Below are positions 1-64,000 of a DNA stretch of 64,000 nt, one piece after another. How positions within the stretch are numbered: position 1 is the first letter of the stretch; every line of letters begins with the position of its first letter. Below the pieces are notes generated by a model. The model saw only the letters and a list, made by a program, of their open reading frames with translations, was not told the origin of the DNA and ran no database searches. The stretch comes from Streptomyces sp. Q6 (GTDB lineage Bacteria > Actinomycetota > Actinomycetes > Streptomycetales > Streptomycetaceae): assembly GCF_036967205.1 (NCBI RefSeq), contig NZ_CP146022.1:7254001-7318000 (forward strand), in the 5' to 3' direction. The translations under genes were made by a program, and so were the position numbers.

Positions 1-243
<243 letters not shown>

Positions 244-322
244 CCGCCCGGCGCGCCCGGCCTGTCCGTCGTCCCCGGCACACCCGTCGTCCGCGTCGCA
301 GTCGTCGTCCCCGTCGTCCCCG

Positions 323-1102
323 TCAGAGAGAAACGGTTCCTCCGATGAGGTGCGCCGCGTGGTGCACGTACAGCTGCAGCCCACCGGGCAGCCGGGAGGT
401 CGTCACCAGGATCGAGGCCTCCCCGTAGACGGGGTGACGCAGCCGGCGCGTGCACGCGTCGGACGGCAGCCGGACCGCCCGGCTCCGCCACAGCCCCGCG
501 CCGAGCGGATCGGCGGTGATCCGCTCGGCGAGGGCGCGCAGCGCGGCGTCGGCGGGGATCCGGCCGATCGCCGCGCGCACCCGCGCGACGGCGTCGGCAC
601 GGACCTGGCCGATGTCGGCGAACCGCTGCTCCGCCTCCGCGGTGAGCAGCCACAGCACGAGGTTGCGGTCGTGGCGCGGGGACCGCTCGGGGTCGGCGAA
701 GAGCCGCGCCACCGCGGCGTTCGCCGCCAGCACGTTCCACGCGTGGTCCGTGATCAGCGCCGCGTTCGGGTCCATCAGGTCGATGTGCGCGAGCTCCTCG
801 ACGGTCGGCCTGCGCCGCTCGACGAGGTCGTGCGCGCAGACGCCCGGCTCCGCCGCGAGCAGCAGGAACGTCTCGCGCGCCGCACCGGTCAGACCGAGCC
901 CGTCGGCCACGGACTTCAGCCGCTCCAGGCCGAGGCCCGTGCCGTGCGGCGCGCCGCTCTCCAGCGCCGCGTACTGCCGCGCGGACAGGCCGACGGCCCG
1001 TGCCGTCTGGTCCCCGGTCAGACCGAGCGCCTGTCTGCGCGCGCTCAGCAGCTCCCGCAGCTCGGTGCCGCGGGTGTCGTCGTGGCCCCCGTCGGATGCC
1101 AT
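323..1102 (-). CDS. XRE-family regulator with MmyB-like ligand-binding domain
   Basis: 259 aa. Residues about 10-70 form a Cro/C1-type helix-turn-helix (LRELLSARRQALGLTGDQTA, then GLSARQYAALESG). The rest matches the MmyB-like ligand-binding domain: HIDLMDPNAALITDHAWNVL, a NLVLWLL segment and RRLRHPVYGEASI near the end. Family members in Streptomyces usually control a neighbouring dehydrogenase or oxidoreductase and may bind a fatty-acid-like ligand; no such target gene is adjacent here. The chosen ATG at 1102 follows a purine-rich ribosome-binding site (AAGGGGGGA). The frame stays open further upstream without a plausible signal. It is transcribed toward the xylanase gene, so it may regulate the nearby secreted-protein genes, but nothing in the sequence proves this. 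Confidence 0.85.
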   Translation of the reverse strand: MASDGGHDDTRGTELRELLSARRQALGLTGDQTARAVGLSARQYAALESGAPHGTGLGLERLKSVADGLGLTGAARETFLLLAAEPGVCAHDLVERRRPTVEELAHIDLMDPNAALITDHAWNVLAANAAVARLFADPERSPRHDRNLVLWLLTAEAEQRFADIGQVRADAVARVRAAIGRIPADAALRALAERITADPLGAGLWRSRAVRLPSDACTRRLRHPVYGEASILVTTSRLPGGLQLYVHHAAHLIGGTVSL

Positions 1103-1441
1103 GGGTTCCCCCCTTGTCAGCGGTGCCCCTCGGGCACGTGGTGCAGATGCGGACATGGGTGATGATGCGGAGCGACGGGGTCCAGGTTCATCGTCACCGG
1201 TGGTTATCACCCTTAAGTGGGTTTCCCTGTATGCCAGTTCGGTCGGTGGGGCGTGAACTGGGACGTTGGGCGGGAGTGGGTGTGCGCCGGGGCGGAGCGC
1301 GGTTGCGGAGCGTGGCCGGAGCGGGACCGATCGGGTGGTTGACGGACCGACAGGTATCGCATGGGGGCGCGGCCGTCCACACATCAACCGGAGATCGGGT
1401 GCCGCCCGCGCGCCCGTGACCGTCCCCGAGAAAGGCCCCGC

Positions 1442-1975
1442 ATGTCCCTGCCGCGCCACGCCCTCGCCGTCTCCCTCGCCCTGACCCTGCTCGCCGGCCC
1501 CTGCGCCGCGGCCGCCGGGCGCGCCGCGCCCGGCGGTACGCCGACGTACCGGTGCACCACCAGCGAGAAGTCCGTCGACACCCCGTCGTACTCGGGCCCC
1601 TGGGCCGACAACTGGGACTTCACCGTCACGGTGTGCGCGGCCCGCTCCGGGACGAAGGCGCACGCGTACGCCAAGGCGTCCTGGGACGGTCCCGCCGCCG
1701 GGTTCAAGGAGGACTTCTTCAACGACGCCTACCTCACCCTCCGCGTCGAGCGGGGCCACCGCGTCCTGAAGGCGGGCAGCTTCCACGGGATCAAGAACCG
1801 TCTGGAGAACGGCGACAACTTCTGGGGCAACCACAACGGCTCGTACCGCACCCCGGTCGTCACCGCGCACGTCGGCCGCGGCCGCGTCGTCGCCGACAGC
1901 AGCATCAGCCTGGACTGGCGCAACCACGGCAGCGGCTACCAGCGGCACCACTTCGCCGCGTCCCCGGCGCGATAG
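1442..1975 (+). CDS. Secreted protein of unknown function
   Basis: 177 aa with a clear Sec signal peptide (SLPRHALAVSLALTLLAG, cleavage probably after the Ala-rich stretch near residue 27). The mature part has two Cys residues (YRCTTS and TVCAARS) that could form one disulfide, several Trp and Tyr, and a repeated Asn/Gly/His pattern near the end (NFWGNHNGSYRTP). I do not recognise a family; the small beta-rich composition resembles uncharacterised Streptomyces extracellular proteins. The ATG at 1442 follows GAGAAAGG at a good distance and is preferred over an in-frame start further upstream, which would hide the signal peptide. It lies between the regulator and the pectinase gene. Confidence 0.7.
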   Translation: MSLPRHALAVSLALTLLAGPCAAAAGRAAPGGTPTYRCTTSEKSVDTPSYSGPWADNWDFTVTVCAARSGTKAHAYAKASWDGPAAGFKEDFFNDAYLTLRVERGHRVLKAGSFHGIKNRLENGDNFWGNHNGSYRTPVVTAHVGRGRVVADSSISLDWRNHGSGYQRHHFAASPAR

Positions 1976-2073
1976 CACCCGCACGGCAACCTTTTCGCCC
2001 CTGCGCGGCGACTGCACTCCGGCCCCTGCCACCCGGCGGGGGAAACCCCCACCACCACGGAGCGCAAGCGCAC

Positions 2074-4142
2074 ATGAGTGACACCCGCAGCAGCACCGCA
2101 CGCCCCGGACCCCGCCACCGCAGGCGCGGAACCGTCCTCGTCGCCGGGGCACCCTCGCCCTCGCCGCCGCGGCCGCCCTCGCCTACGGAGGCGGCCTGCT
2201 CGGCGCCGGCGACGACACGGCGGCCGCGGCCGAGGCCGCCGGCTGGACCACCGACGTGGCCGACGGCTTCGCGTCGCTCGACTCCCACGGCCAGAACGGC
2301 ACGTACGGCGGGCGCGACGGCCGGACCGTCACCGTGAAGACCGCCGCCGACCTGGAGAAGTACGCCACCGCCAGTGAGCCGTACGTCATCGTCGTCGCCG
2401 CGGCCGTGACCGTCGACCCCGTCGGCAAGGAGATCAAGGTCGCCTCCGACAAGACGATCGTGGGCTCGGGAACGTCCGGGCAGATCGTCGGCGGCGGCTT
2501 CTTCCTCGGCACCGGCGTGCACAACGTCATCATCCGCAACCTGACGATCCGCGACACCTACCAGGGCGTCTGGAACGACAAGGACCACGACTTCGACGCC
2601 GTCCAGATGGACGGCGCCCACCACGTGTGGATCGACCACAACGACCTGCGGCACATGGCCGACGGACTCATCGACGTCCGCAAGGACTCCACGAACGTCA
2701 CCGTCTCGTGGAACAGGCTCAGCAACGACAACAAGGCGTTCGGCATCGGCTGGACCGACAACGTCGTCACCGACATCACGATCCACCACAACTGGATCCG
2801 CGAGACCGAGCAGCGCAACCCCTCGACGGACAACGCCGCGCACGCGCACCTCTACAACAACTACCTCCAGGACGACCCGGACACCGCCATCACGTCCGCG
2901 TACGGGAACTACTCCCGCGGCAGGACCAGGATGGTCCTGGAGAACAGCTACTTCCAGGGCGTGAACAACCCGGTCACGAAGGACGACACCGCGTCGATCG
3001 TGCAGCGCGGCAGCGTCTTCTCCGGCACCACCGGCAAGAACCAGAGCGGCGGCACCGCCTTCGAGCCGAAGGACTTCTACCCCTACACGCTCGACAAGGC
3101 CGCCGACGTGCCCGCGCTCCTCAAGTCCGGTGCCGGGCCGCGCGGTTCGATCGGCACCGCCACGAGCGCCGCCGCGAGTCCCGCACCGCGGGCGGCCGCC
3201 GCGACCACCCTCACCGTCGCCAAGGACGGCAGCGCGCAGTTCAGGACCGTGCAGGCCGCCGTCGACGCCGTCCCCACGAACAACACCGCGCGCGTCGACA
3301 TCGCGGTCGCGCCCGGCACGTACCGCGAGACCGTCACCGTGCCCGCGAACAAGCCGCACGTGACCATCGCCGGGACCGGCGGCAGCCGCAAGGACACGGT
3401 CATCGTCGAGGGGCACGCCGCCGGATCGAAGAAGGCCGACGGATCGACGTACGGGACCGCGGGCAGTGCCACCGTCGCCCTGCTCGGCGCCGACAGCCAA
3501 CTGCGCAACCTCAGTGTCTCCAACGACTTCGACGAGAGCGCGGACCAGAGCATCTCCGCGCAGGCCGTCGCGCTGCGCACCGGCGCCGACAAGGTCTTCC
3601 TCGACGGTGTCATCGTGAGCGGCGACCAGGACACGCTGCTGCTCGACGGCGCGGGCAACCGGGTCCTCATGACGAACTCGTACGTCGTCGGCAACGTCGA
3701 CTTCATCTTCGGCGGCGCCACCGCCGTCGTCGACCGGTCCGTGATCACCCTGAAGAAGCGGTGGAACGGCACATCGGCCGGGTACGTCACCGCGCCGAGC
3801 ACCGCCGCCGCACACAAGGGCATCCTCATCAACCGCTCGACCATCAGCGGCGACGTCACCGCGGGCAGCTTCTTCCTGGGCCGCAACTGGCACGCCGGCG
3901 GCAACGCCGCGCTCGACCCGCAGACCACCGTCCGCAACTCCACCCTGAGCGCCGCGATCAAGTCGACGCCCTGGTCGGACATGGGCGGCTTCTCGTGGAA
4001 GGACGACCGGTTCGCCGAGTACGCCAACTCCGGTGCGGGCGCCGGTGCGGCGAGCGCCGACCGGCCGGTCCTGACCGACGCGCAGGCGGCCGACCAGGAG
4101 GTCGCGGACTGGCTCGGGAACTGGACGCCGACCGCCGGGTGA
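2074..4142 (+). CDS. Pectate lyase (PL1) - pectinesterase (CE8) fusion, signal peptide out of frame
   Basis: Secreted two-domain pectinase. Counting from the in-frame GTG at 2256, residues about 20-290 are a PL1 pectate lyase (VWIDHNDL, DGLIDVRKDS, ITIHHNWIRE and the downstream ..R.P..). After an Ala-rich linker, residues about 325-620 are a pectin methylesterase: GTYRETV, GDQDTLL and GNVDFIFG with both catalytic Asp residues, and LGRNWH for the Arg/Trp. Together they demethylate and cleave homogalacturonan. The start is odd: ATG 2074 encodes a basic n-region (RHRRRGTVLVAG), while the hydrophobic core and Ala-rich cleavage region lie in the other frame that continues into the enzyme. One extra G in the GGGG run at 2146-2149 would join them, so a single-base deletion or consensus error is inferred. 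Confidence 0.88.
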
Positions 4143-4198
4143 CCCATTGACGGGTAGGGGCCGGACGTCTAGCTTCTGGTCGGTTTACCGAACCTATG

Positions 4199-4210
4199 TC
4201 GATATATCGA
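4199..4210. promoter_or_regulatory. Perfect palindrome upstream of GH127 gene (candidate operator)
   Basis: TCGATATATCGA is a perfect 12-bp palindrome, strikingly AT-rich for this DNA, and ends about 25 bp before the start codon of the GH127 gene. About 15 bp upstream is a second imperfect inverted repeat, GGTTTACCGAACC. The position suggests repressor binding near the promoter; the regulator is not known from the window. Confidence 0.45.
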
Positions 4211-4235
4211 ACAGATCGCTCAGGAGAGGTCCGAC

Positions 4236-7034
4236 ATGGCATCCGGCCCCACCAGAAGATCCCTCATCTCGGCCGCCGCCCTCGGCGCGACGGCCCTCGC
4301 GCTCGCCCCGGACCGCGCGCACGCGGCGCCCCGCGGCGCCGACGCCGTCGCGGCCGGGGGAGTACTGCCCTTCGCACTCGACCAAGTGGCCCTCGGCGCA
4401 GGCGTGTTCGCCGACAAGCGGCGCCTCATGCTCGACTTCGCCACCGGCTACGACGAGATGCGGCTCGTCCAGGTCTTCCGCGCCAACGTCGGCCGTCCGA
4501 CGCCGGGCGCCGTCGCCCCCGGCGGCTGGGAGGGCCTGGACGGCGAGGCCAACGGAAACCTCCGCGGTCACACCACCGGCCACTTCCTCACCATGCTCGC
4601 GCAGGCGTACGCGGGCACCGGCGACACCACGTACCTCACCAAGATCCGCACCGTGGTGGGGGAGTTGTACGACGTGCGCGCGGCGCTGCGCGCCGACCCG
4701 ACCGTGCTGAGCGTGCCGGGCCGCTTCGGCGGCGGCGCGGTGTCGAACATCCGCGGCTCGTACCAGTACGTCGACCTGCCGGCCGGCGTCCTCGACGGCG
4801 CCACGGACGCGCTGACGTTCGCCGCCTGGGTCAGGCCCGAGCACGCCGACGCCTGGGCCCGCATCGCCGACTTCGGCAACGACACGACCCGCTACCTGTA
4901 CCTCGCCGCGCGCAACGCCCAAGGCAACCCCCGTCTGGCGGTGACCACGTCGGGCGCGGGCGGCGAGCAGGGCATCGACGGCACGGCGCCGCTGCCCGTC
5001 GGCACGTGGAGCCACGTCGCCTTCACCCTCGGCGGCGGCACCGGTGTCCTGTACGTCGACGGCGTCGAGGTCGCCCGCAACACCGCCCTCACGCTGACCC
5101 CGGCCGACCTCGGTGCCCTCACGGACCACTGGCTCGGCCGTTCCCACTACGCCGGGGACCCGGCCTTCGCCGGAGCGCTCGACGAAGTCCACCTCTGGTC
5201 GCGGAAGTTGACCGCCGACGACATCGCCGCGCTGCACGCGGGCACCTACCGGGGCTCGGGCGATCTGGCCGCGTACGGCTTCGACGAGACGGAGGGCGCC
5301 GGCTTCGCCGACGCCTCACCGCACGCCCGCACCGCGTCCCTCGGACGCACCTGGGGCGGCCCCAGCCACCCCGGGTTCCTCGCCGCCTACCCCGAGACCC
5401 AGTTCATCGCCCTGGAGTCGATGACCAGCGGCGACTACACCAAGGTCTGGGCGCCCTACTACACCGCCCACAAGATCCTGCGGGGCCTGGTCGACGCCCA
5501 TCTCGCCACCGACGACCCGAAGGCCCTCGACCTCGCCGAGGGCCTGTGCGACTGGATGTACTCCCGTCTGTCCCGGCTGCCCGCGGCCACCCTCCAGCGG
5601 ATGTGGGGCATCTTCTCCAGCGGCGAGTTCGGCGGCATGGTCGAGGCCGTCTGCGACCTGTACACGCTCAGCGGCAACCCCCGACACCTGGCCCTGGCGC
5701 GCCTGTTCGACCTCGACAAGCTCATCGACGCGTGCGCCGCCGCACAGGACACGCTCAGCGGGCTCCACGCCAACCAGCACATCCCCGTCTTCACCGGACT
5801 GCTGCGGCTGTACGACGAGACCGGCGAGCAGCGCTACCTCGACGCCGCCCGCAACTTCTGGGACATGGTGGTACCGCCCCGCATGTACGCCATCGGCGGC
5901 ACCAGCGACCGTGAGTTCTGGGGCGAGCGGGGCGTCATCGCGTCGACCCTCACCGACGTCAACGCCGAGACCTGCTGCGCGTACAACATGCTCAAGCTCA
6001 GCCGTCTGCTGTTCCTGCGCGACCAGGACCCCACGTACATGGACTACTACGAGCGCGCCCTGCTCAACCAGGTGCTCGGATCCAAGCAGGACAAGGCCGA
6101 CGCCGAGAAGCCGCTCGTCACGTACTTCATCGGGCTGCGGCCGGGACACGTGCGCGACTACACCCCCAAGGCGGGCACCACCTGCTGCGAGGGCACCGGC
6201 ATGGAGAGCGCCACCAAGTACCAGGACACGGTGTACTTCCGGGCCGCCGACGACAGCGCCCTGTACGTGAACCTCTTCAGCGCCTCCACCCTGACATGGG
6301 CCGGGAAGGGCCTCACCGTCACCCAGACGACCGACTTTCCGCGCGAGCAGGGCAGCACTCTCACGGTGCGCGGCGGCACCGCGGCCTTCGCACTGAAACT
6401 GCGCGTGCCCGCGTGGGCCGTCGCCGGGTTCACGGTGACCGTCAACGGACGCCCGGTGGCCGGGAGTTCGCCGACGCCGGGCACGTACCTGACGGTGGCG
6501 CGCACCTGGCGGGACGGCGACACCGTGCGGATCTCGATGCCGTTCCGTCTGCGCGTCGAGAAGACCCCGGACGACCCGGAGCTCCAGGCCCTCTTCCACG
6601 GCCCGGTCAACCTGGTCGCGCGCGACGCCCGCACCACCACCCTGGAGTTCGGCCTGTACCGGGGCGCCGCCCTCTCCGGCGACCTGCTGCCCACGTTCAC
6701 CCCCGTCCACGGCAAGCCGCTCCATCTCACCTTGAACGGCGTCGAGTTCGCGCCGTTCCTGGAGGGCACGGAGGATCCGACGCACGCCTACTTCCGGCGG
6801 TCCGAGCCGCGCGTCGTCTTCGGCGGGGTGGACTCGGGCGTCGCCAACCCCGTACGCGGCGACGGTACGAGCCTCCTCGACGCCGTCTGGGCCGCGGCGC
6901 CGTTCCCCGGGAAGAGCGCGCTCGTCGGCCGGGTGCGCACGACCGTCGACGCCTGGGTCAACGACGGCCTGCTCACGGCGGCCGACGGCGCGAAGGTCGT
7001 CGACGCGGCCCGGAAGGCCTCGTACGTGGCCTGA
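4236..7034 (+). CDS. GH127 beta-L-arabinofuranosidase with inserted LamG domain
   Basis: 932 aa. The N-terminus is a Tat signal (TRRSLISAAALGATALAL, cut near RAHA), so the enzyme is exported folded. Residues about 30-160 and 345-930 are the GH127 (formerly DUF1680) (alpha/alpha)6 barrel and beta domains. The zinc/nucleophile set is visible: AETC near residue 576 (Glu and Cys ligands) and TTCCEGTG near 648, whose Cys pair provides a ligand and the nucleophile in characterised members. A concanavalin/LamG-like domain (about 168-338; ALTFAAWVRPEH, GVLYVDGVEV, LDEVHLW) is inserted near the start of the barrel and may bind sugar. Family members release L-arabinofuranose from plant glycans. The ATG follows GGAGAGG. 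It groups with the pectinase and xylanase genes. Confidence 0.88.
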   Translation: MASGPTRRSLISAAALGATALALAPDRAHAAPRGADAVAAGGVLPFALDQVALGAGVFADKRRLMLDFATGYDEMRLVQVFRANVGRPTPGAVAPGGWEGLDGEANGNLRGHTTGHFLTMLAQAYAGTGDTTYLTKIRTVVGELYDVRAALRADPTVLSVPGRFGGGAVSNIRGSYQYVDLPAGVLDGATDALTFAAWVRPEHADAWARIADFGNDTTRYLYLAARNAQGNPRLAVTTSGAGGEQGIDGTAPLPVGTWSHVAFTLGGGTGVLYVDGVEVARNTALTLTPADLGALTDHWLGRSHYAGDPAFAGALDEVHLWSRKLTADDIAALHAGTYRGSGDLAAYGFDETEGAGFADASPHARTASLGRTWGGPSHPGFLAAYPETQFIALESMTSGDYTKVWAPYYTAHKILRGLVDAHLATDDPKALDLAEGLCDWMYSRLSRLPAATLQRMWGIFSSGEFGGMVEAVCDLYTLSGNPRHLALARLFDLDKLIDACAAAQDTLSGLHANQHIPVFTGLLRLYDETGEQRYLDAARNFWDMVVPPRMYAIGGTSDREFWGERGVIASTLTDVNAETCCAYNMLKLSRLLFLRDQDPTYMDYYERALLNQVLGSKQDKADAEKPLVTYFIGLRPGHVRDYTPKAGTTCCEGTGMESATKYQDTVYFRAADDSALYVNLFSASTLTWAGKGLTVTQTTDFPREQGSTLTVRGGTAAFALKLRVPAWAVAGFTVTVNGRPVAGSSPTPGTYLTVARTWRDGDTVRISMPFRLRVEKTPDDPELQALFHGPVNLVARDARTTTLEFGLYRGAALSGDLLPTFTPVHGKPLHLTLNGVEFAPFLEGTEDPTHAYFRRSEPRVVFGGVDSGVANPVRGDGTSLLDAVWAAAPFPGKSALVGRVRTTVDAWVNDGLLTAADGAKVVDAARKASYVA

Positions 7035-7125
7035 GCCCCGGCGATCCGAGCGGTGGTGTCCCGCGCGGCCGGCGGCCCTCGACCTCCGCCGGGTGCGGGG
7101 CTGCCGCGCTGAACGGACCCGCGTC

Positions 7126-7895
7126 CTACTCGTTCGGGTCCCAGTTCCACAGCACGTCGAGGAGAGCGCGGTCGCCCTCCACCCGCACGGAGTCCAACGG
7201 GGCACGGTCGTACAGGGCGAGGGTCAGCTCGGCGGCCGTGCCGTGCAGGGAGGCGTCGGCCGGGTCCTCGTCGCCGGCGGTGATGCGGCCGGTCCGCGCG
7301 CCGTCCGCGTCGAGCCACAGGCGCCAGGCACGGCCCTCGGTGGCGACGCAGTCGAAGGTGGCGGATCTGTGCGGCCACGGCGCCGTCGTCGTGCAGCAGG
7401 TGGTCAGGAACTCCTCGACCCCGTCGAGCGCCACCTCGTCCGGCAGCGGCCGCGGTGCCCCGATGGCGCTCTGCGCGTCGTACGTGTGCACCGCGACCTC
7501 GTGCAGCTGGTGCCGGGCGACGGCGCCGACGGTCGGCGGCGACTGCGACGTCCCCCACCACGTCCAGACCCCGCGCTCCGGGCCCGCCGCCCGCAGCTCG
7601 TCCAGGAGCTCCTGCGTCGACGCGGTCAGCCAGGCCAGCAGGGCCTCGCGCTCGCGCGGCGCGGCCGTCGCGTCGCGCGGTGCGCACTTGGCCGGGGCGT
7701 CGGGCCCGGCGGCGACCGTCGCGGCCCACGCGCGGCGCCCTCGCCCAGGTGGGCCGCCAGATCGAACAGCGTCCAGTCGGGACAGGCGGGCACCTGCGCG
7801 TCGAGGTCGGGCGCGACGGCGACCGCGGCACGGAACGCGGCCGCCCGGTCGTCGATCAGCCGCAGCAGATCGGTGAACTCCAAGGTCTCTGTCAC
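7126..7895 (-). pseudogene. Mycothiol-dependent maleylpyruvate isomerase-like (DinB-fold) protein, frameshifted
   Basis: Reconstructed length about 257 aa. The N-terminus from GTG 7895 (TDLLRLIDDRAAAFR, then VPACPDWTLFDLAAHLG) is the conserved start of the mycothiol-dependent maleylpyruvate isomerase family. The downstream part is in another frame (RAWAATVAAG, ARHQLHEVAVHTYDAQSAIG, then a C-terminal domain ending LLDVLWNWDP). The metal-binding His pattern is split in the usual way: one His in AAHLG, the others in RHQLHEVAVH. One missing base near 7738-7740, in a GGG run on the coding strand, explains the break exactly. Such enzymes use mycothiol in isomerisation or detoxification, but substrates of most paralogues are unknown. 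If the indel is real the gene is dead; a sequence error is more likely. Confidence 0.8.
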
Positions 7896-7950
7896 CGGGG
7901 CTGTCTACCAGCACGGCCCGCCGGACCGACAGCGAATTTTCCGGCGGGGG

Positions 7951-7980
7951 CGCCGCCCTCGATCGGCACCGAGGGCGGCG
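7951..7980 (-). terminator. Hairpin terminator after the ABC exporter gene
   Basis: An 11-bp perfect stem, CGCCGCCCTCG at 7951-7961 and CGAGGGCGGCG at 7970-7980, with an 8-nt loop. It lies directly after the stop codon of the leftward ABC transporter gene. No U-tract follows immediately, as is common in Streptomyces. Confidence 0.7.
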
Positions 7981-7986
7981 GGGCCG

Positions 7987-9750
7987 TCACCGGCTCGCCG
8001 GCTGCAACCCCGCGTACACCCCGCCCCGCTCCAGGAGTTCGCCGTGCGTACCGGTCTCCGCGATCCGGCCGCCGTCCATCACGACGATGCGGTCGGCGCC
8101 CCGGATCGTGGAGAGCCGGTGCGCCACGACGAACACGGTGCGGCCGTGCACCAGACGCGCCAGCGCCTCCTGCACGAGGGCCTCGGAGCGGTTGTCGAGC
8201 GCCGACGTCGCCTCGTCGAGGACCAGGACGCGTGGGTCGCGGATCAGCGCGCGGGCGATGGCGAGCCGCTGCTTCTGTCCACCGGACAGCCGGGCCCCCC
8301 GCTCGCCGACCACCGTCTCCAGACCGTCGGGCAGCCGCTCCACGAACTCCAGGGCGTTCGCGTCGCGCAGCGCCCCGAGCAGCGTCTCCTCGTCGGTGTC
8401 GCCGAGCCCGTACGTCACGTTGTCGCGGATGCTGCCCTCGAACAGGATCGACTCCTGCGGCACCACCGACAGGAAGCGCCGGTAGCTGCGCAGGTCGAGC
8501 GCGGCCATGTCGGTGCCGTCGAGGAGGATCCGGCCGGACGTCGGCCTGATGAAGCCGATGAGGAGGTTCAGGACCGTCGACTTGCCCGCGCCCGAGGCGC
8601 CGACCAGGGCGATCGTCTCGCCGGGCCGCGCGGTGAGCGTGAAGCCGTCGACCGCCGGGGCCTCGTCGCCGTAAGAGAATCCGACCCGCTCGAAGTCGAT
8701 GCGCCCGGTGACCCGCTCGACGCCCGCCTTGCCCGCGTTGCTCTCCAGGTCGGGCGCCTGGAGCACCTCGCCCGCCGAGCGCACCGACTCGAGACCCTTG
8801 CTGATCACGGGAGCCAGGCCCAGCAGTGTCGTCGTGGAGTTGGTCAGGACGGTGAAGAACGAGCTCAGCATCACGACGTCGCCCGGTGTCACCGGCAGCC
8901 AGCCGTGGTACGCGACCAGCGCGGACCCCGTCAGACAGCAGACGCCGAGGATGTTGAGCAGGACCCAGGCCGCCGAGTTGAAGCGGCCGTTCATCGTGTC
9001 CAGGCGCAGGCCCGCCGCGAAGACCTGGCGCAGCGAGCCGTCGACGCGGCCGAGAGCGGTGCGCTCCAGGCCGTGGGCGCGGGTGATGGGGATGAGCGTC
9101 GTCATCTCGCCGACGCGTGAGGACAGATGCTCGACCTCGCGGCGGAACTCCTCGTTGTGCGTGCGCAGTCGGCCGCGCAGCCGCATCACCAGATACCCGG
9201 CGGCGGGCACCACGACGAGGAAGACGGGCAGGAACTCGGGCGTGCGCAGGCCGATGACGACGAGCCCGCCGACGAGGGTGACGACGGCGCCCAGACCCAT
9301 GTCGGAACTCTGCTGCACCATCTGCTCGACGGCCTCCACGTCCCGGACGACCTTCGCCTGGAGGACGCTGGAGCTGACGCGCGCGTGGTAGCCGATGGAG
9401 AGCTGCTGCATCCGGCGGCACAGGGCCGACCGCAGCGTCGTGCCCATGCGCCGGATGCTGCCGGCGAGCAGGCGGACGTACCACTGATGCAGCGGGTAGT
9501 TGATGACCAGGATGAAGAGGAGGACGCCGGTCGCCTGCCACAACTCGGCCTGGTCGCCGTGCTGGACGACGACGTCGAGGACCGTGGCGGTGATCAGCGG
9601 CAGCAGCCAGATCGGGCTGTGCTTGACGACGAAGAGCGCGCAGGCGAGGAGCAGCCGGGCGCGGTCGGGGCGGAAGAGGTGGCCGAGGGTGCGGATCGGA
9701 TGCTCACCGCGGTAGCGGTGGTCCAGATGGTCGGGAACCGGTTGGTGCAT
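7987..9750 (-). CDS. ABC exporter, fused permease-ATPase half-transporter
   Basis: 587 aa. An N-terminal transmembrane region of about six helices (residues 30-310, first helix in LLLACALFVVKHSPIWLLPL) is followed by an ABC ATPase domain (about 345-580). The ATPase has Walker A GASGAGKS, Q-loop VVPQES, signature LSGGQKQR, Walker B VLVLDEATSALD and H-loop VVAHRLST, so the nucleotide site is intact. One half-transporter is encoded with no obvious partner, so it likely works as a homodimer. A perfect LacI-type palindrome lies 33 bp upstream (9783-9794) and a terminator follows, making a monocistronic, probably sugar-responsive unit. The substrate is unknown; a carbohydrate-related or small-molecule export role is only inferred from the operator. 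Confidence 0.85.
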   Translation of the reverse strand: MHQPVPDHLDHRYRGEHPIRTLGHLFRPDRARLLLACALFVVKHSPIWLLPLITATVLDVVVQHGDQAELWQATGVLLFILVINYPLHQWYVRLLAGSIRRMGTTLRSALCRRMQQLSIGYHARVSSSVLQAKVVRDVEAVEQMVQQSSDMGLGAVVTLVGGLVVIGLRTPEFLPVFLVVVPAAGYLVMRLRGRLRTHNEEFRREVEHLSSRVGEMTTLIPITRAHGLERTALGRVDGSLRQVFAAGLRLDTMNGRFNSAAWVLLNILGVCCLTGSALVAYHGWLPVTPGDVVMLSSFFTVLTNSTTTLLGLAPVISKGLESVRSAGEVLQAPDLESNAGKAGVERVTGRIDFERVGFSYGDEAPAVDGFTLTARPGETIALVGASGAGKSTVLNLLIGFIRPTSGRILLDGTDMAALDLRSYRRFLSVVPQESILFEGSIRDNVTYGLGDTDEETLLGALRDANALEFVERLPDGLETVVGERGARLSGGQKQRLAIARALIRDPRVLVLDEATSALDNRSEALVQEALARLVHGRTVFVVAHRLSTIRGADRIVVMDGGRIAETGTHGELLERGGVYAGLQPASR

Positions 9751-9782
9751 ACGTCGATCTCATCGCATCCCCGGCCGATGTG

Positions 9783-9794
9783 GAAAGCGCTTTC
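9783..9794. promoter_or_regulatory. LacI-family type operator, GAAAGCGCTTTC
   Basis: Perfect 12-bp palindrome with the central CG and AAGCGCTT core typical of LacI/GalR-family operators in Streptomyces. It lies 33 bp upstream of the ABC exporter start. A near-identical site (19563-19574) precedes the MFS carrier gene, suggesting one regulator located outside the window. Confidence 0.6.
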
Positions 9795-9885
9795 TCGAAT
9801 TCGTGCCCATAGGCGTGCGCACGAGGGCGCGGGGGAGCGGGTGAGCGGGTGAGCGGTCAAAGGCGCCGGGGGTGGGGCGCGGCGA

Positions 9886-11724
9886 TCACCGCGCCGCGTA
9901 CAGCTCCTCGATCTCGCGCGCGTACGCCGTGATGACCGCCGAGCGCCGCAGCTTCAGCGACGGCGTCATCAGCCGCGGGTCGGCGCCGAACTGGTCGGGG
10001 AGGATCCGGAACGCGCGGACCGACTCCGCCCGCGACACCCGGGAGTTGGCCCGCGACACCGCACGCTGGATGTGCCCGCGCAGCTCGTCGTCCTCCAGGA
10101 GCTGGGCGGGCTCGCTCGGCGGGCGTCCCTTGAGGATCTGCCAGCTGGCGAGGGCGTCCGGATCGAGCGTGATCAGCGCCGTCACGTACGGACGGTTGTC
10201 GCCGACGACGATGCACCCCGAGATCAGCGGATGGGCGCGGAGCTGCTCCTCCAGGGTCTGCGGCGACAGGCTCTTGCCGCCGCTCGTGATGATGATGTCC
10301 TTCTTGCGGCCCGTGATCACGAGATAGCCGTCGGGATCCAGGTGGCCGAGGTCGCCCGTGGCGTACCAACCGTCCCGCAACGACTCCGCGTTGGCCTTCG
10401 GGTCGTTGAGGTACCCGGCGAAGACCACGTCGCCGGCCACCCAGATCTCCCCGTCGTCCGCGATGCTCACCGCGTTGCCCGGCAGCGGCCGGCCCACGGT
10501 GCCGTGCCGGACCGCGCCGACCGGCTGGGCGGTGACCGCGGCGGTCGTCTCGGTCAGCCCGTAGCCGTCGTACACGTTGATGCCGCAGCCCGCGAAGAAC
10601 AGGCCGAGCTCGCGGGCGAGCGGGGAACCGCCCGACACCGCGTTGCGCACCAGGCCGCCGAGGACGCCCCGGACCTTCGCGTAGACGAGCCGGTCGTACA
10701 GCCGGTGCTGGAACCGCAGCCGGGGGCCCGGCCCGGAACCGGTGCCCGCGGCGCGCTCCTGGACGCGCGTCGCATAGCGCACCGCGACCCGCACCGCCCG
10801 CTCGAACAGGGCGCTGTGACCGGTCTGTTGGGCGTTGATCCTCGCCTTGCCGAAGATCCGCTCGAAGATGTAAGGGACGGCGTAGAGGAACGTGGGCCGG
10901 AACGCTTCCAGGGCCGGGAGCAGCGAGTCCGGGGAGAGGTTCGGCTGGTGCGCGAGGTTGATGCCGCCGCGCACCGCGCTGACCACGACCATCAGGCCGT
11001 AGCAGTGCGCCAGCGGAAGAAAGGCGAGGATCCGCGGCTGCTCCCCGGCCGGAGCCAGCAGCACGCCCCAGCCGGCCAGGAGGGTGTCCGTCTCCGACGC
11101 CAGGTTGCGGTGCGTGATGACGCAGCCCTTGGGGCGGCCCGTGGTGCCCGACGTGTAGCAGATCAGCGCCGTGTCCTGCGGCCGCACGGCGGACCGCAGC
11201 CGGTGCACGGCGGCCTCGTCGACCGCCGCGCCCGCCGACACGAGGGACGCGATGGCCCCCGCGTCGAGCTCCCACAGCCGGGTCAGGTCGGTGCGGGTCC
11301 CGTACGCGGCGGCGACCGTCATCGCGTTGTGCTCGTTCTCGACGACGACGCCGACGGCCCCGGTGTCCTGGAGGATCCACCGCACCTGTTCGCCGGACGA
11401 CGTCGGGTACACCGGCACCACCACGGCACCGACGGTCCACAGCGCGTAGGCGACGAGCGTCCACTCGTAGCGCGTACGCGACATCACGATCACCGGATCG
11501 CCGGGACGCACCCCGTCGGCCGTGAACCCGCGTGCCACGGCCGTCACTTGGCGGCAGAAGTCCGCCGTGGTGACCTCGCTCCACTCGCCCCCGGGTCCGG
11601 GCACCGAGAACTGGACGCGCAGCGGGTCCTCGACGGCCGTCGTGAAGACCGAGTCGGCGAGGCCCCCCGAGACGAGGGGCTCCACCAGGCGGGGTATGTC
11701 GAGTAGCCGCATGGGTGTGCTCAT
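9886..11724 (-). CDS. Long-chain fatty-acid--CoA ligase (AMP-forming)
   Basis: 612 aa, usual length for FadD15-like acyl-CoA synthetases. The ATP/AMP motif is ALICYTSGTTGRPKGC (near residue 190), the A5 region is YDGYGLTETTAAVT (near 390), and the A8 hinge is GWYATGDLGHLDPDG with ITGRKKDIIITSGGKSLSP, including the Gly-Arg-Lys-Lys-Asp hinge. The C-terminal Lys lies in TPSLKLRR. The enzyme activates fatty acids to acyl-CoA at the membrane for degradation or lipid synthesis. ATG 11724 follows GGGAG at the right distance; an in-frame GTG 15 bases upstream overlaps that site and is less likely. The gene stands alone, with a purine-rich tract upstream. Confidence 0.9.
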   Translation of the reverse strand: MSTPMRLLDIPRLVEPLVSGGLADSVFTTAVEDPLRVQFSVPGPGGEWSEVTTADFCRQVTAVARGFTADGVRPGDPVIVMSRTRYEWTLVAYALWTVGAVVVPVYPTSSGEQVRWILQDTGAVGVVVENEHNAMTVAAAYGTRTDLTRLWELDAGAIASLVSAGAAVDEAAVHRLRSAVRPQDTALICYTSGTTGRPKGCVITHRNLASETDTLLAGWGVLLAPAGEQPRILAFLPLAHCYGLMVVVSAVRGGINLAHQPNLSPDSLLPALEAFRPTFLYAVPYIFERIFGKARINAQQTGHSALFERAVRVAVRYATRVQERAAGTGSGPGPRLRFQHRLYDRLVYAKVRGVLGGLVRNAVSGGSPLARELGLFFAGCGINVYDGYGLTETTAAVTAQPVGAVRHGTVGRPLPGNAVSIADDGEIWVAGDVVFAGYLNDPKANAESLRDGWYATGDLGHLDPDGYLVITGRKKDIIITSGGKSLSPQTLEEQLRAHPLISGCIVVGDNRPYVTALITLDPDALASWQILKGRPPSEPAQLLEDDELRGHIQRAVSRANSRVSRAESVRAFRILPDQFGADPRLMTPSLKLRRSAVITAYAREIEELYAAR

Positions 11725-11804
11725 CACTCCCTGTCGCACCAGTGATCGGTATCGGTAGGGAAAGGTACCTCCCGGCGGCGCGTTTTCGCCCCGTGCGTGC
11801 GGCC

Positions 11805-11870
11805 GAAAGGGAAACAGAGGGGGAACGGAGGAGGGACGACAGGGAAAGGGCGGGAGGAGGGAAGGGAAAC
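11805..11870. other. Purine-rich tract between acyl-CoA ligase and proteasome genes
   Basis: About 65 bases on the + strand that are almost all A and G, interrupted by only a few C. It fills most of the gap between the start of the acyl-CoA ligase gene and the stop of the beta-subunit gene. It contains no ORF and no clear hairpin; a transcriptional role is not evident. Confidence 0.5.
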
Positions 11871-11875
11871 GCGGG

Positions 11876-12706
11876 TCACAGCAGGGGGGCGGCCGGACCC
11901 TCCGGTGCCTCCTGGCGGGCGGCCACCACGGCCTGCGCGGACGCGCGGACCTCGTCCTGCGGCAGCTGCCGGTAGCCGTCCTCCGTGACCAGCGCCACCG
12001 TGGGGTAGATGTGCCGGTGCACGTCGGGGCCGCCGGTCGCCGAGTCGTCGTCGGCCGCGTCGTACAGCGCCTGCACGGCCACCGTCGTCGCGTCCGCCGC
12101 CGAGAGGCCGGGGCGGTAGAGCTTCTTCAACGCCGCGCGCGCGTACGGCGATCCGGAGCCGTCGGCGTGGAAGCCGACCGCCTCGTACGGGCCGCCGGTG
12201 ACGTCGAAGCTGAAGATCCGGCCGAGACCGCGCGCGGTGTCGTACCCGGCGAGCAGCGGCACCACGGCGAGCCCCTGCATGGCCTGCGCCAGCTGGTCGC
12301 GGATCATCGCGGCGAGCCGCTGCGCCTTGCCGTTGAGGGTGAGCGCGCGGCGCTCCAGCTTCTCGTAGTGCTCCAGCTCCAACTGGTAGAGGCGCACCAG
12401 CTCCTTGGCGAGTCCGACCGTGCCCGCGAACGCCACCGCCGTGTGGCTGTCGGCGGGACCCACCTTCACCAGGTCGCGCTGCGCGATCAGATTGCCCATC
12501 GTGGCACGCCGGTCGCCGGCCATCAGGACGCCGTCGTCGAAGGTCAGGGCGAGCACCGTCGTGCCGTGCGGGACGTCGTGCACCGGTCCGCCGGTGTCCC
12601 GGTTCCACGGCAGGGTGTGCGGCGCCACGCGCTCGACGAGACGGGTGAACGACGAGGAGCTGCTGTCCAGGAACTCCGGCGGCAGCCCGGTGCTGTACTC
12701 GGTCAT
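11876..12706 (-). CDS. Orphan 20S proteasome beta subunit
   Basis: 276 aa. A 48-residue propeptide ends in VPHG before the catalytic Thr49 (Thr1 of the mature protein) in GTTVLALTFDDG. Asp17 (in AGDRRAT) and Lys33 (in RDLVKV) of mature numbering are present, so the N-terminal nucleophile site is complete. Later signatures LELEHYEKLE, LAVVPLLAGYD and LYDAADDDSATGGPD are standard for actinobacterial PrcB. The gene is not next to prcA, pup, dop or the Mpa/ARC ATPase, so it is a second copy or an orphan. Mature position 45 is Phe and 49 is Val (HTAVAFAGTV), the pair reported in the salinosporamide-resistance subunit SalI. It could replace or mix with the housekeeping beta ring. It is divergent from a ubiquitin-like/Mut7-C gene. 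Confidence 0.9.
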   Translation of the reverse strand: MTEYSTGLPPEFLDSSSSSFTRLVERVAPHTLPWNRDTGGPVHDVPHGTTVLALTFDDGVLMAGDRRATMGNLIAQRDLVKVGPADSHTAVAFAGTVGLAKELVRLYQLELEHYEKLERRALTLNGKAQRLAAMIRDQLAQAMQGLAVVPLLAGYDTARGLGRIFSFDVTGGPYEAVGFHADGSGSPYARAALKKLYRPGLSAADATTVAVQALYDAADDDSATGGPDVHRHIYPTVALVTEDGYRQLPQDEVRASAQAVVAARQEAPEGPAAPLL

Positions 12707-12813
12707 GCGCTCTCGCCTTCTGTCGGTCGGAACCCGCGCCCGCAGGTGCGGGGAGCCGTCGCGCGGACGCGTGAGCGGCGCCCGCGGCCGTCCCATCATG
12801 GCATTCTGTCCCG

Positions 12814-13554
12814 ATGAACGGTCCCGAGATCCACGTCCAAGTCGCAGCCGAACTGGGGCTGTTCGTCCCCGCCGCCCGCCGCGGCGGCGTCGCGGCCCCG
12901 CTCCGCACGGACGGAGTCTCCACACTCGGCCATGTCGTGGAGTCGCTCGGGGTGCCCCTGACCGAGGTCGGCGCGCTCGTCGTGGACGGCCGCACGGCCC
13001 CCACCGGGCACATCCCGGCCGCCGGCGAGCACGTCGAGGTACGGCCCGTCGCCCGCCCGCAGCACGTGCCCGGAGCCCCGCTCCGCTTCCTCCTCGACGT
13101 CCATCTCGGCACACTGGCCCGCCGGTTGCGGCTGCTCGGCATCGACGCCGCCTACGAGGCGACCGACATCGGCGACCCCGCGCTCGCCGCGCTGTCCGCC
13201 GCCGAGCGGCGCGTCCTGCTCAGCCGCGACCGCGGTCTGCTGCGCCGCCGCGAACTGTGGGCGGGCGCCTACGTCTACAGCGACCGCACCGACGACCAAC
13301 TCCGCGACGTGCTGAGCCGGTTCGCGCCCGAGCTGAGCCCGTGGACCCGCTGCACCGCCTGCAACGGCGTCCTCGCGGAGGCCCGCAAGGAGGACGTCGC
13401 CGACCGTCTGGAGGGCGGCACCCGCGCCACGTACGACGTGTTCGCCCGCTGCACGGCGTGCGACCACGTGTACTGGCGCGGCGCCCACCACGACCGTCTG
13501 GAGGCGATGGTCGCCCAGGTGATGAGCGAGTCCCCCTACGGGCGCAGCACCTGA
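12814..13554 (+). CDS. Ubiquitin-like (Ub-Mut7C) and Mut7-C RNase domain protein
   Basis: 246 aa. Residues 1-85 form a beta-grasp, ThiS/ubiquitin-like domain (TLGHVVESLGVPLTEVGALV, then GRTAPTGHIPAAGEHVEVRP). Residues about 90-235 match the Mut7-C RNase domain, a PIN-like fold: FLLDVHLGTLARRLRLLGID, VLLSRDRGLLRR, and a zinc ribbon with CTACNG and CTACDHVYW. The conserved Asp residues (LLDVHLG, SRDRGLL) are the likely metal ligands for RNA cleavage. The domain pair is a known but little-studied bacterial architecture. No clear ribosome-binding site precedes the ATG, so translation may be leaderless. Its 3' end overlaps the convergent periplasmic-binding gene by 19 bp. Confidence 0.85.
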   Translation: MNGPEIHVQVAAELGLFVPAARRGGVAAPLRTDGVSTLGHVVESLGVPLTEVGALVVDGRTAPTGHIPAAGEHVEVRPVARPQHVPGAPLRFLLDVHLGTLARRLRLLGIDAAYEATDIGDPALAALSAAERRVLLSRDRGLLRRRELWAGAYVYSDRTDDQLRDVLSRFAPELSPWTRCTACNGVLAEARKEDVADRLEGGTRATYDVFARCTACDHVYWRGAHHDRLEAMVAQVMSESPYGRST

Positions 13555-15068
13555 CGGAACGTGTACGTGCCGCTCGGCTCCATCCGTACCAGGGCCATCG
13601 GCTTGCCGTCGGGGTTGCCGTCCGAGCCGAAGGAGAGCGGGCCGCTGATCCCCGCCACCGCCTTGCTGCCGCCGAGCTGGAGCAGCATCTGGAGCGTGGC
13701 GCCCGGGTTCACCGCGCCCTTGCCGTCCGGACCCGCCGCGTTGCGCACGGCCACGCCGAGCGTCCACACCGCGTCGTGCCCGAGGATCGACTGGCCGTCC
13801 TCCAGGGCCTTGCGGACCGCGTCCGCGCTGCCGCCGAACTCGGCGCGGTACAGGTCGACGAAGTCCGGCAGCGGATCGTTCGGCTTCTCGTACAGCTCGC
13901 CCGCGAGCGCCGGGTGGCCGAGCGCCGTGTAGAGGACGGTGACCCGGCTGTCCTCCCACTCCGTACGGAACTTGGCGCGCCGCGCGTCGCTCTCCAGCGA
14001 GCCGTAGTACGCGCCGAGCGCGTCGTCGCCGGTGAGGAGCGTCACCGTGCAGCGGCGGTCGGGGGCCGACATGGAGTTGATGAAGTTGCGGATGTTCAGG
14101 CCGCGTCCCGCGAAGAACACCGCGTCGGGCGCGAGGTCGCAGACCTTGTCGGCGACCGAGGAGAACGCGTTCGTGACACCGTCCACGCCGGACAGGTACT
14201 CGAGCGGCGCGCCCTCCAGCTTGAGCCCCTCGGCCTTCGCCGCCCGGGTGAAGGAGCGGGACAGCGAGGTGTTGTAGATGTCGTCGGTGTTCCGGTCACG
14301 GATGACCGCCACCTTGTAGCCGGGGTGCTTCTTCTGCTGTTCCCTCAGGTAGTTGACGGCGCCCGCGGCCTGGTCGCGGTTGGGCGCCGACACCCGGAAG
14401 AACCCGGCGTGCGCCGCGTCGGACAGCTCGTCCGCGGTGACCGTCGCGCCCATCATCGGGATGCCCGCCTCACGCAGCGCGTCGACCGCGTCCTGGGTGC
14501 CGCCCCTGCTCTGCCCGAACCCCGCCACGCCCACGACGTGGTCGGGGCCCTCGGACCGCTCGATGACGTCCTGGGTCAGCCGCTTCCACTGTTCGGAGCG
14601 CAGGCCCAGGTTGCCGACGAGGAGCCGGATCTGCGGCAGGTCGCCGCGGCCCGCGCCGAGCTCCGGGTCGTTCAGCTCGCGCTGCGCGAGATACGCGCCG
14701 ATGAGCTCGGCGCGCAGTCCGTACTTGGCCTCCTCCTCGCCCGGCACCGTCGTCAGCGGCTCGGCGTACACGACGGAGACGTACTTCTTGCCCGACTTCT
14801 CGACCCGCGCGTTCTCCTGCGCGATCTTGTCCATCACGTCCCCCAGGGAGTCCGCGAAGGCGAACGAGCCGTCGGAGACGCCGATGCACTCGTCGCGCGG
14901 CCCCGTCTGGTGGATGCCGGGCGCGCACGTCCTGCCCAGGTCGTCGCCGTCGTCGCCGAGCCAGGTCAGCAGGCCCCACGCGGCGCCCGCGAGAACGACG
15001 ACGGCCGCCAGGGCCCACGGCCAGACACGGGGGCGCGGTCGGCGCGGCTGGAAGGGGTCTACCACCAC
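13536..15068 (-). CDS. Membrane-anchored periplasmic-binding (Leu/Ile/Val type I) protein
   Basis: 510 aa. A short basic N-terminus (RRPRPRVWPW) leads into one transmembrane helix (about residues 17-38, ALAAVVVLAGAAWGLLTWL) and then a type I periplasmic-binding fold related to branched-chain amino-acid receptors (AGFGQSRGGTQDAVDALREA, GIPMMGATVTADELSDA, YKVAVIRD, PDAVFFAGRG). There is no lipobox, so it is a signal-anchored extracellular sensor or receptor rather than a free lipoprotein. No ABC permease or ATPase of that uptake family is nearby. The GTG start overlaps the stop of the NTPase reading frame by about 10 bp, implying translational coupling. A ligand-sensing role for the NTPase locus is inferred; the ligand is unknown. 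Confidence 0.8.
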   Translation of the reverse strand: MVVDPFQPRRPRPRVWPWALAAVVVLAGAAWGLLTWLGDDGDDLGRTCAPGIHQTGPRDECIGVSDGSFAFADSLGDVMDKIAQENARVEKSGKKYVSVVYAEPLTTVPGEEEAKYGLRAELIGAYLAQRELNDPELGAGRGDLPQIRLLVGNLGLRSEQWKRLTQDVIERSEGPDHVVGVAGFGQSRGGTQDAVDALREAGIPMMGATVTADELSDAAHAGFFRVSAPNRDQAAGAVNYLREQQKKHPGYKVAVIRDRNTDDIYNTSLSRSFTRAAKAEGLKLEGAPLEYLSGVDGVTNAFSSVADKVCDLAPDAVFFAGRGLNIRNFINSMSAPDRRCTVTLLTGDDALGAYYGSLESDARRAKFRTEWEDSRVTVLYTALGHPALAGELYEKPNDPLPDFVDLYRAEFGGSADAVRKALEDGQSILGHDAVWTLGVAVRNAAGPDGKGAVNPGATLQMLLQLGGSKAVAGISGPLSFGSDGNPDGKPMALVRMEPSGTYTFRQVLRP

Positions 15069-17084
15069 GGTTTCCTCTCGTACCGCTGGGCCATGCGCAG
15101 CAGCACATGGCGGTCGTGCTCGTCACCGATGGGCCGGCGCAGGGTGAGGAACTCCTCGGCGATGTCCGGGTACAGCTCCGCGTACGGATCGCCCAGCGGA
15201 TCGGCGTACGGCAGCGGCTCCCCGTCGGGGCGCGGGTGCGCCGTGATCCAGCCGGCGGTGAGCAGCCGGGTGATCGCCCGCCGGGTCGCGTCGCCCTCGG
15301 CCACGCCGACGAGACGCTCGTAGCGCTCGCGGGCCGGTTCGGGCAGGGCGCCGCCCCAGCGGGCCGGGGCGCGCTGGACCCAGGCGAGGTCGGCGCACCA
15401 CTGGTCGGCGCCGGTCTCGTCGAACCGCTCCCTCAAGTAGTCGACGGCCGAGGGCAGTTCACCGAGCGCGAGGTCGTGGTAGGCGGCCGCGCGCAGATCA
15501 CCGCGGGCCGTCGCGGCCGCCCGCAGGGCCCGGTGCGCGCCGGTCCAGGTGGCCGCGTCGTCGGGGAGCCCGGCGCCGCGTCGAGCCGGCGCAGGAGCAG
15601 GAAGCGGGTCAGGCGGGGAGCGCCGGCAGGTCCTCGTCGGGTTCCTGCACGGTGCGCAGGTCGTCGGCGCTGAGGTTCACGAACTCGCGGAGCACCGACT
15701 CCTGCCCCTCCCACAGCGCGTCGCAGGTCTCGGCGCGGCCGAGGGTGAGGGCCGCCGCGGCGCGCGGCAGGACCCGGGTGAGCTGCGTGGAGCAGTCACG
15801 CAGCAGCCACTCCAGGAGCGCCGGGGCCGCCGACACCTCGGGTGCGGGCAGGACGCTGCCGTCGACCGGGGCGAGACACTGCCGCACCCGCTGGTCCCAG
15901 GGCAGGTCGGCGGGCATCCGCCGCAGCACGTCGAGGACCTGGGCGGTGCCCGCCGGGTGGCCGCGGGTGATCTCGTGGACGATCCAGCCGAGCCACTGCA
16001 CCGAGTTGTCCGCCGCCGGCAGGACCGAGTCGACCGGCAGGCGGTCGAGCGCCGCGGCGGCCTGCTCCTCGACCTCGCGGCGGTCGAGGTCGCGCAGCCG
16101 CCCGGCCCGCAGCGGGCCCGCGGCCTGCGGGGTGAAGTCGCCGGAGCCGTGCCAGCTCTCGCGGTAGTCGGGGCGGCGGCCGCTGCCGGTCTCCGCGCGC
16201 ACCAGCGCCTCGGGGCGGCGCCGGGCGGTCGCGACGACGAGCAGCGGGTCGGGGCGCCGGGCCCGCTCCCGCGCGTCGAGCAGCAGGTGGAGGAAGGATT
16301 CGCCGACGGCGGAGTCGGCGTTGTCGAGGAGCGCCAGGCAGTTCGTGGTGCGCTTGCGGTCGGCGTGCGCCGAGGCGTAGGCGCCGCGCAGGTCCGCCAG
16401 GAAGGCGTCGAGGAGGACCCGTTCGGCTTCCTCCCGCTGGGCCGGGTAGCCGTGGTAGAGCCGGTTCACGCCGACCAGGAAGTCCGCGGTGGCGCCCCGG
16501 CCCGGCCCCGCGGCGGACGTCTCCGCCAGCCTGCGGCGCAGTCTCAGGCCCCGCCACGACCGCAGTCCGCCCTGCACCAGCGGCACGACCGCCGAGGTCC
16601 AGCCGGGCAGTCCGGCCGCCTGCGCGGCGGTGTCGGCGAGGTCGAACAACTCCTCGTAACTGTGCTCGCGGGCCCGCCCTTGGCGCAGCGCCTCCGCCAT
16701 CTCGCGCACCGCCCGCTCCCGGCTCCGCGCGTCGACCGCCGTGCCGACCGCGGCGAGCAGCGAGCCGAGTGCGGGGAACGACAGGGTCGGCAACTCGTCG
16801 CGATGCGCGCTGAGTTGGAAGGCCAGTTCGGTCAGGACGTCGATCCGTGTGCCGCCGCGCTCGCTGATCGGCTCCAGATCGAGGGCGGCGAGCGGTACGC
16901 GCTGCGCCCAGCCCCGCAGATGCGCGGTGAGCGTCGATTTGCCGCTGCCACGCGCGCCGAGCAGGACGAGGGCGGGCAGCGGGCGCAGCGGTCCCTGCGG
17001 CCGGTTCAGGCTCTCGGCGACGCGGCGGCGCACCGCGGCGTCCCGCTCCGACCGGCCGGCTCTGTCGCCTGTCGCGGCAGCCAC
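15059..17084 (-). pseudogene. Large P-loop NTPase with helical C-terminal region, two frameshifts
   Basis: The first frame (GTG 17084 to TGA 15609, 491 aa) has Walker A LLGARGSGKST near residue 50, Walker B-like NCLALLDNADSA, and WIVHEITRGHP, giving a STAND/AAA-type ATPase. Downstream are two more open segments in other frames without a start codon or ribosome-binding site. Adding one base in the run at 15615-15618 turns DLPALPA-stop into ALPRLTRFLLLRRLD. Adding one at 15569-15571 then continues into GLPDDAATWTGAHRA and a long helical region ending in QRYERKPWW. The repaired protein is about 675 aa. Start GTG 17084 follows GGGGGGAG. The C-terminal region looks like helical repeats but matches no family I can name. 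It is translationally coupled to the binding-protein gene. Confidence 0.72.
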
Positions 17085-17523
17085 CCCACTCCCCCCACCG
17101 GGCACACGGGTCCCGCAAACGGTGTGCTGGAACCTCGGGAACGTATCAATTCCCGTTCCTCGTAAGGGTATTCGGATCGGAGCCCGTGTCCGTCGGCTTT
17201 TCGCGGGTCGGAGCGGTCCGTATACGTTCACCGGTCGTGCGGATCGCGACGTGCACCCACGCCGGTGTGCCGCCTGTGCGCCTGGATGACGAGAGCGGGT
17301 CCCCGGCGTCGGGAGCGAACCGGCCGCGGGAGGGCGCAGGCGCCGTGCGCCTCACGCACGATCACGTCGATCACGTCGATCACGTCGATCGCGTCGACGG
17401 GGTGTGGGGCTGCCGCTGCCTGCGGCCGGGGGGAGACGCCGTGACCCCGGCCGGAGGCCGTCGCGCCATGATCGGCTAGGCTGCCGCTTCTGATTTCGGC
17501 TGACATGTACACCCTGAGGAGCG
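17085..17523. other. Intergenic region between NTPase and lipoprotein genes
   Basis: About 440 bases without a convincing gene. It should hold the promoters of the leftward NTPase operon and the rightward lipoprotein gene. The only strong structure is the 9-bp tandem repeat at 17360-17395. Confidence 0.5.
17360..17395. repeat. 9-bp tandem repeat, four copies
   Basis: Three exact copies of GATCACGTC and a fourth with one change (GATCGCGTC), in phase at 17360, 17369, 17378 and 17387. It lies about 130 bp upstream of the lipoprotein gene, outside any coding region. It could be a variable-number tract or a cluster of short binding sites. Confidence 0.85.
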
Positions 17524-18051
17524 ATGTCCTTGAAGCGGCGCCCGGCACTGGCCGGACTGACGATGGTGCTGGTGGTCGCGCTGGCGGCGTGCGGCGGGAC
17601 GACGGACAGCGGGTCGTCGACGGGCGGTACCGCGACGGCCGACAGCGGGTACGCGCAGGACACGAGCCGCGAGAAGGACGTGACGATCACCGGGGTGCGC
17701 GACTCCCTCCGGCACGTCACCCGGAAGACCCGGCGGGCCACCCGCCCGCACTTCGTGAAGAAGTGCGGGACCGAGACCCGCAGGGTCCGGCACACCAAGC
17801 GGGTCAACGGCCGCACCAGGACCTGGTACACGACGAAGACGTACCGGGACTGCGAGAAGGTCCGCAAGGGCACGGAGGCGTACACGCGGGTCGTGCGCAA
17901 GGAGCGCTGGTGCGTCCGCCTCGACGACGTCAACGGCAAGCCCCGGAAGGACGACGTCTGGTACCGCGTCGGCCCCGCGACCTACAGCGAGGTCAACGGG
18001 GCCGACGAGCGGGCGAAGGTCACCTTCGAGCCGGTGGCGCAGGGCTGTTGA
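17524..18051 (+). CDS. Putative lipoprotein, basic, unknown function
   Basis: 175 aa. A type II signal peptide (MVLVVALAACGG) gives a lipobox LAAC with the lipidated Cys near residue 22, followed by a Gly/Ser/Thr linker. The mature part is very basic (RKTRRATRPHFVKKC) and has conserved-looking Cys/Trp/Tyr positions (WYTTKTYRDC, ERWCVRLDD, final GC). Four Cys after the lipobox could form two disulfides. I do not recognise the family; similar basic lipoproteins occur in Streptomyces without known function. ATG 17524 follows GAGGAG. The gene converges on the MFS carrier gene with only 12 bases between stops. Confidence 0.8.
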   Translation: MSLKRRPALAGLTMVLVVALAACGGTTDSGSSTGGTATADSGYAQDTSREKDVTITGVRDSLRHVTRKTRRATRPHFVKKCGTETRRVRHTKRVNGRTRTWYTTKTYRDCEKVRKGTEAYTRVVRKERWCVRLDDVNGKPRKDDVWYRVGPATYSEVNGADERAKVTFEPVAQGC

Positions 18052-18063
18052 GCCGGCCCGGGG

Positions 18064-19536
18064 TCACGCTGCGGCGACCGCGGGTATCCGCTCCTTCACC
18101 ATCGCGTAGAGCACGACGGACACGGCCATCACACCGGCGGCCGTGAAGACGCCGGGCGCCCAGCTTCCCGTGGCGTCGCGCAGCACACCGCTGACGACGG
18201 GGCTGGCGACCGCGCCGATCTCCGCGACCAGGTTGAACAGGCCGAAGAGGGAGCCGCGGTCCTTCTCCTCGGCGAGGTCGCCGAGGAGGCTGTGCACGAT
18301 GGGCTGGAGCGCGTTGAAGAACAGGCCCGAGCAGAACAGGATCAGGCCGAGCAGGAGCAGCGACGGGTCGCCGTTCGCGACGCTGATGCCGAAGGCCACC
18401 GCCAGCACCGTGTGCACGGCCGCGCACGTCACCGCCAGCGGCTTGCGGCCCTTGCCCGCCCGTACGCGCCGGTCGGCGATCCAGCCGCCGACGGGGAAGC
18501 CGATGATGCCCGCGCCCGCGTTGAACGCCGCCGTCAGGGCCGCGGCGCCGAGGCTGCTGTGCGCGCTCTCCGCGACGATCTGCACCGACCAGAACGAGAA
18601 GAACCAGAGGTTCCACATCACCGCGATGAAGCCGATGTAGACCAGCCACACGTTGCGGTTGAGGAGCTGGGGCGAGCGTCCCGTGGTGACGATCTGCCGG
18701 ATCACGATCGTCACCATGACGAGGAACAGCACCGCCGAGCCGATCGCCGTCAGCCAGTCGGGCCAGCCGAACTCGTCGGCGAGCACGAACAGGGCGACGA
18801 TCGCGACGGCCGCCGGGACCGAGTAGCCGATCAGGCGCAGCGCCGGCGGGCCGAGCCGCAGCGGACGGTCGCCGCGCGCCCGGAAGAACGCCCAGGTCGC
18901 CGCGGCCACGAGCAGCGACACGCCACCGAAGACGTACAGCGGCATGCTCCACGCCCGGTCGCCCATGCCCCAGGCGCCGCCCCAGTCGATCAGGTGCGGG
19001 GTGGCGACGATGCCGACGGTCAGGCCGATGGACAGGCCCGCGAGGACGACCCCGAGGCCGATGGTGCGCCGGGCCGGGGGCGTGTGGTTGATGACCAGGA
19101 CACGGTCGTTGGAGTAGAAGACACCCTCGCCGAGACCGGTCAGGACGCGGGCGACGACGAAGCCGATCAGGCCGCCGGTCAGCCCCGACACCAGCGTCAG
19201 CAGACCCGCCCACAGCAGCGACACGACCAGCATCTCGCGGTGGCCGTAGCGGTCGCCGAGCCGGCCGCCCGCGTACTGCGTGAGCATGTAGCCGGTGAAG
19301 AACATCGAGCCGATGAGGCCGCCGAGCGTCGCCGGGTTCGAGGCGTCGCCGATGAACCCGGCCTTGTTCTCGATCATCCAGGAGACGACGGGCCCGGTGA
19401 CGGTGCGGTCGGCATAGCTGATCAGCCAGCCCGCGAGCAGGAAGCCCCACAGATGGGTGTGGCGCCCGGAGAACAGCGCGCCGCTCGGTGCGGACGGTGG
19501 CGCGCCGGTGTGCACCGGTGCGGTGGAATTCCTCAT
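18064..19536 (-). CDS. MFS transporter
   Basis: 490 aa with about 12 transmembrane helices. The motif between helices 2 and 3 is GGRLGDRYGHREML, the standard MFS loop, and a second conserved loop (GGWIADRRVRAGKGRKP) follows helix 8. The N-terminal region (GFLLAGWLISYADRTVTGP) resembles sugar-acid or organic-anion carriers of the ACS type, but the substrate is not certain. ATG 19536 follows AAGGGGGA. A LacI-type operator lies 27 bp upstream, so expression is probably induced by a carbohydrate or a derivative. It is divergent from the orphan QcrB gene and converges on a lipoprotein gene. Confidence 0.85.
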   Translation of the reverse strand: MRNSTAPVHTGAPPSAPSGALFSGRHTHLWGFLLAGWLISYADRTVTGPVVSWMIENKAGFIGDASNPATLGGLIGSMFFTGYMLTQYAGGRLGDRYGHREMLVVSLLWAGLLTLVSGLTGGLIGFVVARVLTGLGEGVFYSNDRVLVINHTPPARRTIGLGVVLAGLSIGLTVGIVATPHLIDWGGAWGMGDRAWSMPLYVFGGVSLLVAAATWAFFRARGDRPLRLGPPALRLIGYSVPAAVAIVALFVLADEFGWPDWLTAIGSAVLFLVMVTIVIRQIVTTGRSPQLLNRNVWLVYIGFIAVMWNLWFFSFWSVQIVAESAHSSLGAAALTAAFNAGAGIIGFPVGGWIADRRVRAGKGRKPLAVTCAAVHTVLAVAFGISVANGDPSLLLLGLILFCSGLFFNALQPIVHSLLGDLAEEKDRGSLFGLFNLVAEIGAVASPVVSGVLRDATGSWAPGVFTAAGVMAVSVVLYAMVKERIPAVAAA

Positions 19537-19562
19537 GCGTCCCCCTTGACGCCAGGCAGCTA

Positions 19563-19574
19563 GAAAGCGCTTGC
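19563..19574. promoter_or_regulatory. LacI-family type operator, GAAAGCGCTTGC
   Basis: Near-perfect palindrome around a central CG, upstream of the MFS gene and matching the site before the ABC exporter (9783-9794) at 11 of 12 positions. It lies in the divergent region shared with the QcrB-like gene, so either or both genes could be controlled. Confidence 0.55.
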
Positions 19575-19717
19575 CAAGATCGCAGCGCAGGGGGCCCACG
19601 TCAATGGTTGACTTTTGTACCTTCGCCGCTTACCGCGCGACGACCCCTGTCGGGCCCGCCCCCGCGCGCTCTACCCTGGCTGTGCTTCGACGACCCGTGG
19701 TCGACAGGGGGAGCCGC

Positions 19718-21376
19718 ATGAGCGAAGGTACCGATCGCGCCCGCGGAAACGGCCGCCGGGACGACCCTCCGAGCGGCGGGGAGCGCCTCGCCGACTGGGC
19801 GGACGGCCGGCTCGGCCTCTACCAGCTCGCCAAGTCCCAGATGCGGAAGATCTTTCCGGACCACTGGTCCTTCATGTTCGGCGAGATCTGCCTCTACAGC
19901 TTCATCATCCTGATCCTCACCGGCACCTACCTCACGCTCTACTTCGACCCGAGCACCGCGGAAGTCGTCTACAACGGCTCGTACGAACCGCTCAAGGGCA
20001 TCGTCATGACCCGGGCATACGAGTCGACGGTCGACATCAGCATGGAGGTGCGCGGCGGCCTGCTCATCCGGCAGATCCACCACTGGGCCGCGCTCGTCTT
20101 CGTCGCGGGGATGACCATCCACATGATGCGCGTCTTCTTCACGGGCGCCTTCCGCAAGCCGCGCGAGGTCAACTGGCTGTTCGGCTGGACCCTGCTGTTC
20201 CTCGGCATCATCACCGGGCTGACCGGCTACTCGCTCCCGGACGACCTGCTCTCCGGCACGGGCCTGAAGTTCGCGCACGGCGCGGTGCTCTCGGTGCCGG
20301 TCGTCGGAACGTACCTCGCGTACTTCCTGTTCGGCGGCGACTTCCCCGGCGAGGACTTCATCGCCCGGCTCTATCCGATCCACATCCTGCTGCTGCCGGG
20401 CATCATGCTGGGCCTGGTGGCGGCCCATCTGATCCTGGTCTTCTACCACAAGCACACCCAGTTCGCGGGCCCGGGACGCCAGGAGAAGAACGTCGTCGGG
20501 GTCCCCTTCCTGCCGAACTACGTGGCGAAGGCCGGCGGCTTCTTCTTCCTCGTCTTCGGTGTCCTCGCGCTGATGGGCGCGGTCGCGACCATCAACCCGG
20601 TGTGGGCCTTCGGGCCGTACCGGACGGACCTGGTCACCACCGGCGCTCAACCCGACTGGTACCTCGGCTTCTCCGAGGGGCTGATCCGGGTGATGCCCGC
20701 GTGGGAGATCAACGCCTGGGGCCACACACTGGAGTTGGGCGTCTTCATCCCGTTCACGCTGTTCCCGCTGATCCTGTCGTTCATGGCGGTCTACCCGTTC
20801 CTCGAAGCGTGGATCACCGGCGACAAACGCGAGCACCACCTCGCCGACCGGCCGCGCAACAAGCCGGTCAGGACCGGGATCGGCGTCGCCTGGCTGGCGC
20901 TGTACGCGGTGCTCCTGATCGGCGGCGGCAACGACATCGTCGCCACCCAACTGCACCTGTCCATCAACGCCATCACGTGGTTCGTGCGGATCTCCGTCTT
21001 CGTGGCGCCGCTCCTCGCGTACACCGTCACCAAGCGGATCTGCAACGGACTTCAGCGCCGCGACCGCGAGAAGGCGCTGCACGGTAGGGAGTCCGGGACG
21101 ATCCGACGCCTGCCGCACGGCGAGTACATCGAGGTCCACGAGCCGCTCACGCGCGCCGAGTTGTACACCTTGAACGCCCATGAGCAGCCGAAGGCCTATG
21201 AGTTGGGGCCGCGGGTCGACGAGAACGGGGTGGTCCGGAAGTTCACCGTGCGCCAGCGGGTACGGGCCCGTCTCGCCAAGGCGATGTTCGGCCCGGGGTC
21301 GTACGTACCGAAGGCGACGCCCGAGGAGTACCGGGCGCTGCACGCGGGCTGGCACGAGTCGGAGCGGGTCGACTGA
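19718..21376 (+). CDS. Cytochrome bc1 complex cytochrome b subunit (QcrB paralogue)
   Basis: 552 aa, the size of actinobacterial QcrB. Helix B and D His ligands are visible (RQIHHWAALVF, IHMMRVFF, AAHLILVFYHKHT), with the quinol-site segment QPDWYLGF, the actinobacterial form of the PEWY motif. The C-terminal extension (TRAELYTLNAHEQP, FTVRQRVRARLAKAMFG) is typical of Streptomyces QcrB. The protein is an eight-helix membrane subunit that oxidises menaquinol in the bcc-aa3 supercomplex. It is not accompanied by qcrA, qcrC or cta genes, so it is most likely a second copy. ATG 19718 follows GGGGGAG. A strong terminator follows directly. Confidence 0.88.
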   Translation: MSEGTDRARGNGRRDDPPSGGERLADWADGRLGLYQLAKSQMRKIFPDHWSFMFGEICLYSFIILILTGTYLTLYFDPSTAEVVYNGSYEPLKGIVMTRAYESTVDISMEVRGGLLIRQIHHWAALVFVAGMTIHMMRVFFTGAFRKPREVNWLFGWTLLFLGIITGLTGYSLPDDLLSGTGLKFAHGAVLSVPVVGTYLAYFLFGGDFPGEDFIARLYPIHILLLPGIMLGLVAAHLILVFYHKHTQFAGPGRQEKNVVGVPFLPNYVAKAGGFFFLVFGVLALMGAVATINPVWAFGPYRTDLVTTGAQPDWYLGFSEGLIRVMPAWEINAWGHTLELGVFIPFTLFPLILSFMAVYPFLEAWITGDKREHHLADRPRNKPVRTGIGVAWLALYAVLLIGGGNDIVATQLHLSINAITWFVRISVFVAPLLAYTVTKRICNGLQRRDREKALHGRESGTIRRLPHGEYIEVHEPLTRAELYTLNAHEQPKAYELGPRVDENGVVRKFTVRQRVRARLAKAMFGPGSYVPKATPEEYRALHAGWHESERVD

Positions 21377-21395
21377 TGTAGGGAACAAGGGAGTC

Positions 21396-21425
21396 GGGGC
21401 GGACGCCGGCACCGGCGTCCGCCCC
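21396..21425. terminator. Strong bidirectional hairpin terminator
   Basis: A 14-bp perfect inverted repeat (GGGGCGGACGCCGG at 21396-21409 and its complement at 21412-21425) with an almost absent loop. It lies between the rightward QcrB gene and the leftward sigma-factor partner gene, so it can stop transcription from both sides. Confidence 0.85.
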
Positions 21426-21436
21426 GTGCCCGTTCC

Positions 21437-22437
21437 TCAGCCGACGTGGTCGGCGGGTCCCACCTCCAGGAACGTGGTGCGCTCGTCGGGGCGACCCTTC
21501 GTGCGGCTGGCGGACTCCAGGAGTTCGCCTGATCCCGGTGCGATCACGAGCCGGATCGTCGTCCGCTCACCCGTGAACTCCGAAGGGGCGGTGGTGTATT
21601 CGACCGCCGTCCCCGTACGGCCCCGACTGTCCTCGACCGTGCCGATCAGCTCCACCCCGTCCTGGTCGGCGAGGATCTCGAACAGGGCGGCCCGCACCGC
21701 CGGGCGCAGCGGCGCCCCCTCCAGCAGCATCACCGCCTGGTCGAACGCGTCCGGGCCCAGACGGGCGGCCAGCGCGTCCGCGGACGCCGGGAGCGTGCCC
21801 AACTGCTTCCACGTCAGTCGCCGGTCGCCGACGCGCCAGTGCATCAGCTTCGGCCCCGGCTTCTGGACCGAGCCGTCCGACGCCACCGACCAGACCCGCC
21901 CGCCGCGGTCGATGTACGTGGTGTCCGTGCGCCGCCCGTCGTCCTCGTTGACCACCGCCACCCGGACCTTCCAGTACGGGGCCGAAGGCGCGGGCCCCGC
22001 CGCCGCCGTCTCGGCGACCTCCGAGAGGAACGACGCGGCCGAGGCGTCGGCGGCCGGATCGCCTCCCAGGACCGGATACGCGGCGCCGCCGAGCGCCAGG
22101 GCGAGCACCGCCGCGGCCGCGACCAGCAGCCTGCGCCGACGCCACCTCGGGGTCGCCGCCCCGGGCTCCGGGCCCGCGGCGAGCTCGCGCAGATCCGGCC
22201 GGTCCTGGAGCGAGATCTGCGCCACGGCCAGCCGCGCCGCCCGCACCGCCCCCGCCGAGGGCGGTGCCACCCGGCCCGCCTCGACCAGCGCGTCCGCGCC
22301 GGGAAGTCCAGCACCCCGGCCCTGTCGAGCACCTGGGTCGTGCTCTGCGTGCCCTGCGTGCTCTGCGTGCCGTCGTGCTCGGCGACGTGCGGGGTGTCGA
22401 GGTCCTTGCCGTGCTCGCTGTCGTGGGCCGTGTTCAT
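21437..22437 (-). pseudogene. CU044_5270-like membrane protein, probable anti-sigma partner, frameshifted
   Basis: Reconstructed length about 333 aa. The N-terminal part from ATG 22437 contains a Thr/Gln/Ser-rich stretch and TTQVLDRAGVLDFP. The rest is in another frame: GADALVEAGRVAPP, a transmembrane helix LLVAAAAVLALALGGAAYPV, and an extracellular domain (SAPYWKVRVAVVNEDDG, RGGRVWSVASDGSV, DRRLTWKQLGTLPAS). This matches the CU044_5270 family, often encoded with ECF sigma factors. One missing G near 22299-22303 restores the frame. Its ATG overlaps the TGA of the sigma factor gene (ATGA), showing coupling. A role in controlling the sigma factor across the membrane is inferred. Confidence 0.78.
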
Positions 22438-23054
22438 GCCTGTTCTCCTGTCTGGCGTGCGGACGACGACCGGCCGCGCGGGCCGGGGGGACCGGGGGAC
22501 CCGGCCGAGGCGAGTGCCGCGCTCTCCCGCAGCCGGGCACGGGCCCGGTGCAGCCGCGAGCGGGCCGTGCCCGCCGGTATCCCGAGCACGGCGGCCGCCT
22601 CGGTCGGCGAGAGCTGCTCCCACGCGACCAGGAGCAGCAACTCGCGCTCCACCGGAGGCAGTTCGGCAAGGACGCGGCGCAGTGCGGGGGCGAGCGCCGA
22701 CGCGTCGAGCCGGTCGTCCACCGCCTCCCACGGATCACCGTGGGCGCCCTCGCCGGGAGCGCCGCGCGACTCCTGCTCGATGCGCCGCCAGTACGCCGAC
22801 AGGACGTTCCTGGCGACCCCGAACAGCCACGCCCTGGCCGACCCGCGTGCCGGGTCGTAGCCCTGCCGGGTCGTGTACGCCTGGAGCCAGAGCTCGGCCA
22901 GCAGATCGTCGGCCGCGCGCGGGGCGCGGCGTGCGAAATAGCCGTGCAGCGCCGTCGAGTGGCGCTCCACCAGTTCCTCGAACCCGCCCGTGTCCCGCGC
23001 CGCCGCGGTGAGCAGCGCGGCGGCGTCCCGTCCGTTCTCCACTTCCGTGGACAC
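22434..23054 (-). CDS. RNA polymerase sigma factor, ECF type
   Basis: 206 aa. Region 2 spans about residues 20-85 (FEELVERHSTALHGYFARRA, DDLLAELWLQAYTTRQGYD, ARAWLFGVARNVL). Region 4 spans about 125-180 (LPPVERELLLLVAWEQLSPT, AAAVLGIPAGTARSRLHRAR), with its helix-turn-helix. There is no sigma 1.1 or region 3, as expected for ECF factors. GTG 23054 follows GGGAGGTG and is preferred over an upstream start that would add an unstructured basic tail. The downstream CU044_5270-like gene overlaps by four bases and is the likely regulator. The target promoters are not evident in the window. Confidence 0.88.
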   Translation of the reverse strand: MSTEVENGRDAAALLTAAARDTGGFEELVERHSTALHGYFARRAPRAADDLLAELWLQAYTTRQGYDPARGSARAWLFGVARNVLSAYWRRIEQESRGAPGEGAHGDPWEAVDDRLDASALAPALRRVLAELPPVERELLLLVAWEQLSPTEAAAVLGIPAGTARSRLHRARARLRESAALASAGSPGPPGPRGRSSSARQTGEQA

Positions 23055-23205
23055 GGCACCTCCCTCGCGACCACCGCTCGGTGGTCTCACCCCGTACTTG
23101 CGGCCGCGCGGGGAAAGCGTTCGCGCGGGTCCGGCGCCGAGGGGTGGGCGGGGCGACAGGAGCACCCCGCCCACCCCCTCGGACCAGGATCCCAGGGGCG
23201 GACCC

Positions 23206-25851
23206 TCAGCCGAGGCGCAGCTCGAACGCGCGCGACGTCGACAGCGACGGCGTCCTCACCGTCGTCACCCCCTTCTTCGCGTCGTACGACCACGAGCCGG
23301 CCGGCAGGGCGCGCCCGTCCAGCGTCACCCGGTGCGGAGCGGCCCCGTGCACCGTGAACGTGTACGCGCGCTCGCTCGCCTTGCCGCGGTAGTCGCCCTT
23401 GCTGGCGCCGACGTCGAGCGTCGTGCCCGAGGGCCCGGTCGTGGACGTCACGCGCTGCGTCGCCGCCGCGCCCTTCGCGAAGTCACGGGTCACCCCGTCG
23501 TCCTCGTACAGCGTGTACGTGTGCCGGCCGGGCTGCGAGGCGTACACGTCCCAGCCCAGGCGGGTCTTGTCGCGGGTCTTCCACGACGTGGTGCCCTGCG
23601 GCCACATCGGGACGATCGCCCCGGACCTCACGAAGAGCGGGAGCGTGTCCAGCGGCGCGTGGTAGCCGTCGATCGTCGTCGGGCCCTTGTACCGCTTCCC
23701 CGTCCAGTAGTCGGTCCACGTGCCCTTCGGCAGGTAGATCCCGTCGCGGGTCTCGGAGTCCTTGTAGACCGGCGCGACGAGGAAGTCGTCGCCCGCCAGG
23801 TACTCGTACCTGGCCTGCGCGCCGAGCGTCTTCGGGTCGTCCGGGTACTCCAGCCACAGCGGCCTGATGCTCCCGACACCCGTGCGCGCCGCCTGCTCGG
23901 CCAGGGTGTACAGGTACGGCATCAGGCGCTCGCGCAACTGGAGGTACTTGCGGTTGATCGACGTGTAGGGCTCGCCGTCCACCCACGGCTGCTGGTTGAT
24001 CTTCTGGCCGGTGGTGATGTCCCGCGCCCAGCCGTCCATCGTCATGATGGCGGGCAGGAACGTCTTGGCCTGGAGGTCACGGGCGTACATCTTCGCGTCG
24101 TGCGAGTAGATCGAGCCCACGTCGCCCGTGTTGTAGGCGATGCCGGACAGCGTGGCGCCCGCGTACGTGGGGATCTGCCAGCGGATGAAGTCCCACGACA
24201 GCTTCTGGTCGCCCGACCACAGGACGGCGCAGCGCTGGGCGCCCGCCCAGGAGACCGGCATCCACACGAAACCGCGGGCGTCGCTGTTGTCCTCGATACC
24301 GGCCTTCGCCTGGTCGCAGGCGTCGAGGGCCATGCCGTAGCCGTTGCCGACCCAGGCGACGTCGAGCTTGGCGACCCGCTGGCCCGCCTTCACCTGGTCG
24401 GCGAGCTTGTCGATGCCGTTCTCGGTCCACAGGCCGAGCTGGGCGCCGCGGTCCTGGAGGCCCTTGGCGGTCTCGGCGAGGTTCTCGTACCCGCAGCCGT
24501 AGCCGTCGTTGACGAGCATCCAGCCGAGCGGCATCTGGTTCTCGACGTAGCCGTCGGCGACCTTCAGCGCGTCCAGGGTGTGCCGCTCGCCCTGGTTGGC
24601 GTTGTGCAGGTAGCAGTCTGCGTCGCCCGGTTCGAGACCGTAGACGGGCGGCATGAACGGCTTGCCGACCAAGGACGTGTAGTCGCCGATGACGCGCTTC
24701 GCGTCGCCGAGGAAGTAGTACGCGTCGAGCCTGCGCTCCTGCTGGCCCGTGTGGACCGAGGGCCCGAAGTCGTACACGCCGGGCGCGAAGGTGTTGCGGT
24801 AGACGCCGTACCCGGCCGAAGACAGGTAGAACGGCTGGGAGTTGGGGTAGCCGCCCTCGTTCCAGTTGGTGTTGTTCGCGACGTACACCGTCCTGTCGCG
24901 GTGGGAGAAGCTGCCGTTCTGCTCGCCGCCGCCGAAGAACTGCTCGTCCGCGCCGCGCTCCAGGCTCTGCCGCATCCCGCCGGTCGACCAGCGCAGCGGC
25001 TTGTCCTCCTGCCAGACGCGCGTCGTGTTGTCGGCCTTGTAGAGGCCGAAGCGCAGGGGCTTCTTGTAGACGCGCAGGACCGCCGACGCGGAGCGGATGC
25101 CGTAGTACGCGCCCGCGTCGAAGGACGTGGTGTGCGGGTCGACGGCGGGCTGCTCGCGCACGATCCGCCGGCCCGCCGGGTCGCTGAAGGTGCCCGACGG
25201 GTCGGCCTGGAGCCGGAGTTGACCACCCTTCAGGAAGTCGGCCCGCGCCTTCAGGTCGCCCGCGGCGAACCGGTAGCTGCCGTCGCCGCCCGCGAAGGAC
25301 GTCAGGTTCCCGGCGTCCGTCGTCTCGGGCAGGTAGGCCGTGCCGACGAAGGAGTTGTCGTGGACGTCGTAGGGGACGACCACGACGTGGTACGTGCCGT
25401 TCGCCTTCGGGATGACGGTCGCCTCGGGGTCGGCGGTGCCCGCGCTGGACGCCACCTGCTTGCCCGCGTCGTCATAGACGTACAGGTCGAAGTCGTCGCT
25501 GGGCTGCTTCTCCCACGCGATCGAGATCGGCACGCCGCCCTCGGGGTTGTCGTCCCAGTAGCCGTCGGGCACCGACACACGGAGGTCGAAGCGGTCGCAC
25601 GTCCTGCCGTCCGGATCGTCGGCCGCCGGTGGGCACTTCTTCGGGTCGTCGACCGTTCCGGCGGCGTACGTGGGGCTCTGCCACGTCACGCTCGTGTGCC
25701 CGGCGTCGAGGGTGCCGCTGCCCGGAGTGGCGGCACCGGCCTGTTGCGCGGGGGCGGTCAGCAGGCCCGCCCCGAGCAGCGCGAGCGCGCCGCAACCCCC
25801 CAACACGGCTCTGATGCCTCGTCGTTGCCCTCGTCTGCGCCCACTGTGCAC
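23206..25851 (-). CDS. Secreted glycoside hydrolase family 31 enzyme with N-terminal beta-sandwich
   Basis: 881 aa. A signal peptide (IRAVLGGCGALALLGAGLLT) is followed by a pre-peptidase-like beta domain (about 60-165; DFDLYVYDDAGKQVAS, NGTYHVVVVPYDVHDNS), the GH31 N-terminal sandwich (about 180-400), the barrel (about 400-690) and C-terminal sandwiches. Likely nucleophile Asp lies in VAKLDVAWVG (near 495) and acid/base Asp in LWSGDQ (near 547), not in the WxDMNE motif of classical alpha-glucosidases. This points to a divergent GH31 subfamily; alpha-glucosidase, alpha-galactosidase or alpha-N-acetylgalactosaminidase activity cannot be chosen from sequence alone. The start is a GTG with GGAG upstream. 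It is divergent from the dynamin-like operon and has its own operator-like repeat. Confidence 0.82.
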   Translation of the reverse strand: MHSGRRRGQRRGIRAVLGGCGALALLGAGLLTAPAQQAGAATPGSGTLDAGHTSVTWQSPTYAAGTVDDPKKCPPAADDPDGRTCDRFDLRVSVPDGYWDDNPEGGVPISIAWEKQPSDDFDLYVYDDAGKQVASSAGTADPEATVIPKANGTYHVVVVPYDVHDNSFVGTAYLPETTDAGNLTSFAGGDGSYRFAAGDLKARADFLKGGQLRLQADPSGTFSDPAGRRIVREQPAVDPHTTSFDAGAYYGIRSASAVLRVYKKPLRFGLYKADNTTRVWQEDKPLRWSTGGMRQSLERGADEQFFGGGEQNGSFSHRDRTVYVANNTNWNEGGYPNSQPFYLSSAGYGVYRNTFAPGVYDFGPSVHTGQQERRLDAYYFLGDAKRVIGDYTSLVGKPFMPPVYGLEPGDADCYLHNANQGERHTLDALKVADGYVENQMPLGWMLVNDGYGCGYENLAETAKGLQDRGAQLGLWTENGIDKLADQVKAGQRVAKLDVAWVGNGYGMALDACDQAKAGIEDNSDARGFVWMPVSWAGAQRCAVLWSGDQKLSWDFIRWQIPTYAGATLSGIAYNTGDVGSIYSHDAKMYARDLQAKTFLPAIMTMDGWARDITTGQKINQQPWVDGEPYTSINRKYLQLRERLMPYLYTLAEQAARTGVGSIRPLWLEYPDDPKTLGAQARYEYLAGDDFLVAPVYKDSETRDGIYLPKGTWTDYWTGKRYKGPTTIDGYHAPLDTLPLFVRSGAIVPMWPQGTTSWKTRDKTRLGWDVYASQPGRHTYTLYEDDGVTRDFAKGAAATQRVTSTTGPSGTTLDVGASKGDYRGKASERAYTFTVHGAAPHRVTLDGRALPAGSWSYDAKKGVTTVRTPSLSTSRAFELRLG

Positions 25852-25906
25852 GGTACGTCTCCGCTTCCGCGGGGCCGGTCGCCCGGCCCGGCATCTCGCT
25901 CGCGTG

Positions 25907-25930
25907 GATGTTTACTAGTGCTTGAACATC
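25907..25930. promoter_or_regulatory. Inverted repeat GATGTT...AACATC, candidate operator
   Basis: Six-base inverted arms (25907-25912 and 25925-25930) around a 12-base AT-rich spacer, upstream of the GH31 gene. The location and low GC content suggest a repressor site or promoter element; it could also serve the rightward dynamin-like operon. Confidence 0.35.
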
Positions 25931-26153
25931 TGTGATTTCGCGCAACTTCGAGCATGAAGATGCCTACCTGGACGTGCTCCTGTCAACGCCCCGTGCGGGC
26001 CGGAGCAGTCCGCGCAGAGATTCTTTGCGCATCCCGCTATCTGTGGACATGACCGGGCTCTACGGTGGAGACCCCTGGCGCCGGGACGCCCGGGAAGTGC
26101 CCCAACTCGCCCTTGTGGAAGTGCTGTTGGGGATGTGGCGGGAGGGGGAGGAC

Positions 26154-28721
26154 ATGACCGCCGAGGATCTGACGCGCCATGTGTCCGACGCGGCAGGGCT
26201 GCGCGCACTCATCGAGGAACATCCGCCCGCCTCACTCGCCGCCCCGGAGGCCCGGGCCGCGCTCGTCCGGGCCCGCGACGCGCTGCGGGACGCGGAGGAG
26301 AGCGCCCGGTCGCCGTTCGGGATCGGCCTCGTCGGTGAGATGAGCGCGGGCAAGTCGCTGCTGCTCGGCGTCCTCCTCGGGCTGCCCGAGCTTCTGCCCG
26401 TCGGCGACGAGGCCGTCACCGGCAACGTCACCGTCGTCCAGGCCAGGCCCGCTCCCCGGGGCGGCCGCTCGCGCCAGACGTCCGTCCAGGTCGAGTACTT
26501 CGACGAGGCGCAGGCCGTCGAGTACCTGCGGCACCTGCGCGACGCGCTCGCCGACCAGTCCGCGGCCGCCGGGCTCGACGCCGACCTCGTCGGCAAGCTC
26601 CGCGGCATCCACCTCGACACCCCGGACTGCACCCCGCTCCTCGCCTTCCGCGACACCCACCTCGGCGGCGCCATCGGCGCGTCGCTCTCCGGCGTCCTCG
26701 ACGAACTCGCCCTGGTCTCGGCTGCGTTGGACAACGCCCGCCGCTCGGGAAGGCGCCTGTTCGGCACCTCCGCCGTGCTCGACGCCCAGCTCGCCGGAGC
26801 CGCCGTCGTACTGCCGGGACCGGCCGGACTCAGCGCCCCCGACCCCCGGCTCGAAGGCGGCGGACTCAGCGCGGAGATGCTGCGCGCCACCATGCCGCTG
26901 GTGCGGCGCGTCGTCCGCGAGGTCGAGGTCGACCGCGGCGTGTGGGACGTCACCCCGTTCCCCGGCGGCGAACTCCGCCTGATCGACTTCCCGGGACTCA
27001 ACAGCGCCTTCAGCGCCGTACGCGACGGATACGTGTGCGGCGTCGAACTGCGCACCGTGCACACCGTCCTCATCCTGCTCAAGACCACCAGCGGCGCCAC
27101 CGACACGCCCGAGCGGCTGCGCCGGATGTGGCTCGCCGCCCAGCGCGACGACGGGCTCCAGGGCTCGGTGCTCGCCGCCGTCAGCCGATTCCACGAACTG
27201 CCGGTCACCGAAGACCTGTTGAAGCCCTGGCTCGACGACGCAGACCGGTCGACGAGCCGCGAACGGCTCCTGGAGCGGGTCCCCGTCCTCGGCGAGCTGC
27301 TCGCGGGCGCCGAGCGCCTCGTCGCCCAGGGCCGCGGCGACCGCATCGTGTTCACCTCCGCCATGCGCGCCCTGCACGTCTCCGGACAACTGCGTGAGGT
27401 CGGACCCGGCTTCGTCAGCTCCCGCCACCTGGGCACCCAGCTCCCGCTCGCCAACGCGCGGGCCGCGGTCTGGCGCACCGTCGGCGACCGCCTGACGGCC
27501 GCGGGCGTCGGCGGCGCGCTCGGCGGCATGCTCACCGCGTTCGCCGACGACGGGGGCATCGGCCGGCTGCGCGACGCGCTGCTCGACCACGTCGGCGAAC
27601 ACGGCGTCGCCCTGCGTCTCGCCCAGCTCGACGGGCGGCGCCGCGAGGCCCGCGAAGCGCTCCGCGCACTCTGCGACGCGCTGACCTCCGGCGGCGGCGC
27701 GAAGGCCGACGCCGACGCCCAGACCCGGGTCAGCACCCAGCTCTTCGCCCTCAACACCGTATGGCGCGACGTCCGCGCCCGCGCCGCGACCGAACTGCTC
27801 GACGCCCGCGGGCTCACCCTGCCCCGTGACTCCACCGACACCCAGGAGCGCACCCTCTTCGAAGAGCTGGAGGCCGACGTCGCCGACCGGGTGTTCGCCT
27901 GGGAGTCGTGGCGGCGCCTGCTCGACGCCGTCCGCGACGCCCACGTCGACCCGCGCAGCCTGCCCGACGACCGACCGCCGCCCCTCACCTCGGACGACCT
28001 GTTCGCCGAGTTCCGCGACACCTGCCGCGACATCCAGTCCCGCAACGGGCCCCGGCTCCTCGCCGCCCTGGAACAGTGGCTCGTCGGCCACCAGCACCGG
28101 CTCGTCGCCATCGCCGGTGAACTCGGCGCCATCCTGACCCCGGACGCCTTCGCCCGGCTGAAGTCCGCGACACCCGCCGAGACCGACCTCCTCCTCGACC
28201 AGCTGCGACGGGCCACCACGCTCGGCTGGATGCGCGACGGCGCGGAGAAGGCGGTCCGCGAACAGCTCCCCGACGACAGCGGCGACCTGCGACTGCGCGC
28301 CCGCTTCCCGCTGCGCCTCGGCCAGGTGCTGCCCTGGCACCCCGACAGCAACGCCGCCGCGTACGCCCGGCACCAGACCACCGTGGCCCGCTACCGCAGG
28401 GACATGGCCGCCATGGTCCTGCACGAGTCGCTGGCCCGGCTCGCCGACGCCCAGCGCGCCGTGAGCGCCTGCCTCGTCTCCCAGGTCCACGCCTTCCTCG
28501 ACGAGATGAGCCGGGGCGACGTCACCAAGGCCCTGGTGCGCGCCGTGGCCGGCGAGGGCGCGCAGGCCCGGAGCTCCACCGGGTTCGCCGAGGAACTGCG
28601 GGCCCTCGCCCGTACCTCCGTCTACTGGTGGGAGCGCGACACCGGGCCCCTGGCCGCCCGGCTCGGCGACACCGGGACCGCCACCAGCTTCGAGGCCGTG
28701 CTCCATGTCGGAGGTGCGTGA
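26154..28721 (+). CDS. Dynamin-like large GTPase
   Basis: 855 aa. A short helical N-terminus is followed by a GTPase domain: G1 is VGEMSAGKS near residue 60, a G2 Thr lies in VTGNVTVVQ, and G3 is LIDFPGLN near 278. No clear N/TKxD G4 motif is seen, as in many bacterial dynamin relatives. The remaining 500 residues are mostly helical and rich in Arg, Glu and Ala, without transmembrane helices, so a stalk-like region is likely. ATG 26154 is preceded by GGAGGGGGAGGAC and is preferred over ATG 26049, which has no good site. The TGA overlaps the ATG of the Hsp70-like gene. The pair resembles the SrfC/SrfB proteins of enterobacteria in size and order. Function is unknown. Confidence 0.78.
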   Translation: MTAEDLTRHVSDAAGLRALIEEHPPASLAAPEARAALVRARDALRDAEESARSPFGIGLVGEMSAGKSLLLGVLLGLPELLPVGDEAVTGNVTVVQARPAPRGGRSRQTSVQVEYFDEAQAVEYLRHLRDALADQSAAAGLDADLVGKLRGIHLDTPDCTPLLAFRDTHLGGAIGASLSGVLDELALVSAALDNARRSGRRLFGTSAVLDAQLAGAAVVLPGPAGLSAPDPRLEGGGLSAEMLRATMPLVRRVVREVEVDRGVWDVTPFPGGELRLIDFPGLNSAFSAVRDGYVCGVELRTVHTVLILLKTTSGATDTPERLRRMWLAAQRDDGLQGSVLAAVSRFHELPVTEDLLKPWLDDADRSTSRERLLERVPVLGELLAGAERLVAQGRGDRIVFTSAMRALHVSGQLREVGPGFVSSRHLGTQLPLANARAAVWRTVGDRLTAAGVGGALGGMLTAFADDGGIGRLRDALLDHVGEHGVALRLAQLDGRRREAREALRALCDALTSGGGAKADADAQTRVSTQLFALNTVWRDVRARAATELLDARGLTLPRDSTDTQERTLFEELEADVADRVFAWESWRRLLDAVRDAHVDPRSLPDDRPPPLTSDDLFAEFRDTCRDIQSRNGPRLLAALEQWLVGHQHRLVAIAGELGAILTPDAFARLKSATPAETDLLLDQLRRATTLGWMRDGAEKAVREQLPDDSGDLRLRARFPLRLGQVLPWHPDSNAAAYARHQTTVARYRRDMAAMVLHESLARLADAQRAVSACLVSQVHAFLDEMSRGDVTKALVRAVAGEGAQARSSTGFAEELRALARTSVYWWERDTGPLAARLGDTGTATSFEAVLHVGGA

Positions 28722-31700
28722 TGGCTCTTGACGTGAAGTTCGTCCTCGACGACACCGTGGGCGGCCCGCCGTCCCAGCCGCTGCGTCCCGACGCCAACGG
28801 CCGCTACCGGATGCCCGCCGTGCGGCTCACCCCGCACGGGGGCCCGGTGCGCGTCGAGAGTCTGCGCTGCCGCGTCGAGGCCGACGCCGACGGCGCCGCC
28901 CCCGTGGCGGAGTGGCGCACCCAGGTCGCCGACGCCTGGCAGGCCGTCGCCCCCGACGGGCAGCGTCTCGCCCTGCCCACCGACATCCACGCCTGGCCCG
29001 TCGCCCACCCCGCCGGGGCGGCCGACGGCATCGTGCGCCTGGTCTGCGACGTCGCGTACGCGCCCGTGCCCGAAACACCCCACGCCACGGCGGAGTTCGC
29101 GGCCGCCGGGCTCACCCCCGCCGACGCCGTCCAGCACGCCCACGCCCGCGTCACCCTCGCCTTCGCCCGGCCCGCCCTCGCCATGCCGGCCGCCCCGCCG
29201 CCACCCACCGCCGTACCGGACACCGACCGCTACCTGGGGCACGCCGCCATCGACTTCGGCACCTCCAACTCCACCGTCACGCTGTACGACGCGCTCATCC
29301 ACACCAGCCAGCCGTTCTCCGCCTCGCAGGTGCAGCGGCTGCGCACCGGGATCCTCACCCGGGTGCTCGCCGCGCCCTGCCCCCCGGTCGTCGCCGGGGA
29401 ATGGGAGTCCGTCCTCGCGCTGACCGCCGCCGAACTCGACGGGACCCTCGCCACGACCGCCCGCGGCGACCGGGCCGCGGCGATCGCCGGACACCTCGGC
29501 TCCGCGACCGACTCCGACGGCCTGTTCCGGTTCTGCCTGCTGCTCGAACAGCGGCTGCCCGACTGCTCGCGCACGCTCCGCCACGAACTGGCCCAGCGCC
29601 TCTACCGCTGCTACGACGACGCGTTCAGCGACCCGCCGCTCGAAGCCATGCGGCTGTTCCGCGTCGACCTCGGCGACGGCAGCCACGAAGTCCCCAGCCG
29701 CATCGAGGTACTGGGCACCGACCCGCTGGCGGTGCGCCTCGGCGACCCCGAGGGGCTGCCCGCGCCGCGCACCGCCACCTCCACGGGCACGCTCTCCGGC
29801 ATCCTCGGGCAGCAGCCGCTGGCCGCCTACCGAGGACTCAAGCTGCGGCTCGGCGACTCCCGGCCCCTGACGGACCTGCCCGGCACACCGCCGCCCACCC
29901 CGGACGACCTCATCCAGGCCGGACTCGGGTTCCTCGTGGACCGTGCCGACCGCTACATCCGGGCCCACGCGGGCGGCAGCCTCGGCTCGGGCACCCTCGA
30001 CGACGTCGCCCTCACCTACCCGACCGTCGCCACCCCCGACGTACGCCGCGCCCTGTACTCGCTGGTCTCCGAAGGACTCGGCATCAGCCGGGTCTCCATG
30101 CACTTCGACGAGGCCGTCGCCGCCGTCATGTTCTTCGTCATGCGGGACTTCGGCGGCGACCTGAACGTCGGCGTCGAGGCGTTCCGCGCCCGCTCCCGCC
30201 CCCACCCGGCCGAGGCCGCCACCTGGGTGCAGAACATCTTCATCCTCGACATCGGCGGCGGCACCACCGACATGGCCCTGGTCACCCTGACCCTGCGGGA
30301 CACCACACCCGCCGCCGTCCTGGAGCGGCCCGACGCCGACCGCCTCGGCCGGCACTACACGCTCGTCCCGACCGTGAGCGGCTCCAGCGGCCACACCCGG
30401 CTCGGCGGCGACCTGCTCACCCTGACCGTCTTCCACTGGCTCAAGGCGTCCCTCGCCGACCGGCTCATCGCCCGCCGCCCCGACGCCTACCGCACGGCGC
30501 TCCAGACGGAGCGGGCGCCGTACCTCGACGACAGCGGCACGTACCTGGCGGGGCGCCTCGCCCGGGACGTGCACGCCGACGACGCCGACGTGCGCGCCGT
30601 CGCCCGCAGGCTCGTGGAGGCCGTCGTCCCCACCCACTGGAAGGACGCCCCCGGCTCCGAACAGGAGCAGCGCCGCTGGCACTTCGAACAGCTGTGGAAA
30701 CTCGCCGACCAGGCCAAGATCCACCTCGGCGGATCCGACCAGAGCGGCCCGCAGCCGCCCTCCCCGACGGTCTTCGGCGAACAGGAACTGTCCGGCGTGC
30801 TCGGCAGCCTCGGCCACGGTGACCTCGTCGAGACCGTCGGCGCCGAGGGCCCGCTGAGCTTCGAGCTCGACGCCGCCACCTTCGGCAGGCTCATCCGCGG
30901 CCACCTGGCCAACGTCGTCGACCTGGCCACCGGCATGCTCACCCAGCGGCTGACCCAGCAGCAGAGCAACGAACCGCTGGACCGGATCGTGCTCACCGGC
31001 AAGACCAGCGCCATGCCGATGGTGCGCGAGGCACTCGTCCAGGGGCTCGGCCGGGACGGGAAACTGGACTGGGACCCGGCCACCATCGAGGTGGAGCGGG
31101 CCTACGCGAAGACCGCGACCTCGATCGGCGCCGCCTGGGCCGAACACGTACGCCAGACCGCGTTCGACCCCGAAGGGTCCGTCCCCGCACTCGAACAGGG
31201 CCGCACCGTCGTCCAGGTGGACGTCGACAACCTCTTCTTCGCGCTGCCCTGCGCCTTCATGCACGGCCTCCAGCTCGGCGCCGGAGACCTTCCGCTGTTC
31301 CACGCCAACGAGGAGCTGTACCACCTCGTCCACACCGAAGGGGTGCCGCCGGTCCTCGCCGTGCGCAGCGCGGAGCCGGCCCGCCTCACCGAGACCGTCA
31401 GCGTCGTACGGGTCCGCGAGGGCAACCAGGGCAACATCACCTGGGGCCAGTTCAAGTGCCCCGAGATCGGCAAGCAGCTGCCGGACATGCCCCCGGGCAG
31501 CGTCCTCGACCCGGCGATCTGGCCGCACCTGATCAACATCCGCTTCGAGGTCGCCGCCGATCTCGACGTGTTCGGCTACCTGTCGTACGGCACACCCCAC
31601 TACGTCGTCCCCTCCGGCGGCGAACCGTACGTGGACGTGTGGAGCCGCCTCCGCAAGGCCGGACTCCTCAAGGACGACCAGCCGCCCGCCGTCCTCCCGT

Positions 31701-32158
31701 TCTCCCTGTACGTGGGCCGCACCATCGCCGGCTCGGCGCAGGCGGCCGAGGGCACCGACCCCGTCTTCACCGGCGGCGCGCTCTTCGACCAGACCTTCCA
31801 CGACACGGCCGACGACCCGGGCCCCGGCCGCGCCGGACTGCTCAGCCGCCATCTGCCGCTGCCCCAGGGCAACGGCGAGTGGGAGTTCTCGGTCGCGGCC
31901 GAGGGCGAGGACGGCGAGCAGGTCATCACGGTCGGACGCCTGCCGAGCCCGCCCGCCGCACCAGGGATGCGCACCCGCTACCGCGCCACGCTCGACGAGG
32001 CCGGACTGCTGCGCGTGCACGCCGCCGAACTGCCGTACTGGCCCGCCCGCGACCTGCTGCACGTCCAGCGGGAACCGGGCCGGGTGCTCCGGCACCGGAT
32101 GACCGTGCAGGACAAGAACCGGGACGAGCAGGACGACCCGTTCGCGGGACTGCAATGA
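28721..32158 (+). CDS. Giant Hsp70/actin-fold ATPase (SrfB/DnaK-like)
   Basis: 1145 aa, far longer than DnaK (about 610). About 170 N-terminal residues form a separate beta-rich region. Next comes an actin/Hsp70 ATPase core: phosphate-1 AAIDFGTSNSTVTLYD (near 176), phosphate-2 IFILDIGGGTTDMALV (near 507) and an adenosine-type motif RIVLTGKTSAMPMVREAL (near 760). Large insertions separate these, and a C-terminal region of about 350 residues replaces the DnaK substrate domain. No chaperone partner (DnaJ, GrpE) is encoded nearby. ATG 28721 overlaps the stop of the GTPase gene and follows GGAGG; the stop overlaps the ATG of the third gene. The triad therefore probably forms one complex. Its substrate or role cannot be read from sequence. 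Confidence 0.78.
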   Translation: MALDVKFVLDDTVGGPPSQPLRPDANGRYRMPAVRLTPHGGPVRVESLRCRVEADADGAAPVAEWRTQVADAWQAVAPDGQRLALPTDIHAWPVAHPAGAADGIVRLVCDVAYAPVPETPHATAEFAAAGLTPADAVQHAHARVTLAFARPALAMPAAPPPPTAVPDTDRYLGHAAIDFGTSNSTVTLYDALIHTSQPFSASQVQRLRTGILTRVLAAPCPPVVAGEWESVLALTAAELDGTLATTARGDRAAAIAGHLGSATDSDGLFRFCLLLEQRLPDCSRTLRHELAQRLYRCYDDAFSDPPLEAMRLFRVDLGDGSHEVPSRIEVLGTDPLAVRLGDPEGLPAPRTATSTGTLSGILGQQPLAAYRGLKLRLGDSRPLTDLPGTPPPTPDDLIQAGLGFLVDRADRYIRAHAGGSLGSGTLDDVALTYPTVATPDVRRALYSLVSEGLGISRVSMHFDEAVAAVMFFVMRDFGGDLNVGVEAFRARSRPHPAEAATWVQNIFILDIGGGTTDMALVTLTLRDTTPAAVLERPDADRLGRHYTLVPTVSGSSGHTRLGGDLLTLTVFHWLKASLADRLIARRPDAYRTALQTERAPYLDDSGTYLAGRLARDVHADDADVRAVARRLVEAVVPTHWKDAPGSEQEQRRWHFEQLWKLADQAKIHLGGSDQSGPQPPSPTVFGEQELSGVLGSLGHGDLVETVGAEGPLSFELDAATFGRLIRGHLANVVDLATGMLTQRLTQQQSNEPLDRIVLTGKTSAMPMVREALVQGLGRDGKLDWDPATIEVERAYAKTATSIGAAWAEHVRQTAFDPEGSVPALEQGRTVVQVDVDNLFFALPCAFMHGLQLGAGDLPLFHANEELYHLVHTEGVPPVLAVRSAEPARLTETVSVVRVREGNQGNITWGQFKCPEIGKQLPDMPPGSVLDPAIWPHLINIRFEVAADLDVFGYLSYGTPHYVVPSGGEPYVDVWSRLRKAGLLKDDQPPAVLPFSLYVGRTIAGSAQAAEGTDPVFTGGALFDQTFHDTADDPGPGRAGLLSRHLPLPQGNGEWEFSVAAEGEDGEQVITVGRLPSPPAAPGMRTRYRATLDEAGLLRVHAAELPYWPARDLLHVQREPGRVLRHRMTVQDKNRDEQDDPFAGLQ

Positions 32159-33239
32159 GCACCGGGGCGGACCCCCAGGAGTGGCCCGCGCTCCAGCAAC
32201 TCCTCGCCCAGCAGCGGACGGTGGCCGGAGCCGTCACCGTCGCCGCCGTCGACGCGCTGCGCGCCACCCTGCGCGCCTGCCTCGCCGCGGCCCCGGGCGA
32301 CCCCGGCGTGCCCGCGGGCACCCGGCTCCTCGCCGACCTCGACGCGCTGCGCGCCGAACGGGGACGCGACGAGCCCGTCCTGCGGCTGCGCCCGGCGCCC
32401 GCCGAAGCCGCCCCCGCCACCGGCCTGGCCGCGCTCGCCGCCGAACTCGCCAAGTCCCCTGTCGTCGAGGACTACGCGCCCGGCGCGGCACCCCGGGCGC
32501 CGGCGGTCCCGGCGACGAGGACGGGCTGCGCCGCTGGTTCCATCTGACGCTGCTGCGGCTGCCCGCCCGGCACGCGGCGGGCTGGCGGGCCCGCGCCGCC
32601 CAGGCCGACCCGCCGACCGACGGCCCCTGGGACACCCTGCCCGGCCTGCGCGACGAAGAGCTCCTGCCGCCCGCCCCCGACGGCAGGAAGGGCCTGCGGG
32701 TCAGCCGCACCGAGGGCGCGGGACTGCGCGAACTCGGCGAACTCGCCATCGCCCTCGGGGCGTTGGACGAGAGCCTGTGCCACCTCCTCGACGGCCTGTG
32801 GACCGGCGGCTCCGCCCTGCTGTGCGAACCCGGCGTACGCAGTGTGTACGCCGCCGAACTCGCCCGCCGCGCCGACGCCGTGGACCGCGCGCCCACCGAG
32901 GGGCCCGAGCAGGTGCGCGCCCGCGCCCGCGCCGCCGAGGCCCTGTGCTCCGTCGTCCACCTCCCGCCCGGCGCCCCCGGCAGCTGGTGGCACCGCTACG
33001 CCGAGGACGCCGCCGGTATCGCGCTCGACGCGGCCCGCGCGGCGCGGGCCGCGGGACACGACGTCGAGGCGTTCCTGCCCGCCGGGCCCTACCGCGAGGC
33101 CCACCGCCACACCCGGGCCGACGACGTACGTCTGACGGCGGGCGGCCGGCCCGGCGAGACCCTCGCCTGCCTGCGCCTGTGGCTGCGGGTGGGCGACCAG
33201 GTCTACCCCGGCCGGGTCGTGTACCGGGGCGACGCATGA
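32155..33239 (+). pseudogene. Third gene of the GTPase/Hsp70-like operon, unknown, frameshifted
   Basis: Reconstructed length about 361 aa. The first part (from ATG 32155, overlapping the upstream stop as ATGA) is Ala/Arg-rich and helical (EWPALQQLLAQQRTVAGAVT). The second part, in another frame, reads DGLRRWFHLTLLRLPARHAA, LRELGELAIALGALDESLC, GSWWHRYAEDAAGIAL and ends LRLWLRVGDQVYPGRVVYRG. Adding one base in the CCCC/GGG run at 32491-32497 joins them. I recognise no domain. The conserved arrangement behind the GTPase and Hsp70-like genes suggests a subunit or adaptor of the same system, similar in position to SrfA, but the similarity is not shown. It converges on the beta-lactamase-family gene. 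Confidence 0.65.
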
Positions 33240-33255
33240 CGACCGCGACGGGCGA

Positions 33256-34401
33256 CTACCGCAGGGCGTCGGCCCCGTACGCCCAGAAGTCCCGCATGAT
33301 CCGCTGCGGCGCCGGACCGCTCATCGCGTACTGGGTGAGCAGCACCGTCACGGCCCCGGTCGACGGGATCAGGTGCGCGGCCGTGCCGGTGCCGCCGACC
33401 CAGCCGTAGCGGCCCGGGATCTGCCAGGGGTCGCGCGGCTCGACGTCGACGGAGCCGCCGAAGCCCCAGCCCTGCCCCTGGGTGAACAGCTCGCTCGCCC
33501 CGCGCTGCTGGTCGGTGAGGTGGTCGGTGGTCATCAGGCGGACCGAATCGGCGGACAGGAGCGTGCCGCCGCCGTCGAGCAGCATCCGGGCGAACGCCCA
33601 CCAGTCGTCCGCCGTGGAGACCAGCCCGCCCGCGCCGGAGGGGAACGCGGGCAGGCTGCTCCACTGGCCGTCCGGGGTGTCGACGCGCCGGGCGCCACCG
33701 TCGGCCGTGGGCACGTACGAGCTGGTGAAGCGGTCGCGCTGGGCGGCCGTCACTTCGAAGCCGGTGTCGCGCATGCCGAGCGGCTCGAAGATCCGCTCGG
33801 CGAAGAACTGCGGGAGCGGGGTGCCCGAGGCCCGCGCGATCAGGACGCCCTGGATGTCGGAGCAGGTGTTGTACAGGTAGGCCTCGCCCGGCTGGTGCAG
33901 CAGCGGGACGCCGGCCAGCGCCGCGAGCCAGGTGTCCGGCTCCGGCAGGCGCTGCGGCGCGTGCGGGTCCATCAGCGGGAACAGCGCCTGCATGGCGGGC
34001 AGCGAGAAGTCCGAGGAGAACCCCCAGCCCGCCCGGAACGTGAGCAGGTCCTCGACCGTGATCGGCCGGTTCGCGGGCACCACGTCCTCGACCGGCCCGG
34101 CCGGCTCGCGCACCACGTTCGGCGACGCCAGTTCGGGCAGCCAGTGCGCGATCGGTGCGTCGAGGGCGAGCCTGCCCTCCTCGATGAGCATCATCACGGC
34201 CGCGGCCGTGATCGGCTTGGTGAGGGAGGCGATGCGGAAGATCGAGTCGCGGGCCATCGGCGCGGTGCCCTCCGCGTCGGTGTGCCCGACGGCCGCCACC
34301 TCGACCCGGTCGCCGCGGGCCACCAGGCCCACGGCGCCCGGCACCGGCCCTTTCGTCACGTGCGGAGCCAGAACGTCGGTGAGCGTGGTGCTGTCGGTCA
34401 T
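33256..34401 (-). CDS. Serine hydrolase, beta-lactamase/penicillin-binding (class C-like) family
   Basis: 381 aa. The catalytic Ser-x-x-Lys is in FRIASLTKPI (near residue 60) and the Tyr-x-Asn element is in EAYLYNTCSDIQ (near 170). A His/Gly element YGWVGGTGTAAH lies near the end, as in esterase-like class C relatives. There is no signal peptide, so it is probably cytoplasmic and more likely an esterase or peptidase than an antibiotic resistance enzyme. ATG 34401 follows GGAGGG. It sits 59 bp downstream of the oxidoreductase-like gene on the same strand and could be the last gene of the lipid-peroxidation operon. Confidence 0.82.
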   Translation of the reverse strand: MTDSTTLTDVLAPHVTKGPVPGAVGLVARGDRVEVAAVGHTDAEGTAPMARDSIFRIASLTKPITAAAVMMLIEEGRLALDAPIAHWLPELASPNVVREPAGPVEDVVPANRPITVEDLLTFRAGWGFSSDFSLPAMQALFPLMDPHAPQRLPEPDTWLAALAGVPLLHQPGEAYLYNTCSDIQGVLIARASGTPLPQFFAERIFEPLGMRDTGFEVTAAQRDRFTSSYVPTADGGARRVDTPDGQWSSLPAFPSGAGGLVSTADDWWAFARMLLDGGGTLLSADSVRLMTTDHLTDQQRGASELFTQGQGWGFGGSVDVEPRDPWQIPGRYGWVGGTGTAAHLIPSTGAVTVLLTQYAMSGPAPQRIMRDFWAYGADALR

Positions 34402-34460
34402 CGGGGTCACCCTCCGGTCGGACGCGGATGCGTACGAGAAGGGTGACTCCCGAAGCGTGA

Positions 34461-35861
34461 TCAACTCATCGGTTCGCCGTCGGCGTCCCACAGCGTGTCG
34501 TGGGCGCGGTGCGCGTCCGTCAGACCGTTCGTGAAGAAGCGCTCGTAGTACTCGCCCTCCACGTGGTGGGCCTGGAGCCAGATCCCGGGTACGTGGATGG
34601 CGTCCGTGTGCGCGGGGAAGCGGCGGTGCGTCGACAGGATGTACGTACAGATGTCACGGGCGCAGTCGATGACGCGCTCGTCGTACTCGCCGGCCTCCGC
34701 GAGGTACCGCTGGCCGTAGTCCTCCTTGTAGATCCGGGTGAAGACGTCCTTGTCCCCGTACGTGCCGCCGGAGCCGAACTTCCCGTCGATGACCGCGTCC
34801 ACCGCGTCCGACATCGACGCGTGCGCGGGCGGGCAGGCCGCGGCGATCAGCGGCTCGCCGGTCGCCGGGTCGGCGATGCCCACCGGGTGCGAGCGCAGCG
34901 TCGCGTACTTCGGCAGCGGGACGTGCCAGCGCCACAGGTCGGCCGGGCGCCAACGCGGCGTGACGTACGTGAAGCCGAGCATGTTCCCGTACGTCTTCCT
35001 GAACTTCGGGTCGCCCAGGGCGATCTGCGGGTTGATGGAGGCGTGGATCCAGGCGCCGAGGCCCATCGCCTCCGCCGTCAGCATCACCGTCTGGAGGAGG
35101 AGGTCCGCCTCGATCTGGGTGCGCATCGGGCCGAGCGCGCCGAGCGGCAGTTTCAGCTCCTTGTTCAGGAAGCCGTTGTCGATCCACTTCTTCACGCCCG
35201 CGGGACGGTACAGGTTGCGGTCGTCCACGACGGTCGGCCGGGCGCCGTCCGGCTGCGTGAGCAGGTACATCAGGGCGTTGATGTACTGGTGCGAGAGGTC
35301 GACCACCGGGAACAGGACCGTGGTGCCCGGCAGGTTCGACAGGAAGCGGTTCGAGTCCAGGTAGGCCGGGAAGTCGCGCAGCCCCTCGGCGACGTCCAGG
35401 CGGTGGTCGAGGACCTTCACCTTCGCCTGCCGCGCCCGCTCCACCAGCGTCGCCGCCTCGAACGGCTCCTGGGGCGCGGGCGGCAGCTTGCGCAGGAAGT
35501 ACGTACCGCTGTCGTTGATGAGGAAGAAGTACGTGCCCTGCGCGTTGTCGGGGCTGCCCGCCGTGCGGCCCGTCATCGTCAGGTTGGGCTTGGCCATGAT
35601 GGGCTCGCCGTCGCGCGGGTCCTCGAACGGGCGGTCCGGCATGGTCAGTCCGGTGGAGCCGGTGACCGCGATCAGCACCGCCTCCTCCAGTTCGCTCAGC
35701 GGCTCGGCCCGGTGCGGCGAGCGGTAGCTCATCGATCCGGCCGACACCGAAGCGCCCCGGGAGACCCGGTGGGTACGGCGGCGCCAGACCGTCTTCAGGA
35801 ACGGGCGGGTGAGCAGGTCGTCCAGGCCCTGGTGGCCCGACGAACCGTCAACTGTCGGCAT
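34461..35861 (-). CDS. Unknown protein, possibly nitroreductase-fold
   Basis: 466 aa. I do not recognise this family with certainty. Two stretches resemble nitroreductase-type flavoproteins: LSELEEAVLIAVTGSTGL (near 60) and LLLQTVMLTAEAMGLGAWIH (near 265). The remainder includes aromatic and His-rich segments (PRWRPADLWRWHVPLPKY, GIWLQAHHVEGEYYERFF). There is no signal peptide or membrane helix. The gene overlaps the end of the catalase-like/dioxygenase gene by 14 bases, so the two are translated together and the product probably acts on, or supports, the product of that enzyme. A shorter start at 35732 is possible. A reductase role for a lipid hydroperoxide is only inferred. Confidence 0.6.
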   Translation of the reverse strand: MPTVDGSSGHQGLDDLLTRPFLKTVWRRRTHRVSRGASVSAGSMSYRSPHRAEPLSELEEAVLIAVTGSTGLTMPDRPFEDPRDGEPIMAKPNLTMTGRTAGSPDNAQGTYFFLINDSGTYFLRKLPPAPQEPFEAATLVERARQAKVKVLDHRLDVAEGLRDFPAYLDSNRFLSNLPGTTVLFPVVDLSHQYINALMYLLTQPDGARPTVVDDRNLYRPAGVKKWIDNGFLNKELKLPLGALGPMRTQIEADLLLQTVMLTAEAMGLGAWIHASINPQIALGDPKFRKTYGNMLGFTYVTPRWRPADLWRWHVPLPKYATLRSHPVGIADPATGEPLIAAACPPAHASMSDAVDAVIDGKFGSGGTYGDKDVFTRIYKEDYGQRYLAEAGEYDERVIDCARDICTYILSTHRRFPAHTDAIHVPGIWLQAHHVEGEYYERFFTNGLTDAHRAHDTLWDADGEPMS

Positions 35862-38724
35862 GGGAGGCCCCGTTCTCGGTCGGCGGCACCGGCCGCCACG
35901 GCGCGAACGCGCTCGCCTCGCGCGGCAGCAGACCCGCGAGGTCCGGGCAGTGCCGCAGCACGACGGACTTCATGCCGCCCTTCTCCACCCAGTCGATACC
36001 GAGCGGCGTGTAGATCTCCGGGCGGTAGTCGACGTTGAGGAAGCGGTCGCTCTGGAGCCGTCGCGTCGCCATCAGGATGAAGATGCGGAACGCCGTGTCG
36101 GAGAAGCCGAAGCCGGTCGGCGGGTTCTCCGCGAACAGGCCGACGACCGTGTCGATCTCGTCGACGGTCCGGTACACGTCCTTCAGGCGCGCCAGCGTCT
36201 CGGGCTCCCGCGTCAGGTCCTCGAAGCGGCGGATGCGCTCCTTGTGCAGCCCCGCGCGGAAGTCGTTGTAGCGCGGCACGCCACGGCGCCGGGTGCGCAC
36301 CAGGTCGACCACCGACAGGTCGATGATCTCGCCCTCGCGCTGGAAGCGCGTCAGCGACTTCGGGTAGTTGTGCAGCGTGATCGCGCCCGGGTGCGCGATG
36401 CCGAACGAGTAGAGCGTGTTGGCGAGGCCCGTCTTGCGGATCTGGCTCTCGGCGGCCGTGCCCTGGATGTCGTGGAAGCCGACGGTCTCCAGCCGCTGCC
36501 CGAAGTGGTGCTCGCGCAGCTCGTAGTCGTCGGGGATCAGCGGGTGCATCCGGTACACCGTGACGAAGTCCTCGGTGAGCGAGTACGGGGCGCCGTGGTG
36601 GTCGGGCAGCGTCTTCGGGATGCCGGTCAGCGAATGCGACTCCAGGAGCCACAGCCCCAGCTGGTTCAGCCAATTGCGCGGCGGGCCATCCCAGTTGGTG
36701 CGCAGGCCGACGTCGATCGCCTTCGTCGCGAGGATCGCCGGGGTCCACTCCACCGTATGGATCTTCGCGATGAGCGCCGACACGACGAGCCGCGCCGTGT
36801 GGTAGATCCGTTCCTCGCTCATCGACGGGTACTCGGCGCGCAGCGCGTCGCACACCGTGTTGTGCTCCCGCGCGAACAGCGTGTGCATCGCGCTGAGGCC
36901 CATCCACCAGTTGTCCTTGAACCCGGTGATCGGAATGCCCGTACGGTCGACGGGGATGTGGCCCGCGTCGAGCAACAGCCGTGCCCCGCCGTCGGGTTCG
37001 CGCAGCGACTTCGCCGTCCGCTCGTCGCCGCCGTACACCTCGGAGCCGTCCCACCAGTGCGAGGCGGTGTTCCCGAAGAGGATCGGCGGCCGGTCGCCGG
37101 GCGGTTCGACGCCTTCGTTCTCGGCGAACCGCATCACGTTCTCTTCCGGCCCGTTCGGGTGGTTGACCCACGTGCCGCCGCCGGGCGGCAGCGGTACCTC
37201 GACCGTCTTGCCGCCCTCGGGGTAGCGGCGGTGGTTGACCCAGTCGTGCACCTGGAACTGGATCCACGCGGCGGCCAGGACGTTGAGGGACGTCGCCGGG
37301 ACGAAGCTCTCCCGGGTGAGGAGCCGGCGGCTGACCGTCACCGGGTTCGGGGTGTCGAAGAGGTCGGGGCGGTACACGGGTGCGAGGTTGCGGCCGAACG
37401 CGGCCCCGACCGCGCCCATCTTCGGCGCCGACAGGTCGTTGTAGGTCCCGTCGTACGAGCGTGAGGTGCGCAGCCGCTCGTCCACCGGGACCGGCACGGA
37501 CTGCGTCCTCGGCGGCGCCTCGGGCACGTCCGTGTCGATGAGGTTGAGGCGGCGCAGCGCCTTCCGCAGGAACACGAGGTTGAGCAGGCTCGCGTCCAAC
37601 GGCAGCCGGTGCCAGGGGACATACCGGTTCAGGGCGCGGAAGGCGAGCCCGACCGGCACCCCGAGGACCCGGTTGCGCAGCGGTTCCTGCGAGGTGAACC
37701 GGGTGCCCTGGCGCTGCGCGGCGCTCGCCTCGTACGCGACCTTGCGGGCCCGGTTGAGGTTGCCGAGCGGCCTGAAGTCCTCCGAGGTGAACCAGGGGTT
37801 GAACGTCAGCTCCTCGACGCGGCGGGCCGCCGAGCGGGCCTCCGCCGTCGTGATGTCCTGCGCGGGGACGGTCAGCCGGGCCACCGGCAGCGGCGGCGAG
37901 ACCGCTTCCTTCCACTCGACGGAGCCGTCCTCGACGGGCGTGCGGCGCTCGTCGACGTACCGCTGCACGCACAGGTCGAAGGTGACGTCGCCACGGGACA
38001 GGCGCTGGGCGAGCTCGGTGTGCAGGAAGTTCGGGTCGCCGCGGTCGGGACGCGGCTCGGCGCCGCCGCCGACGGCCGGGCGCAGCAGGTAGCGGACCGG
38101 CCCCGCCTCGCCCCACAGGATCGCGCCGCGGCTCCAGTACGTCTCGCGGGCCAGGCTGTTGACGGTGTGCCGGGTCGCCGCCTGCACATTGCGCCGCATC
38201 CGGCTCGCGGTGCCGAGGCCCACGGCGAGGGGCAGTTTCACGAACAGGCCGACGGCCTTCTGCAACGGAGTGCGCGCGCCGGCCATGGCCTTGGCGAACG
38301 CCACGAACTCGCGGGCGTTGCGGGCGTGCGACACCGGGAACGAGGTCGCCAGCAGATCGTGGCTCTCGTCGCCGGTGACCTGCACCCGCACGGCCACCCC
38401 GTGCAGGTCGGGCGCGCCGTCGGGGCCGCGCACACCGCTCGCGTTGGAGAGCCGTACGGTCGCCGGGTACTCGGCGCCGGCCTTGGCGAAGCCGCTGGTC
38501 AGGGCGGGTGGCAGATCATCGAGGAAGCGGAGTCGGGCGTTCTCGACGCCGAGCGCCGCCTTCGCGTGGAAGGCGCGTTCGTAGCCCGCGGCGCCGCTCG
38601 CCCGGCGGTTCGCGACCTGGACCCGCATGATCTCGCCGGCGAGGCGCTGGAAGACGAGGCGCTCGGCCTCGGCGCTGCCGCCCTCGTACCGCTCGTACTG
38701 TGCGTACCGTTCGGTGTCGGCCAT
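35848..38724 (-). CDS. Catalase-like domain fused to animal-type haem peroxidase/alpha-dioxygenase-like domain
   Basis: 958 aa. Residues about 20-330 resemble catalase-like proteins (YPATVRLSNASG, PDLHGVAVRVQV, FRPLGNLNRARKVAYEAS), with RKVAY matching the RxxxY haem-ligand pattern. Residues about 400-950 belong to the haem-dependent dioxygenase/animal peroxidase group: distal His in IQFQVHDWVNH, SAMHTLFAREHNTVCDAL, and probable proximal His in TVYRMHPLIPD (near 725). Enzymes of this second type oxygenate fatty acids (alpha-dioxygenase, cyclooxygenase). Catalase-related domains fused to a fatty-acid oxygenase are known in allene-oxide-forming enzymes. The combination therefore suggests making a lipid hydroperoxide and converting it in one chain. 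A lipase gene is divergent. The ribosome-binding site before ATG 38724 is weak. Confidence 0.8.
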   Translation of the reverse strand: MADTERYAQYERYEGGSAEAERLVFQRLAGEIMRVQVANRRASGAAGYERAFHAKAALGVENARLRFLDDLPPALTSGFAKAGAEYPATVRLSNASGVRGPDGAPDLHGVAVRVQVTGDESHDLLATSFPVSHARNAREFVAFAKAMAGARTPLQKAVGLFVKLPLAVGLGTASRMRRNVQAATRHTVNSLARETYWSRGAILWGEAGPVRYLLRPAVGGGAEPRPDRGDPNFLHTELAQRLSRGDVTFDLCVQRYVDERRTPVEDGSVEWKEAVSPPLPVARLTVPAQDITTAEARSAARRVEELTFNPWFTSEDFRPLGNLNRARKVAYEASAAQRQGTRFTSQEPLRNRVLGVPVGLAFRALNRYVPWHRLPLDASLLNLVFLRKALRRLNLIDTDVPEAPPRTQSVPVPVDERLRTSRSYDGTYNDLSAPKMGAVGAAFGRNLAPVYRPDLFDTPNPVTVSRRLLTRESFVPATSLNVLAAAWIQFQVHDWVNHRRYPEGGKTVEVPLPPGGGTWVNHPNGPEENVMRFAENEGVEPPGDRPPILFGNTASHWWDGSEVYGGDERTAKSLREPDGGARLLLDAGHIPVDRTGIPITGFKDNWWMGLSAMHTLFAREHNTVCDALRAEYPSMSEERIYHTARLVVSALIAKIHTVEWTPAILATKAIDVGLRTNWDGPPRNWLNQLGLWLLESHSLTGIPKTLPDHHGAPYSLTEDFVTVYRMHPLIPDDYELREHHFGQRLETVGFHDIQGTAAESQIRKTGLANTLYSFGIAHPGAITLHNYPKSLTRFQREGEIIDLSVVDLVRTRRRGVPRYNDFRAGLHKERIRRFEDLTREPETLARLKDVYRTVDEIDTVVGLFAENPPTGFGFSDTAFRIFILMATRRLQSDRFLNVDYRPEIYTPLGIDWVEKGGMKSVVLRHCPDLAGLLPREASAFAPWRPVPPTENGASHADS

Positions 38725-39052
38725 CGTTGCCGTCCCTGTCGTGTGCCGTGCGTCAGGAGGTCGTACCGGAGGGGGCAGCGACGCTATCGGCGTCGTCCGA
38801 CGTCCCGCAGCGCCGTATCCCGCCATCTGCGACGACCGCCGAGCGACGCGAACTCCCTTACGAATAAGGGCGTTTGGCCCTGTCGGAGGCGCGGCCTCGC
38901 GGGCCCGCGACCGCCCCGCGACATCGTGCGCCGCCCCTCCCACACGCGTCCCTCGTGACCGCGCCCGGCGGCCCCCGCGGATGGCCGGTCAGCGACGGCT
39001 TGACGACACCCGGCCGCGGTGGTGTGCTCGGCAACCCGCCCAGGGAGGCGTC
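38725..39052. other. Divergent promoter region between fusion oxygenase and lipase genes
   Basis: About 330 bases without a gene, holding the promoters of both divergent genes. A short inverted repeat (CGACGC and GCGTCG, 38779-38784 and 38790-38795) is the only evident structure and could be an operator for both. Confidence 0.4.
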
Positions 39053-40309
39053 ATGCGCGACACCACCGTGCACGGACCCACGTTCGCCGAGCTGCGACCC
39101 CTGAAGGAGGCGACCTTCGTCGAGTCGGGCCGGGCGACCTTCCCCGTCTACCCCGACCTGGCCGAACGGCTCCTGGACGACAAGGCCCACCCCGACCCGG
39201 ACGGCGTCCTTCCGCACGTCATGGCGGTCTGCTCGGCCTACGCGTACGCGGGATTCGGGCAGGAGAGCGACGCCGGGACCGTCGCCATGATCGCCACACG
39301 GCTCGGCCTGGAGTCCAATCGGATCCGCGTCTTCGAGCAGCGCGTGGACGCCCTGTACGTCGCCTCGGCGGCCTACCTCATCCAGGACGAGGACCGCAGG
39401 ATCGCCATCCTGTGCTACCGCGGCACCCAGCCCGAGGACATCATCAGCATCCTCACCGACGCCGACGTACGCCCCGACACCCTCAGTGTCGACCTCGACG
39501 GCGTCCGCCACTCCGTCCACGCGGGCTTCTACCGCAACATGCGCGCCACCCGCTACCTCGTCCTCCAGGCCCTGGAACGCGCGGTGCGCGGCGAGTCCGT
39601 CGACCCGAAGGAGCGGGGCGTACGGGGCGGAGGACTCGAAGCGCTCTACATCACCGGGCACAGCCTCGGCGCGGCGATGGCGGCCCTGATGGCCGTCACC
39701 CTCGTGCACGAACCGCGCTACGCGCACCTCGCCCGCAGGCTGCGCGCCGTCTACACCTTCGGTCAACCCCTGATCGGCGGACCGGAGTTCGCCCGTGCCT
39801 GCGAGCGGGCCACCGACAGCAACGGCACCCATGTGCTGCGCGACCGCGTCCTGCGCTACATCCACGACCGTGACGTCGTCCCCGCGCTGCCGCCCCGGCC
39901 GGTCGGCCCGTACGCCCCGTTCGGCCGCGAGTTCCACTACCGCAGGCCGCGCCGGGGCCTGGACGCGGTGTTCGCGGCGGCGGCCGACACGGCGGCGGAG
40001 GCCGTGGCCCTCCCCGGTGACGTGCTCGGCGGCGCGAACCCGCTCGACCGGCTGCGCCGCGTCGCGGCCCTCCCGGCCCGGGTCCGCCAGGAGGGCTGGG
40101 TGGAGCGCCACGACCCGGCGCGGCCCTACGCCCAGATGGACAGCCTCGCCGGACTCGCGGTGGTGGCCCCGCTCGCCTTCTTCGCGACGCGCCTGGCCCT
40201 GACCCGCTCGATCCCGTTCCGCTACTCCTTCGAGGACCACGGGCCGGCGCACTACGTCAACACGCTCGCTCCGCAGGGCGTGCTGAGCGAGTACGGGGAC
40301 GTCAGGTAG
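39053..40309 (+). CDS. Class 3 lipase family protein
   Basis: 418 aa. The nucleophile elbow is ALYITGHSLGAAMAAL (Ser near residue 203), preceded by AILCYRGTQPEDI, which supplies the oxyanion region of class 3 lipases. Catalytic Asp is probably in YIHDRDVVPALPP and the His in SFEDHGPAHYVN near the end. A hydrophobic segment (LAGLAVVAPLAFFATRLAL) lies just before that His, so membrane association is likely; no signal peptide is seen. The enzyme would release fatty acids from acylglycerols or phospholipids. Its divergent neighbour is a fatty-acid-oxygenase-like fusion, suggesting that the lipase supplies substrate. ATG 39053 follows AGGGAGG. Confidence 0.85.
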   Translation: MRDTTVHGPTFAELRPLKEATFVESGRATFPVYPDLAERLLDDKAHPDPDGVLPHVMAVCSAYAYAGFGQESDAGTVAMIATRLGLESNRIRVFEQRVDALYVASAAYLIQDEDRRIAILCYRGTQPEDIISILTDADVRPDTLSVDLDGVRHSVHAGFYRNMRATRYLVLQALERAVRGESVDPKERGVRGGGLEALYITGHSLGAAMAALMAVTLVHEPRYAHLARRLRAVYTFGQPLIGGPEFARACERATDSNGTHVLRDRVLRYIHDRDVVPALPPRPVGPYAPFGREFHYRRPRRGLDAVFAAAADTAAEAVALPGDVLGGANPLDRLRRVAALPARVRQEGWVERHDPARPYAQMDSLAGLAVVAPLAFFATRLALTRSIPFRYSFEDHGPAHYVNTLAPQGVLSEYGDVR

Positions 40310-40629
40310 GCCCGCGGGCGCCCACTCCTGAAGGGCTCAACTCCTGGACCGTGCAGGCACCAGGAGGACGGAGCCACCACGGCGGCGACCCTGGGCCGGT
40401 GCTCCACGGAGGGCCTGGCGCGCAGGATCGCGGCCCTGGACACCCGGCCGCGCCGCCACTACGGCGCGGCCTGCCCCCTGTCGGCGATGCTCACCCTGAT
40501 GCTCGTCGGCGGCGCTCTCGCGGCCCGCGAGAGCGGCGGACCCTCCCGGTGCCCCGGCGGCCCGCAGGCGCCGGACCCGTGCGTCCGTTCTTCTCGCGGG
40601 CCGAGAACCTCAGGCCGTGACCGGCCCGC
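40310..40629. other. Gap between lipase and NHLM operon, no supported gene
   Basis: About 320 bases. An AGGAGG site (40362-40367) is present, but no ATG or GTG follows at the right distance. The open frames here run into the opposite-strand transporter gene without a stop, so they are not credible. I see no terminator hairpin. Confidence 0.4.
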
Positions 40630-43551
40630 TCACGCCATCTGCCGCCGCACCAGCTCGTGCAGCCGCCCGCCCGCGTCCGCCAGCAGCTCGGCCGGGGAGC
40701 CCTGTTGCACGACGCGGCCCTGGGACATCACGACGACCCGGTCCGCGTCGAGGACCGTCGACAGCCGGTGGGCGATCACGACGCGGGTCGCCCGGAGCGC
40801 CCGGGTGCTGTCGATCACGATGCGCTGCGTCTCGTTGTCGAGCGCGCTCGTCGCCTCGTCGAAGAAGAGGATGCGCGGGCGCCTGATCAGCGCCTGCGCG
40901 ATCATCAGGCGCTGGCGCTGGCCGCCCGAGATCGCGCCGCCGCCCGCGATCATCGTGTGCAGTCCCATCGGCATCCGCTTGATGTCCTCGGCCAGGCCCG
41001 CCATCTCGGCGGCGGCCATCGCCTCCTCCTGCGTGAACGACTCGGCGCCGCAGATGCAGTCGAGGATCGAGCCGGTCAGCGGCTGCGCGTTCTGGAGTAC
41101 GACACCGCACTGGCGGCGTACCGCCGCCTGGTCGAGCGCCGAGAGGTCCTGGCCGTCGTAGAGGACACTGCCGTACGTCGGTGCGTCGAAGCCGATGAGC
41201 AGCCGAAGCAGCGTCGACTTGCCGCAGCCGCTCTCGCCGACGACCGCCACGAACTCGCCGGGCCCGATGGACACGGACACGTCGTCGAGGACGAGCGGTC
41301 CGTCGTCCGTGTAGCGGAAGGAGACGCCGCGCGCCTCCAACGCCCCGGTCAGCTCGCCGGGCTGGGTCGCCGCGCCGCGCACCTCGGGCTCCGCGTCGAG
41401 CACCGGCTTGATCTGCTCGTACATCGGGAGCACCGCCGCCGCCGAGATCAGCGCGCCGGTCAGCTGCGTCACCGAGGTCAGGAGCATCGTCACCGCCGTG
41501 TTGAACGTCAGGAACGCGGCCGCCGACAGGGACCCGCGCGCCGGCCCCGCGAGCAGCATGAACATCACCAGCGAACACAGCGGCAGGTAGACGGCGTTGA
41601 GGACCGTCGTCACGTTCTTGATGCGGCCCGCCCGCCGCTGGAGCTCCCTGCTCTGCGCGAACTCCTTCGCCCACGCCCCGTACGCGAACGACTCCGCCCC
41701 GGCGACCCGCAGCTTCGGCAGCCCGCGCAGCGTCTGGAACGCCTGGTTGTTGAGCTTGTTGCCGAGCTTTACCAGTCGGCGCTGCCAGCGCAGTTCCATC
41801 AGGCCGAGGGTGAGGAAGACACCCGCGACGAGCACCAGCAGGCCGAGCGCCGCCAGCGCCAGCGGCACGCTGTACACCAGCAGTAGCACCAGGTTCATCG
41901 CGCCGATCGTCACCGACTGCACGACCACCGGGCCGACCCCCGACAGGAGACGGCGGATCGCGCTGATGCCCATCGCCGCACTCGCCAGCTCACCCGTCGA
42001 GCGGGACGCGAAGAATCGTGTGGGGAGCCGCAACAGGCGGTCCCAGACGGCGGGTTGGAGCACGGACTCGACGCGGCCCTCGATGCGCAGCACCGACATG
42101 TTCTGCACCAGCATGAACACCGCCGACACGACACCGGAGACGATGATCGCCAGCGACATCTGGGTGATCGGGCCCGTCTCGGCGTTCGGTACGTACCGGC
42201 CGAGCACCTGTCCGGTGGCGACCGGCACCAGCGCGCCGAGCCCCACCGTCACCAGGCCCGCGAGGAGCAGCCGCCGGATGTCACCACCCAGCGCGCGCAC
42301 GCTGAACCGCAGCAGACCGCGCGGCGTCAACTCTCCCTCGGGCAGCGGCCGGTAGAGCATCACGGCCCGCTCCTCGAAGTCCTCCGCGTTGTCCTCGTCG
42401 ACCCGGCTGCGCCGGTCGCCCGCCGCGTTCACCGCCTCGTAGCCGCCGCGCCGCCACAGCAGCGCGACGGGCGCCCCGGACGCCGCGCGGAAGCCGACCA
42501 GCGGCCCCGAGTCCTGACGCCACCAGTCGCCGCTCAACCGCACCGGACGGGTACGGATCCGGGACGCGACCGCGATCTGCTCGACCGGGTCGATCCGGTC
42601 GCTCACCGGGCCGCCGTGCCGCGGCTCGACGAGCCGGATCCCGGCGGCCCGCGCCACCACCGTGCACGCCGCGTACGTCGCGTCGACGCCCGCGTCGGCG
42701 GGCCGCTCGCGCCGCCGCCGCGTACCGATCGAGGCGAGCAGCGTCCGGTCGGCCTGCTCGCGCACCGCCTCACCCGCCCGGATCCCGGCCGCGGCCCGGT
42801 CCTCGTGCGCGCTCTCCAGACGCTCGATCCACCGGTCGAGCGTCGACAGGAGCCGGTGCTGCTGGTTCACCATGCGCTGCCACAGGGCCCCGTCGACCAG
42901 CAGATCGGCGGCCGCGTCGGCGGCGTACGCGGACCCGTACTGCACGCTGCCCGGGGAGAGTTGGGGCCACAGCACGTCGTCGTCGCCGAGGAGCTCCGGG
43001 TCCGCGGCCCGCCCGCCGTGATCGCTGAAGGGGGCCTCGAAGAGGACCCGCTGCCCGCGCCCCACACCGAGCGCGAACGCCTCCTCCAGCAGACTCCACG
43101 CCATGTCGTACGAGCCGTCGGCCGAGGGCCGGGCGCCGGGCGTGTACGGCAGCTCGCGCAGCGGGATACGACGCAGGGCACAGCCCGCCAGCGGCCGCCC
43201 GACCAGGGTGTGCCGGGTGCCCTCGACCGGGCCGAGCAGCAGCGTGCCCGGCTCCAGGCGCCCCAGGAAGTTCCAGTGCCCCTGCGCGTACACGTCCACC
43301 GCGAACAGGTCGAGGGCGCCGTCCGTGACGAGCCACAGCACCTGCGGGCCCTCCAATGGCAGGCTGCGCACTCCCGCGCAGTCGAGCGGCGCGCCGAGCC
43401 CGCCGAACGCGGCGACGACCTGGTCGCCCGCGTGCGGCGAGCCGAACGGGGGCTGCGCGTACGCCTCTTCGTACCCCTCCTGCTGCCCGTACCGCTGCTG
43501 CGGCACGTGCTGTGCGTACTGCTCCTGCCGCTCGTACGGTTCGTAGGTCAT
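40630..43551 (-). CDS. NHLM-type bacteriocin ABC transporter, permease-ATPase without peptidase
   Basis: 973 aa. A Gln/Tyr-rich N-terminus (about 1-40) leads to a cyclic-nucleotide-binding-like beta domain (about 45-150), a long variable region, six transmembrane helices (about 425-680) and an ABC ATPase with GESGCGKST, SGGQRQRLMIAQAL, ILFFDEATSALD and VIAHRLST. This is the layout of the NHLM system ATP-binding protein, which pairs with the peptidase-bearing transporter encoded upstream. One base separates its ATG from the stop of that gene, so they are co-translated. The pair probably forms a heterodimer that exports the double-glycine peptide. Confidence 0.87.
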   Translation of the reverse strand: MTYEPYERQEQYAQHVPQQRYGQQEGYEEAYAQPPFGSPHAGDQVVAAFGGLGAPLDCAGVRSLPLEGPQVLWLVTDGALDLFAVDVYAQGHWNFLGRLEPGTLLLGPVEGTRHTLVGRPLAGCALRRIPLRELPYTPGARPSADGSYDMAWSLLEEAFALGVGRGQRVLFEAPFSDHGGRAADPELLGDDDVLWPQLSPGSVQYGSAYAADAAADLLVDGALWQRMVNQQHRLLSTLDRWIERLESAHEDRAAAGIRAGEAVREQADRTLLASIGTRRRRERPADAGVDATYAACTVVARAAGIRLVEPRHGGPVSDRIDPVEQIAVASRIRTRPVRLSGDWWRQDSGPLVGFRAASGAPVALLWRRGGYEAVNAAGDRRSRVDEDNAEDFEERAVMLYRPLPEGELTPRGLLRFSVRALGGDIRRLLLAGLVTVGLGALVPVATGQVLGRYVPNAETGPITQMSLAIIVSGVVSAVFMLVQNMSVLRIEGRVESVLQPAVWDRLLRLPTRFFASRSTGELASAAMGISAIRRLLSGVGPVVVQSVTIGAMNLVLLLVYSVPLALAALGLLVLVAGVFLTLGLMELRWQRRLVKLGNKLNNQAFQTLRGLPKLRVAGAESFAYGAWAKEFAQSRELQRRAGRIKNVTTVLNAVYLPLCSLVMFMLLAGPARGSLSAAAFLTFNTAVTMLLTSVTQLTGALISAAAVLPMYEQIKPVLDAEPEVRGAATQPGELTGALEARGVSFRYTDDGPLVLDDVSVSIGPGEFVAVVGESGCGKSTLLRLLIGFDAPTYGSVLYDGQDLSALDQAAVRRQCGVVLQNAQPLTGSILDCICGAESFTQEEAMAAAEMAGLAEDIKRMPMGLHTMIAGGGAISGGQRQRLMIAQALIRRPRILFFDEATSALDNETQRIVIDSTRALRATRVVIAHRLSTVLDADRVVVMSQGRVVQQGSPAELLADAGGRLHELVRRQMA

Positions 43552-43552
43552 G

Positions 43553-45781
43553 TCAGTGCTCCCTGACCAGCTCGGCGTACGGGCCGCCCGCCGCCACCAG
43601 ATGCTCGTGGCGGCCGCGCTCGACGACCTGCCCGTGGTCGAGGACCACGATCTCGTCGCTGTCGCGCACCGTGCTCAGCCGGTGGGCGATGACCACACAG
43701 GCGCAGCCGCGCCGCCGGATGTTGTCCATGACGACCTGCTCGGTCTCGGCGTCGAGCGCGCTCGTCACCTCGTCGAGGACGAGGATGCTCGGCCGGCGCA
43801 CCAACGCCCGTGCGATCTCCAGACGTTGACGCTGCCCGCCGGAGAAGTTGCGCCCGTCCTGCTCGACCGGGCTGTGGAGGCCGCCGGGCCGCCGCGCCAC
43901 CACGTCGTACAGGCACGCGTCGCGCAGCGCGTCGGCGACCGCGTCGTCGGAGATCGAGGGGTCCCACAGCGCGACGTTGTCCCGGACCGTGCCCTCGAAG
44001 AGGAACACGTCCTGGTCGACGAAGGACACTGACGCGGCGAGCGCCCCGCGGGGGATGTCGTCGAGGCGCCGCCCGTCGATCCGGATGACGCCCTCCCACG
44101 GCGCGTACAGCCCCGAAATGAGCCGGGAGACGGTCGACTTGCCGCTGCCCGAGCCGCCCACGAGCGCCACCTGCTCGCCCGGACCGACCGTCAGCGAGAA
44201 CCCCGAGAGGAGCGGCTTGTCGAGCGGGCTGTAGCCGAACGTGATCTCCTCCAGCTCGACGTGCCCCTTCAGCCGGCGCGTGTCGTGCACCGCTTCCGGG
44301 CGCGCGTACAGGGTGTCGACCGGGAAGCTCTCGACGTCCTTGAGCCGGGCCACGTCGGCGGCGAAGTCCTGGATGCGGCCCGCGACCCCGTTCAACCGGG
44401 TGAGGGGCGCGGTGAAGCGGGTCACCAGCGCCTGGAACGCGACGAGCAGGCCCACCGACAGATGCCCCTCGACGGCGCGCAGACCGCCGATCCACAGGAT
44501 CAGCGCGCTGTTGAGCGTCGCCAGCGTCGGCGCGACGACCCCCAGCCAGGCGCTCGGCACCCCGAGCCGCTGCTGCTCCTCCAGCGTCGTCGCGTGCTGT
44601 CCGGCCCACCGCCGGAAGTAACCGTCCTCACCGCCGGTGGCCTTCATCGTCTCGATCAACTGGAGCCCGGTGTACGAGGTGTTGGTCAGCCGGGCCGTGT
44701 CCGCCCGCAGCTTCTGCGTGCGTGTGGCGCGCAGCCGTACGACGATCCGCATCGCCACCACGTTCAGGAGCGCGATGCCGACGCCGACCATCGTCAGCTG
44801 CGGGTCGTACGTCCACAGCAGCGCCGCGTACAGCAGCACCACGATCCCGTCGACGCCGGCCGCCGTCAGGTCGCGGGCCAGCGTCTCGGAGACCCCGTCG
44901 TTCGACTGGAGTCGCTGGACGAGGTCGGCCGGGCTGCGCTGCGCGAAGAACTGCACGGGCAGCCGCAGCAGATGGCCGAAGAAGCGGGCGCTGCTGAGCG
45001 TCGACGAGATGATCCGGCCACGCAGCAGATTCGCCTGCTGCAACCAGGTCAGGGCGCCGGTGAGCGCCACCATCGCGCCCATCGACGCGAACAGGGCGCC
45101 CAACAGGGAGGTCTGATCACCGATCAGGAACAGGTCGATGTACGTGCGGCTGAGCGCGGGCACCGCCGCGCCCACCGCGACGAGCAGCAGGCTCGCGAGG
45201 AGCGCGGCGACCATGGTGCCGGTCGTGCCGCGCAGCCGTCCGGGCAGCGCCTTGAGCACGCCCGGACGGCGCCCGCCCGGCCGGAAGTCCGGTCCCGGCT
45301 CCAAGACCAGGACGACGCCCGTGAAGCTGGTGTCGAAGTCCTCGGTGGCCACGAACCGGCGGCCCTTGTCCGGGTCGTTGATGTGCACGCCGCGCCGCCC
45401 GAAGCGGCGCCCCGTGCCGTCGTAGACGACGTAGTGGTTGAACTCCCAGAAAAGGATCGCCGGGCCCTGCACGTCGGCGAGCGCGCCGGGCTCCATCTGC
45501 ATGCCCTTGGCGGTCAGGCCGTAACTGCGCGCCGCCTTCAGGAGGTTGCTGGCGCGCGAGCCGTCCCGCGAGACACCGCACGCGATGCGCAGCTCTTCGA
45601 GCGGGACGTGCCGGCCGTGGTGCGCGAGGACCATGCCGAGCGCCGCGGCGCCGCACTCGACGGCCTCCATCTGGAGGACCGTGGGGGTACGCACCGTCCT
45701 GCGGCGCCTGGGCGGTGGGGGAGCGGGCCGGGAGCGGCGGCGCCCACCGTGTCCGGCGGGCGGCAACGAGGTCGCGGTCAC
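43553..45781 (-). CDS. NHLM-type bacteriocin ABC transporter with C39 leader peptidase
   Basis: 742 aa. Residues about 30-155 are a C39 peptidase: catalytic Cys in QMEAVECGAAALGMVLAHHG, His in WEFNHYVVYDG and Asp in HINDPDKGRR, so cleavage after Gly-Gly should be active. Six transmembrane helices follow (about 190-465), then an ABC ATPase with GGSGSGKSTVSRL, FSGGQRQRLEIA, LVLDEVTSALD and VIAHRLST. It removes the leader while exporting the peptide. GTG 45781 overlaps the HlyD-family stop (GTGA). The partner ATPase is encoded directly downstream. Confidence 0.9.
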   Translation of the reverse strand: MTATSLPPAGHGGRRRSRPAPPPPRRRRTVRTPTVLQMEAVECGAAALGMVLAHHGRHVPLEELRIACGVSRDGSRASNLLKAARSYGLTAKGMQMEPGALADVQGPAILFWEFNHYVVYDGTGRRFGRRGVHINDPDKGRRFVATEDFDTSFTGVVLVLEPGPDFRPGGRRPGVLKALPGRLRGTTGTMVAALLASLLLVAVGAAVPALSRTYIDLFLIGDQTSLLGALFASMGAMVALTGALTWLQQANLLRGRIISSTLSSARFFGHLLRLPVQFFAQRSPADLVQRLQSNDGVSETLARDLTAAGVDGIVVLLYAALLWTYDPQLTMVGVGIALLNVVAMRIVVRLRATRTQKLRADTARLTNTSYTGLQLIETMKATGGEDGYFRRWAGQHATTLEEQQRLGVPSAWLGVVAPTLATLNSALILWIGGLRAVEGHLSVGLLVAFQALVTRFTAPLTRLNGVAGRIQDFAADVARLKDVESFPVDTLYARPEAVHDTRRLKGHVELEEITFGYSPLDKPLLSGFSLTVGPGEQVALVGGSGSGKSTVSRLISGLYAPWEGVIRIDGRRLDDIPRGALAASVSFVDQDVFLFEGTVRDNVALWDPSISDDAVADALRDACLYDVVARRPGGLHSPVEQDGRNFSGGQRQRLEIARALVRRPSILVLDEVTSALDAETEQVVMDNIRRRGCACVVIAHRLSTVRDSDEIVVLDHGQVVERGRHEHLVAAGGPYAELVREH

Positions 45782-46578
45782 GGCAGCAGCCAATCGATCG
45801 GGCGCTGCTCGGCGAGGTGCACGGCGCCGCCGGTGAGGGTCATGGAGGTGAGGGCGTACGGCGGCCCGCCCCGGGACGACCAGGCATAGCCGGACGTCGT
45901 CGAGGCGGAGGGGGTGAGCTGCACGAGGACCGGAACCCGCGCCCCGCCCTTGGTGAACTGCGCGGCCAGATCGGCGTCCCCGAGGACGTCGGTGACCTGC
46001 CGCTTCGTCTGCGCGGCGCGCCCGACCGCCTTCACGGTGCCGCGCAGCACCCCGTAGCTCTGGGCTGCGGGCACCGTCAGGTCGACGGAGGCGCCCGCCG
46101 GGACGGTCGCCGCGCTGGTGGCGGGCACGTACAGCAGGGCGAGCAGCGGATCGCGCGCGGAGGAGGTGCGTTCCAGGGTCGCGACGTCGGCACCGGTGGT
46201 CACCACGGACCCCATCCGCGCGACGAGCGCCGTGACCCGGCCCGCGTCGATGGCGCGGACGACCCGATTGCCCTGCTCCGTACGGACTTTGAGCAGGGGC
46301 GCGTCGGCCGCGACCCGCTGCCCCTCCCGTACGTACAGGCCGGTGACCTGTCCGGTGACGGGCGTCTGGAGCACGTAACTGCCCCGCCCGTAGGTGAGGA
46401 CGCCGCTCGCCTTGAGCGTCGAGGAGACCGAACCGGTCACGGCCCACACACTGGCGGCGGCCATCACGACGACGGTGACGGCGAGCGCGAGCAGCCCCTG
46501 CGGCCGCGCGAGCCGCACCGGAAGGTCGAGCGCCTCCGGCGACTGCAACTTGGACAGGGCCTGTTGGCGGAACTGCAC
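45778..46578 (-). CDS. NHLM-type secretion protein, HlyD-like membrane fusion protein
   Basis: 266 aa. One transmembrane helix near the N-terminus (GLLALAVTVVVMAAASVWAV, about 28-48) is followed by a biotinyl-lipoyl-like domain (SGVLTYGRGSYVLQTPVTGQ, EGQRVAADAPLLKV, AGRVTALVARMGSVVTTGA) without the long coiled-coil hairpin of Gram-negative HlyD. This matches the short secretion proteins of NHLM operons, which link the transporter to the outside. It is translated from a GTG with AAGGGA upstream. The peptide precursor gene lies upstream behind a strong hairpin. Confidence 0.85.
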   Translation of the reverse strand: MQFRQQALSKLQSPEALDLPVRLARPQGLLALAVTVVVMAAASVWAVTGSVSSTLKASGVLTYGRGSYVLQTPVTGQVTGLYVREGQRVAADAPLLKVRTEQGNRVVRAIDAGRVTALVARMGSVVTTGADVATLERTSSARDPLLALLYVPATSAATVPAGASVDLTVPAAQSYGVLRGTVKAVGRAAQTKRQVTDVLGDADLAAQFTKGGARVPVLVQLTPSASTTSGYAWSSRGGPPYALTSMTLTGGAVHLAEQRPIDWLLP

Positions 46579-46629
46579 GCGGTGATTCCCTTACGTTGCC
46601 GAGGTCCGGGCGGCGCGCTCCCGCGCGGC

Positions 46630-46680
46630 CGGACGCCCCGAAGGCCCCGGAACCTGGCTGGTTCCGAGGCCTGGGGTCCG
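46630..46680 (-). terminator. Strong hairpin between peptide precursor and export genes
   Basis: A long imperfect inverted repeat: CGGAC, CCCC, AGGCC and CGGAACC on one side face GGTTCCG, GGCCT, GGGG and TCCG on the other, around a TGGCT loop. It lies 41 bp after the precursor stop and 52 bp before the HlyD-like start. Partial termination here would give far more precursor mRNA than exporter mRNA, as in many bacteriocin operons. Confidence 0.7.
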
Positions 46681-46721
46681 CCGCCGGTCAGGTCGGCGGC
46701 GGGTGATCCGTCTGATGCGAC

Positions 46722-46949
46722 TCAGAGGCCGGCGGTGAGGCCGGTGGCCAGGCCCGTGACGGCGCCCGTGTTGAGGCCGGTGAGGCCCTCGACCGTGCCC
46801 GTGAGGCCCGAGACGACGCCGGAGACCGGGGCGATCGAGTCCACGGTGCCGGTCAGGTTGGCGGCGAGGCCGCCGACCAGACCGCCGGAGACGTTGTCCA
46901 GCTCGGCGTCGGAAATCTCGAGGGTCTCGACCTGGTGGGTGTTGCTCAT
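46722..46949 (-). CDS. Double-glycine leader peptide precursor, cysteine-free
   Basis: 75 aa. The leader (residues 1-23) ends in SDAELDNVSGG, a classic C39 double-glycine cleavage site. The predicted core of 52 residues starts LVGGLAANLTG and contains SGLTGTVEGLTGLNTGAVTG, ending GLATGLTAGL. It has no Cys, Lys, Arg or aromatic residue and only two acidic ones, and is dominated by Gly, Thr, Leu, Val and Ala with regular GxxxG/GxxG spacing. LTGTV occurs twice. It cannot make lanthionine or disulfide bonds, and no modification enzyme is encoded beside it, so the product may be an unmodified membrane-active or self-assembling peptide. AAGGG lies upstream of the ATG. Confidence 0.85.
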   Translation of the reverse strand: MSNTHQVETLEISDAELDNVSGGLVGGLAANLTGTVDSIAPVSGVVSGLTGTVEGLTGLNTGAVTGLATGLTAGL

Positions 46950-47169
46950 GATGAGCCGCCCTTCTCATGGGTATGTCTGGGTATTTCGAAAAACGCGTTG
47001 GCGTCGGGAATCGGCCGTAACAGCAGAACCGAATCCGGGAACCGTTCCGCGATGCGCTGGATCAAAGCACGCCGACGCGTCGCACAGCCAATCGGAACGT
47101 CCCCGGTCGGAGTGATGTGCGGACCCAATTACCGGGACGTGCAGGCCTGTTCACGGCCTGGTGGCAGCT

Positions 47170-47202
47170 CCTTCACATTCTTCACGACGGGAAATGTGAA
47201 GG
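47170..47202. promoter_or_regulatory. Perfect 10-bp inverted repeat upstream of peptide operon
   Basis: CCTTCACATT (47170-47179) and AATGTGAAGG (47193-47202) are exact inverted repeats with a 13-base spacer in a low-GC gap about 220 bp upstream of the precursor gene. It may be an operator for the peptide operon. It also follows the DUF1275 gene, but no T-rich stretch supports a terminator. Confidence 0.5.
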
Positions 47203-47239
47203 GGGTGTGCCTGCTTTCACCGAATGGGACACTCACGCA

Positions 47240-47967
47240 TCAAAGGCTCCTGCTGCGTGTATTCGGCAATGGAGTTCTGCGGCCCGACGTGACCGCTCTG
47301 CGCAATCGCTGTGCAGGTTTCTGGCACGCCAACGCGGCGGCCGCGAACACGGCAGGTGCGGTGAACCCCCACGCCGGTGCGGCCTCCCGTACGGCGACGG
47401 CGCACGCGGCGCCGCCGACCACGGCCGACAACCGCGCGGTCACCCAGAGTTGACCGCGCCCGCGCGCGGAGCCGTCGACCGTGCCCGTCACCAGAGTGGT
47501 GAGCGTCCCGGTGAAGTACGTGGTCGGCGCGGCGCCCTCCCCGGCCGCGACCATCGCCGCGGACTGCCCGCCCATCGCGAGGGCGGCGGCCACGAGGAGC
47601 ACCGTGCGCCGGCCCCCGTCGGGCCGCCCGTCGAGCAGCGCACCCGCCACGGCGACGAACGCGAGCAGCGCCGTCTGGGCCGCGAGCGCGGCCACGACCT
47701 GCCCCGGCCACCGTGCGAGGCGGCCCGCGTCCCCACCCGTCGGCACCCGAACGCGGTGACCCCGGCCCCCAGCGCGTACCCGCCGAGCGCGTACAACGGA
47801 GCCGCCACGTCGTGCCCCGCGCCGGACCCCGCCGAGATCCCGAGCAGCACGAGGTTCCCGGTCATGACCCCGGCGAACACGGTGCCCAGCGCGGTGAACG
47901 CGAGCGCGTCCACGGCACCGGACGCGCCGGCGAGCAGCAGCAGGGAGATCTGGGCGCGAGTGTTCAT
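47240..47967 (-). pseudogene. DUF1275 (YoaK-like) membrane protein, frameshifted
   Basis: Reconstructed length about 242 aa. The N-terminal part from ATG 47967 (ISLLLLAGASGAVDALAFTA, VFAGVMTGNLVLLGIS) is the signature start of the DUF1275 family. The rest is in a second frame (VVAALAAQTALLAFVAVAGA, VAAALAMGGQSAAMVAAG, TYFTGTLTTLVTGTVD) and matches the family's central GxQ and TGT motifs. About six transmembrane helices are expected. One missing base near 47746-47748 (a GGG run on the coding strand) restores the frame. The function of the family is not established. It is transcribed toward the peptide operon but ends about 290 bp before it. Confidence 0.78.
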
Positions 47968-48285
47968 GCCCAGACGGTAGGCGGACCGGGGCCGGGGCCG
48001 TGCACCTGACACGGCCCCGGCCCCGGTCATGCCGAAGGCGGGTGCCCCGGGGGTGCTCACGGTCAGGCGGCGACGCCGACCGTGAGTGTTCCCCGTGTTC
48101 CCCGTGTTCCCCGTGTTCCCCGTGTTCCCCGTGTTCCCCGTGTTCCCGGTCGGCGTGAGCGGGCCGGAGGCGGCGCCCCCGCTTGGGGGGCTAGAGGCGC
48201 GCTTGGCGCTCTTCTTGTCCTCCCTGATGTCGGAGCGGGCGAGGGCCCCGGCGGCCGTCGCCGCGGGGGCCATCAGCGGGTGCGC
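47968..48285. other. Intergenic region with tandem array, between sulfatase and DUF1275 genes
   Basis: About 320 bases on the 3' side of the sulfatase gene. It holds the 48086-48147 tandem array and otherwise no credible gene. Open frames on both strands exist only because the array has no stop codons. Confidence 0.4.
48086..48147. repeat. 9-bp tandem repeat GTGTTCCCC, nearly seven copies
   Basis: Six exact copies of GTGTTCCCC in phase from 48086 to 48139 and a seventh that breaks after eight bases. The unit length keeps any overlapping frame open, giving artificial Phe-Pro-Val or Gly-Asn-Thr peptides. The copy number is likely variable between strains. Confidence 0.9.
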
Positions 48286-49716
48286 CTAATGCGCGAACGG
48301 CAGTGAATCCCAAGGGAGGTCAGGTGGGAAGGGATCCACGCTGCGCTGACCCGTGGGGCGCTCCGGTGCCGGTGTCACCGTCACCGGCTTCTCGCCGACC
48401 CGGTCGAGCCAGGCGGCGAGCGCCTCGCGCAGGGAGTCCGCGACGCGGCGGTGGGAGGTGAGGCCCGCCAGGTTGTCCAACTCGTAGGGGTCCGCGGCCA
48501 GGTCGTACAGCTCGGTCTCGACGTACCGGCCGGCCGAGGCGTCGTGCCAGGGGTCGGCGTCCGGCGCCGCGACGACGTACTTCCAGCGGTCGGTGCGCAC
48601 GGCGCGGGCCACCTGGTCCTCGCTGATCTGGATGAACACCTCCGGCGGCCGGCCGGGGTCGGCGCCTCCCCCGGTGAGCGGCAGGAAGGACCGGCCCTGG
48701 ACGCCCGACGGCACGTCGACGCCCGCCGCCGACAGGAGCGTCGGCATCAGGTCGACCGTACTGACCGGGTGACGGACGAGACCGCCGCCGGTGAATCCCG
48801 GCCCGGTGAGGGCCAGCGGCACCCGGACCGACGCCTCGTGCCCCGACCGCTTGTACTCGCCGTTCCGTGTGCGGAAGTGCGAGCCGTGATCCGCCGTCCA
48901 GGCCAGGATCGTGTCCTCGGTGAGCGCGAGGCTGCGCAGCGCGTCGCGCAGCCGGCCCACGCCCTCGTCGACCCGCTTGATCTGGCCGAGGTAGCCCGCG
49001 AGATGCCGGTGGACACCGCCCTGGGGCGCGGACGGGCTGAGCGCGGCCAGATCCGGCGGCAGCCAACTCCCTTGCGGGACGGCCGTGTTCGGCTCAGGAG
49101 CCGGATAGTCGTCGGTCGGGTTCTGGTGGTGCGGTTCGAGGAGCGAGACGAAGAGCAGGAACGGGCGGTCGTGGTGGTCGGCCACGAACCGGATCGCCGC
49201 GTCGATCAGCGCGTCACTGCGGTACCCCGGCAGCCGCACCGGTTCACCCGCCTCGTCGTACAACACGGTGTGGTAGGCGTCCGAGGTGAACTCGAGCAGC
49301 TCGGACGCCAACCACTCCTGATAGCCGCCCCGCGCGTCCTTCGGCACCGGACCCGCTCCCGACGGCGCGCCCGCCAGGTGCCACTTGCCGATGTATCCGG
49401 TCGCGTACCCGGCCTCGGCGAAGCCGCTCGCGAGCGTCGGCAGCTCGGCGGGCAGGGCGAGCCCGTTGCGGTGCACGCCCGCCGCCGTCGGCCAGCGACC
49501 CGTCTGGAGGGCCGAACGGGCGGGTGCGCAGACCGGGTTGGGCGTGATCGCCTGCTCGACCAGGGTGCCTTCGCGGGCGATCCGGTCGAACTGCGGAGTC
49601 AGTCCGGGCGGGCCGCCCTGCACACCGGTCGTGTCCCAGCGCTGCTGGTCGGTGAGGATGACGACGACGTTCGGACGGCGCCGGGCCGGTTCGGGGCGCG
49701 GTGCGGCGGTGCTCAC
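48286..49716 (-). CDS. Sulfatase (formylglycine type I)
   Basis: 476 aa. Metal-site start [14 protein letters not shown], and the formylglycine motif [15 protein letters not shown] (C-x-P-x-R), whose Cys is converted to formylglycine. Downstream features are GKWHLAG, a [20 protein letters not shown] active-site loop and [13 protein letters not shown]. There is no signal peptide, so it acts in the cytoplasm on imported sulfate esters or phosphonate-like substrates; the exact substrate is not clear. GTG 49716 overlaps the TauD-type stop (GTGA), so both are translated together. The pair fits sulfate-ester use under sulfur limitation. Confidence 0.88.
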
Positions 49717-50708
49717 GCGACGACGGACGTCGGGGTGCCGGTCGCCGCCGTCGAGGCGCCGGACGCGATGCCGTGCTCCGGCTCGGGCACCGAATCGGGG
49801 GACAGGAGCGTGGACGTACGACCGTCGACGCCGACCGGGACGTCGCCGTCGATGGTCACGCGGGCCAGCTTGCGCTCGTGGTCGTCGGAGTCGTCGACGC
49901 CGTAGTGCTGGGTGGCCCGGTTGTCCCAGATGGCGACGTCACCGACCTGCCACTGCCAGCGGACGGTGTTCTCCGGGCGCTCGATGTGGCGCTGGAAGAG
50001 TTCGAGCAGGTCGCGGGAGTCGCGGCCGGTGAGTCCGGAGATCTTCTGTACGAAGTTGCCGAGCAGCAGGGTCCGTTCACCGGTCTCCGGGTGGACGCGG
50101 ACGACCGGGTGCTCGGTCAGGAACTTGATCTTGGCGAAGACGTCGCGGAAGCGCTGGAGCTGCTCCGGGATCGCGTCGGGGCGCAAGGCCGCGTAGTCGT
50201 AGTCGTTGGAGTGCACGGCGCGCAGACTCGTGGCGAGCTCCTGGAGCGGGGCGGGCAGATTCTCGTACGCCGTCGCGGTGTTGGCCCACAGGGTGTTGCC
50301 GCCGTACGGGGGGATCTTGGTGGCGCGCAGGATCGAGAAGGCCGGGTAGGCGGGGACGAACGTGACATCGCTGTGCCACTGGTTGGCGCGGCCGCCGTAG
50401 TCCGAGTTGATCGGGAACGAGTAGCGGCCGTCGGCGGACGGGACGGTCGGGTGGGCGACCGGCGTGCCGAGGAGCCGGCCGAACGCCTCGTGGGAGTCGG
50501 TGTCGAGGTGGTCCTGGCCGCGGAAGAAGACGACCTTGTGGGTGAGGAGTGCCGCGCGGACGGCGGCGACGGTCTCGGGGGCGAGGTCGCCGGAGAGGCG
50601 GACGCCCTCGATGACGGCGCCGAGACGGCCGCCGAGTTTTGTGACGGTGACGGTGGGGGCGGGGGTGGTGGCCGTGGCAGTGGCAGGGGTGGCGGGTGCG
50701 GTCGTCAT
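49713..50708 (-). CDS. TauD/TfdA-family Fe(II)/2-oxoglutarate dioxygenase
   Basis: 331 aa. Iron ligands are His and Asp in NQWHSDVTF (near residue 111) and His in [11 protein letters not shown] (near 268); the 2-oxoglutarate Arg is probably in [31 protein letters not shown] at the start is typical of taurine dioxygenase and alkylsulfatase relatives. Such enzymes hydroxylate sulfonates or alkyl sulfates so that sulfite or sulfate is released. The long 5' leader (50709-51171) contains a tandem array and a leader peptide gene, suggesting attenuation. It is followed directly by a sulfatase gene. Confidence 0.88.
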
Positions 50709-50722
50709 GGGAACGCGGGTCC

Positions 50723-50936
50723 TTTCGGTGGGGCGCTGAGATCGGTGGGGCGCTGAAGTAGGTGAGGCGCTGAGGCCGGTGGGTGCCGAGCTGGGTCGAG
50801 TGCTGAGCTCGGTGGGGAAGTGGGCCGGGTGGGGAGCTGGGCTCGGTGGTGAGCCGGACTCGGTGGGGTGCTGAGGTCGTACGAGCGCTGGGCTCGGTGG
50901 GCTGCTGGGCTCGTTCGAGTGCGAGGGCTCGGTGGC
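50723..50936. repeat. Degenerate 17-bp tandem array in the TauD leader region
   Basis: About ten imperfect units. Read on the - strand they follow CACCGAGCTCAGCNCCC, for example two copies in phase at 50726 and 50743. The array fills most of the leader between the 33-aa leader peptide and the dioxygenase start. A 13-bp array with the same CACCG core follows the other leader peptide. Confidence 0.7.
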
Positions 50937-51069
50937 CGCGGGGCCGAGGGCCATCGCCTGCGGAGGTGACCGGTACGGAATTCGTCTCGCAGCGGAAGAA
51001 ATCAGGCCGGACGAACTGTCGGGCCGGACGAACCGGCCGCGGCACCGCGACCGTGGAGAAGTGACGTGG

Positions 51070-51171
51070 TCAGCCGCGGCAGGCCAGGGAGGCGAGGCTC
51101 CGACAGGCCGACGACGCGAGGCGTCCCAGGTCGATGTGGAGCCGCTCGGCGAGCATCGTCGTGGCGGACAT
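51070..51171 (-). CDS. Putative Cys-type leader peptide upstream of TauD/sulfatase operon
   Basis: 33 aa, ATG at 51171; an internal ATG at 51156 would give 28 aa. The central [16 protein letters not shown] matches the R-x-H-I-D-L-x-R-x-A-S-x-x-C pattern of short Streptomyces leader peptides found before sulfur-assimilation genes, and a second Cys follows in SLACRG. Cys codons in such peptides are thought to make ribosomes stall or terminate when cysteinyl-tRNA is low. About 360 bp separate it from the dioxygenase gene, mostly tandem repeats. Confidence 0.75.
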
Positions 51172-51410
51172 GGCCCGACCTTGCCCCCGGCTCCGCGCAC
51201 ACGTCAACCCGGCCCGTCCGTCGGTTCGTTGGGCGCAGTGCGTCCACCAAGCGCGCCGTGACCTGCGGATACGTGACTGTGGAAGCGGAGCCGCGCGGGT
51301 CGGCGATTTCATCCCGCGGCAACATTGCGAACTCCGCCGCCCCGACCGGACTACGGTGCGAGCGACCCTCCGCGCGCTCTCCCGAGCCCAGCCGACCACC
51401 AGGACGGACG

Positions 51411-52624
51411 ATGACAGCGACCCACTCCGCCCCCCTGCCTGGCGACGGCCGGCGCGAGGCCAACGCCGCGGCTGTCCTGCGGGCCGTACTGGAGCACGGC
51501 CCCGTCGCCCGCTCCACCATCGCCCGGGTCAGCGGACTGAGCCCCGCCGCCGTGTCCCGCCAGTGCTCCGACCTCGGCCGCGCCGGACTCCTGCGGGACC
51601 TGCCCCACCTGGTCGAGACGCGCGGCGCGGGCCGCCCCCGCACACCGGTGGACCTGCACACCGGGGAGGTCGGCGGGCCGGTCGCCGGGGGTGTCCACAT
51701 CGGGGTGCCGGGGTCCACGTTCGGCCTGGTCGACCTGCGCGGAAGGGTCGTCGCCCGGCGCACCTTCCCGCACGACGGCATCGCCCGGCGGGACCTCGTG
51801 GCCCGGATCGCGGACGCGCTGCGCGACTTCATGGCGGCCGCGCCCGCCACCCGGCCCGTGCTCGGCGTGGGCGCCGTCCTCGGCGGCTGGGTCGACCCGG
51901 GCGCGGGCCGCGTCGTACGCCACGACGCCCTCGGGCTGCACGAGCGGCCGCTCGCCGACGAACTCGCCGGGGCGCTCGGCCTCCCGGTGCGGATCGACAA
52001 CCACGCCCGCGCCATCGCGCAGTCGGAGATCCTCTTCGGCCACAGTGCCGCCCGGCGCAGCCTCGTCCACCTCTTCGTCGGCAACGTCGTCGACGCGGCG
52101 ATCGGCATCGCGGGCGTCGTCCACCGAGGCCCCGCGTCGGGCGCGGGGACGTGGCCCACCTGCCCGTGCCGGGCTCCGACGTCCCGTGCGACTGCGGCCG
52201 TACGGGCTGTCTGGCGGCCACGGTCTCGGACACGTCCCTGGTGGAGTCCGCGGTACGCCAAGGTCTCGTCCCCGCACCGGAGTTCGGGCTGCTGTGGGAG
52301 GCGGCCGCGCGCGACGAGCGCGCCGAGCGGCTGCTGCGCGACCGGGCCCGTGCGGTCGGCGCGGCGGTGGCCCTGCTGCTCGACGTGTTCGACCCGGACC
52401 TGGTGGTGGTGACCGACCAGAGCAGCTTGCGGGACGAGGGCTATCTGGCCGAGATCCGCGGTGCGGCGATCGGCCACTCGCACGTCTGCGACGACCCCGA
52501 ACGCATCGTGAATCCACATTCTGGACGCGATGCGCTCCCGGTCGCCGCCGCTACCGTGCTGCTGAATCCCCTGTTCAGAAGCCCTTTTTCGAGCGTCGAC
52601 GGGACGTCAGGTGATCGCGGGTGA
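51411..52624 (+). pseudogene. ROK-family transcriptional regulator, frameshifted
   Basis: Reconstructed length about 404 aa. An N-terminal winged helix (ARSTIARVSGLSPAAVSRQ) is followed by a ROK sugar-kinase-like domain (GGVHIGVPGSTFGLVDLRG, GVGAVLGGWVDPGAG, RIDNHARAIAQSEILFG). After one frame change it continues with GDVAHLPVPG and the zinc motif CDCGRTGCLAA. One missing G in the run 52145-52148 gives SGAGDVAHL and restores the frame exactly. ROK regulators usually answer to sugars or related ligands. Here the gene sits between two organosulfur operons, divergent from the TauD side and leading the ABC operon, so it probably controls one or both. Confidence 0.82.
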
Positions 52625-52695
52625 GCAGGGGGCGGGTCCTGCATCGTGGACAAGACCGGTTGACCGTTCGAGAAAGGCGCTGTCATATTGCTCGC

Positions 52696-52779
52696 ATGAA
52701 TCCGGACCAGCGCCTCGTGTCCCGCAGGCACGTCGACCTCTGTCGACAGGCCAGCGCGGTGTGTGCCGTCCGCCCCTGA
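52696..52779 (+). CDS. Putative Cys-type leader peptide upstream of ABC/sulfatase operon
   Basis: 27 aa, from ATG 52696 to TGA 52779. VSRRHVDLCRQASAVCAVRP is a clear match to the R-R-H-I/V-D-L-x-R-x-A-S-A-x-C leader pattern of Streptomyces sulfur operons, with two Cys codons. It lies 280 bp before the solute-binding gene, and the gap contains a six-copy 13-bp tandem array starting 12 bases after the stop. The arrangement mirrors the peptide on the opposite strand at 51070-51171. Confidence 0.82.
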   Translation: MNPDQRLVSRRHVDLCRQASAVCAVRP

Positions 52780-52790
52780 AAATCGCTGAT

Positions 52791-52868
52791 CACCGGCTGG
52801 GAACACCGGCTGAGAACGCCGGTCGAGAAGACCGGCTGAGCACTCCTGCCGAGAACACCGGCCGGAGC
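52791..52868. repeat. 13-bp tandem array, six copies, in the ABC leader
   Basis: Six in-phase units at 52791, 52804, 52817, 52830, 52843 and 52856, with consensus CACCGGCTGAGAA. It begins 12 bases after the leader peptide stop. Alternative base pairing among units could give competing RNA structures, but this is not shown. Confidence 0.85.
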
Positions 52869-53059
52869 AGGCGCCGAGCCTGTGCGCCCACTCCTCCCGC
52901 ACCGCCCGTGTGCAGCTTTCGACGCTCTCAACTCCCTCTGTAGCGCCCTGTTCTGACGTTGTGTCACCGAGCGTGGTGGCCGGCCTCCGGGGCGCGCTCT
53001 CTCACCTGGGCCCTTGTCGTGCCTCCGTACGTCCGCCCCTTGCATCCAGGCAGGATTCG

Positions 53060-54658
53060 ATGACCGAAATATCCTCCATTGTCGCTACGTCCGTGACCCG
53101 CCGCTCCACCCTGCGCGCCGCCGGAGCGGGCGCCGCGCTCCTCGGGCTCGGCCTGTCCGGTTGCCGCAGCGCCGCGACGGGAGGTGCCGCGTCCGCCGAC
53201 GCGTCGGGCGACGCGAAGCCGGTCAAGGGCGGCACCCTCACCATCGCCTCCCAGCAGGACTTCACGCCCGCCCTGCTGTTCACCATCAGCGGCGCCTGCC
53301 TGCCGCAGCGCCTGATCTACAACACGCTCACCGTCTACGACAAGAACTTCGACCCGCAGCCCGAACTGGCCACGAAGTGGGACGTCTCCGACGACGGCAG
53401 GACCGTCACGCTGCACCTGCGCGAGGGAGTGACCTTCCACGACGGCAGGGCGTTCACCGCCGACGACGTCGTCAGCTCCATCAAGAACACGCAGAACCCG
53501 GACCGCTCCGCCCAGTTGCGCTCCACCGCGCTCGCCATCACCGGCTTCGACAAGAAGGGCGACCACGAGCTGGTCCTCACCCTCGACCACCCGGTGAGCA
53601 ATCTCTTCGACCTCTTCGAGTTCATGATCATCTCGGATGGCGGCAATGTGCCGGACGCCCTCACCGGCAAGAAGTTCAACGGCACGGGCCCGTTCCGGGC
53701 GAAGAAGTGGACCCCGGGCACGTCCTTCACCTTCGAGCGCAACGACGCGTACTGGAAGGACGAGGGCCCCTACCTGGACGCCGTCGAGATCCGTGTCATC
53801 TCGGAGACCGACTCCATCGCCTCGGCCCTGAAGACCGGCGAGGTGCACCTGACCTTCCAGCTCGACGGCAAGAACAACAAGGCCTTCTCCTCCCAACCCG
53901 CCTTCACCGTCAACCAGTTCAGCTACGGCACCGGCGGCTCGTACTACGTCGGCGCGAACGTCACCCACCCCGAGCTCAAGGAGAAGGCGGTCCGCCAGGC
54001 CATCTCCTACGCCGTCGACCGCGACCGCCTGGTCAGCCAGGTGATGTACGGGTTCGGCACCGCCACGGACACCCCCTGGACCAAGGACTCCGTGGCCTTC
54101 GCGCCGTCCGAGCCGGTCTCCCGCAAGCACGACCCGGCGAAGGCGCGCGAGCTGCTCAAGTCGGTCGGCGCCACGGGCCTGAAACTGACCATGGAGTACG
54201 TCACCGGACAGGACGCCTTCGCCCAGCTCGTCCAGTACGACCTCAAGCAGGTCGGCATCACCGTCGACATCGTCCCCCGCGACCCGGCCGCCTGGCAGAA
54301 GAAGCTCATCGCCCAGGACTTCGACGCGCTGTGGTGCGGCGGGCACGGCTTCGGCCAGTCCATCCCGTCCACGCTCGCCGTCTCGGCGTACCCCTTCAAC
54401 GCGGAGAAGAACACGTCGAAGTTCTCCTCCGCCGCGTACAAGAAGCTCGCCGTCGGCGCCTGGAACACCACCGCCGATCCCACCGGGGCCGCCGCCCGAG
54501 GGCTCTACAAGAAGCTCACCGACCTCCTCCTCGACGAGTGCTTCGTGATCGATCTCGCCGCCGTCCCCGCCACCGCGGTGTACACGACCAAGCTGCACGA
54601 CATCGCGATCAACCGCTACGGCCTGCTCGACCTCGACACCGCCTACCTCGCCAAGTAG
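53060..54658 (+). CDS. ABC solute-binding lipoprotein, family 5 (Dpp/Opp/nickel type)
   Basis: 532 aa. A Tat-like, lipoprotein signal (SVTRRSTLRAAGAGAALLGL, then GLSGC with the lipidated Cys near residue 34) precedes a family 5 binding domain: KGGTLTIASQQDFTPALLF, ELATKWDVSDDGRTVTLHLR, EGVTFHDGRAFTADDVVSSI, FNGTGPFRAKKW and RQAISYAVDRDRLVSQVM. It captures a solute outside the membrane for the two permeases that follow. The family includes peptide, nickel and glutathione receptors. The neighbouring sulfatase suggests a sulfated or sulfonated ligand, which is inference. Confidence 0.88.
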   Translation: MTEISSIVATSVTRRSTLRAAGAGAALLGLGLSGCRSAATGGAASADASGDAKPVKGGTLTIASQQDFTPALLFTISGACLPQRLIYNTLTVYDKNFDPQPELATKWDVSDDGRTVTLHLREGVTFHDGRAFTADDVVSSIKNTQNPDRSAQLRSTALAITGFDKKGDHELVLTLDHPVSNLFDLFEFMIISDGGNVPDALTGKKFNGTGPFRAKKWTPGTSFTFERNDAYWKDEGPYLDAVEIRVISETDSIASALKTGEVHLTFQLDGKNNKAFSSQPAFTVNQFSYGTGGSYYVGANVTHPELKEKAVRQAISYAVDRDRLVSQVMYGFGTATDTPWTKDSVAFAPSEPVSRKHDPAKARELLKSVGATGLKLTMEYVTGQDAFAQLVQYDLKQVGITVDIVPRDPAAWQKKLIAQDFDALWCGGHGFGQSIPSTLAVSAYPFNAEKNTSKFSSAAYKKLAVGAWNTTADPTGAAARGLYKKLTDLLLDECFVIDLAAVPATAVYTTKLHDIAINRYGLLDLDTAYLAK

Positions 54659-54692
54659 GCGGCAGCGCAACGGAACTGAGGAGATCCCACCC

Positions 54693-55637
54693 ATGCGCTC
54701 CTATCTCGTCAAACGCGTCCCCTCGGCCCTGGCGGTCCTCGTCCTCGCGTCCGTCGCCGTCTTCCTCCTGCTGCGCCTGATCCCCGGCGATCCGGCGGAC
54801 AGCCTCGCGGGCGCGGACGCGAGCCCGGCGTCCGTCGAGGCGATACGCCACCGGCTCGGCCTGGACGCGTCACCGTTCACCCAGTACTTCCACTGGCTCG
54901 GCGACCTGTTCTCCGGGCACCTCGGCGCGTCGTACGTCATCGGCGGCGATGTCGCCGACCTCATCGGCGCGGGCCTCGGCGCGACCGTGCAGCTGACGCT
55001 GGGCGCGCTGGCGTGGGTGCTGGTCCTCGGCCTCACCGGGGGAGTGCTCGGCGCCACCTCGCGGCGCAGGCCCGTCCAGGCGCTCGTCCGGGTGCTGACC
55101 ACGGCGGCGCTCTCGGTGCCGCCGTTCGTCAGCGGCGTCGTCCTGGTCCTGGTGTTCGCCGTGCTCCTCGGGCTGCTGCCGTCCGGCGGCGCCGGCTCGT
55201 TCCTCGACGCCCCCGACCTCGCCGCGCAGTACCTGCTGCTCCCGTCGCTCTGCCTCGCCCTGCCCTCCGCGGCGGTCCTCGCCCGCTACCTGAAGGACAG
55301 CCTGGAACGCACCCTCGACGAGGACTACGTCCGCACCGCCACCGCCCTCGGCGTCCCCCGCCGCCGCATCCTGTGGCGGCACGCCCTGCCCAACGCGGCC
55401 CCGCCCGTCGTCACCCTCCTCGGGATGCAGATCGGCCATCTGCTCGGCGGCGCCGTCCTGGTGGAGGCGATCTTCTCCTGGCCGGGCCTCGGCCGCCTCG
55501 CCCAGGAAGCCGTGCTGCGCCGCGACTACCCCGTCATCCAGGACCTGTTGCTGCTGCTCGTCGTCGTGTTCGTGGTCGTGCAGCTGCTCACCGACGTCGT
55601 CTACGCGTGGCTCGATCCGCGCATCCGTTTCGAGTGA
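54693..55637 (+). CDS. ABC transporter permease, DppB type
   Basis: 314 aa with about six transmembrane helices. The N-terminus is typical (VAVFLLLRLIPGDPADSLAG) and the EAA loop (DEDYVRTATALGVPRRRILW) contacts the ATPase. It ends EAIFSWPGLGRLAQEAV and DVVYAWLDPRIRF, both standard for DppB. ATG 54693 follows GAGGAG, 34 bp after the binding-protein stop. It forms the transport channel with the next permease. Confidence 0.9.
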   Translation: MRSYLVKRVPSALAVLVLASVAVFLLLRLIPGDPADSLAGADASPASVEAIRHRLGLDASPFTQYFHWLGDLFSGHLGASYVIGGDVADLIGAGLGATVQLTLGALAWVLVLGLTGGVLGATSRRRPVQALVRVLTTAALSVPPFVSGVVLVLVFAVLLGLLPSGGAGSFLDAPDLAAQYLLLPSLCLALPSAAVLARYLKDSLERTLDEDYVRTATALGVPRRRILWRHALPNAAPPVVTLLGMQIGHLLGGAVLVEAIFSWPGLGRLAQEAVLRRDYPVIQDLLLLLVVVFVVVQLLTDVVYAWLDPRIRFE

Positions 55638-55648
55638 GGGGCCACGCC

Positions 55649-56512
55649 ATGACCGCCATCGCCGCTCCGCCGACCACCGGGCGCCCCCGTGAACTCCGAC
55701 AGAACCCCTACGTCCAGGGCCTCCTGACGCCGCGTGGCATCGTCGGGCTCGTCCTCGTCGGCGGGATCGCCCTCGCCGGACTGCTCGCCCCGCTGCTCGC
55801 GCCCGCCTCGCCCACCGCGCAGTCCGCCGACTCGCTGACCGGGCTGCTGGCCGCCGGGCATCCGCTCGGCACCGACGATCTCGGCCGCGACGTCCTCAGC
55901 CGCGTCCTGTACGGGATCCGCTCCGACCTGTGGATCATCGCCGCGGCCGTGCCGCTCGGCGCGCTGCTCGGGGTGGGGCTCGCGCTCGCCGCGACGACGG
56001 CCCGGGTCGTCGACACCGTCGTCCAGCGGATCTTCGACCTGATCTTCGCCTTCCCGGGACTCGTCCTCGCCCTCGCCGTCACCGCGATCGTCGGTCCGGG
56101 CGCGGGCACCGTGGTCCTCGTCGTCGCGCTCGCCGAGATCCCCGTGTTCGGACGGCAGTTGAGGGCGGCGATCCTGGTGCACCGCGAGCGCGAGTACGCG
56201 GTCGCGGCCGCCGTCGGCGGAGCCTCCCGGCAGCGCGTCCTCGTCCGCCACATCCTGCCCAACGCCGCCGACCCACTGATCGTGCAGATCGCCGTGTCCC
56301 TGTCCGTCGCGGTGTTCATCGAGGGCGGCATGAGCTACCTCGGCGTCGGCGTCGTCGCGCCCGCCCCCTCGCTCGGCAACATCCTCGCCTCGGCCGTCGG
56401 CCACCTCGGCGACACCCCGTCCCTCGCCCTGGTCCCTCTCGCCGTGGTCACACTCCTCGTCCTCGGCCTCTCGCTCCTCGCCGAGGCCCTCAACCAGGGA
56501 GTACGCCGATGA
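55649..56512 (+). CDS. ABC transporter permease, DppC type
   Basis: 287 aa with about six transmembrane helices. The segment GHPLGTDDLGRDVLSRVLYG is diagnostic of DppC-type permeases, and EREYAVAAAVGGASRQRVLV is the EAA loop. The end includes IEGGMSYLGVGVVAPAPSLG. The stop overlaps the ATG of the ATPase gene (ATGA). It completes the membrane channel of the peptide/nickel-type importer. Confidence 0.9.
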   Translation: MTAIAAPPTTGRPRELRQNPYVQGLLTPRGIVGLVLVGGIALAGLLAPLLAPASPTAQSADSLTGLLAAGHPLGTDDLGRDVLSRVLYGIRSDLWIIAAAVPLGALLGVGLALAATTARVVDTVVQRIFDLIFAFPGLVLALAVTAIVGPGAGTVVLVVALAEIPVFGRQLRAAILVHREREYAVAAAVGGASRQRVLVRHILPNAADPLIVQIAVSLSVAVFIEGGMSYLGVGVVAPAPSLGNILASAVGHLGDTPSLALVPLAVVTLLVLGLSLLAEALNQGVRR

Positions 56513-58395
56513 GCGCCGCCCCCGTCCTCGACGTCACCGACCTCAGCGTGGAGTTCCCCGACCCGACCGGGACCCGGCCGCCGGTCCGTGCGGTCCGCGG
56601 CGTCTCCTTCCGCCTCGCCGCCGGCGACACCCTCGGCATCGTCGGCGAGTCCGGCTCGGGCAAGTCCACCACCGCGCTCGCCCTGATGCGGATGCTGCCC
56701 GGCACCGGACGGGTCACCGGCGGCTCCGTACGCCTGGGCGACACGGACCTGGCGACACTCGACGACACCGCGCTGCGCGCCGTCCGCGGCGACCGCGTCG
56801 GCATGATCTTCCAGGACCCGCTCACCTCCCTGAACCCGGTCCTGACCATCGGCCGCCACCTCGACGAAGTGCTGCGCGCCCACGGCCGCGGCGACCGGGC
56901 GGCCCGCCGCGCCCGCTCCCTCGAACTCCTCGACCTGGTCGGCATCCACGACGCCGCGGGCCGCCTCGACGACCACCCCCACCAGTACTCCGGCGGCATG
57001 CGCCAGCGCGTCATGATCGCCCTCGCCCTCGCCAACGACCCCGAGGTGCTCCTCGCCGACGAGCCCACCACCGCCCTCGACGCCACCGTCCAGGACCAGA
57101 TCCTCGGCGTCCTCGACACAGCCACCAAGGAGACCGGCACCGCGCTGGTCCTCATCACCCACAACCTCGGCGTCGTGGCCCGCGCCTGCGACCGGGTCGC
57201 GGTGATGTACGGCGGCCGCATCGTCGAGGAAGGCCCCACCCGCGACGTCCTGCACGCCCCCCGCCACCCCTACTCGGCGGGCCTCCTGGCGGCGGTCCCA
57301 CGCCTCGACCGTCCGGCGGGCACCCGCCTGGAGGGCATCGCGGGCAGCCCGCCCGACCTGTCGCTGCCGCTCGCCGGCTGCGCGTTCGCGCCGCGGTGCG
57401 CGCGGGCGACACAGGAGTGCGGGACGACGGAGCCGCCCGTCACCGAGGACCGTACGCGCGCGGCCTGCCTGGAACCGATCGCCGCGGCGGACACCCCGGG
57501 ACCGGCGCGAGCGACCACCGACGCTCCGCGCCCGGCACGACACGAGAACGCCGCGCGGCGGGAAACCGTCCTCACCGCCGAGAACCTCCACAAGCACTTC
57601 CCGGCGTCGTCGTCCCGCCGCCGCGCCGACCGCAGGGAGACCCGAGCCCTCGACGGAGTCGACCTCACCCTCACCGCGGGCGAGACCCTCGGCGTCGTGG
57701 GCGAGTCCGGCTCGGGCAAGTCCACCCTGGCCCGCACCCTCATCGGCATCCACCCGGCCACCTCGGGCACGGTCACCTTCCGAGGCACCCCGGTCGCCCC
57801 GGCCGACCGGCGGCAACTCCACGACCTGCGCCGCCAGGTCCAGCTCGTCTTCCAGGACCCCTACGCCTCGCTCAACCCCCGCCTCACGGTCGGCCGGATC
57901 ATCGCGGAACCGCTCATCGCCTTCGGTATCGGCACCGAACGGGACCGGCCGCGCGAGGTGGCGCGGCTCCTGGAGCAGGTCGGCCTCGATCCGAGCGCCG
58001 CCGACCGCCACCCGCGCGACTTCTCCGGCGGCCAGCGCCAGCGCATCGGCATCGCCCGCGCCCTCGCGCCGTCCCCCGCCGTCCTCATCTGCGACGAACC
58101 GGTCTCGGCGCTCGACGTGTCGGTCCAGGCCCAGGTCGTCAACCTCCTCGCCGACCTCCAGCGGGACCTCGACCTGGCCCTGGTCTTCATCGCCCACGAC
58201 CTCGCGGTGGTACGCCAGGTCTCGCACCGCATCGCCGTCATGCGGCACGGCCGCATCGTCGAGACCGGCCCCGCCGACGACCTCGTGGAGAACCCCCGGC
58301 ACCCGTACACACGGACGCTGCTGGCCGCCGCCCCCGAGCCGGTCGTCCGCGGCTCGCTCACCGACCCGCACACCCGATGGGAAGCCACCGCATGA
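56509..58395 (+). CDS. ABC transporter ATPase, fused DppD-DppF type
   Basis: 628 aa with two complete ATPase domains, where most operons have two genes. Domain 1 (about 1-310): GIVGESGSGKSTTALAL, IFQDPLTSLNPV, YSGGMRQRVMIALALAN, LLADEPTTALD; it ends in the Cys-rich motif of peptide transporters (GCAFAPRCARATQECG). Domain 2 (about 345-625): GVVGESGSGKSTLARTLIG, QLVFQDPYASLNPRL, FSGGQRQRIGIARALAP, ICDEPVSALDVSVQAQVV. The linker is charged and flexible. Both ends overlap neighbours by four bases. It powers the importer. Confidence 0.92.
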   Translation: MSAAPVLDVTDLSVEFPDPTGTRPPVRAVRGVSFRLAAGDTLGIVGESGSGKSTTALALMRMLPGTGRVTGGSVRLGDTDLATLDDTALRAVRGDRVGMIFQDPLTSLNPVLTIGRHLDEVLRAHGRGDRAARRARSLELLDLVGIHDAAGRLDDHPHQYSGGMRQRVMIALALANDPEVLLADEPTTALDATVQDQILGVLDTATKETGTALVLITHNLGVVARACDRVAVMYGGRIVEEGPTRDVLHAPRHPYSAGLLAAVPRLDRPAGTRLEGIAGSPPDLSLPLAGCAFAPRCARATQECGTTEPPVTEDRTRAACLEPIAAADTPGPARATTDAPRPARHENAARRETVLTAENLHKHFPASSSRRRADRRETRALDGVDLTLTAGETLGVVGESGSGKSTLARTLIGIHPATSGTVTFRGTPVAPADRRQLHDLRRQVQLVFQDPYASLNPRLTVGRIIAEPLIAFGIGTERDRPREVARLLEQVGLDPSAADRHPRDFSGGQRQRIGIARALAPSPAVLICDEPVSALDVSVQAQVVNLLADLQRDLDLALVFIAHDLAVVRQVSHRIAVMRHGRIVETGPADDLVENPRHPYTRTLLAAAPEPVVRGSLTDPHTRWEATA

Positions 58396-60710
58396 GCACC
58401 ACCGACGCCCCCGACCAGCGCCGCCCCGACCCCTACGCGGACTTCCCCGGCACGGTCGGCCGCACCTTCGCCGAGTCGACACCCCACTGGGCGCCCCGCC
58501 CCGACACCGAGGGCAAGCCGAACATCGTGGTCGTCCTCGTCGACGACATGGGCTACAGCGACACCGGGCCCTACGGCTCCGAGATCGACACCCCCGTCCT
58601 CGACCGCCTCGCCTCCGACGGCGTACGCCTCACCAACTACCACACCGCCCCGCTCTGCTCACCGTCCCGCGCGGCCCTGCTCACCGGCCTCAACCCGCAC
58701 CGCGCCGGCTACTCCTTCGTCGCCAACGCCGACGCGGGCTTCCCCGGATACGCCATGGAGATCGCCGACACGGTCCCCACCCTCGCCCAGACCCTGCATG
58801 GTGCGGGCTACGCCACGTACGCCGTCGGCAAATGGCACCTGTCGCGCGACTCGGCGTCCCACGCCGCCGACAGCCGCGGCAACTGGCCCCTCCAGAAGGG
58901 CTTCGACCAGTACTACGGGGTCCTCGAAGGTCTCACCTCGATCTTCCACCCGCACCAACTCGTGCGTGACAACAGCCCGTTGGACATCGACTCGTTCGCG
59001 GACGACTACTACTACACCGACGACATCACCGACCAGGCGATCTCGATGCTGAAGTCGCTGCGCGCCCACGACCCCGACAAACCGTTCTTCCTCTACTACG
59101 CGCACAACGCGGTGCACGGCCCGCTCCAGGCCAAGCCCGCCGACATCGCCAAGTACCGCGGCCGCTACGCCGACGGCTGGGACCGGCTGCGCGCCTCCCG
59201 CTTCGCACGCCAACTCGCCGCCGGACTGTTCCCCGAAGGCACCCGGCTGCCCGACCGCAACGCCGAGGCGGGCCACGACGTGCCCGCCTGGGACGAGCTC
59301 ACCGACACCCAACAGGCCCTCTACGCCCGCTACATGGAGGTGTACGCGGCGGTCGTCGACAACGTCGACCAGAACCTCGGCCGGCTCGTCGACACCCTCG
59401 ACCAGCTCGGCGAACTCGACGACACCATCATCCTGTTCACCTCCGACAACGGCGGCACCGGCGAAGGCGGCCGCGAGGGCACCCGCTCCTACTTCTCCCG
59501 CTTCGCCCACCACCCGCGGCTGCCCGACGACTGGAACCCGGACGTCGCCCGCGACATCGACCTGATCGGCGGCCCGCGCTCGCTGGTCCACTATCCGCGC
59601 GGCTGGGGCATGGCCTCCAACACCCCGTTCCGGCTGTACAAGGGCAACACCTACGCGGGCGGCGTACGCGTCCCCTCCGTGCTCACCTGGAAGAACGGAC
59701 TGCCCTCCGGAGCCACCCGCCACCAGTACCAGTACGTCACCGACATCGCGCCCACCCTCCTCGAACTCGCCGGCGTACAGCGCCCGACGGAGATCCACGG
59801 GCGGCCCACGCTCGCCGAGGACGGCACCTCCTTCGTGCCCGTCCTCAAGGACGCCGCCGCACCCTCCACCCACGGCGAGCAGTACTCGGAGATCACCGGG
59901 GACCGCTCCTACTACCGCGACGGCCTCAAGCTCGTCACCCTGCACCGCCCAGGCACGCCCTACGACGACAGCGAATGGTCCCTGTACGACATCACCACGG
60001 ACCCCACCGAGACGACCGACCTGGCCGACCGGCACCCGGAACTGGTCAAGGAGCTGGCCGCCGCCTGGGACCAGGCGGCCTGGCGCAACGGCGTCTTCCC
60101 CCTGGTCGACACCAGCGGCGGCTTCCTGCGCCGCCACCCCGCCGACGAACGCTACGAACGCCCCCTGCGCCTGCTCCCCGGCACCCCGGAACTGGAGCGC
60201 TACCGCAGCTCCCGCCTCATCTCCTTCCGCGACTTCCGTGTGGATGTCGACCTGGCCGGCCCACCCGCCGAGGGCGTGCTCGTCTCGCACGGCGACCAGG
60301 GCGGCGGCTACAGCCTCTACATCGAGGACGGCCGCCTGAACTTCGCGTTCAACGAGTACGGCGAACTGGTGACGGCCGACGCGGGAGCGGTGCCCGCCGA
60401 GGCCCGCACCCTGAGCCTCGTCGCCACCGCCCAGGAAGGCATCCGCTGGGGCTTCGACGTCTTCGTCGACGGGGAGCGCACCGGCGGCCTCGACAGCGTC
60501 CACCAACTCCTCGGCATGGCCCCCCTCCAGGGCATCAGCGTCGGCATCGACCGCAAGTCACCGGTGTCCTGGCCGGTGTACGAGCGCCACCGCACCTTCC
60601 GGTACACCGGCGCACTGCGCGCCGTGACCTACACGCCGGGCCCGAAAGCCGCCTACGACCCGCAGGTCATCGCGCGGACCCTGAACGAGGCGGCGGCGGC
60701 CTTCGAATGA
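58392..60710 (+). CDS. Sulfatase (formylglycine type I) with C-terminal LamG-like domain
   Basis: 772 aa. Metal-site start NIVVVLVDDMGYSDTGPYGS, formylglycine motif APLCSPSRAALLTGLNPHR, then VGKWHLSRD and FTSDNGGTGEGGREGTRSY. A C-terminal beta-sandwich (about residues 600-765; ISFRDFRVDVDLAGPP, VLVSHGDQGGGYSLYIEDG) resembles LamG-type or concanavalin-like domains often found in large arylsulfatases. There is no signal peptide, so it acts on imported substrate. The ATG overlaps the ATPase stop (ATGA). It is a different sulfatase from the one at 48286-49716, which is shorter and lacks the extra domain. Confidence 0.88.
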   Translation: MSTTDAPDQRRPDPYADFPGTVGRTFAESTPHWAPRPDTEGKPNIVVVLVDDMGYSDTGPYGSEIDTPVLDRLASDGVRLTNYHTAPLCSPSRAALLTGLNPHRAGYSFVANADAGFPGYAMEIADTVPTLAQTLHGAGYATYAVGKWHLSRDSASHAADSRGNWPLQKGFDQYYGVLEGLTSIFHPHQLVRDNSPLDIDSFADDYYYTDDITDQAISMLKSLRAHDPDKPFFLYYAHNAVHGPLQAKPADIAKYRGRYADGWDRLRASRFARQLAAGLFPEGTRLPDRNAEAGHDVPAWDELTDTQQALYARYMEVYAAVVDNVDQNLGRLVDTLDQLGELDDTIILFTSDNGGTGEGGREGTRSYFSRFAHHPRLPDDWNPDVARDIDLIGGPRSLVHYPRGWGMASNTPFRLYKGNTYAGGVRVPSVLTWKNGLPSGATRHQYQYVTDIAPTLLELAGVQRPTEIHGRPTLAEDGTSFVPVLKDAAAPSTHGEQYSEITGDRSYYRDGLKLVTLHRPGTPYDDSEWSLYDITTDPTETTDLADRHPELVKELAAAWDQAAWRNGVFPLVDTSGGFLRRHPADERYERPLRLLPGTPELERYRSSRLISFRDFRVDVDLAGPPAEGVLVSHGDQGGGYSLYIEDGRLNFAFNEYGELVTADAGAVPAEARTLSLVATAQEGIRWGFDVFVDGERTGGLDSVHQLLGMAPLQGISVGIDRKSPVSWPVYERHRTFRYTGALRAVTYTPGPKAAYDPQVIARTLNEAAAAFE

Positions 60711-60724
60711 CGGGCCCGCGGACG

Positions 60725-62229
60725 TCAGGCGGGGTCCAGGCCGAGCGGGTCGAAGGCGTGCTTCTCCCAGATCCGGCGCGAGGACTCCTGCGGATACGAG
60801 GCCGTGGTCGACGGCGCGTCGAAGATCCGGGTCAGCCGTTCGCCGGGGAGGTACGGCGCCCACCCCGGCTGCCCGTGCTCGGCGAACGCCGTCCACGCCT
60901 CGCCCATCTCCGCCGACAGGGCCACCGCCTCGGCCGGGGCACCGCCGCCGAAGAACATCCGGGAGAAGTCGTTGTCCAGCGTTCCGAAGACGAGCGGCAC
61001 GTCGAGCGCGTGCGCCGCCCCCAACGTCGGTGACCGCCAGGCGAGTTCGTACAGGTACGCGGTACCGCCACCGGCCGCCTGCGCCTCGGCGAGCCGCTGG
61101 CTCGGCATCCGGAACAGCCAGTCGGACATCACCAGCTCCTGCAACGCCGACGGGTCCGCGGACGGATACGCCGCGCGGTAGTCGTCCTCGGCCTGCGGAC
61201 CCGGGCCGAAGCGGCGCAGCGCCAGTGACGCCTCGTCCGCGGTCGTCGCCCCGTACCGCCCGGCCAGGACCGTGAACAGGCGGTACTCGTCGCGGTTGTG
61301 ACCGACCATCAGGTGCACGTCGCGCGCGGCGCCCGCCGCCAGTGCCGTCCACGGGTCCTCGGGCAGCACCTCGCCGTCGACCACCGGGGAGAACGGCGTC
61401 AGCGTGTGCGCGACGCGGCCCCAGCGGCCGGCGTACGACGGCAGGTCCCGGATCAGCGCGTCGGTCGCGTCGCGCAACGCGTCGGGGAGTGGGCGGCGAG
61501 GTCGGCCGCCGACGCGCCCGGTGCGCCGAGCCGCTCCGCTATCCGTGCCCCGATGTCCCGCGCCAGCTCCCGCGTGAAGAACGTGCCGGGCACGCTCTGC
61601 GCGATCGCCGCGCGCACCAGGCCCGCCGCCGACGGCATCGCGAGCAGCGACGCCACCGCGCCCGCGCCCGCCGACTCGCCGAACACCGTCACCCGGTCCG
61701 GATCCCCGCCGAACGCCCCGATGTTCTCCCGCACCCAGCGCAGCGCCGCCACCTGGTCGAGCAGGCCGCGGTTGGCCGGCGCGCCGTCGAACACGCCGAA
61801 CCCCTCGGCGCCGACCCGGTGGTTGAACGTCACGACCACCACACCGCGCTCGGCGAGCGCCGCCCCGTCGTACGGCGGCCCGTCCGCGGACCCGGTGAGG
61901 TAGGCGCCGCCGTACACATAGACGAGGACCGGCAGCCGGGCCGCACCGAGCTCCGGCGACCACACGTTGACCGTCAGCCAGTCGTCGCCCTCGGGCGCGG
62001 CGGTGCGCGGGACCGCCGTGGCCAGCGACTGCGGAGGCGGCGGCCCGAAGGCGACCGCGTCCCGCACGCCGTCCCAGGTCAGCGCGGGCACCGGGGCCGC
62101 CAAGTGCAGTGCTCCGACCGGGGGTTGGGCGTACGGGATGCCGCGAAAGACATGGAGCGGCCCACGGGTGCGCCCGCGGACGAGTCCCGTCGTGGTGCGT
62201 ACGGGAGCGGTGGCGGTGGCGTCGGTCAT
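60725..62229 (-). pseudogene. Type B carboxylesterase, frameshifted
   Basis: Reconstructed length about 501 aa. The N-terminal half (VFRGIPYAQPPVG, LPVLVYVYGGAYLTGS with oxyanion glycines, VFGESAGAGAVASLLAMPSA with the catalytic Ser) is a type B carboxylesterase. The C-terminal half is in another frame (SYAGRWGRVAHTLTPFSPVV, LMVGHNRDEYRLF, YLYELAWRSP). One missing base in the CCCC run (GGGG at 61484-61487 on the + strand) restores LAAHSPDALRDA exactly. The family hydrolyses carboxyl esters, often of drug-like or aromatic alcohols. Its place beside the sulfatase operon may mean that it removes ester groups from the same compounds, which is inference. Confidence 0.85.
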
Positions 62230-62477
62230 ACGGTGTGTCCCTCCTGGGGGGCGAGGCCGCCGGGCGTGGTGGCCGCCGTACAGCATCCACGATGACACGA
62301 GTCATCGGAGTATCTGTCCCGTACCGCGGAACGCCGCTGATCCGACCGCGCGCCGCGGGCTCCCGGGAACCTCAGCCTTCCCGGTGGTGGACCCAATCCG
62401 CCCTGGTAGCAGTAGAGTTGACGTGGTAGCTTCGCCCGAAGTTCCGACGGGTGGGACCGACGCACGGGGGATGGTCG
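62230..62477. other. Divergent region before the VMAP gene
   Basis: About 250 bases holding the promoters of the leftward carboxylesterase and rightward VMAP gene. It contains the inverted repeat at 62291-62306. A TTGACG hexamer at 62418-62423 could be a -35 element. Confidence 0.4.
62291..62306. promoter_or_regulatory. Inverted repeat GATGAC-ACGA-GTCATC, candidate operator
   Basis: Six-base perfect arms with a four-base spacer, 62 bp upstream of the carboxylesterase start, in the shape expected for a GntR/TetR-type dimer site. No regulator gene is adjacent. Confidence 0.45.
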
Positions 62478-63956
62478 GTGGATACAGGCGCGGCACACGG
62501 GCCGCGGGGCGTCCCGGTGCGCCTCGTGACGCTCCTCGCGAAAGAACTGATCGCACTGGGATGCATTCGCGATGCCGGTCAGCGTTCCCTGTTCATCGAG
62601 CTCGTCGCCTCGGAGACGGGTCTCGAAGTGAGCGAGCGCGGCCTCGAACCGCGCGCCGAGATGGTCGCCCTGCTGAACAAGGTCCTGCCGCACGAGCGCG
62701 GCCTGCCCGCGCTGAAGGGCGCGGTCGAGGCCCTCGCGTCGCCGGAGGCGGCCGAGAGCCTGGCCCGCATCGCCGTGCGCGAGGCGCGCGGTGTGGAGAC
62801 CCGGGGCACTCCGTCGTTGCAGCCGGTGCTCAGCGTCAAAGTCGCCCGCCAGGCACGCGAGTTACTGGCCTCGGGCAGCCCCGTTCCGCGCGCCGCGCTG
62901 CACACCGCGCTCGCCCGGGAACTACGCATCGAACTGCCCGACTGCGACGACGCCGTGGACTTCTTCGACCATCTGCTGGAGCAGAACGCGCAGTACGACG
63001 GGCTGCCCCCGGTGGTCGTCCTCGTCGAGGTGGCCGCCGACCTCGGCGCCGCCCGCGCCCCGGAACTGCGCGCCTGGTCGGACGGTTGGGCCGAGGACGC
63101 CGGACACGAGGCGACCCTGGCCGAGCGCCGGGAGCGGATCTCCGGGCGGGCCGCGGTCGACCCGACCGTGCCACGCGCCCTCGTCGTCATGATCGACCCG
63201 GCGGACGACAGCTCGGACCGGGTCTTCGTACGGCACTGGGTGAACGCGGCGGCGGGCATCTGGCAGCCGATCGCCCTCGGCGTGGAGTCCGCCACGCTCG
63301 ACACCCTCGCCGCCGTCGTCGACCGGGCGCTGCGCCACGGCGAGGCCCAGTGGGCGCACCGCCCGGACGACGGACCCGTGCACATCGAATTCGTCCTGCC
63401 GCACGCCCTGTTGAACCACGACATGGCCCGCCTGGAGATCGACAGCGACACCGCGCCGCTCCCGGTCAGCCTGCGCTACTACGTGCATCTGCGCAGCCTC
63501 GACCGGATGCGCGCCCGCGACCCGGCCCAGCTGCGCCGCTGGCGGGCCCGCTGGGGCACCTTCCAGTCGGCGACCGCCGCCGAGGCCTACCGGTGGAGCG
63601 CCCAGGGGCCGCTCGACCTCGGCCGCTGGCGCGCCCGCCTCGCCGCGCGGCCGGAGAAGACCGCCGTGATCCTCCAGCACCCCGCCGTGCGCGAGCAGGG
63701 CCTTGAGGCGCTGGCCGCCGCGCTCGCCGAGGGCGTCGGCCTCGCCGCCTGGGACCGGCGCGAGAACATGCCGGGCTCCGTCGAGGTGCTCCAGCTCATC
63801 CTCGGCACGTCCCCCACCCAGCTGCCGGCCAAAGTCCACCAATTGCGCACACAGGCGGAGACGGACGATGTGGGACCGCTCCTGGTGGGCAGACATATCG
63901 CGTTCCTGTGGGACGACCCCAACCGCCTGGTCGACTGTGAGGAGATGCCGGCATGA
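62478..63956 (+). CDS. VMAP (vWA-MoxR-associated protein) with effector-associated domain 2
   Basis: 492 aa. The first 90 residues match effector-associated domain 2 (LLAKELIALGCIRDAGQRSL, GLEPRAEMVALLNKVLP, ALASPEAAESLARIAV), a helical adaptor domain. The middle and C-terminal parts match VMAP (FFDHLLEQNAQYDGLPPVVV, VHIEFVLPHALLNHDMARLE, DRVFVRHWVNAAAGIWQP, LLVGRHIAFLWDDPNRLVDC). In published actinobacterial ternary systems, VMAP is encoded with a MoxR ATPase and a vWA protein and is predicted to work in biological conflict signalling. GTG 62478 follows GGGGGA. The stop overlaps the next ATG (ATGA). Confidence 0.82.
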   Translation: MDTGAAHGPRGVPVRLVTLLAKELIALGCIRDAGQRSLFIELVASETGLEVSERGLEPRAEMVALLNKVLPHERGLPALKGAVEALASPEAAESLARIAVREARGVETRGTPSLQPVLSVKVARQARELLASGSPVPRAALHTALARELRIELPDCDDAVDFFDHLLEQNAQYDGLPPVVVLVEVAADLGAARAPELRAWSDGWAEDAGHEATLAERRERISGRAAVDPTVPRALVVMIDPADDSSDRVFVRHWVNAAAGIWQPIALGVESATLDTLAAVVDRALRHGEAQWAHRPDDGPVHIEFVLPHALLNHDMARLEIDSDTAPLPVSLRYYVHLRSLDRMRARDPAQLRRWRARWGTFQSATAAEAYRWSAQGPLDLGRWRARLAARPEKTAVILQHPAVREQGLEALAAALAEGVGLAAWDRRENMPGSVEVLQLILGTSPTQLPAKVHQLRTQAETDDVGPLLVGRHIAFLWDDPNRLVDCEEMPA

Positions 63957-64000
63957 CGGAGCAGTACGGTGCCGCCGGGGCGCCGCCCGCCTGGCGTGTG
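63953..64000 (+). CDS. Start of probable MoxR-type AAA ATPase, truncated by window edge
   Basis: Only 16 codons are visible (MTEQYGAAGAPPAWRV). The ATG overlaps the VMAP stop, and the short N-terminus ending in A-W-R-V resembles the start of MoxR ATPases in VMAP clusters, which often begin with a W-x-V-Y-R-G-T-G segment. The identification rests mainly on gene order. Confidence 0.5.
   Translation, partial: MTEQYGAAGAPPAWRV

What the first reader, a model, noticed from the sequence alone, without database searches (positions are those of the whole stretch)
26154..33239. Dynamin-like GTPase / giant Hsp70-like ATPase / unknown protein operon
Three co-translated genes encode an 855-aa dynamin-like GTPase, an 1145-aa Hsp70/actin-fold ATPase almost twice the size of DnaK, and a third protein without a recognised domain. 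Stops and starts overlap (TGATG and ATGA), so they probably form one machine. No DnaJ, GrpE or ESX-type gene is nearby. The order and sizes recall the SrfC/SrfB/SrfA proteins of enterobacteria, whose mechanism is also poorly known. An actinobacterial version linking membrane remodelling to an Hsp70-like ATPase could be an undescribed effector, defence or envelope system.
Basis: partly seen in the sequence, partly recalled or inferred. Interest (0 to 1): 0.8.

Follow-up and report, generated by a model that had tools for sequence, protein, structure and literature searches.

The report
SrfB/SrfC-like dynamin-Hsp70 operon in Streptomyces
A rare, conserved block of three bacterial genes, a membrane-type GTPase, a giant Hsp70-like ATPase and an unknown partner, is shared by distant actinobacteria, is related in two of its parts to the poorly understood SrfABC proteins of Proteobacteria, and in some Streptomyces is joined to a kinase-phosphatase set like one known from anti-virus defence.

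Summary
Genes 1 and 2 are as described: an 855-aa dynamin-like GTPase and an 1145-aa protein with Hsp70/actin-type ATPase motifs, overlapping by 1 bp. Gene 3 overlaps gene 2 by 4 bp, but its frame stops after 130 codons (32547); the conserved C-terminal part lies in another frame to 33239. Five of five fetched Streptomyces orthologues are open throughout, so here it is a recent frameshift or a sequence error. Gene order is kept in 6 of 6 Streptomyces loci and, at 22-31% identity, in 5 loci of another family (gene 3 recognised in 4 of 5), where a DUF4407 membrane protein lies upstream. Profile comparison relates gene 2 to SrfB (E 1e-12, 349 columns) and, less specifically, gene 1 to SrfC (E 1e-5, GTPase core). 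Gene 3 is not detectably SrfA, and the order differs. In four Streptomyces relatives an ATGA-coupled kinase gene follows; three of them also carry PP2C-like and TerY genes, together resembling TerY-P. The window has none of these. Best reading: a cytosolic membrane-remodelling machine under chaperone control, used in stress or conflict; function unproved. New variant of a known kind.

The parts
26154..28721 (+). Gene 1: 855-aa dynamin-like GTPase (G1 GEMSAGKS, switch I TGNVT, G3 DFPG; G4 degenerate)
   Evidence: Dynamin_N 32 bits vs cut-off 27; profile of 11 homologues matches bacterial dynamin-like protein 2j68, E 8.7e-4; G61, K67, S68, T89, T93, D278, P280, G281 invariant in 11 of 11 aligned
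28721..32158 (+). Gene 2: 1145-aa Hsp70/actin-type ATPase related to SrfB
   Evidence: SrfB E 1.7e-4, below cut-off; profile vs DnaK 2v7y E 4.4e-7; hhalign vs SrfB E 1.1e-12 over 349 columns
32155..32547 (+). Gene 3, first piece: N-terminal 130 codons, frame ends at a stop
32406..33239 (+). Gene 3, second piece in another frame: conserved C-terminal part (similarity to relatives begins near 32493)
   Evidence: 74% identity to L002; dN/dS 0.49, like genes 1 and 2
28721..28721 (+). Gene 1/gene 2 overlap (TGATG)
32155..32158 (+). Gene 2/gene 3 overlap (ATGA)

Best explanation
A three-protein, nucleotide-driven machine of the cytosolic side of the membrane. Gene 1 is a bacterial dynamin-like protein that would assemble on membrane and remodel or seal it on GTP hydrolysis. 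Gene 2, a very large Hsp70-fold ATPase related to SrfB, would drive assembly or disassembly of the gene 1 polymer (in the way Hsc70 takes clathrin coats apart), and gene 3 would be the adaptor between them. Lineages attach different parts: a DUF4407 membrane protein (and in some a cyclase-like protein) in one actinomycete family, a kinase coupled to the operon plus PP2C-like and TerY genes in some Streptomyces, vWA and ABC-transporter genes beside srfBC in some Proteobacteria. I take its job to be an inducible response to membrane damage or invasion. Shown here: the gene set, its conservation, the GTPase and ATPase motifs, the SrfB/SrfC relation, the linked parts. Inferred: membrane action, chaperone control, the adaptor role, and any role in defence. 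In this strain the copy has no kinase switch beside it and its third gene is frame-broken, so it may not be fully working.
For: Order, strand and 1-4 bp overlaps kept in 6 of 6 Streptomyces loci; genes 1 and 2 adjacent in 5 of 5 loci of another family, gene 3 recognised in 4 of 5, at 22-31% identity. The Streptomyces-only profiles find the G094 proteins at E 2.4e-84 (gene 2) and 2.6e-28 (gene 1). Trees: genes 1 and 3 share 6 of 6 splits, genes 1 and 2 share 5 of 7, the differences lying among L003-L006. GTPase residues invariant in 11 of 11; ATPase residues D178, G180, D510, G512-T515, D517, G760 in 10 of 10. Gene 2-SrfB hhalign E 1.1e-12, 349 columns, against 0.067 for reversed SrfB and 0.45-0.91 for five shuffles; gene 1-SrfC E 1.2e-5. 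DUF4407 upstream in 5 of 5 loci of the other family. ATGA-coupled kinase-like gene in 4 of 4 loci of the second Streptomyces site; PP2C-like and TerY genes beside it in the 3 with enough flank. vWA genes beside 2 of 4 proteobacterial srf operons.
Against: None of the three proteins has a strong transmembrane segment (highest 19-residue mean 1.59), no membrane-binding part was shown, gene 1 was not modelled, and the gene 2 model is unusable (pLDDT 51.9, pTM 0.39). G4 is degenerate. No DnaJ or GrpE was met among the neighbours scanned with Pfam, which are only some of them. The triad has no PADLOC match below E 0.1; the nearest window neighbours scanned are metabolic genes. The TerY-P-like genes are not in the 64-kb window or L002, and kinase and PP2C have no tblastn match in the six other-family loci, so they are an optional addition; the PP2C-like gene is not seen by Pfam (an L004 frame that holds it) nor among solved structures, and the kinase matches solved kinases only at E 0.16 or worse. 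The correspondence of gene 3 between the two families rests on place, alignment (22-29% identity) and a profile that already held L019; a Streptomyces-only profile was not tested. The only function in papers I saw is cytotoxicity of Xenorhabdus SrfABC (PMC6950479).
Confidence: 0.45

Rival explanations
1. A growth accessory for hyphal membrane or septum work: the same machine, but used in growth or sporulation, not in conflict.
For: Bacterial dynamin-like proteins act on membranes (established knowledge); the gene divergent from the operon in L004 has a Septum_form domain.
Against: Patchy: gene 2 in 2 of 25 genomes of the genus, 5 of 35 in the other family, own only among 80 of the phylum (limited depth); a general growth function should be commoner. 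TerY-P-like neighbours in relatives point to stress or defence.
Confidence: 0.25
2. The window's copy is a decaying remnant: gene 3 is frameshifted and the kinase switch is absent, so it does nothing in this strain.
For: Frame broken; no kinase, PP2C or TerY in the window.
Against: The part after the break still has dN/dS 0.49, like genes 1 and 2 (0.48, 0.51), so the break is recent or a sequence error; genes 1 and 2 are open. L002, at the same site, also has no kinase beside it but an open gene 3.
Confidence: 0.3
3. A secreted or injected SrfABC-type toxin complex.
For: Gene 2 and gene 1 are related to SrfB and SrfC; Xenorhabdus SrfABC is reported cytotoxic (PMC6950479: abstract passage and introduction seen).
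Against: SrfA is not found; no secretion genes were recognised by eye among the genes called around the triad, though none were searched for; two large cytosolic NTPases are unlikely cargo. The abstract passage speaks of SrfABC made in E. coli cytoplasm.
Confidence: 0.05
4. Three unrelated genes that happen to be neighbours.
For: No shared domain.
Against: Conserved order, overlaps and largely congruent trees across two families.
Confidence: 0.01

Closest known systems
SrfABC (SrfB PF07520, SrfC PF10139, SrfA NF040486) of Proteobacteria
   Same: Adjacent genes for an SrfB-related Hsp70-fold ATPase and a dynamin-type GTPase; similar sizes; a third protein; vWA genes nearby in 2 of 4 srf loci read.
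   Different: Order GTPase-ATPase-third instead of A-B-C; gene 3 is not detectably SrfA and has no transmembrane segment; SrfC similarity limited to the GTPase core; Pfam SrfB cut-off not reached by any of 8 proteins scanned.
Bacterial dynamin-like proteins (BDLP 2j68, pair 5owv)
   Same: G1, switch I and DxPG motifs; profile matches E 8.7e-4 and 0.0047.
   Different: Only the N-terminal GTPase core matches; degenerate G4; partnered with an Hsp70-like ATPase and not with a second dynamin.
Hsp70/DnaK
   Same: ATPase motifs of the actin/Hsp70 fold; DnaK match E 4.4e-7.
   Different: Almost twice the size, own N- and C-terminal regions; a longer and stronger profile match to SrfB than to the one Hsp70 (HscC, a single sequence) compared.
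TerY-P modules (TerY vWA, PP2C, Ser/Thr kinase; PMC11090510, passages seen)
   Same: PADLOC TerY, PP2C and STK_OB models match genes beside the triad in L004-L006.
   Different: The kinase gene is coupled to the triad operon and matches only positions 2-297 of 562 of STK_OB, so the OB part is missing; nothing of it in the window.
GTPase-centred conflict systems with Hsp70 (DO-GTPase/GAP1; PMC7159879, passages seen)
   Same: Pairing of a GTPase with an Hsp70 and vWA/kinase/PP2C themes; a DO-GTPase2-like gene in L004-L006 (26.6 bits, cut-off 27).
   Different: Gene 1 is dynamin-type, not DO-GTPase; GAP1 was not searched for. The paper's main text holds neither 'dynamin' nor 'Srf'.

Membership tests
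SrfABC | SrfB homologue | tested here: met
   hhalign vs 4 environmental SrfB: prob 97.8, E 1.1e-12, 349 columns; reversed SrfB E 0.067, 5 of 5 shuffles E 0.45-0.91.
SrfABC | Pfam SrfB score above the curated cut-off | tested here: not met
   0 of 8 gene 2 proteins scanned reach 27.1 bits; best L002 26.8; 7 of 8 listed at all; L030 and L031 not scanned. In a genome search the model found only the own copy (1 of 21) and missed G001, which has one.
SrfABC | SrfC homologue | tested here: inconclusive
   hhalign E 1.2e-5 but only 93 columns of the GTPase core; other-family sequences alone 0.0021; Pfam Virul_Fac seen only in L004, E 0.036.
SrfABC | SrfA homologue | tested here: not met
   hhalign E 0.57; NF040486 matches 3 of 3 proteobacterial proteins given, one below its cut-off, and 0 of 6 gene 3 proteins.
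SrfABC | Order srfA-srfB-srfC | tested here: not met
   Here GTPase, ATPase, third; Proteobacteria A-B-C.
Dynamin-like GTPase | Dynamin-type G1, switch I and G3 | tested here: met
   Dynamin_N above cut-off in 4 of 5 proteins scanned; key residues invariant in 11 of 11, but the glycine before the G1 lysine is replaced in L019 and L032.
Dynamin-like GTPase | G4 (T/N)KxD | tested here: not met
   SRFH in the window; N/T/S-x-F-D/E in the other family (read).
Dynamin-like GTPase | Helical stalk and membrane binding | not tested
Hsp70 | Phosphate-1, phosphate-2 and adenosine motifs | tested here: met
   (motif names recalled).
Hsp70 | Substrate-binding domain after the ATPase | tested here: inconclusive
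   Model too poor.
TerY-P | TerY, PP2C and kinase together | tested here: not met
   Not in the window or L002 (the rest of the genome was not searched); beside the triad in L004-L006.
Anti-phage defence | Protection in an infection assay | not testable with these tools
   -

The most novel reading that the evidence does not exclude
The SrfB-SrfC pair, filed as a virulence factor, is the core of a widespread intracellular stress or anti-phage machine in which an Hsp70-fold ATPase works a dynamin on the cell's own membrane, switched by kinase/phosphatase/vWA modules; the actinobacterial form shows it without SrfA and, in some strains, joined to a TerY-P-like module.
Probability: 0.3. Interest if true: 0.85.

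Novelty: new variant of a known kind. Interest (0 to 1): 0.6.

Why it matters
SrfABC has a virulence label and no settled mechanism in the papers I saw. The actinobacterial proteins link SrfB to Hsp70 (gene 2 matches both strongly, while SrfB and HscC match each other only at E 0.004) and put a dynamin-type GTPase beside it in Streptomyces, joined in some to a kinase/PP2C/TerY set whose relatives are described as anti-phage systems (PMC11090510, passages). That makes a concrete, testable model: Hsp70-type control of a bacterial dynamin. Harmless Streptomyces can serve for the test.

Tried and rejected
Plasmid and phage carriage: no tblastn match of gene 2 at E 1e-3 in 72,556 plasmid records or 1e-2 in 50,697 phage records; the L002 protein at limit 10 gave 2 weak plasmid matches, E 3 (an Hsp70-family protein) and E 8.

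DnaK with insertions: rejected; the SrfB match is longer and stronger than the match to HscC, though HscC was a single sequence.

Gene 3 as SrfA, or as the gene after srfC: hhalign E 0.57 and 0.44. In L030 the gene at the gene 3 place shows no similarity to gene 3 (full-sequence E 1, best stretch 0.059, in a search of that one sequence). Weak addiction-module matches of gene 3, all below cut-off (E 0.0026, 0.028, 0.076), were taken as chance.

Programmed frameshift in gene 3: not favoured, as 5 of 5 orthologues need none.

Class search: 5 of 60 genomes matched, but 3 (G051, G073, G091) only over the Hsp70 segment 719-787 at E 3.6e-4 to 5.7e-4; I dropped these and count 2 of 60. One search scored at most 9 candidates per genome, so its 1 of 80 may miss some.

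Empty-site test: not possible; the neighbouring gene 34461-35861 was itself found in 1 of 25 genomes of the genus (own).

Structures: gene 2 model unusable. Gene 3 model (L002 protein) moderate, pLDDT 71.4, pTM 0.63, mostly helical with a small C-terminal beta part; no fold search ran. A first dN/dS run of the gene 3 end used a wrong frame and was redone. A Pfam scan of six L004 frames behind gene 3 gave no match; one of them holds the PP2C-like stretch.

Literature: searches. Listed were 20 of 1,775, 40 of 50, 37 of 37, 20 of 248, 15 of 29 and 2 of 2 papers; in these listings (titles and starts of abstracts) I saw no description of this actinobacterial operon. PMC12857086, which holds both SrfB and Streptomyces, was not opened. 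Passages of PMC2875224 gave nothing on Srf.
Full report
Setting. The window is bases 7254001-7318000 of an 8,566,166-base contig of a two-contig genome. The related loci found by pattern scan are all Streptomyces, so the strain is taken to be one. The operon lies in the outer right part of that contig.

Observation. Gene 1 (26154-28721) codes for 855 aa and gene 2 (28721-32158) for 1145 aa. Stop and start share one base between genes 1 and 2, and ATGA joins genes 2 and 3. Gene 3 does not run to 33239 in one frame: from ATG 32155 it stops at 32547, and the conserved rest is in another frame. Compared with L002 the frame changes between about 32490 and 32515. The 5 other Streptomyces orthologues fetched are open throughout, 361 to 566 aa, with a variable proline- and glycine-rich linker in the longer ones. 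The part behind the break has dN/dS 0.49 against L002, genes 1 and 2 have 0.48 and 0.51, so the break is recent or a sequence error.

What the proteins are. Gene 1 has Dynamin_N above its cut-off; a profile of 11 homologues finds the bacterial dynamin-like protein 2j68 (E 8.7e-4) and the pair 5owv (E 0.0047). G61, K67 and S68 of G1, T89/T93 of switch I and D278/P280/G281 of G3 are invariant in 11 of 11; G4 is degenerate. Gene 2 carries the phosphate-1, phosphate-2 and adenosine motifs of the Hsp70/actin fold, kept in 10 of 10, and its profile matches DnaK (2v7y, E 4.4e-7). Pfam gives SrfB below its cut-off (window E 1.7e-4; L002 1.7e-6). Gene 3 matches no family above a cut-off and no solved structure at E 1. 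None of the three has a clear transmembrane segment. The model of gene 2 was too poor to use; the model of the L002 gene 3 protein is moderate and mostly helical, and could not be compared with known folds.

Conservation. A scan of genome contigs (84,980 species by its description) with exact peptide patterns, which finds close relatives only, gave 5 loci, all Streptomyces; all hold the three genes in the same order. By their neighbours the window and L002 share one site, L003-L006 another. Gene 2 was found in 2 of 41 relatives, both among the 25 of the genus; the second, G001, is probably the same contig as L003, of equal length. In the class, homologues over more than the Hsp70 segment were in 2 of 60, one of them, G094, in another family. 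In that family 5 of 35 genomes have it. Their loci (L019, L029, L030, L031, L032 with L033) hold genes 1 and 2 side by side in the same order, and a gene 3-like protein in 4 of 5. For L032/L033, two contigs of one genome, gene 2 is cut by the contig ends. Gene 1 and gene 2 of G094 are found by Streptomyces-only profiles at E 2.6e-28 and 2.4e-84. The gene 3 link between the families is weaker: place, alignment at 22-29% identity and, for L029, L031 and L033, a profile that already included L019 (E 1e-19 to 5e-26). Each of the five has a DUF4407 membrane protein upstream of gene 1; in L031 the one scanned is the second gene upstream, the first looks alike by eye and was not scanned. Three of them (L029, L031, L032) also keep a divergent gene similar to nucleotide cyclases (E 0.0055 to 1yk9). 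The own genome and 7 others of the genus have no DUF4407 at E 1e-5 (0 of 8). In the phylum sample only the own genome matched (1 of 80, limited depth). Trees largely agree: 6 of 6 splits for genes 1 and 3, 5 of 7 for genes 1 and 2.

Relation to SrfABC. To test the recalled likeness I took srf regions of four environmental Proteobacteria, aligned their proteins and compared them by hhalign. Gene 2 against SrfB: probability 97.8, E 1.1e-12, 349 columns; reversed SrfB 0.067, five shuffles 0.45 to 0.91. With only the Streptomyces or only the other-family sequences E is 1.1e-10 and 3.5e-9. Gene 2 also matches the Hsp70 HscC (E 1.4e-10, 182 columns), while SrfB and HscC match at 0.0042 only; so gene 2 bridges SrfB and Hsp70. 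Gene 1 against SrfC: probability 81, E 1.2e-5, 93 columns of the GTPase core; Streptomyces sequences alone give 3.4e-6, the other family alone only 0.0021, shuffles 0.13 to 0.99; this could be general dynamin likeness. Gene 3 against SrfA: E 0.57, and the NCBIfam SrfA model matches the 3 proteobacterial proteins given (one below its cut-off) but none of 6 gene 3 proteins. The order also differs. I therefore call the operon SrfB/SrfC-related, not a member of SrfABC.

Linked parts in relatives. In L003-L006 a 317-aa kinase-like gene starts in the ATGA that ends gene 3, in 4 of 4 loci; PADLOC calls it STK_OB (E 8.8e-49 in L005, 4.5e-48 in L006; only the first half of that model is matched). Facing it are a PP2C-like gene (L004 and L005 by PADLOC, L006 by similarity) and TerY (L004 and L005 by PADLOC; the L006 gene begins with the same residues). 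L003 ends before these. Against this, Pfam did not see the PP2C-like stretch, solved structures gave nothing for it and only weak kinase matches, E 0.16 or worse, for the kinase. An M48 peptidase and a DO-GTPase2-like gene (26.6 bits, cut-off 27, in L004) follow in L004-L006. The passages seen of PMC11090510 describe TerY-P as TerY, PP2C and kinase, and say that forms with an OB-fold kinase were shown to work as stand-alone anti-phage systems. The window and L002 have none of these three (the rest of the genome was not searched), and kinase and PP2C have no match in the other-family loci, so I cannot say whether they were gained or lost. Two of the four proteobacterial srf loci have vWA, ABC-transporter and SUMF1 genes beside them; passages of PMC3608642 describe srfBC near a kinase and other T6SS control genes.

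Mechanism. The best-supported picture is a dynamin-like membrane GTPase worked by an SrfB/Hsp70-type ATPase, with gene 3 as adaptor and lineage-specific switches or anchors. The comparison with Hsc70 and clathrin coats is an analogy from general knowledge. Patchy spread and kinase/PP2C/TerY linkage favour an inner stress or defence role over a toxin, but PADLOC does not list the triad and nothing here shows function.

Verdict. Real, conserved and interesting; two of three parts of the Srf idea hold, one of them weakly, and the third does not; the window's own third gene is frame-broken. New variant of a known kind.

Noticed in passing
window 62451-63956 (+): A protein with VMAP-C, VMAP-M0 and EAD2 domains (Pfam), i.e. 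the VMAP part of a MoxR-vWA conflict system, about 29 kb downstream of the operon.
   Followed up: no
window 33256-40309: Serine hydrolase (Beta-lactamase family), a 466-aa protein without Pfam match, an animal-haem-peroxidase protein with a sub-threshold catalase match in front, and a class 3 lipase; L002 has genes with matching starts in the same order. The 466-aa gene was found in 1 of 25 genomes of the genus (own). Perhaps a lipid-oxidation set.
   Followed up: partly
L029 15734-17435, L031 15565-17212, L032 5766-8015: A cyclase-like gene divergent from the DUF4407-dynamin-Hsp70 operon, and next to it another gene of about 270 aa, alike by eye in all three, without a Pfam match above cut-off in L029.
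   Followed up: partly
L043 44819-50000, L044 1-3144 and L046 14719-21021: Two proteobacterial srf operons on plasmids are followed by a 311-353 aa gene, a vWA protein, an ABC ATPase, a permease and a SUMF1-type protein.
   Followed up: no
L045 13932-16179: Genes annotated as HscC (Hsp70) and DnaJ lie shortly behind srfC in Rahnella victoriana.
   Followed up: no
L004 3217-5508: A 763-aa gene with an N-terminal HTH (PADLOC capH-like) and, by eye, a P-loop NTPase and membrane part, between the serine dehydratase-like gene and the triad; not among the genes called at that place in L003, L005 or L006.
   Followed up: no
gene 3 orthologues in L003-L006: The linker between the N- and C-terminal parts is made of proline/glycine/glutamine-rich repeats and varies in length from strain to strain.
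   Followed up: no
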